Assembly (NCBI RefSeq): GCF_032854445.1
Contig: NC_088304.1
Span: forward strand, 21,367,850 to 21,431,849
DNA from: Liolophura sinensis
Lineage: Eukaryota > Mollusca > Polyplacophora > Chitonida > Chitonidae
DNA length: 64,000 nt
Direction of reading: 5' to 3'
Shown: one piece after another, positions 1 through 64,000 of the stretch
Layout of the letters: each line of letters begins with the position of its first letter
Position numbering within the stretch: position 1 is the first letter of the stretch
The notes under the pieces: model-generated
The model's database searches: none
What the model was told of the DNA's origin: nothing
Seen by the model: the letters and a program-made list of their open reading frames with translations, nothing else
Position numbers and translations under genes: made by a program

Positions 1-1857
1 TCTTTCATGATTTCACCAACAGTTTGACTGTATGTATACAGAGCAGGTGAAAAATTTCATGGAATTACAAGTGATTTGGTGTAAAAGTTTGAGTATGCCA
101 AATCACTGTTATTAAAGTACATGTGCCTACATGGCAGTAGAGCATTTCCCAAATACGTTCTCAAAATATGAGATTGTTAATTAAAATGTGCACTGGGTGC
201 ATGTTTTTCATTTTTTTTTTTTTTTTTTGGTTTTGAAAATATTTAGATTTTTTATTAACTTGGCTATACATTTGATGTTAAATATCTTCCCGTGTAACGT
301 ATTCAGGAAGGACCTGGGTATTGCATCTTCCTGTGGCTGGTTAAGGTAGAGTCTGCACTTAAACAGCTTCGTAAAATCATGTGAGGCATCACCAACTTGA
401 TTTAAATGAAGATGAGATAATGTTCAAATGCTTGTATAATTAGTGGTATTAAGTGATATATTGATTTCACCATACTTGATGGTTCCAAATCTACTGCTGC
501 ATAGAATTTCCAACGTCTTCCTTGCCATTCCATTATTTTTAGATGAACTATAAAACTATAAAAATTGAAAGAAAGAAATTCTATCATAATTTATATTGAT
601 AATTGTTATATGCTATTTTGTGTTTCTTTTCACTGGGTAAATTATGTAGTCAAATGTTACATACAAACAAATGTGTTGTTTCAATTTTAAATACGAATAA
701 AATATAGTCAAATGCTGAAGTATGGTAATGAGATTAAAATGTGCGAGGTCATTAACACTTAAAATGGATTATATAGCCCACCATGCTTTAAGGACTGGTT
801 AAGTGAAAGTCAAAACTGAACTGTATTGTATATTGTGTTTAGAACGTTTTTAATGTTGTTGATCTTGTCTTTTCCATGGTGGATTATCTGTCTCATTTTT
901 GGCATGTATATAAACTTATATACATGCACACATGATTCATCTCTCTCTTTTTTTTTTTTTTTTTTTTTTTCCATTTTTATATTCTCTTTGAAATTTTTGA
1001 GATTTTGATCTAATATATATATATATATATAATATTTAGTGACATAAAGTTTGATCTCGTACAATTGTGTCTATATCGTGTATTTATGTATGTGTATATC
1101 TTTTAAACTTTTAGACAGATTAATCTTTTTCCTGGTAGTTTAATTCTAAACAATTTGGAAAAGTCAGACTCCTTGAACAGTCATTTCTTTATTATTTCAC
1201 TCCATTTATCTTTTTTGAAGGCTGTGCATGAAATCAATTTTCTTATTTATGACTAATTATACTGTAATTTCCTTGTGCAGTTGTATGGAGTATTGTTCAA
1301 ATGCACTAATAACCAATTCACAACTACCCTATTTCACTAAAAGTTTGGTACAATATGTACAGATGCACTTCCAGGAGCACATGCATAAAGGCTTTAGAAT
1401 GATACTTTTGATGCCAACATTTTAAGCTTTTCTTACAAAAAAAGTATTCAGAGTTCGCAAAAACTCTTAAATGGTCCTATAAAGTGGATGAATCAATCAG
1501 ATTTAAGCATGATGTGTCATTTGAAAATTCCATACTTTAGGTGAAATATCATGTGGTAATTCAGCGAGAGTCATAGTCCATGCTTTCTTAATAGATCATG
1601 ATCTGCTTATACTGGACTTGGCATTTGCACGCACTCTAAACGACCTAAAACTTGGCCCATAAAAGTGTTTTTTAGAGGCAAATAATGTTATGAAATATTA
1701 TTTTTGGTGCTGAAACTTACAGTTTTCCAGTAGAATATCACCATGTGTTCCAAGCAAACCTCATAACACATTTTGAAACTGAATGGAACTCTCAGAATGA
1801 GGAAAAATGTGCAAGTTAGTCATGGACAAAGCATAAACAGTGTTTACTTATATATAG
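1..1857. other. AT-rich, no gene recognised
   Basis: Holds poly-T runs near 209-229 and 944-970 and a short TA run near 1013-1031. Only ORFs under 90 codons, with low-complexity translations. No splice-flanked exon of a family I know. Confidence 0.5.
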
Positions 1858-2312
1858 GCATGAATATCAGGTATGAAATTTGTGTTATTAGCCCTGAATA
1901 TTAGCTTTGAAACTTGTGTTATTAGCCATGAATGTTAGCTTTGAAACTTGTGTTATTAGCCATGAATATTAGCTATGAAACTTGTGTTATTAGCCATTAA
2001 TATTAGCTATGAAACATGTATTATTAGCCATGAATGTTAGCTATGAAACTTGTGTTATTAGCCATGAATGTTAGCTATGAAACTTGTGTTATTAGCCATG
2101 AATATTAGCTATGAAACTTGTGTTATTAGCCATTAATATTAGCTATGAAACATGTATTATTAGCCATGAATGTTAGCTATGAAACTTGTGTTATTAGCCA
2201 TGAATGTTAGCTATGAAACTTGTGTTATTAGCCATTAATATTAGCTATGAAACTTGTGTTATTAGCCATGAATATCATCTATGAAACATGTATTATTAGC
2301 CATGAATATTAG
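1858..2312. repeat. 34-bp minisatellite (about 13 units)
   Basis: Tandem units built on gaatgttagctatgaaac followed by ttgtgttattagccat, with few substitutions between copies. No link to a neighbouring exon seen. Confidence 0.9.
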
Positions 2313-4569
2313 CTAAATGTACAAACAACAAACAGAACATCACTTGTTATCATAAGCACTGCATTTTGGAAACATATAAATTAATGTAAGTTGCAACTGT
2401 TGTTCTCTGCACTTGTGTTTGATCTTTTTGATCTATTCTAGATTTGCATGTTTACATGTTCACGTTTTTGAGTCATTATTTTGCTACTATAAGATATTTT
2501 GCAGAAACTGTTACGAATTCTTCATATGTGTGGTTTACTATTCGATTGTGCGAATTACTAAGAGAATAAAGATTTTTTTTAAACAGAAGATTTGGTGTTG
2601 ATTTAATTATTTCATTGGGGTTTAAAGCTATACTTTAGAACATCTATCTTTAGTTATTTATATATTTATTTATAAATTCATTATTTTAAATATAAATTTT
2701 TATTTAAATTAATAATTTAATTATTTTATTATTTATATATTTTGATTGGTGGATATTTACCTTATGCCACAGCTGTCAGATCTATATGTAGAGAAGCCAT
2801 TCATAATTGTTATATGTAAGTGAATTGTAGAGGTGGGCTCAGACAAACATGAATTTAGTGACCATTTCTAAAGCTTTTCAAACTTCTAAAATTCATTTTC
2901 ATAACTTTAGGTTCAACATATTTTCAAAGGCATGATTTTCAAAGCTCTAAAAATGATTTTTAAAGTAATTATGTATTAAAAATAATTTGCAGCTTTGAAA
3001 ATTTTGAAGTTTGACAAGTCTGGAAAAAAATACAATACCCCATGACTCACTGATTTTTAGAGAAATGTTCTCTTCCTATTACAGCATGGAAACCATGTAG
3101 TTTATTGACTCGGTCAACACTTCATTTATTTTTGGTTTGAAACATGCACAGTTGTAAAGGAAATATTCTAGGCGACTCTATATTTGCCCAATCTACACTG
3201 GGACATGTGTAACATATAACTCTTATATTAGTCACAGATATAACTCTTCTATTAGTCACAGGTAGGACGAAGTAGGAAATACATATTTCACATATACACA
3301 TATAAGAGAGGTTAGATTTGTAGGGGTTGGGAGGAGGCATGCAGGCAGTGAGTGCCAAAACCACGGCACATCGCCAGGTACTGCACAAAGCAGACAAGGT
3401 AAGTGTCCGTGCCGACCCAATCACCTTTGCGGTACGATGCGTTATAATGGTTCTCTGTCCCTTCATGGCAGTAGGACCCTCGAATGAATTGAACCAATGG
3501 TTACTGGTTTGTCTAAGTCATCCAGGGAAATCTCTCAAAACAGATCCTCAGTCACACGTCATCCTAGAAATTGATAGTGTGATTATGTGACCTTAAGTCT
3601 GGGGTGTACACCTCTACAGGTTACAAAACACCATTTTTAATTTAATTCAACATTTTGATTCTCAATTTTCTTATATTTCCAAATTGTAAGTACCTCAAAT
3701 TTAACAAAAAAGTATAACTTTTTCGATGTTTTCTTTGTTGCACCTGATTATTGAGTATAATTAATTCACGAAAACAGGTTTGTGCTTGTTGTAAATAGAC
3801 ATGCCTCTGGTAAATGTTCGTTGTTTCCTGCTATGCGCCACTCTTGTGTAGACCTCCGCGAATACATGCAGTATAGGCCTTGTACAGACGTTAATAAAAA
3901 CAACAGCCTTTATCACTATGCACTCTCTCATAAGATGAAGGAATTACTTCTGCTATAGCATGCGTTGGAAGCTGGGTTTAAACCTGCGACCTTACATGTT
4001 CTCCAGCCAGGACCAGAAATGTCATACATGTATAACGGGTGCCTTTTGACTCAATAACGCAGCTTGCGTTTTGACTCAAAAAGTCTGGGTCAATACCTGA
4101 CCTAATTTTAGAGTTTGAAGTAACTATATAATGAAATTAAATGCTGAATCTTTAAATATTGACTGAAACCCATTCATTGCCATGATCGAGTCCAAGGTTT
4201 AATGCTGGGTTATGTTTTTAGCATGACCCAATCTTATATATACGTATGAACTTGGTTTAATCATGTCATTGGTATGACCCTGTCCTGCATTTAACTCTGG
4301 CACATGTTTTGTGCCTGATCCAGTGCTGCGCTTAATCGTGGCTAAGAAACAAATCCAAAACGTCCAGCGAAGCAACAACTTGTACTGTTTTCAAAGCCTT
4401 TGGTCTTACTTAACCCTGGTTTGATCCACGTCTCCTGGTTTAATTCGAGGCAGACACCCTAACCACTGGGCCACTTGCTGCTAATCATACGTGTACTTTG
4501 TTAATTCAAATGTTAATACTGACATAATTTGATCCTGCTGCTCTGCTTTAGACGGACACCTAATTTGGA
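2313..4569. other. Intergenic, no confident gene
   Basis: AT-rich, very A/T-dense around 2640-2740. The minus strand at 3312-3497 has a short cysteine-bearing ORF (YCHEGTENHYNASYRKGDW) loosely like a fibronectin type I-like repeat; too weak to call as a gene. Confidence 0.4.
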
Positions 4570-4808
4570 TTTATTTATTTATTAAGTTGGGTTTTATGCC
4601 TTCATCAAGAATATTTCACTTCTACAATGGCGGTCAGTATTATGGTGTGAGGAAACTGGACAGAGCCTGGGAGACACCAACAACCATCCACAGGTTGCTG
4701 CCAGACTTTACCAGATACGACTGGAGACTTGACCTCACAGTGACCGGATTGGTGAGAGACTCCTGGGTCGTGCTGGTGTAGCACGCTTAAACCACTAGGC
4801 CACGTACA
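4570..4808 (-). mobile_element. SINE family 1, diverged near-complete copy
   Basis: The aaat tail appears as ttatttattt at the left; then the conserved core (tcaagaatatttcactt, cagtattatggtg) and a tRNA-like head at the right (cctgggtcgtgctggtgtag, taaaccactaggccacg). Confidence 0.8.
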
Positions 4809-4924
4809 CCTTACCTTATTTGGACACACTGATGAGCATGGCTTTGTCACTTAAGTTAACTTGACGCAAGGTATTTGACCCTTGCTGTCAGGTTTGTCCT
4901 ATTTAATTTGGAAGTACATGTAGT

Positions 4925-5190
4925 AACCCAAAGGAGCTCAAAAGAAATCCAACAAGTCCTGCAGGAAACCTGCATGTAACATAGCCTGTAGGAAACCTAC
5001 GGTAAGAGAGCCTGAAGAAAACCCAAGGAAGTGCTGAGGAAACATACATTTAACAGAGCTAATAATTTAGCTCAAAGGAAATCTAACAAAGCCTGGAGGA
5101 AACCAAGTAACAGAACCTGGAGGAAACCTACCGTAATAGAACCTGGAGGAAACATACATGTAACAAAGTGCAGAAAGATTGCAATATATG
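4925..5190. repeat. Degenerate ~27-bp repeats
   Basis: Repeated agcctggaggaaacct and variants, interspersed with acatgtaacagag. Short reading frames over it are by-products. Confidence 0.65.
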
Positions 5191-5744
5191 AACTTCTTAG
5201 TTTGATTCATTTATTCATTTATTTCATGAAGGCACCCACTTTTTAATTTGACTTCCAAGACAGAACGATACTGGTTGAGTTGCCCAAATCCAGGGTTTCA
5301 CAAAAAGTGAAAAATGCCCTAAGAATATGCATGAATAAGCATCTTGCAAACATGCAAAAAAGGTTGAAGAACTACATGTACCGTTACAACTTGATAACTT
5401 CAAGAAACTTATCAGGAATATCAAACCAGGGAAGTCACTTTATTCATGGTAAGATTTTTTTTATATTTCGTATGCAATTGCCTAAAAAAAAACCTTGGAT
5501 CATAACACTGTAAACATATTAGTATTATCGGCAAGCATTATTAGTCGTGATGAGGTAGTTTAGTCGTGTAAAACGAAGTGAGTGCATCAGCTCACTGCAG
5601 TATAATACCCGAGAATTCAAAGAGTAATCACACTTTTACAGTAGTGTGAAAGCACAGTTATAATCTGAATAAGATGATTTTCTTGTAAATGGAGTTTGTG
5701 CATCAGTAAACACCCGAGAATTCCTAGAATGATTTTTCACAGTA

Positions 5745-6585
5745 TTCTACACAAGAACATCCAGCATTCACGCTTTCACATTATTGTGCAAGACAACAGA
5801 CAAGTTTTCCCACTTTCACAGAACTGTCCAAGAGAACATCCAGTATTCACGCTTTCACATTATTGTGCAAGACAACAGACAAGTTTTCCCACTTTCACAG
5901 AACTGTCCAAGAGAACATCCAGCATTCACACTTTCACATTATTGTGCAAGACAACAGACAAGTTTTCCCACTTTCACAGAACTGTCCAAGAGAACATCCA
6001 GCATTCACGCTTTCACATTATTGTGCAAGACAACAGACAAGTTTTCCCACTTTCACAGAACTGTCCAAGAGAACATCCAGCATTCACGCTTTCACATTAT
6101 TGTGCAAGACAACAGACAAGTTTTCCCACTTTCACAGAACTGTCCAAGAGAACATCCAGCATTCACGCTTTCACATTATTGTGCAAGACAACAGACAAGT
6201 TTTCCCACTTTCACAGAACTGTCCAAGAGAACATCCAGCATTCACACTTTCACATTATTGTGCAAGACAACAGACAAGTTTTCCCACTTTCAGAGAACTG
6301 TCCAAGAGAACAGCCAGCATTCACACTTTCACATTATTGTGCAAGACAACAGACACGTTTTCCCACTTTCAGAGAACTGTCCAAGAGAACAGCCAGCATT
6401 CACGCTTTCACATTATTGTGCAAGACAACAGACAAGTTTTCCCAGTTTCACAGAACTGTCCAAGAGAACATCCAGCATTCACGCTTTCACATTATTGTGC
6501 AAGACAACAGACAAGTTTTCCCACTTTCACAGAACTATCCAAGAGAACAGCCAGCCATCCCACTTTCACACTATTGTTCAATAGA
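5745..6585. repeat. 79-bp minisatellite (about 10.6 units)
   Basis: Unit contains cacattattgtgcaagaca and agttttcccactttcacag. Because 79 is not a multiple of three and the unit has no stop in any frame, all three plus-strand frames stay open for 266-297 codons and read the same peptides in rotation. More diverged units follow to about 6730. It lies downstream of the MGST3 cassette B 3' end. Confidence 0.93.
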
Positions 6586-6739
6586 ATAGGCTACGGGCTT
6601 CCCATTGTCACAGTTCTGTGCACGAGAACGGGCCGCGTTCTCAATTTCACAGTGTTGCATGTGCAAGAGAACAGGTCGCGTTCCCACTTTCGCAGTATTA
6701 TGTAGAAAAACAGAGAGTGTTCCAGCTGCCACAGTTCTG

Positions 6740-7389
6740 TCTAATTTAGATTGTAAAGTAGAATGTTTGATCTACTCAAACAATATAACACGTTCCATTT
6801 TTCATCTTCCTAGGGTCTACAGACAGCAACATGAAGAGGATCGATCAGTATCCATGCAGAAAGTCATTTCCAAAGTCTCAAAACCTGCAAAAAGATGAAG
6901 GTGTTGCTATAAAACACATATGCAACAATTTTCCCATGATCTCATTATAAACCATGCTACATGGATCGCTAGATCAGGAGAATCAGAGTGCCTAGCACTG
7001 GCTGTGTGCATGCTAGTATGTCGTGTGCACTTCTTTGGTTCCATATCTGGAAATAACAGTATGATCCCCGTCTCGCGCACATGGGTCGCAGCACTAGAAC
7101 GGTACCACCTGCGCGCGATTTGCACCGTCCTCGTGCCGCGGGCCGCCAGGCAAAATGTCCTCATCCCGCTTCCACACATTAGTCTGTGTAGACTGAGAAA
7201 ATTATACTTCTTCACACCAAGCTAACGAATGTAATTTTGTCTCCAAAATCAAGTGAAAAGGTGCATAAATCTCGCTCAGCTTACTCTCCAAAAATTTAGT
7301 CCACGTTTGAGAAAGGGCTACCATTTATATAGGTGAGGAATCCATTTAATATATTTGGATCAACTCACCTACTGTGTAATTCAGCACAG
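6740..7389. other. MGST3 cassette B 3' flank
   Basis: Contains a locally GC-rich, CpG-containing patch around 7065-7170 and the candidate ATTAAA signal for the minus strand near 7345. Both strands hold ~100-codon ORFs at 6907-7225 that match no family I recognise. Confidence 0.4.
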
Positions 7390-7502
7390 TTAACACTTCA
7401 CAGGCACCCAGTGAAGGAGATGGAAAGCCAGGGATAGTGTGTTGCCCACAAGCAGAATCATGGGAATTACCCCAAAGCTGCCCCATTTGCACTTGCTTGG
7501 AT
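7390..7502 (-). CDS. mgst3: MGST3 exon 5B (cassette B, C-terminal, stop TAA)
   Basis: The acceptor is actttccttccag; the exon completes an Asp codon and reads DPSKCKWGSFGVIPMILLVG, NTLSLAFHLLHWVPVKC, stop. The Asp-Pro-Ser start, fourth hydrophobic segment, WVP and a near-terminal Cys fit MGST3 C-termini. A variant polyadenylation signal ATTAAA occurs on the minus strand at about 7345-7350, some 40 bases past the stop. Confidence 0.87.
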
Positions 7503-10500
7503 CTGGAAGGAAAGTAACAAAATCGTCATAGTACTATATAGACATATAAAGTGTCCCGTCACAGAGCTATCAGGCCACAGGAAGTACCATGCCCAATCTT
7601 CTCCTGGGAGTTAGAATACTGTACTTGTATATCCAAACTGATCAAGGAAACTAGATGTGCACAAATTAGCCAGAACAGTTAAAGGCCACAACAAAGGCTT
7701 GCCCGCCTATATTACCCATATGCATATCTCTGAAAATCAACAGAGGGTCACATAGTTATAAAAATGGACAGATCGTCTTGTAGTCAGAAGTATGGACAGA
7801 AGATCTCATAGTGAGAAGAATGGACAGAAAATATTGTAGTCAGAAGAATGGGCAAGCTGTGTTGTAGTCAGAAAAATGGACAGAAGGTCTTGTAGTCAGA
7901 AATATGGACAGACCATCTTGAGGTCAGAAAAACGGACAGGCCATTGTGTAGTTGAAATAATGGACAGAAGATCTAGTGGGCAGAAGAATGGACGGAAGGT
8001 CTTGTCAGAAGTATGGACAGAGGGCCTCGAAGTCAAAATAATGGACAGAAGGTCTTGTTGGCAGAAGATTGGACAGAAGGTCTCGTAATCAGAACAATGG
8101 ACAGAAGGTCTCTTAATTAGAGGATGTACAGAAGGTCTCGTAGTCAGAGAATGGACAGAAGGTCTTGTAGTCAGAACAATGGACAAATGGTCTAGTGGTC
8201 AGAAGAATGGAAGGAAGGTCTTGTTTGTGAGAAGGTCTCGTAGTCAGAATACTGGACAGAAGGTCTTTTAATTAGAGGATATAGAGAAAGTCTCGTAGTT
8301 AGAGAATAGACAAAAAGCTTTCGTAGTGAGAAGAATGGACAGAATGTCTTCTTGTCAGAAGAATGGACAGGTGATCTCGGAACAATAGACAGATTTATTT
8401 ATTTATTTTATTTATTTCATTGCTGTTTTATGCCGTACTCAAGAATAATTCACTTATACGACGGTGGCCAGCATTATGGCGGGTGGAAACCGGGCAGAGC
8501 CCAGGGGGAACCCACGACCATCCGCAGATTGCTGGCAGACCTTCCCACGTACGGCCGGAGAGGAAGCCAGCATGAGCTGGACTTGAACTCACAAACAATA
8601 GACAGAAGGTAGTCAGAAGAAGGGGTAAATGATCTAGTAGTCAGAAGAATGGACAGATCGTCTTGTAGTCAGAAGTATGGACAGAAGATCTCATAGTCAG
8701 AAGAATGGACAGAGGATCCTGTAGTCAAAAGAATGGAGATATGGTCTCGCAAACAGATGAATGGAGAGGCTGTCTTGTAGTTAGTAGAGTGGACTAACGG
8801 TCTCGTAGACAGGAAAACAGACAGACAATCGCGTGGTCAGAAGTCAGTGATAAGTATAGAGACAATCCTGTAGACAGACAGACTTATGTCTTTTAGTCAG
8901 AAGACAGGACAGGTCAACGGTCTCTAAGTCAGAAGAACAGAGGTCAGTCAAGACCACTTTGCGGAACCACACCCTGTACCTGGACACGCATCTTCCGGAC
9001 ACAAATCCTATCCATATACCGCAGGCATTGGATTAACTGTTCACATAGGCTAGTTTATTGTTTTAAAGCTGTTCTACAAACATTTCGGTCTGCCAGCAAC
9101 CTGTGGATGGTTGTGGGTTTCACCTGGGGTCTGCCCGGTTTCCTCCCACCATAATGCTGGCTGCCGTCGTATAAGTGAAATATTCTTGAGTACGGCGTAC
9201 AACACCAATCAAATAAATAAATAAATAAATATAAACATTTCACGTATCGGGTGACCACTTGACTCACGGATAGCTGGAAGCTGGGAGAGATTAAAGTCTA
9301 CTCCAGCATTATTATTATCCCCAGCATTATGAAATGTCAAATGCCAAGACATTGTAACATAAATTTGCGAAAATGTGCGAGTCTTTGAGAAGTGTTTCAT
9401 GTCAGCTGAACCCTTACATGCCTTTGTGATATATATACTTAATATTCTGAAATTAGGGTTCAATGTTCTACAATTTTTCAATTACACTGTATATGACATC
9501 AGTCAGGTTTATGGATGAATAAAACCAGATTCTCCACAGTAAACCACCAAGCACATATATCTAAGAGTACCTGACCAAATCCTTTTCCTTAAAACACCGC
9601 CAAAACAGTGAAAGTTTGACTGGAACACTCAACCTAAATGGTGGCAGGGAGCCTGCGCCATTTTTAACCACCCGATCAAGCAATGCTAAATAAACCTAAA
9701 TCCGGCACTCCAGTCCACATACCTCCAGTGTAGTATCCTTTGGCATAGAGCACCCTGCTCACCAAATAGGTCAGCCCAATCGCTGAGGTCAGCCTCTACA
9801 ACACAGACATGGAATAGAGCTTCCTGCATACAACGAAAGGTCAGCCTTATCACTGAGATTAGTCTCTACAATACAGACATGGAATAGAGCTTCCTGCACA
9901 CAACAAAAGGTCAGCCTTATCACTAAGGTTAGTCTCTACAACACAGACATGGAATAGAGCTTCCTGCACACAACAAAAGGTCAGCCTTATCACTAAGGTT
10001 AGTCTCTACAACACAGGCATGGAATAGAGCATCCTGCACACAAGATATGTCAGCCTTATCACTGAGCTCAGCCTCTACAACACAGACATGGAATAGAGCA
10101 TCCTGCACACAAGATATGTCAGCCTTATCACTGAGATTAGTCTCTACAATACAGACCTGGAATAGAGCTTCCTGCACACAAGATATATCAGCCTTATCGC
10201 TGAGCTCAGCCTCTACAACACAGACATGGAATAGAGCATCCTGCACACAAGATATGTCAGCCTTATCACTGAGATTAGTCTCTACAACACAGACATGGAA
10301 TAGACCTTCCTGCACACAACAAAAGGTCAGCCTTATCACTAAGGTTAGTCTCTACAACACGGGCATGGAATAGAGCTTCCTGCACATAAGATATGTCAGC
10401 CTTATCACTGAGCTCAGCCTCTACAACACAGACATGGAATAGAGCATCCTGCACACAAGATATGTCAGCCTTATCACTGAGATTAGTCTCTACAATACAG

Positions 10501-13500
10501 ACATGGAATAGAGCTTCCTGCACACACGATATATCAGCCTTATCGCTGAGCTCAGCCTCTACAACACAGACTTGGAATAGAGCATCCTGCACACAAGATA
10601 TGTCAGCCTTATCACTGAGATTAGTCTCTACAACACAGACATGGAATAGAGCTTCCTGCACACAAGATAGGTCAACCTTATCACTGAGGTTAGTCTCTAC
10701 AACACAGACATGGAATAGAGCTTCCTGCACACAAGATATGTCAGCCTTATCACTGAGGCTAGTCTCTACAACACAGATATGGAATAGAGCATCCTGCACA
10801 CAAGATATGTCAGCCTTATCACTGAGATTAGTCTCTACAATACAGACATGGAATAGAGCTTCCTGCACACAAGATATGTCAGCCTTATCACTGAGATTAG
10901 TCTCTACAATACAGACATGGAATAGAGCATACTGCACACAAGATATGTCAGCCTTATCACTGAGATTAGTCTCTACAACACAGACATGGAATAGAGCTTC
11001 CTGCATACAAGATATGTCAGCCTTATTACTGAGGTTAGTCTCTACAACACAGACATGGAATAGAGCATCCTGCACACAAGATATGTCAGCCTTATTACTG
11101 AGGTTAGTCTCTACAACACAGACATGGAATAGAGCTTCCTGCACACAAGATATGTCAGCCTCATCACTGAGGCTAGTCTCTACAATACAGACATGGAATA
11201 GAGCTTCCTGCACACAAGATATGTCAGCCTTATCACTGAGATTAGTCTCTACAACACAGACATGGAATAGAGCTTCCTGCACACAAGATATGTCAGCCTT
11301 ATCACTGAGGCTAGTCTCTACAACACAGATATGGAATAGAGCATCCTGCACACAAGATACGTCAGCCTTATTACTGAGGCTAGTCTCTACAACACAGACA
11401 TGGAATAGAGCTTCCTGCACACAACATATGTCAGCCTTATCACTGAGGTTAGTCTCTACAACACAGACATGGAATAGAGCATCCTGCACACAAGATATGT
11501 CAGCCTTATTACTGAGGCTAGTCTCTACAACACAGATATGGAATAGAGCATCCTGCACACAAGATATGTCAACCTTATTACTGGGGCTAGTCTCTACAAC
11601 ACAGACATGGAATAGAGCTTCCTGCACACAAGATATGTCAGCCTTATCACTGAGGCTAGTCTCTACAACACAGATATGGAATAGAGCATCCTGCACACAA
11701 GATATGTCAGCCTTATTACTGAGGTTAGTCTCTACAATACAGACATGGAATAGAGCTTCCTGCACACAAGATATGTCGCCTTATCACTGAGGCTAGTCTC
11801 TACAACACAGATATGGAATAGAGCATCCTGCACACAAGATATGTCAACCTTATTACTGAGGCTAGTCTCTACAACACAGACATGGAATAGAGCTTCCTGC
11901 ACACAAGATATGTCAGCCTTATCACTGAGGCTAGTCTCTACAACACAGATATGGAATAGAGCATCCTGCACACAAGATATGTCAGCCTTATCACTGAGGC
12001 TAGTCTCTACAACACAGATATGGAATAGAGCATCCTGCACACAAGATATGTCAGCCTTATCACTGAGATTAGTCTCTACAATACAGACATGGAATAGAGC
12101 TTCCTGCACACAAGATATGTCAGCCTTATCACTGAGATTAGTCTCTACAATACAGACATGGAATAGAGCTTCCTGCATACAACGAAAGGTCAGCCTTATC
12201 ACTGAGATTAGTCTCTACAATACAGACATGGAATAGAGCTTCCTGCACACAACAAAAGGTCAGCCTTATCACTAAGGTTAGTCTCTACAACACAGACATG
12301 GAATAGAGCTTCCTGCACACAACAAAAGGTCAGCCTTATCACTAAGGTTAGTCTCTACAATACAGACATGGAACAGAGCTTCCTGCACACAAGATATGTC
12401 AGCCTTATCACTGAGATTAGTCTCTACAATACAGACATGGAATAGAGCTTCCTGCACACAAGATATGTCAGCCTTATCACTGAGATTAGTCTCTACAATA
12501 CAGACATGGAATAGAGCTTCCTGCACACAAGATATGTCAGCCTTATCACTGAGATTAGTCTCTACAATACAGACATGGAATAGAGCTTCCTGCACACAAG
12601 ATATGTCAGCCTCATCACTGAGGCTAGTCTCTACAACACAGATATGGAATAGAGCTTCCTGCACACAAGATATGTCGCCTTATTACTGAGGTTAGTCTCT
12701 ACAACACAGATATGGAATAGAGCATCCTGCAGCCTTATCACTGAGGCTAGTCTCTACAATACAGACATGGAATAGAGCTTCCTGCACACAAGATATGTCA
12801 GCCTTATCACTGAGATTAGTCTCTACAATACAGACATGGAATAGAGCTTCCTGCACACAAGATATGTCAGCCTTATCACTGAGATTAGTCTCTACAATAC
12901 AGACATGGAATAGAGCTTCCTGCACACAAGACATGTCAGCCTTATCACTGAGATTAGTCTCTACAACACAGACATGGAATAGAGCATACTGCATACAAGA
13001 TATGTCAGCCTTATTACTGAGGTTAGTCTCTACAACACAGACATGGAATAGAGCATCCTGCACACAAGATATGTCAGCCTTATCACTGAGGCTAGTCTCT
13101 ACAACACAGACATGGAATAGAGCTTCCTGCACACAAGATATGTCGCCTTATTACTGAGGTTAGTCTCTACAACACAGATATGGAATAGAGCATCCTGCAG
13201 CCTTATCACTGAGGCTAGTCTCTACAATACAGACATGGAATAGAGCTTCCTGCACACAAGATATGTCAGCCTTATCACTGAGATTAGTCTCTACAACACA
13301 GACATGGAATAGAGCTTCCTACACACAAGATATGTCAGCCTTATCACTGAGATTAGTCTCTACAATACAGACATGGAATAGAGCTTCCTGCATACAACGA
13401 AAGGTCAGCCTTATCACTGAGATTAGTCTCTACAATACAGACATGGAATAGAGCTTCCTGCACACAAGATATGTCAGCCTTTCCTGCACGTAATAATAGG

Positions 13501-16500
13501 TCAGCCTTATCACTGAGGTTAGTCTCTACAACACAGACATTGAATACAGCATCCTGCTCACCAAATAGGTTAGCCCGATCTCTGAGGTTAGTCTCTACAG
13601 CACAGGCATGGAATAGAGCTTCCTGCACATAATAATAGGTCAGCCTTATCACTGAGGTTAGTCTCTACAACACAGGCTTTGAATACAGCATCCTGCTCAC
13701 CAAATAGGTTAGCCCGATCTCTGAGGTTAGTCTCTACAGCACAGGCATGGAATAGAGCTTCCTGCACATAATAATAGGTCAGCCTTATCACTGAGGTTAG
13801 TCTCTACAACACAGGCTTTGAATACAGCATCCTGCTCACCAAATAGGTTAGCCCGATCTCTGAGGTTAGTCTCTACAGCACAGGCATGGAATAGAGCTTC
13901 CTGCACATAATAATAGGTCAGCCTTATCACTGAGGTTAGTCTCTACAACACAGGCTTTGAATACAGCATCCTGCTCACCAAATAGGTTAGCCCGATCTCT
14001 GAGGTTAGTCTCTACAGCACAGGCATGGAATAGAGCTTCCTGCACATAATAATAGGTCAGCCTTATCACTGAGGTTAGTCTCTACAACACAGGCTTTGAA
14101 TACAGCATCCTGCTCACCAAATAGGTCAGCCTCATCACTGAAGTTAGTCTCTACAGCATACACAGGGGATAGAGCTTCCTGCACACAAGATAGGTCAGTC
14201 TTATCACTGAGGTTAGTCTCTACAACACAGACATGGAATACAGCTTCCTGCACACAAGATAGGTCAGCCTTATCACTGAAGTTAGTCTCTACATGGAACA
14301 GAACTTCTCGCACACAAGATAGGTCAGCCTTATCACTGAGGTTAGTCTCTACAACACAGACATGGAATAGAGCTTCCTGCACACAAAATACGTCAGCCTT
14401 ATCACTGAGGTTAGTCTCTACAACACAGACATGGAATAGAGCTTCCTGCACACAAGAATAGGTCAGCCTTATCACTGAGGTTAGTCTCTACATGGAGCAG
14501 AACTTCTCGCACACAAAACAGGTTAGCCTCATCAATGAAATTAGTCTCTACAACACAGACATGAAATGGAGCTTCCTACACACAAGACAGGTCAGCCTTA
14601 TTACTGAGGTTAGTCTCTACAACACAGACATGAAATGGAGCTTCCTACACACAAGATAGGTCAGCCTTATCACTGAGGTTAGTCTCTACAACACAGACAT
14701 GGAATAGAGCTTCCTACACACAAGATAGGTCAGCCTTATCACTGAGGTTAGTCTCTACAGCATACACAGGGGATAGAGCTTCCTGCACACAAGATAGGTC
14801 AGCCTTATCACTGAAGTTTGTCTCTACATGGAACAGAACTTCTCGCACACAAGATAGGTCAGCCTTATCCCTGAGGTTAGTCTCTACAACACAAAAATGG
14901 AATAGAGCATCCTGCACACAAGCTAGGTCAGCCTCATGGAGGTTAGTCTCTATAACACAGACATGGAACAGAGCTTCATGCACACAAGAATAGGTCAGCC
15001 TTATCACTAAGGTTAGTCTCTACAACACAGGAATCGAAATCACAGCGATGGCATTGGTGAGAGGCTACTGGATCATTACTGGGTCATTATTAGCTAGCTC
15101 GCTAATTAACTGAGCCATGGAGGCCCCGCTATATGTGTAAGTTGTACCATAATATATACATATTATGTTTTATTGGCATAAATATTACATTAAGAAAATT
15201 AGGATTCTGCATTCAAAGTATGTGGACACTACTTTCAGTTTTATTAATGTTAAACATTTTGTTTTCCTACCCACCTAGTGAAAAAAATTAATACCACCCA
15301 AAAATTCCTATGGCGTTGTTTTTGAAAACCTTTAGGACATAGTCCCACCATAATGCTGGCCGCCGTCGTATAAGTGAAATATTTTTGAGTACAGCGCAAA
15401 ACACCAATCAAATAAATAAATAAATTATAACAGGATTTGCCAAAACGACAAAAATGTAAAAACCTTTCCAATTTGGTTCAGAAAACATCCTTGCAGTTTA
15501 AACTTATATTATGCTAGTGACTAAAAAACCCTTGTGTGACATACCAACTTTTGCCTGTTGGAAATGTGTTAGAAACCTTCTCAGACTATATCCCAGAAAC
15601 CAACCACTACTAACATGATTAAGATGGTTGTATATATTTGTGTTGTACTGGATCCTAATACATGCATATAAGTAAGTAGCATGAAGTTAGCACTGGTTGC
15701 ATACATTAAACTTTGCTTATTATACTTACGGGATATTGCAGTCCGCCAAACAACGTCAATATAATGAAACTTGTTTGATTTTCCAGCCTGGAAATAAATA
15801 CATCACCTTAATTGAAGACAAATATGGTTTTTACAGTAAATGTGGTTTTAAAAAGAAAAAGAAATGATTGTAGATTGTAGAAATTCTGTACACACTTTGC
15901 GCTTTCCTCCCATACATTATCTTAAATTGGCATTTAGGCTACCACAATCTCTGCAGGTTTATTTATCATCAAGTGAATGAGGACTTCTTTTAATTATATA
16001 TGACGAAATGTTTCAGTGTGGTTATTTGATGTGCCTGGAATGGATTAGTATCAGTCTAGGCTGATGTAGTCACAGCATGGGGAATAAGTTAACGGACCCT
16101 GGGTGTTTCAAACAATCACACCTCCCTAAAAGAGACAATATCACCTGTCATCTTGATTGGCAAACATGACAGATATAGGTACAAGTATATGGAGAGTATG
16201 TTTTTGTTTTGTGATAAGTGCAATGAAGGAAACAAATAGTTTGTCTCAAAGGCTGCTTTCAGTTCTACCAGAAGTTGGATTGAACCTGCATCTCATTGGT
16301 CCTCTTGGCCAGAAACAAACTCCCTGAATGTGCCGAACAACTACATGCAAGAACATGAATACACAGCACTGGTGTATACATCACCAGACTGTCTGAATGC
16401 ACAGCACTAGAGTATATATTGTACAATGTCAGACTGTCTGAATACATAGCACTAGTGCATACATTCCCAGACTGCCTGAACACACAACACTGGTGCATAC

Positions 16501-19500
16501 ATGTACAATACCAGGCTCCCTGAATACACAGCACTGGTGCATACATCACCAGACTGTCTGAATGCACAGCACTAGAGTATATACTGAACAATGTCAGACT
16601 GTCTGAGTACATAGCACTAGTGCATACATTCCCAGACTGCCTGAACACACAGCACTGGTGCATACATGTACAATACCAGGCTCCCTGAATACACAGCACT
16701 GGTGCATACATCACCAGACTGTCTGAATGCACAGCACTAGAGTATATATTGTACAACGTCAGACTGTCTGAATACATAGCACTAGTGCATACATTCCCAA
16801 ACTGCCTGAACACACAACACTGGTGTATACATGTACAATACCAGGCTCCCTGAATACACAGCACTGGTGTATACATGTACAACACCAGGCTTCCTGAATA
16901 CACAGCACTGGTGTATACATGTACAACACCAGGCTCCCTGAATACACAGCACTAGTGCATACATGTACAATACCAGACTGCCTGAATACATAGCACTAGT
17001 GCATACATTCCCAGACTGCCTGAACACACAGCACTGGTGCATGCATGTACAATACCAGATTTTCTGAATACACAGCACTGGTGTATACATGTACAACACC
17101 AGGCTCCCTGAATACACAGCACTGGTGCATACATGTACAATACCAGGCTCCCTGAATACACAGCACTGGTGCATACATGTACAATACCAGGCTCTCTGAA
17201 TGCACAGCACTAGTGCATACATGTACAATACTAGACCGCCAGAATACACAGCACTAGTGCATACATGTACAATACCAGGCTCCCTGAATACATAGCACTG
17301 GTGCATACATGTACAATAGCAGACCGCCAGAATACATAGCACTAGCGCATACATTCCCAAACTGCCTGAACACACAGCACTGGTACATACATGTACAATA
17401 CCAGGCTCCCTGAAAACATAGCACGGGTGCATACATGTACAATACCAGACCGCCAGAATACATAGCACTAGCGCATACATTCCCAAACTGCGTGAACACA
17501 CAGCAATGGTGCATACATGTACAATACCAAGCTCCCTAAATACACAGCACTGGGGCATACATGTACAACACCAGGCTGCCTAAATACACAGCACTAGTGT
17601 ATACATGTACAACACCAGGCTCCCTGAATACAAAGCACTAGTGTATACATGTACAATACCAGGCTGCCTAAATAAACAGCACTGGTGTATACATGTACAA
17701 TACCAGGCTGCCTGAATACACAGCACTGGTGTATACATGTAAAATACCAGACCGCCAGAATACATAGCACTAGTGCATACATTCCCAAACTGCCTGAACA
17801 CACAGCACTGGTACATACATGTACAATACCAGGCTGCCTGAATACACAGCACTGGTGTATACATGTACAATACCAGGCTGCCTGAATACACAGCACTGGT
17901 GTATACATGTACAATACCAGACTGCTAAAATAGAGCACTAGTGCATACAATACCAGATTTTCTGAATACACAGCAATGATGTATACATGTACAATACCAG
18001 GCTGCCTGAATACACAGCACTAGTGCATACAATACCAGACCACCAGAATACACAGCACTAGTGTATACATGTACAATACCAGACCGCCAGAATACACAGC
18101 ACTATTGTATACATGTACAATACCAGACCGCCAGAATACACAGCACTATTGTATACATGTACAATACCAGACCGCCAGAATACACAGCACTAGTGTATAC
18201 AATACCAGGTTTTCTGAATACACAGCACTGGTGCATACATGTACAATACCAGGCTGCCTGAATACACAGCACTAGTGCATACATGTGCAATACCAGACCG
18301 CCAGAATACATAACACTAGTTCATGCATTTCAAGACTGCCTGAATACACAGCACTGGTGTATATATGTACAGTACCAGGCTGCCTGAATACACAGCACTG
18401 GTGTATACATGTACAATACCAGACTGCTAGAATAGAGCATTAGTGCATACAATACCAGATTTTCTGAATACACAGCACTAGTGTATACATGTTCAATACC
18501 AGTCTGCCTGAATACACAGCAGTAGTGCATCCATGTACAATACTAGACGGCCAGAATACACAGCACTACTGGACACAACAGACTGCCTGAGTGTGCTAGA
18601 GTGTCTGAATGCATAACACTAGTGCATATAACATCAGACTACATTTTTTAATGAATATCTACACTGTTATATTGTAACACTCAACTGTGCAACAGAAACT
18701 GAACAAACGCAAGACTTCACACTTGACAATACTTTATTAATGATATATCATTTCAGAATAAGCAAAGCCTACAACTCAGACATCACCAGTTACAAGTGAT
18801 AACAAAATTATATGCATATATGATACAAACAAAGCACGCCTGAAAAATGTGAGTTTTTGATCACATGTTACAATTTGCCCGCAAACCATGATTCCTCTGG
18901 ACTGATCTTAAAATTAAACTAAATCCCTATCTATTCTTTAGCATTCCTATTTCCACAATCTCCAACATTATATATATAAGGCACAGATGTTTATTTTTTT
19001 TATGAAGTGTGCATTTTAATACCTTTTATTTTCTGTCTATACATTTTTTATAGGATTCAAGCAGACGTTTCTGTTCACTAATTCTGTCAATGGACCACTA
19101 GATTAGCTCCAACATTAAAATTTCATTCAGAATTAAAACATATCATAGATTCTATATTCTTGCAAAACAAGATGCATTTCTATAAGCAATTTACAACAAA
19201 CAAATCAATCTTTAAATTTCCTCATAATCACGGGCCTAACATACAGCCAGTCTCTCTAAATCTAGACTTAAACGTGCCAAATATCTCCAGTCCTGCAGAA
19301 GTTTCTAAACGCATGTTTGTAAAATCAGGGCTGCAGCTAAAAACAGATTAACAAAACTAACAGCAATTTTTCAAAAGCTGGGAACATTAGAGTTCTTAAT
19401 GAACACCACAAAAAAAAAACCTCTGAGCAACAATTAAGACATACTAAATTTTATTACATGTATGTCTAGTACACGTACCTTTACAAAAAAGCTCTATAAA

Positions 19501-22500
19501 ACAATCATATACTCACATTGCAAAACATGTGACAAAAAATTAGTACTACTTTAAAAACCTGACAATGTTTTATATAACCTGATACCGATTTGCTCAGTTC
19601 TGATCAATCAGAAGCTATCACACCATGCTTACTCCTCATCAGGTTCAGTGCAACATGGAAATGTACTGTCTCACAGTTAGTCTAGATTAGGCCATATTGA
19701 AAATGTTTGAATCAAGAATGTTGGAGTGTCCATACATCTGGGATACAACCACCAGGAGCTACCTGGACAAGCAATCTACCACTGATACCTGGAAACAGAT
19801 AAGAGAAAAACAAAGTTAACTATGGTCAGATTTTTTGCATGCTGGACATGTATGGATTTTCAATAGCTTTAGTGTTTCAAGGAACTAAAGGCTGCACGTT
19901 AAACAAAATTAAATTAACAGTCCTAACAAAGGTGGTATTTTATTTATTTATGTGATTGATGTTTAATGCCATGCTCAAGAATATTTCACTTATATAACAA
20001 CAGCCAGGATTGTGGTGGGAGGAAACGGGGCAGCGTCCCACGGAAACCCGTGAACATGTGCATATTGCTGACACCCATTTCCACGTAGCCCACATGAGCT
20101 GGACTTCACCTCACCGCGACTGCATTGGTGAGAAGCTCATCACCTTAAGTCTAACCACCTTGACCCCCTGCATGTCATAAAGACTGAGGAAAACAAACAG
20201 GGATTTTAATGGATGTGGTGCTTGAAGGAATTGAAGGTCATAAATTAAATAAAATTAAGTTAAAATTAAAAGGCCATGAAAATTCGGACATGAACGTGCT
20301 CACTGAATGCCAACATGCACTGTATATGTACTCACAGGATTTTCTGATTATCATGCTGAAGTATTCAAAAAATAATTCCCTTTCAGTCACTGTATATAAC
20401 AAATATGATGCCCAACCCACTCTGTCCAGTCTCAAAATCGACATTTTCAGACTTCACCAACAATTCTTTTACCACATAATAGTTACTTATAGTCCTCTAC
20501 CCCATGCTGGTTACAACCTCCCTGCAACATAATTACAATCCCCCTGCAACATGGTTACAATTCCTCGCTGTAATGACATGATGGTTACAGCCCCTTACTT
20601 CATGATGGTTACGAAGCTCCTAATGTTGTCAAGAGGCACCCACTTGAGCTGATGGGCACAGAAGGAAATGGTGTGTCCCAGGAGAAGTAGCATCGACAAG
20701 TGGCCCCAAGCACCCCACTTACGGTTACTGGGGTCTGTGAAGGAAGCAAAAAATAGCCAATGGTCACAAAAATAAACGCAATCATACCATTGACATCTAA
20801 ATGGACCTGTAGCATCTTTTTCTTTCAAATTGAATGATGCTTTATTTTGTACCTAGCATTCACTGATGCAGCCTTGGATCAGATTTATTTATTACACTCC
20901 CACTTATTTTTCTTTTACTTATAACCTTGAGTATCCAGAATAAGTAACTGGCTTTTTTTAAATCTTTTCAGCAGTTTCAGATAATCTTCTTTATATTGGT
21001 TGGAGCACTGCCAAACTGCTCCAAGATCCCCAGATAAGCTATCAACCAAGGACCCACAAATATGGACTTGGGAAGGATGGGGGTGGGGGATGTACATGTA
21101 GAATTCCATGTCAAAGGTTGATGTTCGGGTTTTTATGCGAGGAAGAATCCATATTGAACTTTAAGAACTTCTTGGTGTAAAGTGAATCAGCAGAAGCTGG
21201 CCTGATGAACAGGACACCTCACCGGTCATGGGCCTTCCTCACCACATCTGACAGCAAAGTTTAAGGTTTGGGGTTGGGCTTACCTCCAGTGTAGTATCCC
21301 TTGGCATAGAGAACCCGACTGACCAGGTAGGAAAAGCCTACAATAGCTGTTAGTCTCTACAAAAAGAAAAGAACAACAACACAATGAATACAACATGGTT
21401 ATGACCATTGAGGGTAACACTGTCCTCTAGAATGTATATGTATCATTGTGTGTTACACAATGGTGGTATAAATAACAGGGGGAATAAAAACAGATTGCTT
21501 GAAGTACACCATCACATGTATTTGAAGAATACATCACATGAAGAATACTTCACTTGCCCGACGGCAACAGCATAATGTTGGGTGGAAACCGGGCTGGGGA
21601 AACCCACGCGTATCAGCAGCCTCCTGACAGACCGTTCCACGTACGACTGGAGAAGAAGCCGTTCTGAACACCTGACACCAGTTTATCTAGTATCATCACC
21701 TCAAATACTTCAACCGTTCTGAACACCTGACACCAGTTATCTAGTATCCTCACCTCAAATCTTCAACCGTTCTGAACACCTGACACCAGTTATCTAGTAT
21801 CCTCACCTCAAATCTTTCAGGAGTTCTGAACACCTGACACCAGTTCTCTAACCTCTCCTCTCAATCCTTCAGTAGTTCTGAACACATGACAACAGTTCTC
21901 TAACAACCTCCTCTCAAATCTTTCAGAAGTTCTGAACACCTTACACTAGTCCTCTAACCTCCTCTCAAATCTTCTCACAGAAGACAGATGACTTAATTTT
22001 GACTCGCTGCCCAGAGTAGAATATGCATCATTTCCAGCATATTAGTAAGTTCTAACTTACTGTGTGGAAACTCAGCAACATCCTCCACATCCATGTTCAG
22101 TTCAGGTTTTGATGCACCCATTTAAGTGAAGGTGGGAAAATTGCTTTACCTGAAATGTACCTTTACTACTTAACAACAAAACAGCAAAAAAATGCCCAAA
22201 ACCAGTAGGTCATAGGTTTTTTTTTTTACCTAAAACAATCTTTGTGGATGAAGCCGCACTTGGTTACGAAGTACAACATCAGTGTAAATGTACAATTCAC
22301 TGGCTGTGACTTCAGTGTAATGTGTCATCACTCGTGTCAATGTATGGCCAATGAGTCATGTATCTGTACCGGTCGCAGCGTAGATGTACGGTACCAAATA
22401 CTTACAGGATATTGCAATCCTCCAATAACACTCAGCACAATGGAAGGTTGGCTGGTTTTCCAATCTGAAAAAGAAGAGCACATGATATATCCTACAATCA

Positions 22501-25500
22501 GTATACACACAATCAGTACACGGTGTAAATGCTATGAGCAGACCATTCATGGTGCAATCAGTACACACACCGGTGTGTAAATGCAATGAGCAGACCATTC
22601 ATTGTGCAATCGGTACACACGCCAGTGGTGTAAATGCTATGAACAGACCACTCAACATGCAACCAGTACACACACTGGCGGTGTAAATGCTATGAGCAGA
22701 CCACTCAACCTGTAATCAGTACACACAACAGTGGTGTAAACGCTGAGCAGACCACTCAACATGCAATCAGCATGTAATTTGCATCAATGATGTGTCACAG
22801 TAAGAACAAGCACACATGAATGGTCCATCCCACAGATTATATGATCATGCAAACATAGCATTATTCTACAAATGCACTGAACTCTGAGAGGACATATAAT
22901 TTATCATCCTAAATAGATGAATGGACTCAACATGTAATTGTATTTTCTCATGGCAATGAAATAATGTAACTAGTTTGTAACAAAGTAACAGAATGGTTAG
23001 TTGAGTTAGAATCATCCTACCTGTATAAAAAGAAGAGCTGCCATTTGAACAAACAGGAAAACAACCGACACGATCTCGCTCATTATGCGCGTCTTTATGC
23101 ACACGCAGCCAGGGAGTGTTTCTTACCAACGCAGTCATAAGTTCTTTTCAAGATTGTACAGGTATTTTTAAACTAGACATCACTTGGTTACAGCTCAGAC
23201 ATTTCTGAGACATGTCTGGATATGTGAAATATGGTGGTCATTTTTGTGAGAAAAAAATTAAAAAAAAGACAACAAACTATATATCAGGAGGAAGAAGGGT
23301 AGAATCAGGCCTCAATGGCCTGTGCCACATTTTCATTCAAACTGCTACATTTTATGACATTTTCATTCAAACTGGAGACCACTACAAATAGAGGAAACCA
23401 GTCACAGCCAGGCATCAACCAGTACCAGCAAAGTACAAAAGAAACCAGTCACACCAGAGGAAACACAGACAGCACAAAGAAAATAAAGGAAGTAGTAAGA
23501 CCACAGAGGAAACCAGTACAGCCACAGTAAGAGAAAACACAACATGGAAGACATCAGAAAACGTGAAGAAAAAAAAAAAAAGGGAGATAAAACCAATCAC
23601 TCCACATAAGAAACTTGTCACACCACAGAAAAAGCAGACAGAGCAAAGGGGAAATGGGTCGCACAACTGAGGAAAATTGCAACACCACAAGGGAAACCAG
23701 CCAAATCTCGGAGCTAACCAGTCACACTGAAGACAGTCACTTGATATGCGAAATCCGTTATATCATAGAGGAAACCAGTTACACCATAGAGAAAAACCAG
23801 TAACAACATAAGGCAAATGAGTCACACCAAAATAAGAAACCAGTTATACTACTAGAGAAACCAGTCACACCATAGAGGAAACTAGTGGTAGCCTATGAAC
23901 TTTCGTACACTTCAGTGCTTAAGTATTAGCCTACTTCAGTGCTTAAGTATTAGCCTACAAGTATGAACTTATGTGTTCTGATGTGCTCTGATGGTAGCCT
24001 ATGACCTCTAGTGGTAGCCTGTGTTCTGATGTGCTCTAATGGTAGCCTACGAGCTTGTGTGTTCCAATGTGCTCTATCGGTAGCCTGTGTTCTGATGGGC
24101 TCTATTGGTAGCCTATCAATTTATGTGTGTTGATGTGCTCGTGCAGAGACCTGCAAGAAGAATCCACGAGTCCAGCACTGACGCATAGGCATGTTGTATT
24201 GGAGTAAGTAAATAATGCTCGCAAGTGTCATACTTTATTCACTGACATACACTGTGTGGTTTTGAAAATTGTTAACAGTAGGAATAAAATAATCTCTCAA
24301 AACTGGCTGCTGGGGCTAAATTCACTGTTTCTGTGGAAATCACTTTTCTGTACAACTCCCCTGGTCGCAATTTAATCAGGGGGGCCTCCGTGGTTCAGTC
24401 GGTTAGCGCGCTAGCGCAGGGTAATGACCCGGGAGCCTCTCACCAATCCAGTCGCTGTGAGTTCAAGTCCAGCTCATGCTGGCTTCCTCTTCGCCTGTAA
24501 GCGGGATGGTCTTCCAGCAACCTGTGGATGGTCGTGAGTTTCCCTCGGGGTGTACCAGGTTTCCTCCTACCATAATGCTGGCCGCCATCGTATAAGTGAA
24601 ATATTCTTGAGTACGGCGTAAAACACCAATCAAATAAATAAACAAATAAATAAATAAATCAATTTAATCAGCAATGATGTAGGCCAATCCTGAAAACTTC
24701 ACCAACAAACCAGTCAGATTAAAAAAATACACCAGCTATTTGGGGTTACTTGTTCAAACCACCAGTAGCTGTGGCTTAGTTTACATGTCCGTCCACTGAA
24801 AGTAGCATACAGTGAAAGGTCTGCAGCCTGGTGACGCCCGATTCTGACATGAACATATGAGTTTTGGGTGATCGTCTTTTTTTTTTTTCAGTTCTTTTGA
24901 CAGGAGGCTTACACGATCCTTGCAGTGATATGAATACATGATGTTATTTAGGCATTGGCTTTATACAAACGGGACAAATGGTAAGGCATTAGCATGAAGG
25001 ATCAAGCAGAGGCATGGCCACACAAGACTACTGTCTGCCCATGTTGGGGTGCGTTCCTAGGCGAAGAAAGCGTGCTATAGCACGCAGAGGCACGGCCACA
25101 CGAGACTTGTCTGTCGGTGTTGGGGCGAGGTCCTAGGCGAGAAGCGTGTGCTAATGCACGTGCTTTATTCACAAGAAAGTCACGTTTGTTTGTGAAATTT
25201 ATGCGAAGATTTGGCCAGTTCACTATAAAATATCTGTTGCATGGTTCTACATGGCATAATACATGTGTAGATCAAAATTAGTGTGCCAACCGTCGACACC
25301 ATTCAGAGACATGGATCGCATATTTTGTTGTCCAGAGGTAGGTTATACATTTCAAGATAAATTTTCCGCTTTTCACAGCTAGTATATGTTCAAGCTGAAA
25401 TGCTGGGACTGTACCTTCACTTGCAAACTTGGATAGGCCTATGTCTGTAGACGGAACTATATTCACACCTTTCAACGATAATCTCTGATAAAACCCAGTA

Positions 25501-27864
25501 GAGAGTTTGTCAACCATCAGTGGAGCGTTATTCAGTATCTCGGAGCGCTACACAAGCGGTAAACAATTGACTTTTAACCTGGGCTGTACTGAATATGTGA
25601 AAATCGATTGGCATTGGAGATTTAGAACAGCTGTCTTACCCTATCTTGTTTTCTGCGCCCCCTTGGTTTAGAAATATGGACAAGAGTACACCAGAATCAA
25701 AGATAACAAACTATTCTAGGGGTCAAATACTCTTACTTCTGTTCCCCTTTATTTTACAGCTGTAAGTGTAATGGTTATTATTGTAATTTGGGTGAAATAT
25801 GTATGGTTCCTTCACTGTTTTTATCTATTTCCATTATGCCCCTTTGCTTTCTGAACAATTCAGGAAACGGGTGTGGCTTTACACTAAATTTTGATGAGGG
25901 AAGGTTTCCTAGTTCAGCAACCATGGAAGTCAATGTGTGTATACTGTTTCTTTAGTGTTTACTGCATGAACTTTTGAGTTTATGGAACATACACTGACTA
26001 CACTACAAAGGAATGCCTACCTGTCAACTTGTGGGCTCTCATGTGCTCCAGTGGAAGCCTATCAATCTACATGGTTTTGATGTGCTCCAGTGGTAATCTA
26101 TCAACTTACGTGTTCTGATGTGCTCTCTGTATACAGTTGAACGTCTTGCTGGTTGGACTGTACATATCTGGATACTGCAAAACAATAAAGCAACACTTCA
26201 GTCATGTAAAATACAAGAAAATGCCTGTGCATATACTCCTAGCTCAAGACATTCTTAATTCGTGTCTGTTAATTTTAGGACTTCAATGACCTCCAACAAT
26301 GATTTATTTTCAGAAGACCAAATGCGAGCCACGAAATTTGAGTGGTTGACATAACCAAGAAATTGGTTACGAGTTCCAAGCCTTGAATAGCCGATCGTTC
26401 GGTTTCGTCACAATGCAAAAACAAACTAGTTGTTCGCGCAAACTTGCTACGTGAACATTTGGCTAATAAAGTCATCTACAGTACTTCCTAGCTGTGTTTT
26501 TCCTTTTATTTACTTTCACTTGAGCAAAGCCTATTACTTTGTGTACGAAGTTTGTCATACTGCAGTACAGTCAGCCATCATACTTGTCCAGCGGAATCCT
26601 CGGGTAGCACAGTGGGAACATAGGGGGCCGCACCATGAACAGTGATCAGCATAGATCAGGGTGGATCAGGAAGTCGCTAAAAAACATGTCATACATGCTG
26701 AAAATAATGTGGCATGTGTTATATTCCTGTGTATTTTTATTTTCTTTTGATGATTAATAATTACTTTTATAGTTAGCTACTTGTAGTGTGTGTAATATTC
26801 AACTGGCTTATCGAGCCCTAACTGATAAAATGATTACATCCACAGGGCGAAATGATACAAGCATTGACATGAGGGAATGTCAGTGATGACCAACTCATGG
26901 AAAGTTGTTGAGTAGTAAAAGTTTAACTTCAGTTGAAATTGAATGTCACCTTTCTCTACTAACCGCTACTTTATCTGCCTACCTCTAGCTCACCAAGACC
27001 ACAATACATGAGTGACGAATGCCGCCACCTAGCACGTGTTGTGTACATAACAAAGGAGATATATAGTCCTCATGCCCACAGCAGCAAAATGTGGCTGAAA
27101 GTCGAAACGTACGTTCTGACCAAAATATTTTAATATTTTGTTTTAACACAAAAGCCTTCAATGGAGTCACCTATAGGCTGTCGCTAAGTTAATAGGTCGT
27201 TTGTAGACTGGACTTGACAGCACATAACAGGAGAGAGCGCAGATGCATTGATAAACAGAGCGCTGACCTCAAGAAATTTGGTCAGAGCAGAAAGCTGGCG
27301 ACTATGTATTATGTATTTAGTGCATAATGGCATTGAGTTTACAGTCATTAAAACACTTTGCAGCATCACAGCACCAAAAGATGAGGATTGCCAGCAACCT
27401 TGTGAGCGTAACACCCAGTTTAAGTGCTACATTTTGTGGGGATGTTCCGGTTGACAGATCAGGGTAACTGATTTATAGGTCTGCACAATTACACTCCAAG
27501 TAACCACCATGCAAACGATCGTTTTGTTTACGTCAAATTTCATGGCCTGCAGATGCATACAATTTTGTTCAAAGAGAAAGCAAGTACAAGGCAAGTGAAC
27601 GTAAACTGGAGTAATTGTAATATAAACTGAACTCTTAACGCATGTATCAACTAGTGAAATTTGCAAACCCTGAGCCAGATCCCATTTTAAAATTTTGAGT
27701 CCAGTGATTTCCAACTCTGCCTATCTTACCTCCACCTCGTACTGTTTCCTGGCCTTGCCAACATTATAGGCCATCCACATGTTCACAAATGTACTGCCCA
27801 CTGTTGTGAACAACACATAGCCATAGTTCTCTGGAAGCAAGTCTGCAAACTTGGACGATGACAT
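7390..27864 (-). CDS. mgst3: Microsomal glutathione S-transferase 3-like gene (whole locus, two alternative 3' cassettes)
   Basis: Coding exons on the minus strand join as 27730-27864, 26110-26174, then either 3A-4A-5A (22406-22464, 21284-21356, 20595-20734) or 3B-4B-5B (15730-15787, 9723-9795, 7390-7502). The B form reads without a break for 147 residues, close to the roughly 150 of animal MGST3. Family signatures seen are NYGYVLFTTVG (first membrane segment), FNCIQRAHQNTLEN, GGLQYP, RVLYAKGYYTG and a hydrophobic last segment before HWVPVKC. MAPEG proteins are four-helix membrane proteins of ER or outer mitochondrial membrane; MGST3 members conjugate or reduce lipid peroxides with glutathione. 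The acceptor 10 bases before the ATG implies a noncoding first exon upstream. I found no second copy of exons 1 and 2. Whether the cassettes are alternative 3' ends of one gene or the remains of a tandem gene duplication cannot be decided here. Confidence 0.85.
7763..8960. repeat. 28-bp minisatellite within MGST3 intron 4B, split by a SINE
   Basis: Units of about 28 bp, core tggacagaaggtct then cgtagtcagaaga, with many substitutions and small indels. A SINE with target-site duplication has landed in it (8393-8593). Confidence 0.88.
8393..8593 (-). mobile_element. SINE family 1, 5'-truncated, with 12-bp target-site duplication
   Basis: Tail at the left (tttatttattttatttattt), core cagcattatggcgggtggaa, ends at the ctggacttgaactcaca junction without the tRNA head. 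aacaatagacag occurs on both sides (8381-8392 and 8594-8605). Confidence 0.92.
9088..9231 (+). mobile_element. SINE family 1, 5'-truncated
   Basis: Starts in the middle (gtctgccagcaacctgtgg), then ccaccataatgctggctgcc, the conserved 3' block and an aataaataaata tail. In MGST3 intron 4B. Confidence 0.9.
9723..9795 (-). CDS. mgst3: MGST3 exon 4B (cassette B, 73 bp), seed of the adjacent array
   Basis: Reads RLTSAIGLTYLVSRVLYAKG then YYTG plus one base. The acceptor is ctgtgttgtag, the donor GGAG|gtatgt. The 5.2-kb array directly upstream (on the gene strand) is built of copies of this acceptor and the first ~50 bases of this exon. The true exon is the last member of the array and the only one with the GYYTG end and a donor. 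Confidence 0.88.
9796..15040 (-). repeat. 69-bp array copied from the MGST3 exon 4B acceptor (about 75 units)
   Basis: On the minus strand each unit has a copy of the intron end (ctgtgttgtag) joined to the first ~50 bases of exon 4B (AGACTAACCTCAGTGATAAG...). In the 13.5-14.1 kb units, 43 of the first 50 exon bases match the real exon. Read in the exon frame a unit gives RLTSVIRLTYLVCRKLYSMS VL and then stops at the TAG of the next copied acceptor. The unit length, 23 codons, also leaves another frame open on both strands (up to 496 codons minus, 465 plus). The array fills intron 3B up to the true acceptor. Confidence 0.9.
13484..14115 (-). repeat. 139-bp higher-order unit inside the exon 4B-derived array
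   Basis: Here two diverged ~69-bp halves alternate and the pair repeats almost without change every 139 bp (successive starts near 13588, 13727, 13866, 14005). One half keeps the most exon-like sequence of the whole array (gctaacctatttggtgagca). Near identity points to recent amplification. Confidence 0.85.
15041..15729. other. MGST3 intron 3B remainder
   Basis: Between the array and exon 3B: unique AT-rich sequence plus one SINE fragment. No exon seen. Confidence 0.5.
15341..15427 (+). mobile_element. SINE family 1, 3' fragment
   Basis: gtcccaccataatgctggcc, tataagtgaaatatttttga, aacaccaatc and an aaataaataaat tail. Confidence 0.85.
15730..15787 (-). CDS. mgst3: MGST3 exon 3B (cassette B, 58 bp)
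   Basis: One base completing Thr, then LENQTSFIILTLFGGLQYP. This continues the QNTLEN motif of MGST3 and the second membrane helix. The acceptor is gattttccag and the donor CCC|gtaagt. In frame with exons 2 and 4B, unlike its twin 3A. Confidence 0.87.
16320..18620. repeat. 44-bp minisatellite upstream of MGST3 exon 3B (about 50 units)
   Basis: Typical unit gtgcatacatgtacaatacc then aggctccctgaatacacagcactg; 38-bp variants contain tgcatacattcccagactgc. On the minus strand one frame reads MYTPVLCIQGAW repeatedly, reminiscent of MYSP...CIQRAH of MGST3 exon 2 (see findings). The long minus ORFs (up to 258 codons) are by-products. Confidence 0.9.
18733..19793 (-). other. Possible alternative last exon / 3' UTR of MGST3 cassette A
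   Basis: On the minus strand a strong pyrimidine-rich acceptor (ctcttatctgtttccag) ends at 19794. If joined to the AA|gtaagg at the end of exon 5A, it gives ...IMKYQW and a stop. An AATAAA signal on the same strand lies at 18733-18738, about 1 kb on. The whole stretch lacks arrays and SINEs, unlike its surroundings, as expected of a transcribed UTR. This rests only on motifs and spacing. Confidence 0.3.
19938..20172 (-). mobile_element. SINE family 1, diverged near-complete copy
   Basis: Tail ttttatttatttatg at the left, core aagaatatttcacttatata and caggattgtggtgggaggaa, then ctggacttcacctcaccgcg and a decayed tRNA-like head (aagtctaaccaccttgaccc). Confidence 0.8.
20595..20734 (-). CDS. mgst3: MGST3 exon 5A (cassette A, C-terminal)
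   Basis: The acceptor is ccttcacag; the exon completes an Asp codon and reads DPSNRKWGAWGHLSMLLLLG, then HTISFCAHQLKWVP and a 13-residue tail ending VTIMK before TAA at 20595-20597. This is the fourth membrane helix. The tail is longer than that of exon 5B (VPVKC). The stop overlaps a donor-like AA|gtaagg, so splicing to a further exon near 19.79 kb is possible. Confidence 0.8.
21284..21356 (-). CDS. mgst3: MGST3 exon 4A (cassette A, 73 bp)
   Basis: Reads RLTAIVGFSYLVSRVLYAKG then YYTG plus one base. This is the third membrane segment and the R-x-LYA-x-GYYTG signature of MGST3. The acceptor is ctttttgtag and the donor GGAG|gtaagc. Its length and phases are identical to exon 4B; they differ mainly in the first half (AIVGFS against SAIGLT). 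Unlike 4B, it has no repeat array next to it. Confidence 0.85.
21536..21668 (-). mobile_element. SINE family 1, internal fragment
   Basis: Core only: gcataatgttgggtggaaac, cgggctggggaaacccacg, ttccacgtacgactggagaa. In MGST3 intron 3A. Confidence 0.7.
21665..21990. repeat. ~53-bp minisatellite in MGST3 intron 3A
   Basis: Units begin gttctgaacacctgacacca and continue with gttatctagtatcctcacct. About six copies, progressively diverged to the right. Confidence 0.85.
22406..22464 (-). pseudogene. mgst3: MGST3 exon 3A (cassette A), +1 frameshift
   Basis: Good acceptor (ctttttcag) and donor (CCT|gtaagt). The exon aligns with exon 3B over its whole length, but is 59 rather than 58 bp because of an extra C (TTCCATT against TTCATT). 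It starts as LENQPTF in frame and, one frame over, ends as IVLSVIGGLQYP. As printed, joining exons 2-3A-4A would run out of frame. It is either a decayed exon or a one-base assembly or sequencing error; the flanking splice sites are intact. Confidence 0.75.
22480..22770. repeat. ~53-bp minisatellite beside MGST3 exon 3A
   Basis: Five or so units with gtgtaaatgctatgagcaga and ccactcaacatgcaatcagt. Lies immediately upstream (gene strand) of exon 3A but shows no exon sequence. Confidence 0.85.
23390..23900. repeat. Degenerate short repeats (gaggaaaccagtcacacc)
   Basis: Purine-rich plus strand with loosely periodic agaggaaaccagtcacacca motifs. In the MGST3 intron between exons 2 and 3A. Confidence 0.7.
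23905..24150 (-). repeat. Repeats derived from the MGST3 exon 2 donor end (distal cluster)
   Basis: About five units of 38-39 bp carrying gtgttctgatgtgctct, the plus-strand form of the exon 2 end (AGAGCACATCAGAACAC), followed by a non-exon block tggtagcctat. The donor itself is mutated in most units. The source exon is 2 kb away at 26110. Confidence 0.7.
24380..24659 (+). mobile_element. SINE family 1, full length, 12-bp target-site duplication
   Basis: tRNA-like head with A box (tggttcagtcgg) and B box (gagttcaagtcc), central core gtaccaggtttcctcctacc ataatgctggccgcc, conserved 3' block gtacggcgtaaaacaccaat and an aaataaataaat tail. Flanked by caatttaatcag on both sides (24368-24379, 24660-24671). 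A good reference copy for the family. In the MGST3 intron between exons 2 and 3A. Confidence 0.95.
25008..25160. repeat. Two-copy ~77-bp tandem duplication
   Basis: gcagaggcatggccacacaa ... cctaggcgaagaaagcgtg is repeated once as gcagaggcacggccacacga ... cctaggcgagaagcgtg. Confidence 0.8.
26022..26103 (-). repeat. Repeats derived from the MGST3 exon 2 donor end (adjacent copies)
   Basis: Two imperfect 38-39 bp units directly abutting the real exon 2/intron boundary. Each has tgatgtgctcc-like exon sequence and tatcaa(c/t)ctac, aligning with the true tatcaacttacgtgttctga; the donor GT is altered in both copies. Confidence 0.7.
26110..26174 (-). CDS. mgst3: MGST3 coding exon 2 (65 bp)
   Basis: Reads YPDMYSPTSKTFNCIQRAHQN plus two bases of the next codon. 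FNCIQRAHQNT is the most conserved MAPEG/MGST3 loop, taking part in glutathione binding. The acceptor is gttttgcag and the donor AC|gtaagt. It starts in phase 0 after exon 1 and ends in phase 2, which fits both exon 3 versions (G or A completing a Thr codon). Imperfect copies of its donor end lie just beyond it and near 24 kb. Confidence 0.88.
27730..27864 (-). CDS. mgst3: MGST3 coding exon 1 (start codon, 45 codons)
   Basis: Reads MSSSKFADLLPENYGYVLFT and on through VGKARKQYEVE. The ENYGYVLFT and NVGKARKQY blocks match the MGST3 N-terminal membrane helix and the basic loop that follows. The ATG at 27864 is the first in the exon; 10 bases upstream is an acceptor (tgtttttctcag, exon edge 27874), so the 5' UTR is split. 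The donor GAG|gtaaga leaves phase 0. Confidence 0.88.
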
Positions 27865-28099
27865 GACTGGTTTGCTGAGAAAAACACAAAATATTGGTCT
27901 ATTACTGCACTTTGTTCGCAATAACAACATTTCGCTAAAGATACATTGTGCAACCTGACACAAATCAAAGATTTTTCCATTTTAAAACATCGCTTCAAAC
28001 AGCTCCGTTCAAGCTTAATGGGAGAAATGGCTGACAAGTATCAATCTGTCTTTACAACTGCCAAGAATCGCGTGGGACAAACTCTGACTGAATTTAGGT

Positions 28100-29040
28100 T
28101 GGCACAAACTTCACAGAATTGACATAGGTCCAGTTTTCGACAGAATGATTTCATCAGGCACAATCTAACTCACCGCAACTGCTTTGTCTTTATACAAAGA
28201 CGCTGTTTACAGTATCACAAAACAAAAATACTTACACTAAATGAGATCAGATTATTAAAGTCTACAAAATGACAAATCCACAGAGGGGTCTTCGGTAACC
28301 TCGACCACACGCACACCTCGTCCTTGAGAGTGTCCAGCTGCACGCGTTAGGTCAGAACGAGGCTACAGGTAAAACGCACATTCCAGTCTGTACCCAGAGT
28401 TCCCTGCGTGTACATTGACGCCTTACACCATTGTAGCGGTCACTGGCCTGGGTCACTGTGATGAGACAGAAATAAAGTGATGCCAGAAAACACAAAAAGT
28501 CTGTCTCAACCTTTCGGTGATGTCGGACCCGAGTAAGGGTAGTGGTGTTCATACAGGTGCTCAAATATGCCCCCTTACCCCCGCCATCCCCACGCACACA
28601 CATACTTTTTATGTGCCAGGGAGAATTTGATCCGACAGGAAATTTAATACTGTGTAGCGCATAATTCTAAAATTTAAAAGTTTCTGCATTGACCGTTCTA
28701 AAGGGAACAACAATCTATTAAAACTAGATAGAAAACATTATGCCTAGGCCTACTTCTTAATCAGACAGATTAAATGCACACAAGACTGATTCTTATTTAC
28801 CTACAACTGCGTCCGGCTAAATATGCCGACACAACTATGGCTACTAGACCTATACGCTTACAATTTAAAGCTGCATTCTCTTTGGTTTTCACAAATAACA
28901 TGAATGAACAAAGTAATTGAAAATCATACCATGGTAACTTTTGAAAGTCTTTATTTTCTGTTGATAAAGTTCTTTAAGGAAGCCTTTTACACTGTGAAAA
29001 AATTTCACCAACCGCGGTTGTCACAGGCCTATAGACCTCT
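28100..29040. other. 5' flank of the MGST3 gene
   Basis: The acceptor before the exon 1 ATG implies an upstream noncoding exon; a donor-like AGT|gtaagt on the minus strand near 28231-28236 is one candidate. No promoter motif convincing enough to place. Confidence 0.3.
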
Positions 29041-29122
29041 TTTTATTTTGATTGGTGTTTTATGCAGTACTCAAGAATATTTAACCTAAATACGACGGCG
29101 GCCAACATTTTGGTGGGAGGTA
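29041..29122 (-). mobile_element. SINE family 1, 3' fragment
   Basis: tttgattggtgttttatgca gtactcaagaatattt and acgacggcggccaacatttt. Confidence 0.8.
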
Positions 29123-29483
29123 GGCCTATATGAGGTTGTCATATATATGTCGTGGCCCCAATGTTACATTTGGAACAAGCACTCATAAACACGGCGCACT
29201 GACTAGACGCGTCTTTTTTAAACTATGTCGCTTTTACCCCTATGTAGGCCTACTGCTTATAAATTCCTGTTTCTCGGTGCCTCAACATTGAATGGAAATA
29301 TAATTATATTCACGGAGACTCCGGGCCTCGAGCAGCCCCTGGGCCATTGCCTTGGGTGCAAAGGTAATTACCTTTTAAAAGTTTCACTTTTAGAGTGTCA
29401 CTTTCATGGCTCTCTGTCCTTCAGACCCCAATCTATCGATGCCCGAAAATGGCTGAGATCTTATTTAGGGCAATCTAGACCTT

Positions 29484-29812
29484 TCGGTGGCCCAGTGGTG
29501 AGAGCGTCCACCTCCAAATAGGCATACCCCGAGATCAAACCCGGATCGGGTCATACCAGAGACTTTAAAGGTGGTGGTAACTGCTGCGTTGCTTGGCGCT
29601 CAGCACTGAGAGGTTCGAGCAAGGAAACATGGCACGACCGGTGTCAGTATAATGTGACTGGATGGGGTGTCATGTGTGGTATCTTCGGCATGATGCTTCA
29701 GCGGCGGTAGTACTTGCCCTGCCGCATGATATGTACACACACCTACTGACTCCTCGTCGCCATATGACTGAAACATTGTTAAGTACGACGTTAAACACTA
29801 AGTAAATACATA
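29484..29812 (+). mobile_element. SINE family 2 (tRNA-like head, tacgacgttaaac end)
   Basis: The head cggtggcccagtggtgagag and gagatcaaacccggatcggg look like A and B boxes. The body has actgagaggttcgagcaagg and the 3' end catatgactgaaacattgtt aagtacgacgttaaacac. Two further copies share the 3' end. Confidence 0.75.
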
Positions 29813-30654
29813 TATACACATGCATTCGCTTTATCTAAGGTATGCACAACAGATCCTAAGAAAAACACTTGAAACAATTTTATTGCTTAATGCTGATTAA
29901 ATTGTTCCGCGCGAGAACACCAGTGGTGAGGCTTAGTCAAAAGAAGCCTATGTGTGTCGCACAGGCTCCAAAGGTTAGGTTAAGCTAGTCTAGCGGTCGT
30001 AGTGATGTAAAGTGAGCGTAGAGAGCGAGACATGCGCTGTAGGGAATGAAAATTTGTTAAGTATATGACGTTCAACCCAAAACACTTATTAATTCATTCA
30101 TCTGTTATGTTAGTTATTGTAATGTTAACTACTTAAATGCTGGTACAGCTGGATGCCACTGTATGTACAAACATTGTAGACTGTATACACAGAATTTGTT
30201 TGTGAAAGTACCTTAGGAATTACTAGGTATACCACGATTATATTCAATAAGATTATGTTCAATTTTCATTTGTTCACACTGATTTTACAACGATTATATC
30301 CATTTTGTTTACAGCAATTTTAAGAGATTCCCACAACTCTTCTACAGACTTAAACACAATTATAACCATTTGCTGTGAAAGCAAATTGTTAAAATTTGTA
30401 CTTTTGCCAACTTTCTTTGTTTTAATAAATTTTTATAGATACATTTTAGAGAAACATTCTTGAATAAAATTTGTTTATTTGTGCTAGGTTTTATTCTGGA
30501 GCATGTCCTTAACTATTCTCGTGTGTAGTATATCATTAAGAGGAATACGTAATAAAAGGATGTTCTGTTAATTGAGGTTTTTGGTTGATTGTTCAAGGCC
30601 AGTTCAGATCATACCAAACACCTGAATGGAGAGCTAACATGTGGCTAATGAAAC
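29813..30654. other. Intergenic AT-rich sequence, nothing recognised
   Basis: No ORF of note, no arrays, no splice-flanked exon. Confidence 0.5.
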
Positions 30655-30741
30655 CGGCTCTGCCCGGTTTCCTCTTGTTACAACGCTGGCCACCGTCGTA
30701 TAAGTGACATATTCTTGAAAAACAATCAAATAAATAAATAA
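30655..30741 (+). mobile_element. SINE family 1, 3' fragment with internal deletion
   Basis: gctctgcccggtttcctctt, caccgtcgtataagtgacat, then caatcaaataaataaataat; the gagtacggcgtaaaac block is missing. Confidence 0.8.
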
Positions 30742-31163
30742 TAATGAAATACATATCTGAGTTAATGGTACATCTGTACAATACATTTCCTAAACAGGCC
30801 CACAGTACTGTGGAGGCAGATCTCAGTTTATTACCATCTAATACTTAGAGAATTCACTAGCATAAATTACGTGTCAGTCAGCTTGCTGATTTTCATTGCC
30901 AATTTGTGACATATACCTTTGGAAGGGGCTAAAAGTAGAATATACAGCAGGAGAGCTCGAATTAATTGTGAAACACATCATGTTTCACGCTTTTTTTCGG
31001 TTGTTTTATTTTGTAATAAACTTTGGTTACTAAGAATGTACTGCATGGCTTTTGGTTATACTAGAAAGATAAGATCATTTCACAGTAATCTTTATCTTCA
31101 TTCTCAGATTTTCAAATTTTTAAAAATTTGTTCGAATTTGAAGGTACGGTGTTTGATGAAATT

Positions 31164-31240
31164 TATTTAATTATTTGATTGGTGTTTACGCCGTACTCAA
31201 GAATTCTTTCACTTATATGACAGCAGCCAGCATTATGGTT
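31164..31240 (-). mobile_element. SINE family 1, 3' fragment
   Basis: tttaattatttgattggtgt, acgccgtactcaagaattct, cagcattatggt. Confidence 0.8.
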
Positions 31241-33839
31241 GAAAGTGTTTTATGGAAAATAACCAGAGGCCTACAGCCTGAATTTCTGATCTACCTTTAA
31301 TAGACTCATGTGTTCATAATAATTTCCATTCAGAGTCAAACTATTTTTAACACAATAAGAAAACACATTTACCTATATGTATACAGAAGATTTCATTTCG
31401 TTCACACTGGCATATAGAGAAAAAGGGATGAAGCATTATTATTCTTGTCAGACTATAGCCCGTTTAAATTCTAGCTGATTGAGTCTCCATTGGTCCTCAT
31501 TAAACAGCAGCAAACTTGGTTGCAAATTCAACCAATGACTGACTACATGTATATGCATATACATTTTACAAAAGCCGAATCTTCGTATTTTTTGCGTGAC
31601 AAACATTTGTACGGGGTTTCTTCTAAATCACTTCGTGTTACACAAACGCAAAAAGAGTGATATAGTGTTACTGACCAATTTACGTTTTTTGTCTAAATTT
31701 TGAAGCCAATATTTTGTCGATCTGTAAACCCATATATACCTCTGTATGGATATATTGTGTTTTTTTTTATATTGTGAGTTGCGAAGCGTTACAAACACTT
31801 TATACATAAAAGGTATTTGTGTGACTAGGTTATATGGTTATATACTGACCAAAAAAAGAAACTTCACATAACTTACTTAATGTTCCAAACATTCCAACAC
31901 AGAACAAAGTGTGCTGTTAGTGGATAAATCCAAACAATCCAATCTAGAACAAACTGTGTTGCTAATGGATAAATTTGGTTCATGGAGGTACCACAAATTA
32001 CGAGAAGACGTGAGCGCACATTCCCGCAGGAAGCTCCCAAACGAATACGCTATACCGCCACGAAATCGATCAGCTTCCTGTGCGCTGCATTGGCGGGGAG
32101 TGGGGGATCGGGGGGGGGGGGGGGGGGGGGGGGGGCGTTCACCACCCCGAGGCCACGCCCGCACTCTTCCGATGGCAAATCATAAAACGCTAAATACAAC
32201 CCTATTCCATTCTCTGGTTCCTGTGCAGGTGAAATTATGCCTAACAGAGACGTTCATTACGGCATTACGGTTTACCTGTGTCAGAATCAGCCCAACATGC
32301 TGTAAGGACGTAGGGCAGGAACACAGGCCTCCAGCAAGCGCTTTTGTGTGGTGTGTGCAGTTAAGCGACCCCTTAACAGTGTCTTACTGGATTACGTAGG
32401 CCTACCCCAATTACGTAGCCGACTTTGATTATCCGCGGCATGTGTCGTCACATGTGGCCATTCTGAGCTAGAGCGATCAGATTTCATACCCTTTTGATGC
32501 ACACGTGTCCTCAGGTTGTGAATTGTCCACCTACTGTACCTAATGGCACCTGCAACAGCCACCGAATACTGGTTAGCCTAGAATCTATTCTTCGAAACCT
32601 ATATGGACGTTGCGCGTCAATAATCGCAAGACCAAAACGACGTTTAACACAAACCACCAAAGAACTAGGAAAGTGAAGTAAAGTGCGAAAATAGGAAGAC
32701 AAATAGAAGCTGTCAGCAGTTTTCATTGACGTAAGGAAGACGCAAGGTATGTTCTAGGAACTTGTTCAAATCAGTATTCAAACCGTGTACCATGCTGGAA
32801 TGTAAGATGTCGATAAAAAAATATGTGTCTCAGTTGCGCTTGATTGCAACTGTTCATATATCCAAAGTGGTGATCAAATTCAAGACGATGAATACAAAAC
32901 CCATAGCCCCGGATTAAGCGGAATTAGACACAATCATGAAGTTCCAGAGACTCGGGACTCTGTTCATATTCATTTACAAGAGAATTATACTCATTGTAAA
33001 ATTTAAGAAACTTAGAGTGAAGGTGTTTGATGGAATAACCTTGACACACAAGTTTTTGCTGTAATAACCTGTGACGTTCATTGAAATCTTAGTACAACAC
33101 ATAGACTCTAACAAATGCTTCACGGCGGGACATGCACACGCGATATGCAGGGCCCTTTGGTATATTGCTGTCCAAGTAAGGATAATTTACAATGTAAAAA
33201 TTGAAACTTGTCGTACAGTCCGCCAACTGTACGTTCATGTTCAACATTTGTAAGGCGTGGTATGAGAATTTTTTCCAAAGATTGTCAGCGTTTTTTTTTT
33301 CTCCTAATCACCAGCATATTTTGCACATGTCCTTGTGCTCAAAAGAGCGTACCGTATGCACCTAGTGTTGTTCACCACAGTCGCAATGGTTGGAAGCGTC
33401 AGGTTTAACCTGGCCGTTATGGTATGTGCGCTTATTAACTACTTTATGCCAGATGTAGGCGAGTTGCGTGACACCAAGAGAATTTCAGTGCCATAAAACT
33501 GTGTATGAGTGAAATCTCACACAAGGATCTAAGCTTCTGTGGTAAAATAATATAAAGCTGACATACACCAATTCAGGCTGAATACCTTTCTCCTTCTTTT
33601 TGGAAAAGGATATGGGAGGTGCTATAAATCAAGGTTTAATAGCCTGTGTGCATTGGAGCAAAGATTCATTCAATGTCTTCCAGTGAATAAACATTTCGAT
33701 ATCAGGTTTGTTAAATCTACTGTCCCATATTAAACTATAAGTACATGCATGTTCATACATCTTTATGCTTGGTTTCATAGTCGGTGCACTTTATACGTAT
33801 AGGTAAATTAGACACAAGCCTCCTGGTAGAGGTACTTTG
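31241..33839. other. Intergenic, poly-G run, no confident gene
   Basis: A run of 26 G (32110-32135) sits in a locally GC-rich patch. Plus-strand ORFs of up to 162 codons cross the run, but their glycine stretch and lack of family resemblance argue against a gene. Confidence 0.4.
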
Positions 33840-34190
33840 TACGTAAAGGAAGATAACTTACTCGTCGTATTCCTTGTGGGTGTTATAATTTACACCTACA
33901 CTAAGGTAAATTACTCACCGTCCACCTTGTGGGTGTTATAATTTACACCTACACTAAGGTAAATTACCCACCGTCCACCTTGTGGGTGTTATAATTTATA
34001 CCTACACTAAGGTAAATTTCCCACCGCCCTCCTTGTGAGCGTTGTAATTTACACATACGTTAAGGAAAACTTCTCACCGTGCTCCTTGTTGGTGTTGTAA
34101 TTTTCACCCACTCTAAGGTAAATTAACCGTCGTCCTCCTTGTGTGTGTTGTAATTTACACACACGCTAAGGTAAACTACTCATCGTTCTC
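33840..34190. repeat. 53-bp minisatellite, interrupted by SINE family 2
   Basis: Units with ctaaggtaaattactcaccg and tccaccttgtgggtgttata. About six copies, with further copies on the other side of the SINE (34517-34580) and again at about 35070-35150. Confidence 0.85.
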
Positions 34191-34241
34191 TTTGATCCTC
34201 TTCGGGAGCAGTAGATCCAGGATCAATCTTGTGTCGATTCA

Positions 34242-34511
34242 CACCTAAGACTTTAAAAGGAGGAAGTTGTAACTTCCTCGATTGGCGTTTAGCATGAAGG
34301 GGATAGTGCAACGACTGGTTGACCCTTATCGGTATAATGGCTCGGGCGGGGTGGCTTACTTGCCTTCGGTAAGTCGTCTCAGTGAAGCAGCACTAGATAA
34401 AAGAGCGATGGAATTCCGTCCTGCTACAAGGAGGCACATTACATGCACTCTAAGAGCTCCTTCGTCGTCATATGAAAAATTGTTAAGTATGACGTTAAAC
34501 TCAAAGCACTC
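34242..34511 (+). mobile_element. SINE family 2, diverged copy inside the 53-bp array
   Basis: cacctaagactttaaaagga, cgactggttgacccttatcg, then the family 3' end tcgtcgtcatatgaaaaatt gttaagtatgacgttaaac and a cactcact-type tail. Confidence 0.75.
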
Positions 34512-35150
34512 ACTCCTTCACTCGTCCTCCTTGTGGGTGTTGTAATATATATCTACACTATGGTAAATTGGCCACCATCCTCTTGCATGGACCTGGATTC
34601 TACAGGTGTACTATGCATCCCCGAGTCCACAAAGCCATTTCTGACCTAAGTCAAAATTTGAAATGCGAGCTTAAAGCTTATTTTGGTACTTTAGAAATTA
34701 AAATTTTATCCACGTTATCAATGTTACCTTAACCTCCAGTAACAAAAACTGAGCATTGTCAAGAGGTTTTTAATTTTGACCTAAGTCACAAATGGCTTCG
34801 TAGAATCGGTCCCAGGCCCCTTTACATTGTTTTAATCTCATGACAATAGAGCATTTCCAGACTAGTGACGTCTAATGAATTGCAATTAAAATAACTGCAT
34901 ATTTCTGCTTAAGCCATTATGTCAGGGAACGTGTAATCTGTCACTATTTAAATATTTACATGACATATACCGTATTTCATCGGTTATGTGTGACCATTTG
35001 CAAGTCATCACACTGTCCTTATTACTCTGGTCTTACTCTTTCTGCCGTCTGTCTATAATTATACTGTAACTTATACCTGCGCAAAGGTAAATTAGCCAGC
35101 GTCACCTTCCTGGGTGTTGCTGCTTATACCTTTAGGAAGGTAAATTAGCC

Positions 35151-37090
35151 AACGCCAATGTGCTCGTCATGGTTGTTGTACAGCCGGATCCTAAGCCCGA
35201 CGATCGGTGTATGATGCGCGGAATGTACGAGATAATGGTCCGACGGTGAGCAAATATGCTGACACCATCCGCATATCATCCGGCCATCATATGCGGACGA
35301 TGGTCGGGTCATGTCACTATGATCGGCGTAGGACTTTACGACATTAACCGGTCTGCCATTCTGTTTTCTGACTTGCATATCAATTTTTACTTCCCGGAAA
35401 AAAATTGTGATGGGTGTGTGAAGGCCCTTCCACCTCCAATTAATGTACACTAGTTTTGTCCCACAACCTTCTGTAGGCAATAGTCATTATGAAATTATGT
35501 AAATCTGTTCCGATGTCATGGCTGTGGACGAGCTAGAATCAACTCTGTTCTGCATGTGGGAGGTACGTAATGCCCAATACATATAAGTATCACGCAGTAT
35601 TTGTTGAAACTATGAAACTGTTCCATCCTTGCCAGTCGAGTTTGAATTGGAGCAGTTTTGCAATCCCTAAGATCACACTGGTATTTTCATTTTATGCTTC
35701 CATGCATTTAGTAATCACTTGTCGAAAAAGACTCGGTGACCTTTCAATCCTCGTTACTCAGAGGCACCTGGTTAAAATGGCGAAGATGATCACTTCCAGC
35801 TGTCTAGAATGGAGTAGGACTTAAACAGTAACCTCGAACGCTGGACAAATTGTATACATGTACGTGTTGCAGGCTTCCTCTGGACTTACCATGGCCCGGT
35901 TATGTATAAATCCGTCAGATGAAGAACTCATCAATATAAGTTGTCAGCACATCTGCCACAGAATGGCCGTTATGCTACAATGCAATATTTCATAACAATT
36001 ATAAACTCTGATCAAGATACGCGGATCATCTGTGTATGGTTGCCGGAGGATCGTGTTACCATAGGAAGGGGAACAAGATGGGCGTATGGTCCAGGGACTT
36101 TCATCGCATCGTGGCGTATCGTAGGACCACGGTGGTTATGGGGTTTATGGTCAGCATCCTCATTTACACTCTGGCTCCATTGGCTCTCATCCCACGTACC
36201 CACTGGTTTGCTACTGGATCACAGGTGGTCGTCTGATGCGTATCGAGTGTTCAAGTGATGTGTATCGGGTGTTCAAGTGACGTATACTAGGTGTTCAAAT
36301 GACCTATTTATTTCGCAAATTCCATTTAAAAAAGGGCTACTTTTTAAAATAGATTTGGTATTTCTTGTTTGCTGCTGCTAGCATATGCACTAGAATGTTA
36401 GTCCCGTTACACCCTTCTATGGAAACCGGGTAAGGCCATCATCATGCCATCGTACTATCTATTCTCGGTACTGACATTTTTCAACAACAACAACGCTGTG
36501 TCGAGCATTACGCCCTTTGTCCTAACTATCTAAAACAAGTAAAGATAAACATGTTTCCATTTTCAGAATGGTGGAATTTTAATTGTTTAAGTCAATTTGT
36601 TATTTGCAATAATCAGAAAATATCTAAGAAAGCTTCTAAATTCTAAATTTACGTATCTGCACAAAATAATTTATTTAAAGCCGTAAATATTACACCGCTG
36701 GGGATTTTTTTTTTGTCCTGTGGTATTTGTTAAGAGAAATAGCCTTGCTGAGAAGTATCATTTTCCTTGAGTTCCCCAATACACCAAGCTCTGCAGGTAA
36801 AACGTATTTGAAGACTACATAAACATAAAAATTTCCAGCATTCTTTCAGGCTAACGTAGGTTGACTTATTGGTTATTAGAAAAACTTGCTAATTGGTTAA
36901 TACGAACATCTTAAGAATCTTCATATAAGACCACATTTATATCGCTAATATATAAGTGAAATACACAGTTTTACAAGCGTATATATGTGCGTCGCATAGT
37001 TTTGATTAAGGTGAATTTTAATATTTAGATAAACTCGTCCAACTTGAGTCTCTAAAACGTCGATTTCATCAAACGCTTGACTCTTGCCAA
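35151..37090. other. Intergenic, no gene recognised
   Basis: Contains three ~22-bp units (gtatcgggtgttcaagtgac) at 36239-36302. Several ORFs near 100 codons on both strands (35145-35480, 35941-36258) show no recognisable domain. Confidence 0.45.
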
Positions 37091-37192
37091 ACAATTTATT
37101 TATTTATTTATTTGATTTGTGTTTTACGCCGTACTCAAGAATATTTCACTTATACGACGGCGTCCAGCATTATGGTGGGTGGAAACCGGGAG
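37091..37192 (-). mobile_element. SINE family 1, 5'-truncated
   Basis: tttatttatttatttatttg, cgccgtactcaagaatattt, cagcattatggtgggtggaa, ending at gaaaccggga. Confidence 0.9.
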
Positions 37193-37216
37193 GGTCTTTT
37201 ACATGTGTTTACAGTG

Positions 37217-38460
37217 TGAATATTACATGTCGGAGTACAAAGGGGAACAATCTCGTGCTCCTAGAAATAAAATCATACCATAGTAATAAACACGATGTCA
37301 TTGTCAGCAGGAAATGACGCTCTAATTTCTTGTGGTACTCTTTTGTTTATTTGTTGATTTTTTTACATTCTCATAGCAACATTCCCCCCCCCCCCCCCTC
37401 CCTCCGGTATTGCGTGGAAACAGTCATTAAGATCTTTAGGTTATTTATAAGAACTAATGATATTTTACATCCAAGCTTACAGTTATATTTATTAATGTTG
37501 TAAACATCCATTATGTGATCGTCTGAGACATTGGGCTTAAATGACAATTTCCCTAAAGTTTGTGGAGGTTTAACTACGTGTACTGTCAATTTTTTTCTCT
37601 TTGTTTATTACCTGTAAATCATAAATTATCTGCGCTATAAAGTTGGCCTACATCTTTGTAAATTGTTTGAACCATTTGAAGATTTGGGAATTATTATACT
37701 GACAACTGAATCATTGTCTGGTATTTTTTATCATATCTGCCATGAGTACATTATGTAACCAATATTACTCATTAGCTATTTCCCACCTTACCATCCCTTA
37801 TTTATGAAAGCTTTTCATAAATAACCTAGCTGACACTTAATTAACTTCAGTGAATCATGATGCCATGATAGTTGTCTACACAAGGAAACGAAATCAGCGA
37901 ACTGAAAATGAGCCTTTATGATATGGAAGCTGGGATAAACCATCTTAAGTTAACTAATGAATTCGTTCGATATACTGATGAAAGTGTTTATGTATTGGAT
38001 TTAATTACAACGGATTGTATTGGTTACGTAATGGACCGTGGGGTTGCCTCACCAATGGCTAATCTCTGTGAACTCATGTATATATCGTTTATTTTCTATA
38101 TTAGTTTGTGTATATATGGTGTTTTATTAAGAAGAAATCCTTGTGGCTATTAGGTTCTTGGAAAATGAAAATGGAAATGGAAACGAAAAGGGAAATGGAA
38201 AGGGCAAATGAAAGGAAAAATGAAAATAGAAATGGGAAATGAAAGGAAAGGGGAAGAAAAGGGAAAGGAAAGTAAATGGAAAGGAAACGAAAGAAAAAGG
38301 AAATGAAAATGTTTAGTCTCCAGTTTTTTGTTTGGTTTCTCATATCCATGTATGGCTTTCATAACCCTAGCAATGCATATATTTAAGATAGACTTTTGCG
38401 AATGAAATGTCTCAAATAAGATTTTCTCATGTAACAATCTACTTTGCCTTTTGACATAAA
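37217..38460. repeat. Duplicated segment, copy A (partner at 40813-42850)
   Basis: Shares long near-identical blocks with the partner: 37222-37380 with 40813-40975, 37410-37745 with 41047-41370, 37790-38160 with 41745-42110, and the AG-rich tract plus 38320-38460 with the 42.65-42.85 kb end. Copy A lacks the SINE present in copy B. Confidence 0.88.
37945..38100 (+). pseudogene. Non-LTR retrotransposon endonuclease remnant
   Basis: Reads NEFVRYTDESVYVLDLITTD CIGYVMDRGVASPMANLCEL, shaped like the C-terminal part of LINE AP-endonucleases (P-T-R-x-T-x-x-S...LDLI-x-T...GV..P). No reverse transcriptase follows. Confidence 0.45.
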
Positions 38461-38780
38461 GAATAAAGAGAACTCTTTTGAGTATACTATAAAATATCAG
38501 TATATTGTTCCACTCATGTAACAGCCATCAGTTTTATGTGTGGAAATGGAAATAAAAAGGGAAATGGAAAGGGAAAATGAAAGGTAAAGTGAAAATGGAA
38601 CTGAAAATAGAAATGGGAAATGAAAATAGAAATGGGGAATGAAAGGAAAGAGAAGAAAAAAGAAAGGAAAGGAAATGAAAGGAAATGAAAGGAAAAGGAA
38701 AGGAAAAGGAAAGGAAAAAGGAATTTAATGGAAATGAAAATGAAATGAAAATATTTAGACTCCAGTTTTTTGTTTGGTTT
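38152..38780. repeat. Polypurine (AG-rich) tracts
   Basis: Long runs of gaaatggaaa-type sequence at 38152-38310 and 38540-38755, with no pyrimidines for long stretches; a third is at 42385-42650. The flanking tttagtctccagttttttgt is repeated after each. Confidence 0.85.
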
Positions 38781-38904
38781 CTCATATCGCTGTATGGCTT
38801 AAAATATCAGTTTTGTTCCACTCATGTAACAGCCATCAGTTTTATGTGTGATATGATGGGGAGCAAATCGTCGAGTGGGCGAAAGTCAGCCATGAATTTT
38901 TCAT

Positions 38905-39077
38905 TAGCCAAATTCAGCAGTCATTACTGTTGTCCAAAGTCAAAGTATAACAGCAGCAGACTTAGTTCAGTTATGCGATTGCTTTTGGGTTGCGTACAAA
39001 ATTGATTTGGATTAATGTGAAATCTGGTATTAAGTCTTAAAACAGTTTTGAACAACCGGGCCCTTTTAAGTAACATG
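38905..39077. repeat. Dispersed duplicate of 40057-40205
   Basis: Both contain aaattcagcagtcattactg, gttatgcgattgcttttgg and aacaaccgggcccttttaag, about 1.1 kb apart with a MITE between them. Confidence 0.85.
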
Positions 39078-39319
39078 TATCACCTGTTTAAGACAGCTCT
39101 TGCCCCTTGGACAGCCGACCACAAAATACCTGCAGCGACAGCAGCTTTTTGTAGACAACAATTTTTGCTTTTTGTGTAGGCGAAGTGGGGTGTTCATTGC
39201 ACGCATGTCTACCCAAGCAGAACCTAAGCAGACAAGCGGGGTTACATGTATTTTCCTGTTCTCTTCTTTCCAATCTTTAATGTTATTTGTATATAGAATG
39301 AAGTCTTCTTCTATTACTA

Positions 39320-39808
39320 CGGTGGCCCATATACGACATTTTCCTTTTTTCTTAGGTTTTGTAACCCTTTCTAGGTTTTCACCCAGGTGGAAACCCACGT
39401 GATACAAAAAGCCTCATTCTCGTTTCTGTGGGCAGAATGATGATGAGCTACAATATGTAATAACTTCAGTGGATGAGATAAGTCAGGGAATTCCACACGG
39501 CCTCCCTATAGAGTCCCAAAAATTTTATTTGTAGCCAAAAGGATTTCATTTTCCATTAATCACCCGTCCAAAAGTTCGGCTGCCCACGGAATGGAGAACA
39601 CGGTTTCTTGCATCACGTGAGTTTCCACCTGGGTAAAAAGGTTTTCATCCCAGTGAACCCAGGTGAAAACGTTTCCACCCAGGTGAGAACCGTTTCCACC
39701 CAGGTGAGAACCGTTTCCACCCAGGTGAAAAGGTTTTCAACCAAGTGGAAACCTAAGAAAAAGTTACAAAAGTTAAGAAAAAGGGAAAATGTCGCATATG
39801 GGCCACCG
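39320..39808. mobile_element. Foldback MITE (489 bp, ~46-bp terminal inverted repeats, TA flanks)
   Basis: The left end cggtggcccatatacgacat tttcc and the right end, read on the other strand, cggtggcccatatgcgacat tttccc continue alike for about 46 bases. TA sits on both sides (39318-39319, 39809-39810), suggesting a TA target duplication. Inside are 21-bp repeats (gtttccacccaggtgagaac) and a second inverted pair around the cacgtga motif. No transposase. Confidence 0.8.
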
Positions 39809-41415
39809 TAGGTTACACACGATAAATTGCGATCACTATATAAAGTTGAAAGCCTTTATTTGAACCATCGTGTAATCGTCTGCGAGTGGTGAGTCGGTCG
39901 ATGGATCGAGTTTTTAGTCAGCGCACTCGTCTTTTTCAAACGGTTTGAAGTAACTCACAGGTGAGAATTACTTTTCTAGGAATATATTTTGTAAAGAAAT
40001 GTCATAAGTTTGATAGCATTTTTTACTCTACATGGCGTGGGTAAGCGTAGCGAAATTCAGCAGTCATTACTGTTGTCCAAAGTCAGATTTAGTTCAGTTA
40101 TGCGATTGCTTTTGGATTAAGTACAAAATTGATTTGGATTAAAGTGAAATCTGGTATTAGGTCTTAAAAGAGTTTTGAACAACCGGGCCCTTTTAAGTGA
40201 CATATATTAACTGTCTAATTATTATACAATGTTGAATTTAACATTCTTTATTAGGGAAATATTTACATGTATGATGATACGTTTTCCTCACGCCATTAAA
40301 ACACGTTGCTTGAAGAGAGCATTTTTCAGGGGCCTTGGAGTCATTCAAAGTTAGTATACGACATTCTGTATGTTTGTTAAATTCGAAAATTGGTTAAATC
40401 CAAGTACAGACTATCCATATACACATTTACAGCACCAGGTTACACACATGGCACGTACACTAAAAAAAATTAATCTGTTAATTTTAACCGAATGTCTGTT
40501 ATCTGAGTGATGCCAGAATGTGTTGTGTTATTATAATATAATATTCCGTCATATTCAACATAATATCTTGTTAATCTAATAGACCCCTTTATATTAAAGT
40601 AATAGAATATGTGTGTTATATTTAAGAGAAAAATCTATCGCGATAACAGAATACATTTTAGTATCACCCAGACAACCGACTTACCGTTAAATTAATAGAT
40701 TAACTTTTGAGTGTACAGTGTAGTATACACCTGGCGGAGGTATGCTCTTTATGTGATCCCACAAATACCTCGGCAAGGTTGACCTGTAAGAGGATTCGCT
40801 ACATAACTCTTTGAGTATTACATGTCGGAGTATAAAGGGGAAAAAATCTCGTGTTTCTGGAAATGAAATCATGTCATGGTAAAAAACACGATGTCATTGT
40901 CAGCAGGAAATGACGCTCTAATTTCTTGTGGTACTCTTTTGTTTATTTGTTGATTTTTTTACATTCTCATAGTAAAAATCCCCCCCCCCCCGGGGTACTT
41001 CCCCCTCATGCTATATATATAGTATTGTGCCTTTCCTTGCGCTAGTTGTTATTGCGTGAAAACAGTCACTAAGATCTTTAGGTTATTTATAATAACTAAT
41101 GATATTTTACATCCAAGCTTACAGTTATATTTATTAATGTTGTAAACATCCATTATGTGATCGTCTGAGACATTGGGCTTAAATGACAATTTCCCTAAAG
41201 TTTGTGGAGGTTTAAGCACATTTACTTTCAATTTTTTTTTCTCTTTTTTTATTACCTGTAAATCATAAATTATCTGCACTATAAAGTTGGCCTACATGGG
41301 AATTATTATACTGACAACTGAATCATTGTCTGGTATTTTTATCATATCTGCCATGAGTACATTATGTAACCAATATTTCTCATTAGCTATACACATGGCG
41401 ATCGTAATGAAATGT

Positions 41416-42070
41416 GGTGATGTACATACAAACCCGGGACCCCCCAAATCGGCATAATTTTCCTTGTAGCCGTTCTAATGCTCGGAGTTTACTTGCCCAA
41501 GGTGATGATCAGCTCTCGTCTTATTTTATGCTCCACTATGTTATCAAATAAAAATAATTGTAATGTTATTTATGTTAGTGAATCTTAGATTAGTGATGAT
41601 GTTCCTGACGATACAGTTAATCTATTTGGGTACCGTATTGAAAGAAAGGACAGAGACAGACGCGGAAGTGTGGCAATTCTCTTAATATGACTAGATGTAA
41701 GGATCAAACGCGTGCTGATTGTAGCGTGCTATCGCTCACCTAACCATCCCCTATTTATTAAAGCTTTTCATAAATAACCTAGTTGACACTTAATTAACTT
41801 CGGTGAATCATGATACCATGATAGTTGTCTACACAAGGAAACGAAATCAGCGAACTGAAAATGAGCCTTTATGATATGGAAGCTGGGAAAAAAAACTCTT
41901 AAGCTAACTAATGAATTCGTTCGATATACTGATGAAAGTGCTTATGTATTGGATTTAATTATAACGGATTGTATTGGTTACGTAATTGACCGTGGGGTTG
42001 CCTCACCAATGGCTAATCTCTGTGAACTCATGTATATATCGTTTATTTTCTATATTAATTTGTGTATATA
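41416..42070 (+). pseudogene. LINE remnant: start motif and endonuclease pieces
   Basis: GDVHTNPGPPKS (41416-41451) resembles the conserved start of many LINE second ORFs. DDVPDDTVNLFGYRIERKDR DRRGSVAIL (41595-41690) resembles the mid-endonuclease, and NEFVRYTDESAYVLDLIITD its C-terminal part. Frames are interrupted. Confidence 0.5.
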
Positions 42071-42105
42071 TGTTGTTTTATTAAGAAGAAATCTTTGTGG
42101 TTATT

Positions 42106-42373
42106 TTTTTTTTTTTTTTGGTAGGTGTTTTACGCCGTACTCAATGATATTTCACTTATACGACGGCGGCCAGCATTATGGTGGGTGGAAATCGGGCAGA
42201 GCTCGGGGGAAACCCACGACCATCCGCAGGTTGCCGGCAGACCTTCCCACGTACGGCCGGAGAGGAAGGCAGCATGAGCTGGTCTTGAACTCACAGCGAC
42301 CGCATTGGTGAGAGGCTTCTGGGTCATTACGCTGCGCTAGCGCGCTAACCGACTGCGCCACGGAGGCCCCTCC
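42106..42373 (-). mobile_element. SINE family 1, full length, target-site duplication and empty-site partner
   Basis: Poly-T tail at the left, core cagcattatggtgggtggaa, B-box region (cttgaactcacagcgacc on plus) and a perfect A box (ccgactgcgcca on plus). ttgtggttatt flanks it (42095-42105, 42374-42384). The homologous position in copy A (38141-38151, ttgtggctatt) is uninterrupted. Confidence 0.97.
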
Positions 42374-42850
42374 TTGTGGTTATTAGGTTCTTGGAAAATG
42401 AAAATGGAAATGGAAATAAAAAGGGAAATGGAAAGTGAAACTGAAAGGTAAAGTGAAAATGGAACTGAAAATAGAAATGGGAAATGAAAATAGAAATGGG
42501 GAATGAAAGGAAAGGGAAAGAAAAGGGAAAGGAAAGTAAATGGAAAGGAAATGAAAGGAAATGAAAGGAAAAGGAAAGGAAAAGAAAAGGAAACGGAAAT
42601 GAAAAAGGAATTTAATGAAAATGAAAAGGAAATGAAAATAAAATGAAAATATTTAAACTCCAGTTTTTTGTTTGGTTTCTCATATCGCTGTATGGCTTTC
42701 ATAACCCTAGCAATGCATATATTAAAGATTGACTTTTGCTGATGAAATGTCTCAAATAAGATTTTCCCATCTGACAATCTACTCTGCCTTTTGACATAAA
42801 GAATAAAGAAAAGTCTTTACAGTATACTATAAAATATCAGTATATTGTTC

Positions 42851-44130
42851 CACTCATGTAACAGCCATCAGTTTCATGTGTGATATGATGGGGAGCAAAT
42901 CGTCGAGTGTGGGCAAGTCAGCTATGAATTTTTCCACATATGACGCATAGATTTGCACTGACTGGAGCTTGCAAAATGCACGACAGAGGTACGTGATGTC
43001 AAGCTAGCGAACTTCACGTAAGATCAAATCATATGTCATACCAGTGGATCGCTTGGACCATTTACAACATTGCGCTCAGAACTGTGGAGCCGGTAGAATC
43101 TGGGAGATTTTCCGCAGGTTTGAGGGTACAGTAGAACCAACACCGTGTAAATCCTACACTAAAAAACAATCTGATAATTTGAAAAGTCTGGTGTCCGTGT
43201 GATGCTATAAGGTATTTTTGTGCTTTTAGATATGTAATAGTACATGTATTTTATGCAACATAATATTCTCTCCAATACAATCTCTATGTTAAATTGATAG
43301 AATATAGCCTACATGTGCTATATATTTAACAGTACAATCTGCTGCAAGGACAGCATACATTCTAGGATCACTCCGATAACATTTTTCTGTTAAATTTAAC
43401 ATATTTATTTATTTATTTATTTTTGAGAGCAGCGATAATCTGACAGGTGAGGGAAACAATTATGTAAAGTAGCTTAGAGGTTGTGCTGGCTAAAATTTAA
43501 GCCCTAAGGTTTCAGTAGGAAAGTTGAGGAGAGTCGGAAAATGGGAATGGTGACGGTGTGGTGGAATGCTGAGGGTTGGGGCGGGGGTGGGCGGTGTTTT
43601 ATGTGGCGGTGTCCGTTTTCCGCTAACCGTTCTCGTCTTTCAGTGAAATATTCTTGAGGGTACGACCCTAAATTCTAATCAGTAAATTAATCAATACATC
43701 GATCCATCTATCACCCGAAGAGATCACCCTTCACTTAACCTCATGCATGTGCGTCAGCAAAGAGATGTGAAGATAGTCTTGTATTATCACATTCCTATCG
43801 AGGAAGAATGTCATGACCTCAGTGATATATTTATTTCCCGGTTTGACGTATTATTGTCCCTCATCAGTTCTACACATTAGGTATCAACTCTCAAGGTAAG
43901 TCAATCATTCTTACTGTTAACATCTTACAAGTGTTTTTCGGCCTTTTATATCCTTTACAGAGCGAAGGAAAAGATGCGGTCGGTATAAAGTAAACTTGTA
44001 TTGACGACTTTCGTGTATGTTAGAGCTGTCTGCGCATGCTTATAATACACGCCATGAATCATGGTGGCCAACGTGGTTACATTTAAATCTCCATGTCTTA
44101 ACACAAAAGGACACAAGCCAGCGGAGTGCA
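42851..44130. other. Intergenic, no gene recognised
   Basis: A short tttatttattt run at 43403 and a possible eroded SINE 3' end near 43640 (gtgaaatattcttgagggta). No coding evidence. Confidence 0.45.
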
Positions 44131-44369
44131 ATGAGCATCTCACCAATGCAGTCGCTGTGAGATCAAACCCAGCTGATACTGGTCTCTTCTCCGGCCGTGT
44201 GTGAGAAGATCTGTCAACAAACTGTGGATGATCGTGTGTTTCCCCCGTGTTCTGCCCGGTTTCCTCTCACCATAGTGCTGGCCGCCGTTGAAATATGTGC
44301 TGAAATATGTGCTGAAATATTCTTGAGTACGGTGTAAAACACCTATCAAGGAAATAAATAAATCAAAAA
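44131..44369 (+). mobile_element. SINE family 1, near full length
   Basis: caatgcagtcgctgtgagat caaacccagctgatactgg, ctgcccggtttcctctcacc, a small internal duplication (gaaatatgtgct twice), gagtacggtgtaaaacacct and an aaataaataaatc tail. Confidence 0.88.
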
Positions 44370-44964
44370 GAACACAAATTATACCATGTTACCCAGCTAC
44401 TTTACACAAACTTTGTGTCTTTTTGTGTCCTATTTTCCCCAGACTTAAAAATGAATGAAAACAATGCTTATATATACTGAAGATTTTTGGCATCATTTAG
44501 CGCAAATCGTACCGAATTTTTCCTACTATAAGAGAATAGTCAAAATAATTACCTTATACATAATATCAACCTAATCTATGCACGTGTTTACGGCGTTCAA
44601 AATTGGTATTAAATTTCTTAAATGTTGTAAAGCGGGCTGCATTATCTTTTTCAACAAAAAGCAACTTTGGAATCATTTTTACCGCTATCAGTTGCACAGA
44701 TACCCGTGTGATATTTACCGAAAGGCAATAATTTGAGCTATTCTTAGTAAACTTTGATTTAATTAGTGAATAGGGATTTTTGGGGTATGGCCTCTTTAAC
44801 ATTATTGTTATTAAATTTAGCATGCACTTTAACTGTACTAGTTTAACGTTACGTGCTGTGACAATGATGAAGGGGAGTCTATCATCAGAATCATTATCAT
44901 GATGGAATAGGTCAATATATATTGAATTTCCGACACTGAAATAAAGAGAACAGTGAAAATGTTG

Positions 44965-45046
44965 GCTCGAGTAAGACTCGAACTCACGACTTAGGGAGAG
45001 GCTTGACGCCATAAGTCGTAACTTAGTCTCACTCGACCGAGCATTT
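44965..45046 (-). tRNA. tRNA-like sequence, probably a pseudogene or SINE head
   Basis: The minus strand has a T-arm-like gtgagttcgagtcttac (five-pair stem) and ends that can form a short gctcg/cgagc acceptor-like stem. The middle does not fold into a normal anticodon arm with a 7-base loop. Confidence 0.25.
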
Positions 45047-45099
45047 CGATTGGTCTCGAAACAGTGTTGGAGTGTCTACATATGCCAGAGTCGCTGCGC

Positions 45100-46908
45100 T
45101 ATAAGTATTCTACTGGAACGACTTGCACGAAGCACCCGTGTCTTCAGCTGTAGACTAGAGTTTCCTCTGCAAATGGCCAAAGAGATGACATTCACTCAAC
45201 TTACCCACAAATTAAGTCAAAACAACCTTACTCTCGTCAGCTATCGATTAAGCATTCATCAAGGGACAAAATATTGTTATAAAGATTTCTGTTTAGCGCT
45301 TGCCGAATGAAAGACAGTTGTTACAACAACGACAACAAGCTTTCCTTGGCACATAGGCCCTATGGGCAGGGATAGCAAAGCCACATTATCCCCATGGAGA
45401 CATAGCGAATTTTGAAGCCCGTCACCACCGTAATGCCACCAGTCCATAAATACAAACTTCCTAGGAAAAATTCACTTACCTGTATGCTAAAGCATAATCA
45501 AAGCACTTTCCCCTTATTCTGGAAGGGCCAAAAATGTACGACACTGTATACTGCACAATTTGTACCTACATTTAACTGATTCTTTAAGAACGAAAGCTTA
45601 ACAAATAATACCATTCTTCCCTAAAACGATACTTAAATGTGTATTCACAAAAATTCTTAGCAAAATAAGAAGGAAAAAGAAGGAAAATTCTTCAAAGTTA
45701 AGAATTTATCAGGCATCGTGCTAACTGCAAAACTCTTTAAAAATATGGACAGCGTGTTGTCAGGTGAACATCATTATATTCATTCAAGCAATCTTTTCCG
45801 TCCTTAATTTGGCGTCGATAAGCTGTTGTTGTTAAAATTAGTAAAATTTAAGAAATTCTTTGTGATTTAAGTGTCCAAAAATCATTGCATGAAATTTAAA
45901 GGTGGAGAAAGCATTAAAATTTCAGAAAAAACAATGGAAAAAGTTAGTTGTGAATGTGATCTTCAATATTTTATTCGAATTTTTAAGAGAAAAAGACACC
46001 TTAGTATGATGTTTGCATAGTGGGTATTTTGGATCGCCTTTTCGTATAAACAGTCTTTTTTAAATAATGCGTTTAACAAATATATGTGCCTTAGAGTTCC
46101 GTCTTTTCAGCTAACAAATGTTTTCAGCCTTGATTTTGATCACATTTATATTGTTAATACATTCATAAATGTTATCATAATATAAGTTAAATGCATATGT
46201 TTGGAAACAAACATTCAAATAAATTTATTTGACATCCATCACATACTGATTCAGAACATTATTATGCAACGCCGACAAATACCGATATGTAGTCCCAAAT
46301 ATCAATCATACAAAATATTTTCAAATACACTTTTATCCTGAAAAAAAAACCCCCAAAAATATTAAAGACCATATTTGCAAATAAGTTCTGATGCTTATAT
46401 GATTTGACATCATTTTTCTGTTTTCCCCTTTAAGAAATTCTTAAGCATGAAGAAGATTGTGTGAATAGTGCTTAATGCGCGTTAGGAGTGTTGTTCTTAT
46501 AAAAAAAAACCTTTTTGTAAATATTTCTTGGCGTTAGGAAATTCTTAAGAATCTTTATGAATACGGGCCCTGGTTGCCATGTGCAATGTGCACTTATAGC
46601 GCTGCGTGCGGAATGCCCTGCAGCCTACACAGGTGACATGAGTTCAGTCAACCAAACGATACAAGGCTAAAAGCTTATCTGATCTGACAGCTTCTTAATC
46701 ACGGCTGGGTAACCCTCAGTGATACCTTTCTTAAATTTAACACATCTCTAGAACTGAACACGCCTTCTTCACTTCAGTTTTAAAAATGCAGCTAAACGTA
46801 TGTGCACGTGCAAAATTAAACACGGTCGACAACTGTCAAACGCTTGTGTTGGAAAGCATTGCTGGCGGTGAGCTCACCTGGGGCGTGGATATCCGGTCGT
46901 TCGTGAGC
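45100..46908. other. Intergenic AT-rich sequence, nothing recognised
   Basis: Low-complexity A/T sequence around 45.6-46.6 kb; no array, SINE or exon seen. Confidence 0.45.
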
Positions 46909-47370
46909 AGATAATGTACTTGTCATAGATAAAGTACTGCTAATAGATAGTGTACTTGAAACAGATAATTTACTTGCGGTAGACAGTGCAATTGTAGCAA
47001 TTGTAGCAATTTTGTTCGGAATAAAAAGAAAGTTACTTAGAGATAAAAAAAAATGTGATGATTGCTACGAGGCCATTATCTGCTGCAAGTACATTATCTA
47101 TTACCGGTACATTGTCTTCTACAAGTACATTGTCTGTTACAGGTACATTACCTGCTACAAGTAGATGTACATTACCTGCTACAAGTACATTATCTATTAC
47201 CGGTACATTGTCTGTTACAGGTACATTACCTGCTACAAGTAGATGTACATTGCATGCTACAAGTACATTATCTATTACAGGTACATTATCTGCTACAAGC
47301 TGATGTACACTACCTGCTACAGATACATTATCTATTACAGGTACATTACCTGCTACAAGTAGATGTGCAC
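46909..47370. repeat. 18-bp minisatellite with inverted halves
   Basis: 47085-47370 is tacattatctgctacaag and variants; 46909-47005 has the same repeat in reverse (gataatgtacttgtc...). About 80 bases separate the two orientations. Confidence 0.85.
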
Positions 47371-47545
47371 TTTACATAGTCTGAGATATTAGTTTTGCTC
47401 TTTACCATTTCAAAATTCTTGTATATTTGTTCCAGTTCAGGCTGTATGTTTCGTTAACTGTTGTCATTTTAGTGGGAAAATGTCTATGACACCGGGGTGT
47501 TGCTGTATCATATACGTGTGCATGTATGTGTATGATCATTGGTTT

Positions 47546-47652
47546 TCCCACCGGGCTCTGCCCGGTATCCTCCCACAATAATGCTGGCCACCGTTGCATA
47601 ATTGAAATATTCTTGATATCAAATAAAATAAATAAATAAATAAATAAATAAG
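47546..47652 (+). mobile_element. SINE family 1, 3' fragment
   Basis: gggctctgcccggtatcctc, caataatgctggccaccgtt, caaataaaataaataaataa tail. Confidence 0.88.
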
Positions 47653-47833
47653 TGTGATCACTAGGCTCGAGCAGGACTTCGCTTTAAAACCGTATTACAA
47701 ACACATCTGTTGAGAATAAATGAATTTTATGGCTTAGCACCACTTTGGCTGTATTGATTTATTTATGAAGGTTTATGTGGAAAAGTAAATGAGATAATTT
47801 TATTGAAGACATTTTCCTTATTACATTTTCCTT

Positions 47834-47834
<1 letters not shown>

Positions 47835-47913
<79 letters not shown>

Positions 47914-47939
47914 ATACATTGGTAACATGTATATATATG

Positions 47940-48027
<88 letters not shown>
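47835..48027. repeat. TA dinucleotide microsatellite in two blocks
   Basis: Runs of (TA)n at about 47849-47910 and 47941-48027, separated by tttaatacattggtaacatg. The alternating YI ORF over it is a by-product. Confidence 0.95.
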
Positions 48028-48029
<2 letters not shown>

Positions 48030-48189
48030 AACAGAGTATGAACACGTGACAATATGCATGCTGAGCATGACCTCACGTTAAGCAATGCATGAGAGAGTGT
48101 CTGATACCTACTGCATTCGGTTGATTCAGTGATGAAATCTTATACATTAAATTAATTGTAAGCATGTTACCAATGTATTAAATAAATTA

Positions 48190-48960
48190 TACTAGTTGTT
48201 ACAATGTTGATTTGAATTAAAAATGAAGCATATTAGCGTCAGGAAATCTCCCTCTTTTTCAAAAAGATGAATGGGTATAGAACGTTACTGATCAAAATGT
48301 TTGAAAATTTTACTGGTTTTCCTAAATGTTCATTTAATCGGATAATTTACATAACCATATAGTCTACAAGTTTATCTTTCCTTGCCCATAAAGTACGGTT
48401 ATGTGGTCTTCTTTCTTTCGCTTATTTTAGTTTTTTTTCGCCTCTTTAGAAATAAACACAAAAAGATGCCCAGAATTTAAAAGTGTTGGCCATGTGAAAT
48501 CGAACTAAGCAGGGCCTTTTCAGAAATATTGATAATTATAGAATTTAAAATATACACGTCGATCCGAATTCTGTACACAAATTTCAATATTTGTAAGATA
48601 GCGTGGTTTAGGGCCATACTTGTTAAATATAGCTTTGTGAACAAAATCCCTTCATTGCCACGGGGTTTTTTATTGTATTATTTTTGTAAGTATTTTATTT
48701 CTTGCTTTCTATTATTGACCTGATCATTCAAATACCAATGACGTATTGAGATTAAATTAAAGATATACAGTAGACCTATAGCCAGTATACATGTACCTAC
48801 TGTTCCAAATGTTTTACTAACCAATCATTAATACCATATTTATAGTAGCTATGAAGCCCAAGGGAATTAAATAGTTTTCTTTCATTCCTATACAGTGACA
48901 GATCAAATGATTAAATGAGAACAAACACATACACATTTAGATCTGTTGTTTTTATTTCAG
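48190..48960. other. 5' flank of the NOS gene
   Basis: AT-rich; an upstream noncoding exon is implied by the acceptor at 48960 but not located. No confident promoter element. Confidence 0.35.
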
Positions 48961-49011
48961 ATGAAGCCTTATGACTAACCTCAGAGCATATGACCATGAC
49001 GACAGCAAGAG
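48961..49011 (+). CDS. nos: NOS exon 1 candidate (5' UTR end, start codon, 7 codons)
   Basis: A 51-bp exon between a strong acceptor (ctgttgtttttatttcag) and a consensus donor (AAGAG|gtaagt). ATG at 48990 is preceded in frame by TGA (48972) and reads MTMTTAR plus one base; that phase fits exon 2, which starts TG ACC GCT AAC. A tiny upstream ORF (ATG AAG CCT TAT GAC TAA, 48961-48978) precedes it. The link to NOS rests on phase, strand and proximity, not on homology. Confidence 0.5.
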
Positions 49012-52000
49012 GTAAGTCTTTATACATACTACACATGACCCACACCATACACTGGTTATGGCACTTACATCTGAACTTTTTTTTCTTGTGGGGTCGTTTT
49101 CAACCATAGGGCAGTCATTCTTACAACGACGTAATGTAATGTATTCCAAGATTGAGAAGCCACAAGGCACGATGTCCTATATAATCGACGTTGTATGCAG
49201 ATATCGGACAGACCAGTGCATGACTAAAATGAAATAAAAGACTTGCGGTATTGTGAATATAACCGGAGCAGCGACGACCATTGACTAATGGTTACACGTA
49301 ACCGGTGAAATGTAACCTCTTGTCAATTTACCTCAGTTAGGCTACACCCACTCTGTGCGAGAGATCTTAGCAGTAATACAACCCATGAAGTGATAGATGA
49401 ACTTCACCCAGTCAAGGCAATCAAACCCCTACCCAAATCGACTAGCGCAGTCCGTGAAGTCCGTGGGTGTAGCAACACCGGGTTGCAAAAGTCACTTTCC
49501 CACTGAAGGTCTGGCCAAATGTTACATGTACATGCAAATGGGGTAATGTGTAATTTTGTGACACTTTCCACCCTTCTTCTATGCCATAAGAGACATAGTT
49601 GAGACCCCCTGCTGCTAGAATCCATTTGGGCTCAGTTGGTTAGCGCCGTCGTATAAGTGAAATATTCTTGAGTACGGCGTAAAACACCAATCAAATAGAT
49701 AAATAGATAGAATCCATTTGGCCGTTCTAACCTCCAGACTGGTAAAGTTTGAATTGTTCCATTAAAGGACAAGACAGCACCCGGCTAAAGCACATTTCAG
49801 TCGAAAACAGGATAGTCAAGCTTTCTAAAAGTATCATACTTTATTGTTTTAATGAGAATTCACCGAATAACATGTTGAACAAACTAGCAATACTGCACAG
49901 ACGGCTGGTGTGAATCAATCCCACCCAACATACTCTCTTTAAGAATTGTAAACAGAGTGTTGGGTGGGATAAAACAACCCATAACCCTGTCCGAAGATGA
50001 AAAAATAAATTCCAAACATTACAGATTTGAGTTCTCTGATTCGAAAGTTTAAACGGCTGGATTACTGTTGAAAGATGGTTTACCAATGCTGGCTTTGATA
50101 TAATATTACATTTCGGTCGTTTTAGAGAATCGGTAGATAGCAAAAATACGGTAGGGTTAGAGTCGGTTTTGTGGTGAAATTTTCGCCGTGAATGTCTATA
50201 TGGCCGAAGCTGAGGATTACGGTAGGAACGTTCAGCTAGCTTTGAGGTAACCTAGTGTAAGTTGATTACAAGCCGTGTAATTTTCAACGGTGGTGTCACA
50301 AATTATGTCAGACAGCAGCATACCGTCTCAACCCAAACCGCATTCATCTCCCCAGCAGACCTTAGGCCTCCTCAGGCACGCTGTTCAAATTATACAAATA
50401 CATTAATGTCGTTTTTGTTAGCGTTTATTCAGCATGCAATTGCTAAATAACAAACATCAGAGTCAGTGGAAAATTTATTAGGAATGCCGAAGGTTTATGG
50501 GAATTAGAAGAGGACATCTCATCGCACAATGCTTAAACTTAATTAAAATCTTATGATATGATTTTTTCTCTGAATTTATTAGAACTGAAGAATTTGCATT
50601 TTGCCCTTTGTCTTTCTCGCATACAAGGGATGTTCTTCCTTTTTTCTTTGATGATATACAGCCTAGGTGCTTACATAGTGGTTCTTAGATTTATTTCTAT
50701 TTGTGTCAGAATTGAACAGGAATCCAGTTGTACAACAATCCTATTGTAATTTTGTAAACATTTAATATGGGTCAGAATTACCGGCACCAGCACAACCCCT
50801 CCTTAGATACGACCTGAACCAGGAATACCCCGGCCGTTCATCTGCAGGCCACACATAAACTGTATATATGATATAGTAGGCCGACTGTATGAACAGATCA
50901 AAGCAGTGGAAGGAATATCCTTCCATTAAATCCAATTTCCGAGAAAGCTGTTTGTCACGTGGTCCTTCGTCGCCGAAGTTCACAAATTTAATCTGCCATA
51001 GGCTACTGTTTAGACTGTTGTACAGGAAATACCTTCGACGTTAGAGCGCCAGAATAAACGTGACGTCACCCTGTTGTCGATAATGGGGACGCGCTGAAGC
51101 TGTGACAAGACGAAGTTTCGCTAACCTTTACTGGGTTGAAAAAAAATACTAAAAAAATATTTAGTGCGGTTTAAGATACTTTGAACGGTTGTCTTTCAGT
51201 GGACATAAATATTAGTCAGGTGCTGTCTTTCACTTTAATCCATTTCTCTGAGGAAAAAAAAATTCAGGGTGTAGTTTAGCGTTTTCTCAGAAACTTGAAC
51301 AGAATAGTTTAACTGTTACTCACGATATGATATATAAACTCTCAATGAAATAAAGCCAGAGAGAGGGCCAGTAGTCGGAGAGTGAGAGTGGTGAGGGCAG
51401 TCGGAAAACATCGAACTTAAGGGCCAGAGAAAACAGCTATCCAGTCAGCCATGGTAATTTTCCGCCATTAATAACATAACGTAGGGTTACACATGCGCAA
51501 TTCAAGATTTGCCCGCGAACTAAAGAGTGAAGAAGCAGTGATTGGCTAATACCGCCACACAGACATTTTAGGTTGTTGGTGCACTATAAATTTCTGTACT
51601 GTTAGTTTACACCTAACTAAAATATATCAGAATTTTGTCTCTTTTGGATACAACTAAAAACATTTTGCGTCAGTGAGGTCCCAGTGGAGGTCACCAAGGT
51701 AACAAAATGCTATAAATTCACTTCCAGCAACCAGAGCTCAAAAAGATAGTGGTCATGCCAGGTTGATTTTTTATCATGTTGTAGAGAAAAGTGCAAGCTG
51801 CATGTAGGGGTATGGCACTGTGCAACGCGAAAATTAGGTCATCTATGTTTTTTAAATTGAAGTTGACAAATTTACTACATAAATAGTAAGAAAAATCAAT
51901 GCGGTCGTGTAACCTATAGCACAGGCACACCCTTATAAAACCAGTGGAGCCCAAGTATTAAAAATAAAACTTTTCGATACTTGATCTGATTTGTTGTAGA

Positions 52001-55000
52001 TGTTATATGTACATGTTATATCGTCCACTCAGTTATTCTAGAAAGCTGAAAATGCTTTATAAAGGAAAAGGTTCCGTTTTATATGCGCTTCTAGAGCATA
52101 AGTTTCACTTATTAAAGGGACGTAGATTCTTGAGTACGGCGTAAAACACCAATCAAATAAAGAAATCAAATAAATTAAAGGGACGCCCGTATCAAAGTGG
52201 TAAGAGAGCGTGATTTTTCTTAAGAAGTATCTTTCGGTTAAGTGATATCTAATCAGTACTTTTTAAAGAATTAGTGTTCAGATTTAGATACCGACCCTAA
52301 TTATAAAGATTATAACCTTTTTATACAGTATGTTACCGGGAGGGCTTCCATGTTTTCAGGCGTTGACTTTGATCTTTGTCCAGGCATTTCCAACCGCACT
52401 GGCAAAACGCACTGGTAAGCTTAAACTTTGCCCCACACTGTACAATTCGTGTGTTTATTTTAAGATGTAAAATATATATATTATTTTTTCCCTCTGTTCG
52501 CCTCACAACAAATACCAATTCTATTCCCCAAAGGATTCCAAATTCATGCCTATTTGCGATGACATGTTAATATCGGTATTCCGAACAGAGTCGTGTGCAA
52601 TATAAATGCATCTAGGATGTAAACAGGGTTTTACTGTCTATCAGTTTTCCGTTCAATAAATAGTATTTTATAAGTATACTGTATGCTGGTGCCGTTGTAG
52701 AAATTCAGCTGTATTTCTGTCACAGCTTTCAGCATTAAAATAGCGAGAGCAGATACGACTGTTTTCGGTGTGTACCAAACCCATTCTTTTTTTTATGTAA
52801 ATCCACGCCTTCCTTAGGGCCAAATCGGCTGGAAACTTGAAAAAGTTACCCCAAAATTCTTCGACAGCCTGTTTATACAACCGTATGCAGAACAGCAAAC
52901 CATTTCGTGAAGAAATTCGATATACTTGTTTTCACTATTGTAGCTTTTTTTTTTAAACAGTGAACTAAGTTTATTTCATATTCTTGTGATAAGTTCGTAT
53001 TTTCTGTATCTAATTATGCCTGCTGGAGCTAACCAAGGTATGCAGGTCTTGGCAATTGGTGGCCGTTCGAATTTCAGATCTTCTGGTCCCCCAAACTCAC
53101 TTGGCTCTCACTATATTCTTGTGATAAGTTCGTATTTTCTGCATCTAATTATGCCTGCTGGAGCTAACCAAGGTATGCAGGTCTTGGCAATTGGTGGCCG
53201 TTCGAATTTCAGATCTTCTGGTCCCCCAAACTCACTTGGCTCTCACTTGGCTCTCACTTGGCAGTAATTCCAATTCTCAAGGCATTAAAAACAAATCGTG
53301 ATAATGCATTGAGTAGGGAAGAGGCCAGTCAAAATGCCGACATAGGAGCCTTAATTAGTGGCTTTTGTAATACTACCATAGTGTTGGACGCCGTCGTATA
53401 AGTGATATATTCGGCGTAAAACACCAATAAATTAGGGCTTAAATAAATAAATACATAAAGGAGACCGTCCAGAGCCGGGGGAAACTGACGACCATCCGCA
53501 GGTATGGTGTGGTTAATCATTTTGTTTATTATTTGTGTAGGAGGAGGCAGAAAACTCTGCATGTTATGGCGGCATGGCGGCCAGATTCACTTCCGCGGGG
53601 TAGTTAGTTGAATACACAAACTTCGTACGCTTCGTTGCATGTGGCGGTCAGATTCACTTCCGCTGTGTCGTTAGATGAATACACAAAGTTTGCCAGCTTC
53701 GTTGCGTGTGGCGGCCAGATTCGCTTCCCCTGTGACGTTAGAGGAATACACAAACTTTGCACGCTTCGTTGCATGTGGCGGTCAGATTCGCTTCCGCTGT
53801 GTCGTTAGATGAATACACAAACTTTGCTAGCTTCGTTGCATGTGGCGGTCAGATTCACTTCCGCTGTGTCGTTAGATGAATACACAAACTTTGCCGGCCT
53901 CGTTGCATGTGGCGGTCAGATTCAGGAGGAATACACAAACTTCGTAGGCTTAGTTGTGACGGCGTGGTGGCCAGATTTAAGTCCACAATGTAGTTAGGCG
54001 AACATACTAAGATTCGTACGCTTCGTTGTGGCGGCGTGGCGACCAGATTTACGTCCACATTGTAGTTAGGCGAACCACCAATCTTCGTACGCTTCGTTGT
54101 GGTGGCGTGGCGACCAGATTTACGTCCACAATGTAGTTAGGCGAACATACTAAGATTCGTACGCTTCGTTGTGGCGGCGTGGCGACCAGATTTACGTCCA
54201 CAATGTAGTTAAGCGAACTACTAGTTTTCGTTGTGGCGACGTGGCGACAGATTTAAGTCCACAATGTAGTTAGGAGAACTACCAGTGTAGTTAGTCGAGC
54301 TACCAATCTTCGTACGCTTTGTTGTGGCGGCGTGACGACCAGATTTACGACCACATTGTAGCTAGGCGAATACACTAAACTTTGTAGTACTGGTACGCTT
54401 GTTTGTGCCTCAAGGCTGTGTATGTGGCAATTAGACCTGCTCATTACAGAAAATAAAGCCATGTCTAACGCTGAGGAGACATGTGTTTTTATAAGTGTAT
54501 GCAGCCGTATAATCTGATAAATCTGTTGTCTTATTTGAAGTGACCGCTAACAAGATGCCTGTGGCGAAGATTAGTGGATCAACAGAAGGGCCGTACAAGA
54601 CCCTGGTGTCGGTGGGATACAGTAAAATAGCTATGATGGTGAAAGATAACAAACAGTACTCACTGAACGACAAAGACACGATCGTGGAACAAACAACGAG
54701 AACCAATGAAGACGAGAACCGAGTTACGAGAACTGGTGAAGACGACAACCAAGTTACAAGAGCGGATGAAGACATGAACCAAGTTACCAGAACTAATAAA
54801 GACGAGAACCAAGTTAAGAGAATCAGTGAAGACGAGAACCAAGCTACGAGAACCAGTAAAGACGAGAACCAAGTGGCCAGAAACAGTGAGCTCATTTCCA
54901 CAGGAGAATCGAGGCAGCTGCCCACGAAACTACGGAACCTTATTGACGGCCATGTGTCCATTGACACCCTGCACTGCACTGCCATGGAGGTAAGTGTCAC

Positions 55001-58000
55001 CGTCTTGTACCCTATGGTAAGAACTTACAAATTCATTAAAGTATAAAGAAAACATTCTGTGCAGAATTTTAGAATATTAAAGGGAAAGAAAACGCAAAGG
55101 TGAGGTGTACTCTCGTTGAAAGGGAACTATACACTGTCCAAAAAAATAGTTCGATTTATTGATTTAAAATGGTTTAAAACATCAGATTCTACGTTGGCCT
55201 GTGTTGACGCAGAGGGTATCAGTGATGTCACATCCTTGAAATATGTTCCTTGTTTCAAAGTTTATTGAGCTTAAGCGTTCATAGGTCTATATCTATATAT
55301 ATTTTGAATGATGCAATCTAGCTGTTTGCGTGTGTTAAGTGGTAAAAATCACTGGTCCCAATATGGTCAGAATAGGTCATCGTAAAATGCAGAGTATCAG
55401 ATTTATTTTAACAGGTTGAAAAAAATTCTAAAAAAAATATTTTTATTAACAATGTTTAATGGTCTTTTATCTGACATATACGTCACGTTAGTGCTTTCTT
55501 TTCCTTTAACAATGTGGTTATTTTCTGTTAACTCGATCAGTAGTCGTGGCGACGAGAATAGCGCGGGAGTTGTAAAGACTAGGTTGATGCTTTTGCTGGT
55601 CGCAAATCCCACGTTTTGGTTGTTCTCTGTGGAAAGGAGATTTTTTAATGAACTAACGTCACCACATCAACATATTCTTTACAATAGTCAAAAGCATTTC
55701 AGGGAATGTTCCAGTAGTGTGAAACCTTGACTTAAACATAGTCTTCAAAACTCGTGGATGGTCGTGGTTTCCCCAGAATTCTGTCCACAATAATGCTGGC
55801 CGTCGTCGCGTAAGCTAAGTACGGCGTAAAACACCAATTAGATAGCTAAAAAGACAACTACAGTCTCTTATAAACTAACCAAGGTATGACTGTGGACTTA
55901 ATTTCATTGCATTTTTTTCCGCCAACGGGTTTCCACGGTGTTACTGTCTAATTTCCTAGCAACTTCCGGGCTCAAATTCATAAATCCCTTCACGAGAGAT
56001 ACGTCTAACCAAGAGCAAAGGCGATGAGCCTTTCTCCCTTTATTTATACCTGTAGTGAAATTATTTGCAGTACTTTTCATGTATTGAAGTGAAGCAATCC
56101 CTTATACCAATCAAGGAACAGAACATTCAAATCTTTAAATATATGAGCCAATAAATGTTCGCCTTACCCCGCAGAGCGTGACATGCCGCCCGGACGGATG
56201 TGAGGGGTCGATTATGCTCCCTACTCCAAAGAGAGCTCCCAGGGAACCCCGGGGCAAGGCCGAGCTCCATCTCCACGCTAAAGACTTCATCGACCAATAT
56301 TACAAATTCACCAAAAGGCGAGTATCATGACCCGGCGGTGAAACTCCTTTATGCAAAGGCAGCCATAACATCGATTACTTTTGTAACTGAAATGCTCTAG
56401 CCCTTTTTTCAAACAGGAGACTGTTTTATACACAACACTGTTTTATACAGGACATTCTGTTTGATACAGGACACGTTGTTTTGTACATAACACTGTTTTA
56501 TAATGGAGGATCTGTTGGATACAGAACACTTTGTTTTGTACACATCACTGTTTTATAATGGAGGATCTGTTTGATACAGGACGCTGTGTTGACTTGATCG
56601 TGTAGTTCTCTAAAATTATTTTCTGTCTGACATGAGTTACTCAACAGAAAAGTTTCATTCATTCGGCAGATGATTTTGGATTTTGGATTGCAACTTGCGT
56701 TAGCATAGTGACTACCCTACACTTAACAAGCTCCACTAATCTGATATGAAGGTAGCAAATATTGTTTTACTGTCTTGCATTAGGCCTAGATGTTGCGCGA
56801 AAGACAGCTGATAGAAACAGGCATTAATAGTTACGTGTAACATGTATATGCACAAGCATAGCCATTTCGGCTGAAACACACAGGCCTTGCTAGTTATGTC
56901 AGCTTTACATGTATAGAAATTGCTAGTTACGTCAGTTGTACTTACACTAGCTTTGCTAGTTACGTCAGCTGTACATGCATAGAAATTTCTAGTTACGTCA
57001 GCTGTATATACACAGGCTTTGCTAGTGACGTCAACTGTACATACAGTTGCTTGTTACGTCAGCTATACATACACAGGCGTTGCTTGCTACGTCAGCTGTA
57101 CTTACACAGGCGTTGCTTGTTACGTCAGCAGTACTTACATAGCCGTTTCTTGTTACGTCAGCTGTACATTGGCAGCCACGTCAAATGTAAAGACCTTGCT
57201 AGCTGCGTCGATCTGGCAAAATTCACAATTCTAAAATGCAAAAAAAAAAAAAAAAAAAAGCACGATACAAAATAATGTACCCTATACCTAGCCCTAGTTA
57301 GTGACTACAGTTAAGAGGTAAATCCTGATATTTGGTCTGTGCATTTATTAAAATGCCAATCTCGAATTTTACATGACAGGCTAAATTCCACAGACCACAG
57401 CGACAGGCTGCGGGAGGTAACACAGTCGATAGAAACACGGGGTTCCTATGAACTAACCTATGACGAACTGACGTTTGGTGCGAAAACTGCCTGGAGAAAC
57501 GCATCGAGGTGTATCGGGCGTATACAATGGTCAAATCTAAAGGTACGTCGTGAAGTGATATATTTATTTGATTGGTGTTGTTTTTTTTCCTACCGTATTC
57601 AAGGATATTTCACTGACAGCACTATGGTGAGTAGACATCCCGCAAAGTCGCGGGGGAAAGCCTATTACAGTCACTGTGTTAGTTATTCTTGCTCTTCTTG
57701 GTTTAAAGGCAGCCCAACAGCCATAACACTATCCCAGTTTCCTCTAGACAGACACAAGGCTCATTTTCTGTTGATAGCGACAAGACTTATTTTCTGTAAA
57801 TAGACACAAGACACGTATTTCTATTGGATATCTCAAGATTCATTTCCTGAGCTACAAGACTTATTCACTGTATCTATAAATTTTCTTCGTGGACAGCCAC
57901 AAAACGTTTTATCTTGTAGACAGGCATCTTTGTCAGTCTGGTCTTCAAATTGGTAAGTCTTGTTTTCAGGATATATGTTAACATAAGTACGCAGATCTGA

Positions 58001-61000
58001 TCATCTGAAGTAAGAATAGAATCGCATGGACGCCCGGTAAGGCCATGAACGCAACATGAGCGCAGTTGTATGTTCATATAGATCTGACGATGTTGCAAAG
58101 CGATGATGTGACAGTCAAATAATGACGTGACACTGCAAACTGATGCTGTACTTACATGTATGAGAGACGATCCTAAGCCGGTTTAATGGAACAGAGCATC
58201 ACAGTATTGCATAAAATCTTCGCTGATTCGGAAACAACCATGTAATGGTATAATCGTGTGAAGCAGACTGTAGCAAACATTCTCCCTCAGTTTGTAGAAA
58301 ACGCTATACCGATGAAATGAAAACTAATGCCGATTTACTCTTAATTAGGCAGAGCTATAAGCCACATATCTGATGAAACTTAGGAAACTTTTGACTTAGT
58401 CTGCTTTATTCTCCTCAGATCTTCGACGCCCGACACGTGACCAGTGCACGTGAAATGTTTGATGCCATTTGCGAGCACATCCGGTATGGTACAAACGGAG
58501 GTAACATCCGGTAAGATATCTTACTGTGAAAATCTGCATAACTGATTTCCAACAATAACAAAATTGACGTTTTCAATTTTTTTGCAAATTCTACGTTTTT
58601 CGTCAAATATCTTGATCGGATATATTTCTTACAGGGAAACATTGAGAAAACGGATACACTCAGTTTGTGGGAATGACACCATTGTGTCCAGTTGTCTATT
58701 TTGGTGAATTCTGCTGGACAAAAGGCTTATCTCTGTTGGGTGCTTCTTTCTTGCAGTTTAGAAAATTATTGTGTAACAGCCACGTTCGTTTTTCCCACTG
58801 TGATTTCTGGCTTAAAAAACAAATATTTATTTACCGGAGTTTAACCATAGTTAATGTCAGTCTGAATTGTTTGCAGCGCTTATCGAGTGGAATAGCTGTT
58901 GTGATTAGATTTTGTAAATGGTTTAGCGGATGGAATATTTATTTATTTATTCGATTGGCGATTTACGCCGTATTCAAGAATATTTCTCTTATACGACGGC
59001 TGCCAGCAATATGGTGGGAGGAAACCTGGCAGAGCCCTCGGGGAAACCCACGGCCATCCGCAGGTTGCTGTCAAACCTTCCCACTTACGGGCGGCTGGAT
59101 TAGGTAACGTGACTGTTTTAGCGGATGAGATAGGCTCTGTGAATGACTTACCAGATGGGATAGGTAATGTGAATGTTCAGCGGATTCTGTAGCCGTGTGA
59201 ATGGTTTAGCGAAGGGGATAGGCCTTGTGAATGGTTAAACGAATGGGATGGGTTTTGTGAATGATTTAGCGCATGGGATAGACCTTGTGAATTGTTTGGC
59301 GGATGCGATAAGCCCTGCGAAGGGTTAGGTGTGTATCATAGGCCATGTGAATGGTTTAGTGAATGGGATAGGCCTTGTGAATTGTTTGACGGATGGGATA
59401 GGCCTTGTGAATGGTTTGGCGGATGCGATAAGCCCTGCGAAGGGTTAGGCGTGTATCATAGGCCATGTGAATGGTTTAGTGAATGGGATAGGCCTTGTGA
59501 ATTGTTTGACGGATGGGATAGGCCTTGTGAATGGTTTGGCGGATGCGATAAGCCCTGCGAAGGGTTAGGCGTGTATCATAGGCCATGTGAATGGTTTAGC
59601 GCATGGGATAGACCTTGTGAATTGTTTGGCGGATGCGATAAGCCCTGCGAAGGGTTAGGCGTGTATCATAGGCCATGTGAATGGTTTAGTGAATGGGACA
59701 GGCCTTGTGCAAGAGGTTGGAGGAGGGAATGGGTATTGTGAATTGCTTAGGGAAATGGAATAGGTGTTTGGGCAGTTTTGTAGGCGGGTTAGGCTAATTA
59801 TTTTTTCTGCACATTAATATTCGAGGGCAAAATGATGACTTACGAATAGTATATCTTAACGCAAACCCTCACGGTTATGTTACTTACTGAATTTTAATCA
59901 AGCAATTTTGTATATATCCACATGAGCTTTATTCGGTTAGTCTTAATTGAGGTCAGATTTTAATAGTGTGAAATTTCGAGAGAAGTCTTATCATCAGATC
60001 ATCTTGGCCTATCAACCGGGTAATATTTATTTACCTGGCGTTTCACGGCGTACTCAAGAACATTACACGCACTCTAAAGACTCCTTCATCGTCATATGAC
60101 TGAAAAGTTGTTAAGCACGACGTTAAACCTCAAGCACTCACTCACTCACTCACTCACTGTTACCAGGTCAGCCGTGACGGTCTTCCCTGCGCGAACAGAC
60201 GGTAAACACGACTACAGGGTGTGGAATTCTCAGCTAATCCACTACGCAGGTTACAAACAGCCTGACGGGTCAGTGATCGGAGATCCGGCAAACGTCAGCT
60301 TCACGCAGGTAAGCGGTTAAAACAGCCTGACGGGTCAGTGATCGGAGACCCGGCTAACGTCAGCTTCACGCAGGTAATCGGTTAAAACAGTGTGACGGGT
60401 CAGTGATCGGAGACCCGGCTAACGTCAGCTTCACGCAGGTAATCGGTTAAAACAGTGTGACAGGTCAGTGATCAGAAGTCCGGCTAACTTTAGCGGCACG
60501 AATGAAGCCGACAGCATATTTAACTATGTCCTTCCGTACCGAGCTGCTTGGTCAGCTTATCAATGATCTACCTTATCAGCAGACTTAAATGTGAAGTTTT
60601 AAACGTTGACCTTGTAGATTTATGCATCGATGAACAGATACATCATGTCTGCATACAACTGCAAGCAACGGCTTCGCTTCGGTAATACTTCCGGCGTGTT
60701 TGGACTAAATTTCAAGCAATAATCATTTTCATATCACGTGACATCGTGAAACCCGTGGTTTTATAGCTTGACAGATTATGACGTTTCCAATCAGAAACCC
60801 AGTAACGACAAGTACGGCAGCAGAAAAATGACGACCAACCCAATGAAGTGGAGACAACTTGTGCGCCAAAATCGTTTGATTTTGCCGTACATATTGGGGT
60901 AAGGACCGTGCGTGTTTGTTTTGAAGCATCCCTTTGCGTGTTGTGTCTTCACAGAAACCAGTTTTCCGCAGGTTCTACTGTCGATGCCATACACAGAGCC

Positions 61001-62928
61001 ATTGATCTGTTGGACATTCTGTGTAATACTAGATGTCAGTGTGTCTCTGTGTGCTCGGCATGTCAGTGCATTGTTAGATCTGTTGAACCACATTCGTGCG
61101 GCTAGGCTAACATCAGCTTCACTCAGGTAACAGGTTAAAAACAGCGTGACGGGTCAGTGATCGGAGACTCGGTTAGCGTCAGCTTCACCCAAGTTCTTAC
61201 CTGTAACTGGTTACAAACAAGGTTGCAGAGACCCAGCGAACATAAGTTTTATTCAGGTAGCCATTCACCTATAAGCTGACAGAACGAAGTCTACCTCGAT
61301 CTGAGTTTAGCACCACCTGTTGTCTTGTGCATGACAAACTTCTTGACTTAAAGCCGTAACCAAGCTTGAAAGAAATAGTACATAAGGAAACAAATAAACC
61401 AAAATTTCCACCAGTGTGCCGTAAAGCTTCGGACACGCTAGACGGATTTTGTGAATTTCTAAAAATCCACCTAGTGTGTCCTTACCAGTGACGGCGTATT
61501 TTGCAAGCGACCTTGTCCGTCCGGAAATTCGCTTGCATCAAACATGTCAGATACCATCGAAGAAATACACAGATTTCGCTCTGACCGCGTAGTGTGTCCG
61601 CTCCAGCGAATTTCGGCAATCGAGACGAACAATCAAACAACGCGGGATTATGTTGACCTGTGACATTTTGTTTGCGTCACATGGTTTACTGGGTCACATG
61701 ACATAATCTGCTGACGACCATCAACGGAAAAAATCCGCCTAGTGTTTCACCAACAATGCTGCGAATATCATCAGCGTATTTCGCTGGCGACTAAGTTCGT
61801 CAGTACAAGCGAAAAAAGGCGCGAAGTTTGTCCCTGGCTTAATAGTGAACTTTTTATATTCTGATAAGATCTGACCATTTTGAATTCTGATGAGATGCAC
61901 TAATGTAATTGTAACAATATCTAAAACAATAAGGAAAACGCAGATCAAACCGACACCATGGCAAACAAAAATGAAAAAAATCACTGATTATTTGTAATAA
62001 CTATCAGTTCTATCTCAGACACATGTATCTTACTTTTCAGGCATGTCAGCGGATGGGTTGGCAAGGAAACGGCGAAATGTTTGATGTTCTCCCGCTAGTA
62101 CTGTCGGCGAACGGCGAAGATCCCGAGTTTTTCGAGATTCCACAAGAACTAGTGCTAGAGGTCCAGCTGGAGCACCCAACGTAAGACACTTGTCCATGCA
62201 AAAATCCCAACCTCGCTGATACAAGGCTAGCCGTACTAAGACTTTATGAGTTTCAAGTCACTCTGTTGACCAGGTTTCTCTGGTTCATCGATCTTGTTAA
62301 GCCATTATGTATTTTCTGTTTATTAGCTTTTCTTGGTCCGTCGACCTCGTCATGTTTACCATATATTTTCTGTTGACCAGCTATTCGTGGATCGACAGCT
62401 TTGTCACGCTTCCCGAGTTCGTCGATCCCATCTTGTCGTCATGTATTTTCTGTTGACCAGGTTCCTGTGGTCCGTCGACCTCGTCATGTTAACCATATAT
62501 TTTATGTTGACAAGCTATTCGGGGATCGACAGCTTCGTAATGCTTTGCGAGTTCGTCGATCCCGTCTTGTCGCCATGCATTTTCTGTTGACCAGGTTCCT
62601 GTGGTTCGCCAATCTCATTATTTCATCATGTATTTTCTATTGGTTAGTCTTTCGTGGTCCGTCAACCTCGTCATGTTACCATGTATTTTCTGTTGACCAT
62701 CCTTGTGTGGTTCGCCGACTTCGTCATGTTATCATGTAATTTATGTTGGCCAGCTATCCGTGGTTCGTCGACCTCGGCCTGAAGTGGTATGGTGTGCCCA
62801 TGGTGTCTAACATGAAGCTAGATTGCGGTGGTTTGGAATTTCCCGCCTGTCCCTTCAACGGCTGGTACATGGGTACCGAGATAGGAGCACGTGATCTGTG
62901 TGATCTTCAGCGCTATAACGTGACAGAG
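48990..62928 (+). CDS. nos: Nitric oxide synthase, N-terminal and oxygenase region (partial, 8 coding exons)
   Basis: Joining 48990-49011, 54541-54989, 56175-56317, 57380-57542, 58419-58510, 60167-60308, 62041-62180 and 62754-62928 gives 442 residues in one frame, with phases agreeing at every junction. NOS makes NO and citrulline from arginine, oxygen and NADPH; this is the haem/tetrahydrobiopterin half. Visible landmarks are the zinc-site CRPDGC (about 161-166), FIDQYY, the haem-ligand motif [10 protein letters not shown] (Cys about 249), [24 protein letters not shown] and [12 protein letters not shown] (arginine-binding Glu about 426, pterin-side Arg about 430). No PDZ domain is seen; the short N-terminus instead holds a charged 10-residue repeat. 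The rest of the oxygenase domain, the calmodulin site and the reductase half lie beyond the window. Confidence 0.92.
49630..49707 (+). mobile_element. Mini-SINE (78 bp, internal deletion, 14-bp target-site duplication)
   Basis: About 17 bases of the head (ctcagttggttagcgc) are joined directly to the 3' block (cgtcgtataagtgaaatatt ... caatcaaatagataaatag). tagaatccatttgg flanks it (49616-49629, 49708-49721). In NOS intron 1. Confidence 0.92.
49722..52120. other. NOS intron 1, no exon recognised
   Basis: Unique sequence without arrays or coding similarity that I can identify. Confidence 0.45.
52133..52173 (+). mobile_element. Severely 5'-truncated SINE family 1 (41 bp) with 12-bp target-site duplication
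   Basis: Only tagattcttgagtacggcg and the aaaacaccaatcaaataaag tail remain; attaaagggacg flanks it (52121-52132, 52174-52185). Confidence 0.9.
52979..53250. repeat. Two-copy 135-bp tandem duplication
   Basis: The block from ttcttgtgataagttcgtat to cccaaactcacttggctctc occurs twice with almost no change (starts 52981 and 53116), so the open frame repeats [16 protein letters not shown]. Probably recent; in NOS intron 1. Confidence 0.92.
53374..53505. mobile_element. Two abutting SINE family 1 fragments in opposite orientation
   Basis: The left part (accatagtgttggacgccgt ... aaataaataaatac) is plus; the right part (agagccgggggaaactgacg accatccgcagg) is minus. Confidence 0.75.
53600..54420. repeat. 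~67-bp minisatellite just upstream of NOS exon 2
   Basis: The first part has units gaatacacaaactttgctag cttcgttgcatgtggcggtcag; the second part is a related, more diverged form (cgtacgcttcgttgtggcgg, gtagttaggcgaac). CpG-rich compared with surroundings. Roughly a dozen units, ending about 120 bases before the exon. Confidence 0.88.
54541..54989 (+). CDS. nos: NOS exon 2: N-terminal region with 10-residue charged repeats
   Basis: Open from the acceptor-like cttatttgaag (54540) to the donor GAG|gtaagt. If exon 1 is wrong, ATG at 54555 ([12 protein letters not shown]) is the alternative start. Residues of about 65-128 are six to seven copies of a decapeptide such as [30 protein letters not shown]. 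The last part ([18 protein letters not shown]) leads into the zinc-binding region and resembles the equivalent part of other NOS. The opposite strand is also open here, a by-product of the 30-bp repeat. Confidence 0.75.
55060..56170. other. NOS intron 2
   Basis: Unique sequence plus one SINE fragment at 55745. No exon-like element recognised. Confidence 0.5.
55745..55850 (+). mobile_element. SINE family 1, diverged 3' fragment
   Basis: ctcgtggatggtcgtggttt, caataatgctggccgtcgtc, gtacggcgtaaaacaccaat. Confidence 0.8.
56175..56317 (+). CDS. nos: NOS exon 3: zinc-binding loop and FIDQYY segment
   Basis: The acceptor is cttaccccgcag. Reads [20 protein letters not shown] onward to [21 protein letters not shown] is the Cys-x4-Cys of the NOS dimer-interface zinc site. 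Only the GC donor AAAAG|gcgagt at 56318 keeps the frame into exon 4 (K-R-L-N-S); the nearby GT (gtatca) does not. Confidence 0.9.
56417..56590. repeat. ~55-bp repeats in NOS intron 3
   Basis: Three or four units with acactgttttataatggagg, atctgtttgatacaggac and gttgttttgtacat. Confidence 0.8.
56885..57200. repeat. ~33-bp repeats with CRE-like motif in NOS intron 3
   Basis: About ten units carrying ttacgtcagctgtacat; each has TACGTCA or close to it (one is a full TGACGTCA at 57027) and usually the E-box CAGCTG. Confidence 0.85.
57380..57542 (+). CDS. nos: NOS exon 4: haem-ligand exon
   Basis: The acceptor is ttttacatgacag and the donor AAG|gtacgt. Reads [20 protein letters not shown] and on through [24 protein letters not shown]. 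The Cys of RCIGR is the axial haem thiolate of all NOS. Confidence 0.95.
57556..57665 (-). mobile_element. SINE family 1 fragment beside NOS exon 4
   Basis: atatttatttgattggtgtt, accgtattcaaggatatttc, cgcgggggaaagcc. It starts about 14 bases past the exon 4 donor. Confidence 0.8.
58419..58510 (+). CDS. nos: NOS exon 5
   Basis: The acceptor is tattctcctcag and the donor CG|gtaaga. Reads [20 protein letters not shown] then [10 protein letters not shown]. It corresponds to the VFDAR...MF..IC.H..YATN.GN segment of the NOS oxygenase domain. Phase 0 in, phase 2 out. Confidence 0.93.
58937..59105 (-). mobile_element. SINE family 1, 5'-truncated, in NOS intron 5
   Basis: atttatttatttattcgatt, cgccgtattcaagaatattt, cagcaatatggtgggaggaa, ggccatccgcaggttgctgt, ending in the cttcccacttacgggcgg region. 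Confidence 0.9.
59110..59745. repeat. 30-bp repeats in 120-bp higher-order units, NOS intron 5
   Basis: Basic unit gtgaatggtttagtgaatgg gataggcctt. Four variants make a 120-bp block (aagccctgcgaagggttagg is one marker) repeated three to four times. A 149-codon ORF reads DRPCEWF-type peptides; I take it as a by-product. Confidence 0.9.
60066..60155 (+). mobile_element. SINE family 2 3' end, its tail abutting the NOS exon 6 acceptor
   Basis: cacgcactctaaagactcct tcatcgtcatatgactgaaaag, gttaagcacgacgttaaacc, then cactcactcactcactcact, immediately followed by gttaccag and exon 6. A short family 1 fragment (cggcgtactcaagaacatt) precedes it. Confidence 0.85.
60167..60308 (+). CDS. nos: NOS exon 6
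   Basis: The acceptor is cactgttaccag and the donor CAG|gtaagc. Reads [47 protein letters not shown], a highly conserved NOS segment. The acceptor tract is the cactcact tail of a SINE ending within about ten bases of the exon. The last 53 bases plus 12 intron bases are tandemly repeated downstream. Confidence 0.95.
60309..60515 (+). repeat. 65-bp tandem copies of the NOS exon 6 end plus donor
   Basis: Starting from the real exon (aacag at 60256), the same 65 bases (53 exon + 12 intron) recur at 60321, 60386 and, degraded, 60451. Each of the first copies keeps ttcacgcag|gtaatcgg, a usable donor. Confidence 0.93.
61088..61265 (+). repeat. Second cluster of NOS exon 6 donor copies
   Basis: Three more diverged units: catcagcttcactcag|gtaaca, a gcgtcagcttcacccaag unit, and ggttacaaacaaggttgcag ... 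ttattcag|gtagcc, which includes more upstream exon sequence. About 600 bases of unrelated sequence separate it from the first cluster. Confidence 0.8.
61266..62040. other. NOS intron 6 remainder
   Basis: Contains internally related segments around 61420-61840 (ctagtgtgtcc, cgcctagtgttt, gcgtatttcgctggcgac), perhaps an old transposon; not identified. Confidence 0.35.
62041..62180 (+). CDS. nos: NOS exon 7
   Basis: The acceptor is atcttacttttcag and the donor AAC|gtaaga. Reads [46 protein letters not shown] plus two bases. It matches the GW...FDVLPL...A.G.DPE.F.IP.ELVLEV block of NOS. Confidence 0.94.
62262..62753 (+). repeat. Degenerate copies of the NOS exon 8 acceptor and exon start (about 8)
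   Basis: Units of about 55-65 bp carry tttctgttgaccag followed by exon-like gttcctgtggtccgtcgacc tcgtcatg, matching the real ttatgttggccag|CTATCCG TGGTTCGTCGACCTCG. Pairs of units form a ~120-bp higher-order repeat. The array runs straight into the true acceptor. Confidence 0.88.
62754..62928 (+). CDS. nos: NOS exon 8: substrate and pterin site
   Basis: The acceptor is tttatgttggccag and the donor GAG|gtaact. Reads [20 protein letters not shown] onward to [32 protein letters not shown]. It contains the Glu that binds the arginine guanidinium and the Arg near the pterin. About eight degenerate copies of its acceptor and first ~25 bases lie directly upstream. No further NOS exon was recognised up to the window end. 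Confidence 0.95.
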
Positions 62929-62989
62929 GTAACTGTCTCATACTATATATTGTAGTAGACGTTGTTTGTAATGTGGTAATTTGTGGGTC

Positions 62990-63470
62990 GCAATCGTTAA
63001 CGGCTGAAGCAGTGATAAGAAAAACCCCAGCCAACAAAGCAGTGATACCAAAAACTTGCCCAATCTTTCGTATTCCAAAGCAGTGGTACCAAAAACTTGC
63101 CCAATCTTCCGTATACCAAAGCAGAGGTACCAAAAAGGGCTTAGCCAGCTCTCTGCATAACAGAGCAGTGATACCAAAACCCTTGATCAGCTCAGTGTAT
63201 ATCAAAGCTATGATGCCAAAAATATTATTCAGCCCCATGTACATTTAAACCAAAACAATTTACGTTTTGACAACTCTGTATATTAAGGCAGTCATACCAA
63301 AACACTTGCCAATTGTCTGCATATCAAATCATTGATACCAACACGCTTGCCAGTTGTCTGCATATAAAATCAGTGATACCAAAAAGCTTTGCCGGTTCTG
63401 TGTATATCAAAACAGTGATACCAAACGCTTAACCTTCTCTCTGAGTAACAAAGCATCCATATCCAAAAGT
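62990..63470. repeat. ~42-bp minisatellite after NOS exon 8
   Basis: About ten units of aaagcagtgataccaaaaac ttgcccaatctttcgtat, increasingly diverged to the right. Starts about 60 bases past the exon 8 donor; no exon sequence in it. Confidence 0.88.
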
Positions 63471-64000
63471 ATACCATGGGAGTGATATGCATGCGAATGG
63501 TGATGTTTATAGGGACAGGCGATTTTTTTTTACAAAATTGATATGACGGATTATGATATTAGCTCTTAAATATGAATACATGGGAATTGGTGGCACGAAA
63601 AAGTTGTATGTTTTGAAAAAACTTTGGCTGTGTACAAATATGTAGCGAGACAGTAAAACACATCGTGTACAATGATGTCTTCAGCGTGGACTACATTCTG
63701 TGCATAGCGCTCGTCTTTTACTACTTGATATTCCATTAGATTAGCATGACATGTTTGTAACTGAGGTACATGTTTGCAGTAGATAGGGAATACTACATTG
63801 CTATATTTCGTGTCATTTGTTTAACGGAAATTGTTGTAAAACCTAATCATTTATGAACCGGATACAGATATCGTTCTGCTTAATAGAGCTAAAAAATTGT
63901 TAAACGAAATTTACTTGGGATATTAAAAAGGAAAAAAAAGGGAAAGAAAAACGAAGTGAAGTAGGTGAAGCTTGTAATGGTTATTTGTTTACAAGTTTAA
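63471..64000. other. NOS intron 8 (runs off the window)
   Basis: AT-rich, no exon recognised. Confidence 0.5.

Follow-up and report, generated by a model that had tools for sequence, protein, structure and literature searches.

A minisatellite of intron–exon boundary sequence in intron 3B of the MGST3 gene of Liolophura sinensis

The MGST3 and NOS genes

The window, a 64,000-nt stretch of DNA from the chiton Liolophura sinensis, carries MGST3 on the minus strand, with exons 3 to 5 present in an A and a B set, and exons of a nitric oxide synthase gene (NOS) on the plus strand. The MGST3 exons, and the tandem array directly preceding exon 4B, are as follows.

27730..27864, minus strand: MGST3 exon 1
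26110..26174, minus strand: MGST3 exon 2
22406..22464, minus strand: MGST3 exon 3A; at 59 nt it is one base longer than 3B (58 nt) and out of frame in the assembly
21284..21356, minus strand: MGST3 exon 4A, the paralogue used to polarise changes
20594..20734, minus strand: MGST3 exon 5A
15730..15787, minus strand: MGST3 exon 3B, 58 nt
9796..15034, minus strand: intronic array of 76 tandem decoy units, mostly of 69 nt, directly before exon 4B
9723..9795, minus strand: MGST3 exon 4B, from which the units derive; a donor (GAG|GTATGT) stands here and behind no other unit
7388..7502, minus strand: MGST3 exon 5B, terminating in WVPVKC and a stop

The one-base difference in exon 3A is either a frame error or a real lesion. 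A second MGST3 exon 1 or 2 was not found in the window by minus-strand scan or by tblastn on both strands, and exons 3B-4B-5B are therefore better read as a second 3' exon cassette than as a complete gene B. Their protein has its best database match in P0001 (81%), which carries the A exons.

The array in intron 3B and its source exon

Each unit consists of an intron tail of 15–20 nt (ending in TGTGTTGTAG) followed by the first ~49–54 nt of exon 4B. Besides the real exon there are 76 decoys, whose lengths were 69 nt (52 units), 70 nt (14), 68 nt (3), 60 nt (3), 55 nt (2), 66 nt (1) and 96 nt (1), giving an array of 5.2 kb. The comparison with exon 4B positions 1–54 covered the 69 units of 68–70 nt and not the remaining 7. 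Matches numbered 38–45 of 54 nt (mean 41.6), against maxima of 32 for 54-mers from the window (n = 5000) and 34 for shuffled units (n = 5000). The best ungapped score was 43/50, attained by 4 of the 76 units, and all 77 array matches at E<0.01 lay in gene sense. The last intron bases of the real acceptor recurred exactly over 11 nt in 44/76 decoys, over 15 nt in 27/76 and over 19 nt in 24/76; a second GCAG was present in 66/76 units, as was a CT(A/G)AC motif. Exon 4B is joined to the array without a gap, and is the sole unit with both the GYYTG end and the donor GAG|GTATGT.

The first-pass annotation had described units made of the copied acceptor and the start of exon 4B, about 75 copies of the intron's own 3' splice site, 43 of the first 50 bases matching in the best units, and an array stopping at the real exon, where alone the GYYTG end and a donor occur. 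This description is borne out by the alignment scores and their controls, the strand and the polarised changes given below, by the count of 76 decoys, by the best ungapped score and by the unbroken run into 4B; the likeness to exon 4B, which it offered for refutation, clearly exceeds chance. Its statement that each unit stops in the gene frame at the next copied TAG holds for 56 of the 76 units when read from their own acceptors, and fails for the others, of which 1 stops earlier, 18 stop later and 1 (the last decoy, at 9865) has no stop before 9700.

Open frames inside the array reach 496 aa because the 69-nt unit is a multiple of three; a coding repeat is unlikely, the sister arrays described below having units of 65, 53 and 39 nt. 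GT sites with 7/9 matches to the donor consensus numbered 1 in the array against a mean of 14 (4–26) in 328 control stretches, 11 of 12 real donors scoring 7–8 and the twelfth being scored one base off. Since a homogeneous array is a single event counted repeatedly, this scarcity of donors is no sign of selection.

The units are closer to exon 4B (mean 41.6) than to the paralogous exon 4A (mean 31.3), which suggests that seeding followed the 4A/4B split. The 69-nt consensus (52 units) was compared with exon 4B using exon 4A as reference, with codon effects read by hand. This revealed 5 changes private to exon 4B, 4 of them synonymous, and 7 private to the units, 5 replacing amino acids and 2 silent (position 52 being possibly intron-derived). 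Because the exon-private changes are mostly synonymous and the unit-private ones mostly replacing, the exon is the source, and constrained. Exon 4B as source and the units as copies are shown at the level of sequence comparison, with source, copying direction and strand established.

Mean inter-unit identity was 0.905–0.929 at lags 1–4, 0.890–0.904 at lags 15–40 and 0.870 at lag 50, changing little in between; partial homogenisation is tentatively indicated by this small signal. The only candidate trace of birth at 4B is an imperfect match between CTATGCC in the exon and CGATTCC in the intron flank.

Sister copies and minisatellites across the window

Exon-derived copies were also present in NOS and at MGST3 exon 2, neither of which had been recorded by the first-pass annotation.

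56175..56317, plus strand: NOS exon a
57380..57542, plus strand: NOS exon b
58419..58510, plus strand: NOS exon c
60167..60308, plus strand: NOS exon d
60309..60500, plus strand: donor-side 65-nt repeat that copies roughly 50 nt from the 3' end of NOS exon d, 52/54 nt matching
61105..61194, plus strand: further donor-side copies of NOS exon d, 0.8–0.9 kb down the same intron, 44/52 nt
62041..62180, plus strand: NOS exon e
62290..62753, plus strand: array on the acceptor side of NOS exon f, made of the intron tail TTTCTGTTGACCAG and ~24 nt of exon head
62754..62928, plus strand: NOS exon f
23962..24140, minus strand: donor-side copies of the end of MGST3 exon 2, in intron 2, three matches (E 7e-7 to 1e-3)
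26037..26109, minus strand: degenerate 39-nt copies of the MGST3 exon 2 donor boundary, adjoining the exon

For NOS exons a–c and e, copies were not found in the window by either the TRF-consensus or the E<0.01 exon searches. In two copies of the exon d repeat the donor GTAAGC of the real exon is replaced by GTAATC. An origin of this array between direct repeats of ACGCAGGT, which occurs in the exon and at the donor, was considered and rejected: the repeats are spaced 59 nt apart, not 65, and so leave the 65-nt unit unexplained. At exon f, the array matched at 32/36 nt, with two matches at E<0.01 and four acceptor copies with 0–1 mismatches. The best of the MGST3 exon 2 copies at 23962–24140 is identical at 23/24 nt, and its donor GT has become AT. 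The 39-nt copies adjoining exon 2 gave no match at E<0.01; they matched at 13/14 nt and scored 23 against a control maximum of 19, a result that is weak without the exon's own copy. With matches between paralogues (3A/3B, 4A/4B) and those no more than 20 nt from the exon set aside, every remaining exon echo at E<0.01 lay in gene sense and in the intron adjoining its exon.

Comparison of the 40 TRF clusters with 14 exons showed that 4 beat 100/100 shuffles against one of them, all four in sense orientation and next to the exon they matched, the NOS exon f cluster narrowly (25 against 24); the other 36 gave no match to the 14 exons beyond shuffles. The cluster consensuses may include the exon's own copy, and with that copy removed 3 of the 4 stand clearly and the MGST3 exon 2 cluster weakly. 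Some exon ends used in this test are one or a few bases off, and its negatives are incomplete, since it missed the exon 2 copies at 23962–24140.

Four boundary arrays in two genes within 64 kb, on donor and acceptor sides, could point to splice boundaries as hot spots where minisatellites preferentially arise, for instance through AG-GT motifs or transcription-linked breaks, which would make exon seeding specific. We regard this as unlikely: arrays occupy 25% of the window, and the splice boundaries they reach, 4 out of 25, do not exceed the 6.3 that rotation predicts (P(>=4)=0.79, one window); in NOS exon d, moreover, the repeat bearing AGGT differs in spacing from the unit. The boundary count therefore suggests minisatellites that arise in the ordinary way and are tolerated when they fall on the intron side, not a process aimed at splice sites, and the NOS and exon 2 copies are the boundary-touching portion of a minisatellite-rich region.

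Origin of the array and relation to amphioxus mirages

The MGST3 array is best explained, with a probability of about 0.83, as a boundary-born minisatellite, since amplified and now decaying, a 'mirage' in the amphioxus sense. A short tandem duplication over the intron 3B / exon 4B boundary would have founded it, slippage or unequal exchange would have carried it to 76 copies, and the copies would now be decaying in the intron, free of coding constraint. Under exon definition, decoy acceptors would be skipped or decoy products lost, and transcripts would survive because a donor stands behind the real exon 4B only. The same process would also have produced the NOS donor-side and acceptor-side arrays and the donor-side copies of MGST3 exon 2.

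A functional array, in which 76 acceptors and branch-point-like motifs serve as a sponge or rheostat, so that splicing to 4B is slowed or made weaker, with copy number tuning the B cassette, draws on the 24 decoys identical to the real acceptor over 19 nt, on the GCAG and CT(A/G)AC motifs each found in 66 of 76 units, and on a human TERT intron VNTR whose length is tied to splicing (excerpts of PMC11830802); it is improbable, since the unit-private changes bear no sign of coding constraint and the sister arrays are small and lie at other exons and genes, as a by-product would. It is quite doubtful that introns grow throughout the chiton genome by way of exon-boundary minisatellites, outside lancelets, and that the 76-copy array is, in addition, a rheostat for joining of the B cassette; if so, array copy number among individuals would shift the MGST3 B-cassette (3B-4B-5B) isoform ratio. 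That the array or its copy number arose from collapsed or expanded reads is very unlikely: HiFi coverage is 14x with a mean read of 8.3 kb (from excerpts of PMC11068029, presumably the window's assembly) and exon 3A carries its one-base error or lesion, but a mean read is longer than the 5.2-kb array, 44 of its 54 distinct unit sequences are singletons, the units form ordered blocks along the array, and other boundaries carry similar exon-derived copies. Derivation of the exon from the repeat, or convergence, has nothing but the likeness itself in its favour and is scarcely credible, with exon 4 conserved among 4A, 4B and the MGST3 of other molluscs, the units nearer 4B than 4A, controls reaching at most 34/54, and the repeat-to-exon direction contradicted by the polarised changes.

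The mirage reading places the array in a known kind. The first-pass annotation had taken exon-seeded arrays to be an undescribed class, which does not hold: in the excerpts of PMC3087553 and PMC3902484, boundary-spanning minisatellites termed 'mirages' are described from several amphioxus genes (Adh3, the globins BflGb6 and BflGb9, troponin C and PGBD5), and those of PMC3087553 suggest that splicing is left undisturbed. As in MGST3, the units described there span an intron-exon boundary, on the acceptor or donor side, and many keep splice signals; the MGST3 array is likewise a tandem minisatellite with a boundary-spanning unit, the authentic exon at its end and the copies intronic. Concerted evolution is reported in those excerpts for the amphioxus units, whereas for MGST3 it is just indicated. 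In copy number the present case is larger: 76 copies, mostly of 69 nt, in a mollusc exceed the 6 and 3 copies, of 150–160 nt, given there for the two BflGb6 haplotypes of a cephalochordate. Mirages are known in these sources from cephalochordates and the present case is from a chiton, but host taxon is a matter of habit, outside the structural definition. Among the literature matches listed, boundary-spanning minisatellites were recognised in the two amphioxus papers and in no other.

Intron gain through duplication of an AG-GT proto-splice site (Rogers; Gao and Lynch 2009; Zhuo et al. 2007, as cited in excerpts of PMC3087553) likewise duplicates an internal gene segment with its own splice motif; in MGST3, however, an existing intron is lengthened and no new intron is seen, and in NOS exon d the 59-nt spacing of ACGCAGGT departs from the 65-nt unit. 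TERT VNTR6-1, a human intronic VNTR with a 38-bp unit that affects splicing, is similarly long, intronic and of moderate unit size, but the MGST3 unit is exon-derived, and an exon origin is not stated for the TERT unit in the excerpts of PMC11830802.

Mirages, described in lancelets, would thus be extended to a mollusc, in two unrelated genes within 64 kb. How the spliceosome settles on a single acceptor when 77 similar ones are on offer can be studied at the MGST3 array as a natural experiment. The same holds for the question whether repeat turnover, as a neutral side effect, makes introns longer through minisatellites that span their boundaries, and perhaps even gives rise to new introns.

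Units and splice signals of the exon 4B array

The array (9796-15034) consists of tandem intronic units that copy the acceptor and first part of exon 4B of MGST3, whose exons lie as follows:

27864 down to 20594, minus strand: MGST3 exons 1, 2, 3A, 4A and 5A
from 15787, 9795 and 7502, minus strand: second set of MGST3 exons, 3B, 4B and 5B

Units were delimited by cutting at the copied acceptor, giving 76 units plus the real exon 4B. The majority of units measure 69 nt, to which exon 4B contributes ~49-54 nt and the intron end 15-20 nt. Of the 76 units, the 69 with lengths of 68-70 nt were scored against exon 4B positions 1-54 and matched at 38-45 nt; control maxima were 32 in 5000 window 54-mers and 34 in 5000 shuffled units. 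A blastn search with exon 4B and 15-nt flanks produced 77 further matches at E<0.01 in the region, every one on the gene strand.

Since 24 of the 76 decoys (the copied acceptors) were identical to the real acceptor over 19 nt, local acceptor strength alone cannot pick out the real site. A donor was present behind the real exon 4B alone, and the array contained one GT site with 7/9 donor consensus matches, compared with a mean of 14 (range 4-26) in 328 other stretches of equal length; 11 of 12 real donors scored 7-8, and for the twelfth the scoring position was displaced by one base. Judged from these signals, the real exon 4B would be recognised by exon definition. Reading from decoys in the gene frame stopped exactly at the TAG of the next acceptor in 56/76 cases, earlier in 1 and later in 18; from the last decoy the frame was open to 9700, but the exon 4B frame was shifted.

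Direction of copying and turnover

The 52 units that are 69 nt long give a consensus that departs from exon 4B at 12 sites; these were polarised using exon 4A as a third sequence. At 5/12 sites the units agreed with 4A, i.e. 4B had changed, through four synonymous changes (in Arg, Leu, Ile and Leu codons) and one Val to Ala replacement. At 7/12 sites 4A agreed with 4B, i.e. the units had changed, with five of the seven changes replacing amino acids (Gly to Arg, Ser to Cys, Val to Lys via two sites, Ala to Ser) and two silent; the last of these seven sites, position 52, may instead be junctional and intron-derived. On these small numbers of sites, exon 4B appears to have stayed under selection and the array units not.

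Mean identity between unit pairs was 0.897 overall; it was 0.905-0.929 for lags of 1-4, 0.890-0.904 for lags of 15-40 and 0.870 for a lag of 50, a pattern that may reflect local homogenisation. The array contained 54 distinct unit sequences (44 singletons, one present eight times), and a two-unit block of 139 nt was repeated at 13594-14150. Across blocks of ten units, from far to near, exon identity was 0.749, 0.796, 0.773, 0.758, 0.763, 0.757, 0.772 and 0.781, with no clear rise toward exon 4B. As to how the first duplication arose, the exon 4B boundary retains only an imperfect resemblance of CTATGCC (exon) to CGATTCC (intron flank).

The two sets of MGST3 3′ exons

Neither a minus-strand scan nor tblastn with both exon peptides on both strands located another copy of exon 1 or 2 in the window. 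Database protein P0001 (Liolophura sinensis), labelled 'LOW QUALITY' by its source, contains the exact translations of exons 1, 2, 4A and 5A (45, 21, 24 and 45 residues) and reads exon 3A in a corrected frame, which points to this chiton as the origin of the window. As assembled, exon 3A (22406-22464) is out of frame, with one extra base relative to 3B (59 vs 58 nt), which fits that label; the extra base is either an assembly error or a true lesion. The C-terminus of P0001 is MKYQW, compared with MK-stop in the window (20594-20600); the transcript may thus be spliced at GAA|GTAAGG ahead of the stop.

Four exon combinations were translated, and the reading frame stayed open to the end in just the two bearing 3B. 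The A and B sets, compared across 168 nt of exons 4 and 5, differed at 76% of their synonymous sites and 24% of their nonsynonymous sites; both sets are therefore old and constrained. With the 1-2-3B-4B-5B protein as query, the best match among those listed (best 120 of 447) was P0001 at 81% identity, so the matches listed did not include the B protein itself. Exons 3B-4B-5B (7388-15787) are open, 4B and 5B look constrained, and P0001 has the A exons instead; 3B-4B-5B may serve this gene as alternative last exons. A 44-bp unit, present in ~51 copies (16356-18568) in the interval separating 5A from 3B, showed no resemblance to the 14 exons beyond shuffles.

Copies of other exons and their relation to splice boundaries

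Minisatellites spanning intron-exon boundaries are known in amphioxus as mirages; according to PMC3087553, the data suggest that regular splicing is undisturbed, and somatic instability is reported for the Adh3 mirage, with troponin C and PGBD5 added as further amphioxus cases in PMC3902484. Outside lancelets, none were recognised among the literature matches listed, which says little about print at large.

The nitric oxide synthase gene (NOS) was located on the plus strand by a PF02898 match at exon b, and its exons were placed by tblastn; its exon a has an apparent GC donor, AAG|GCGAGT (56317-56320), judged from the frame with the next exon. Exon-derived copies at NOS and MGST3 were as follows:

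60309-60500, plus strand: 65-nt repeats of ~the last 50 nt of NOS exon d with a donor copy, directly 3′ of exon d
61105-61194, plus strand: further NOS exon d donor-side copies (44/52 nt, score 64)
62290-62753, plus strand: copies of the NOS exon f acceptor and first ~24 nt, units ~53 nt, before exon f
23962-24140, minus strand: copies of the last 17 nt of MGST3 exon 2 and donor flank (23/24 nt, score 43, controls ≤22)

The two groups of exon d copies are some of the best preserved exon-derived repeats of the window, with a best stretch of 52/54 nt in the 60309-60500 repeats (score 98, vs ≤27 for shuffles and ≤20 for window segments). The exon f copies matched at 32/36 nt (score 40, vs ≤23 and ≤26, respectively), two of them at E<0.01 in blastn. 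Immediately 3′ of MGST3 exon 2, with the exon's own copy excluded, copies were weak (13/14 nt, score 23 vs ≤19) and gave no blastn match at E<0.01. The decoy donors of exon d read GTAATC in place of GTAAGC in two copies, and the best copy in MGST3 intron 2 reads ATAAGT in place of GTAAGT. One copy of ACGCAGGT lies within NOS exon d and another at its donor, but their spacing is 59 nt, vs a unit of 65 nt.

Four of 40 TRF clusters beat all 100 shuffles against an exon, each in sense and at that exon (NOS f narrowly, 25 vs 24); the other 36 showed no exon match beyond shuffles. Arrays of period at least 10 cover 25% of the window and 4 of 25 splice boundaries, compared with a mean of 6.3 by rotation (P(≥4)=0.79), and therefore no attraction to splice sites was seen in this window. 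The arrays here look like the output of a general process, retained where it falls on the intron side.
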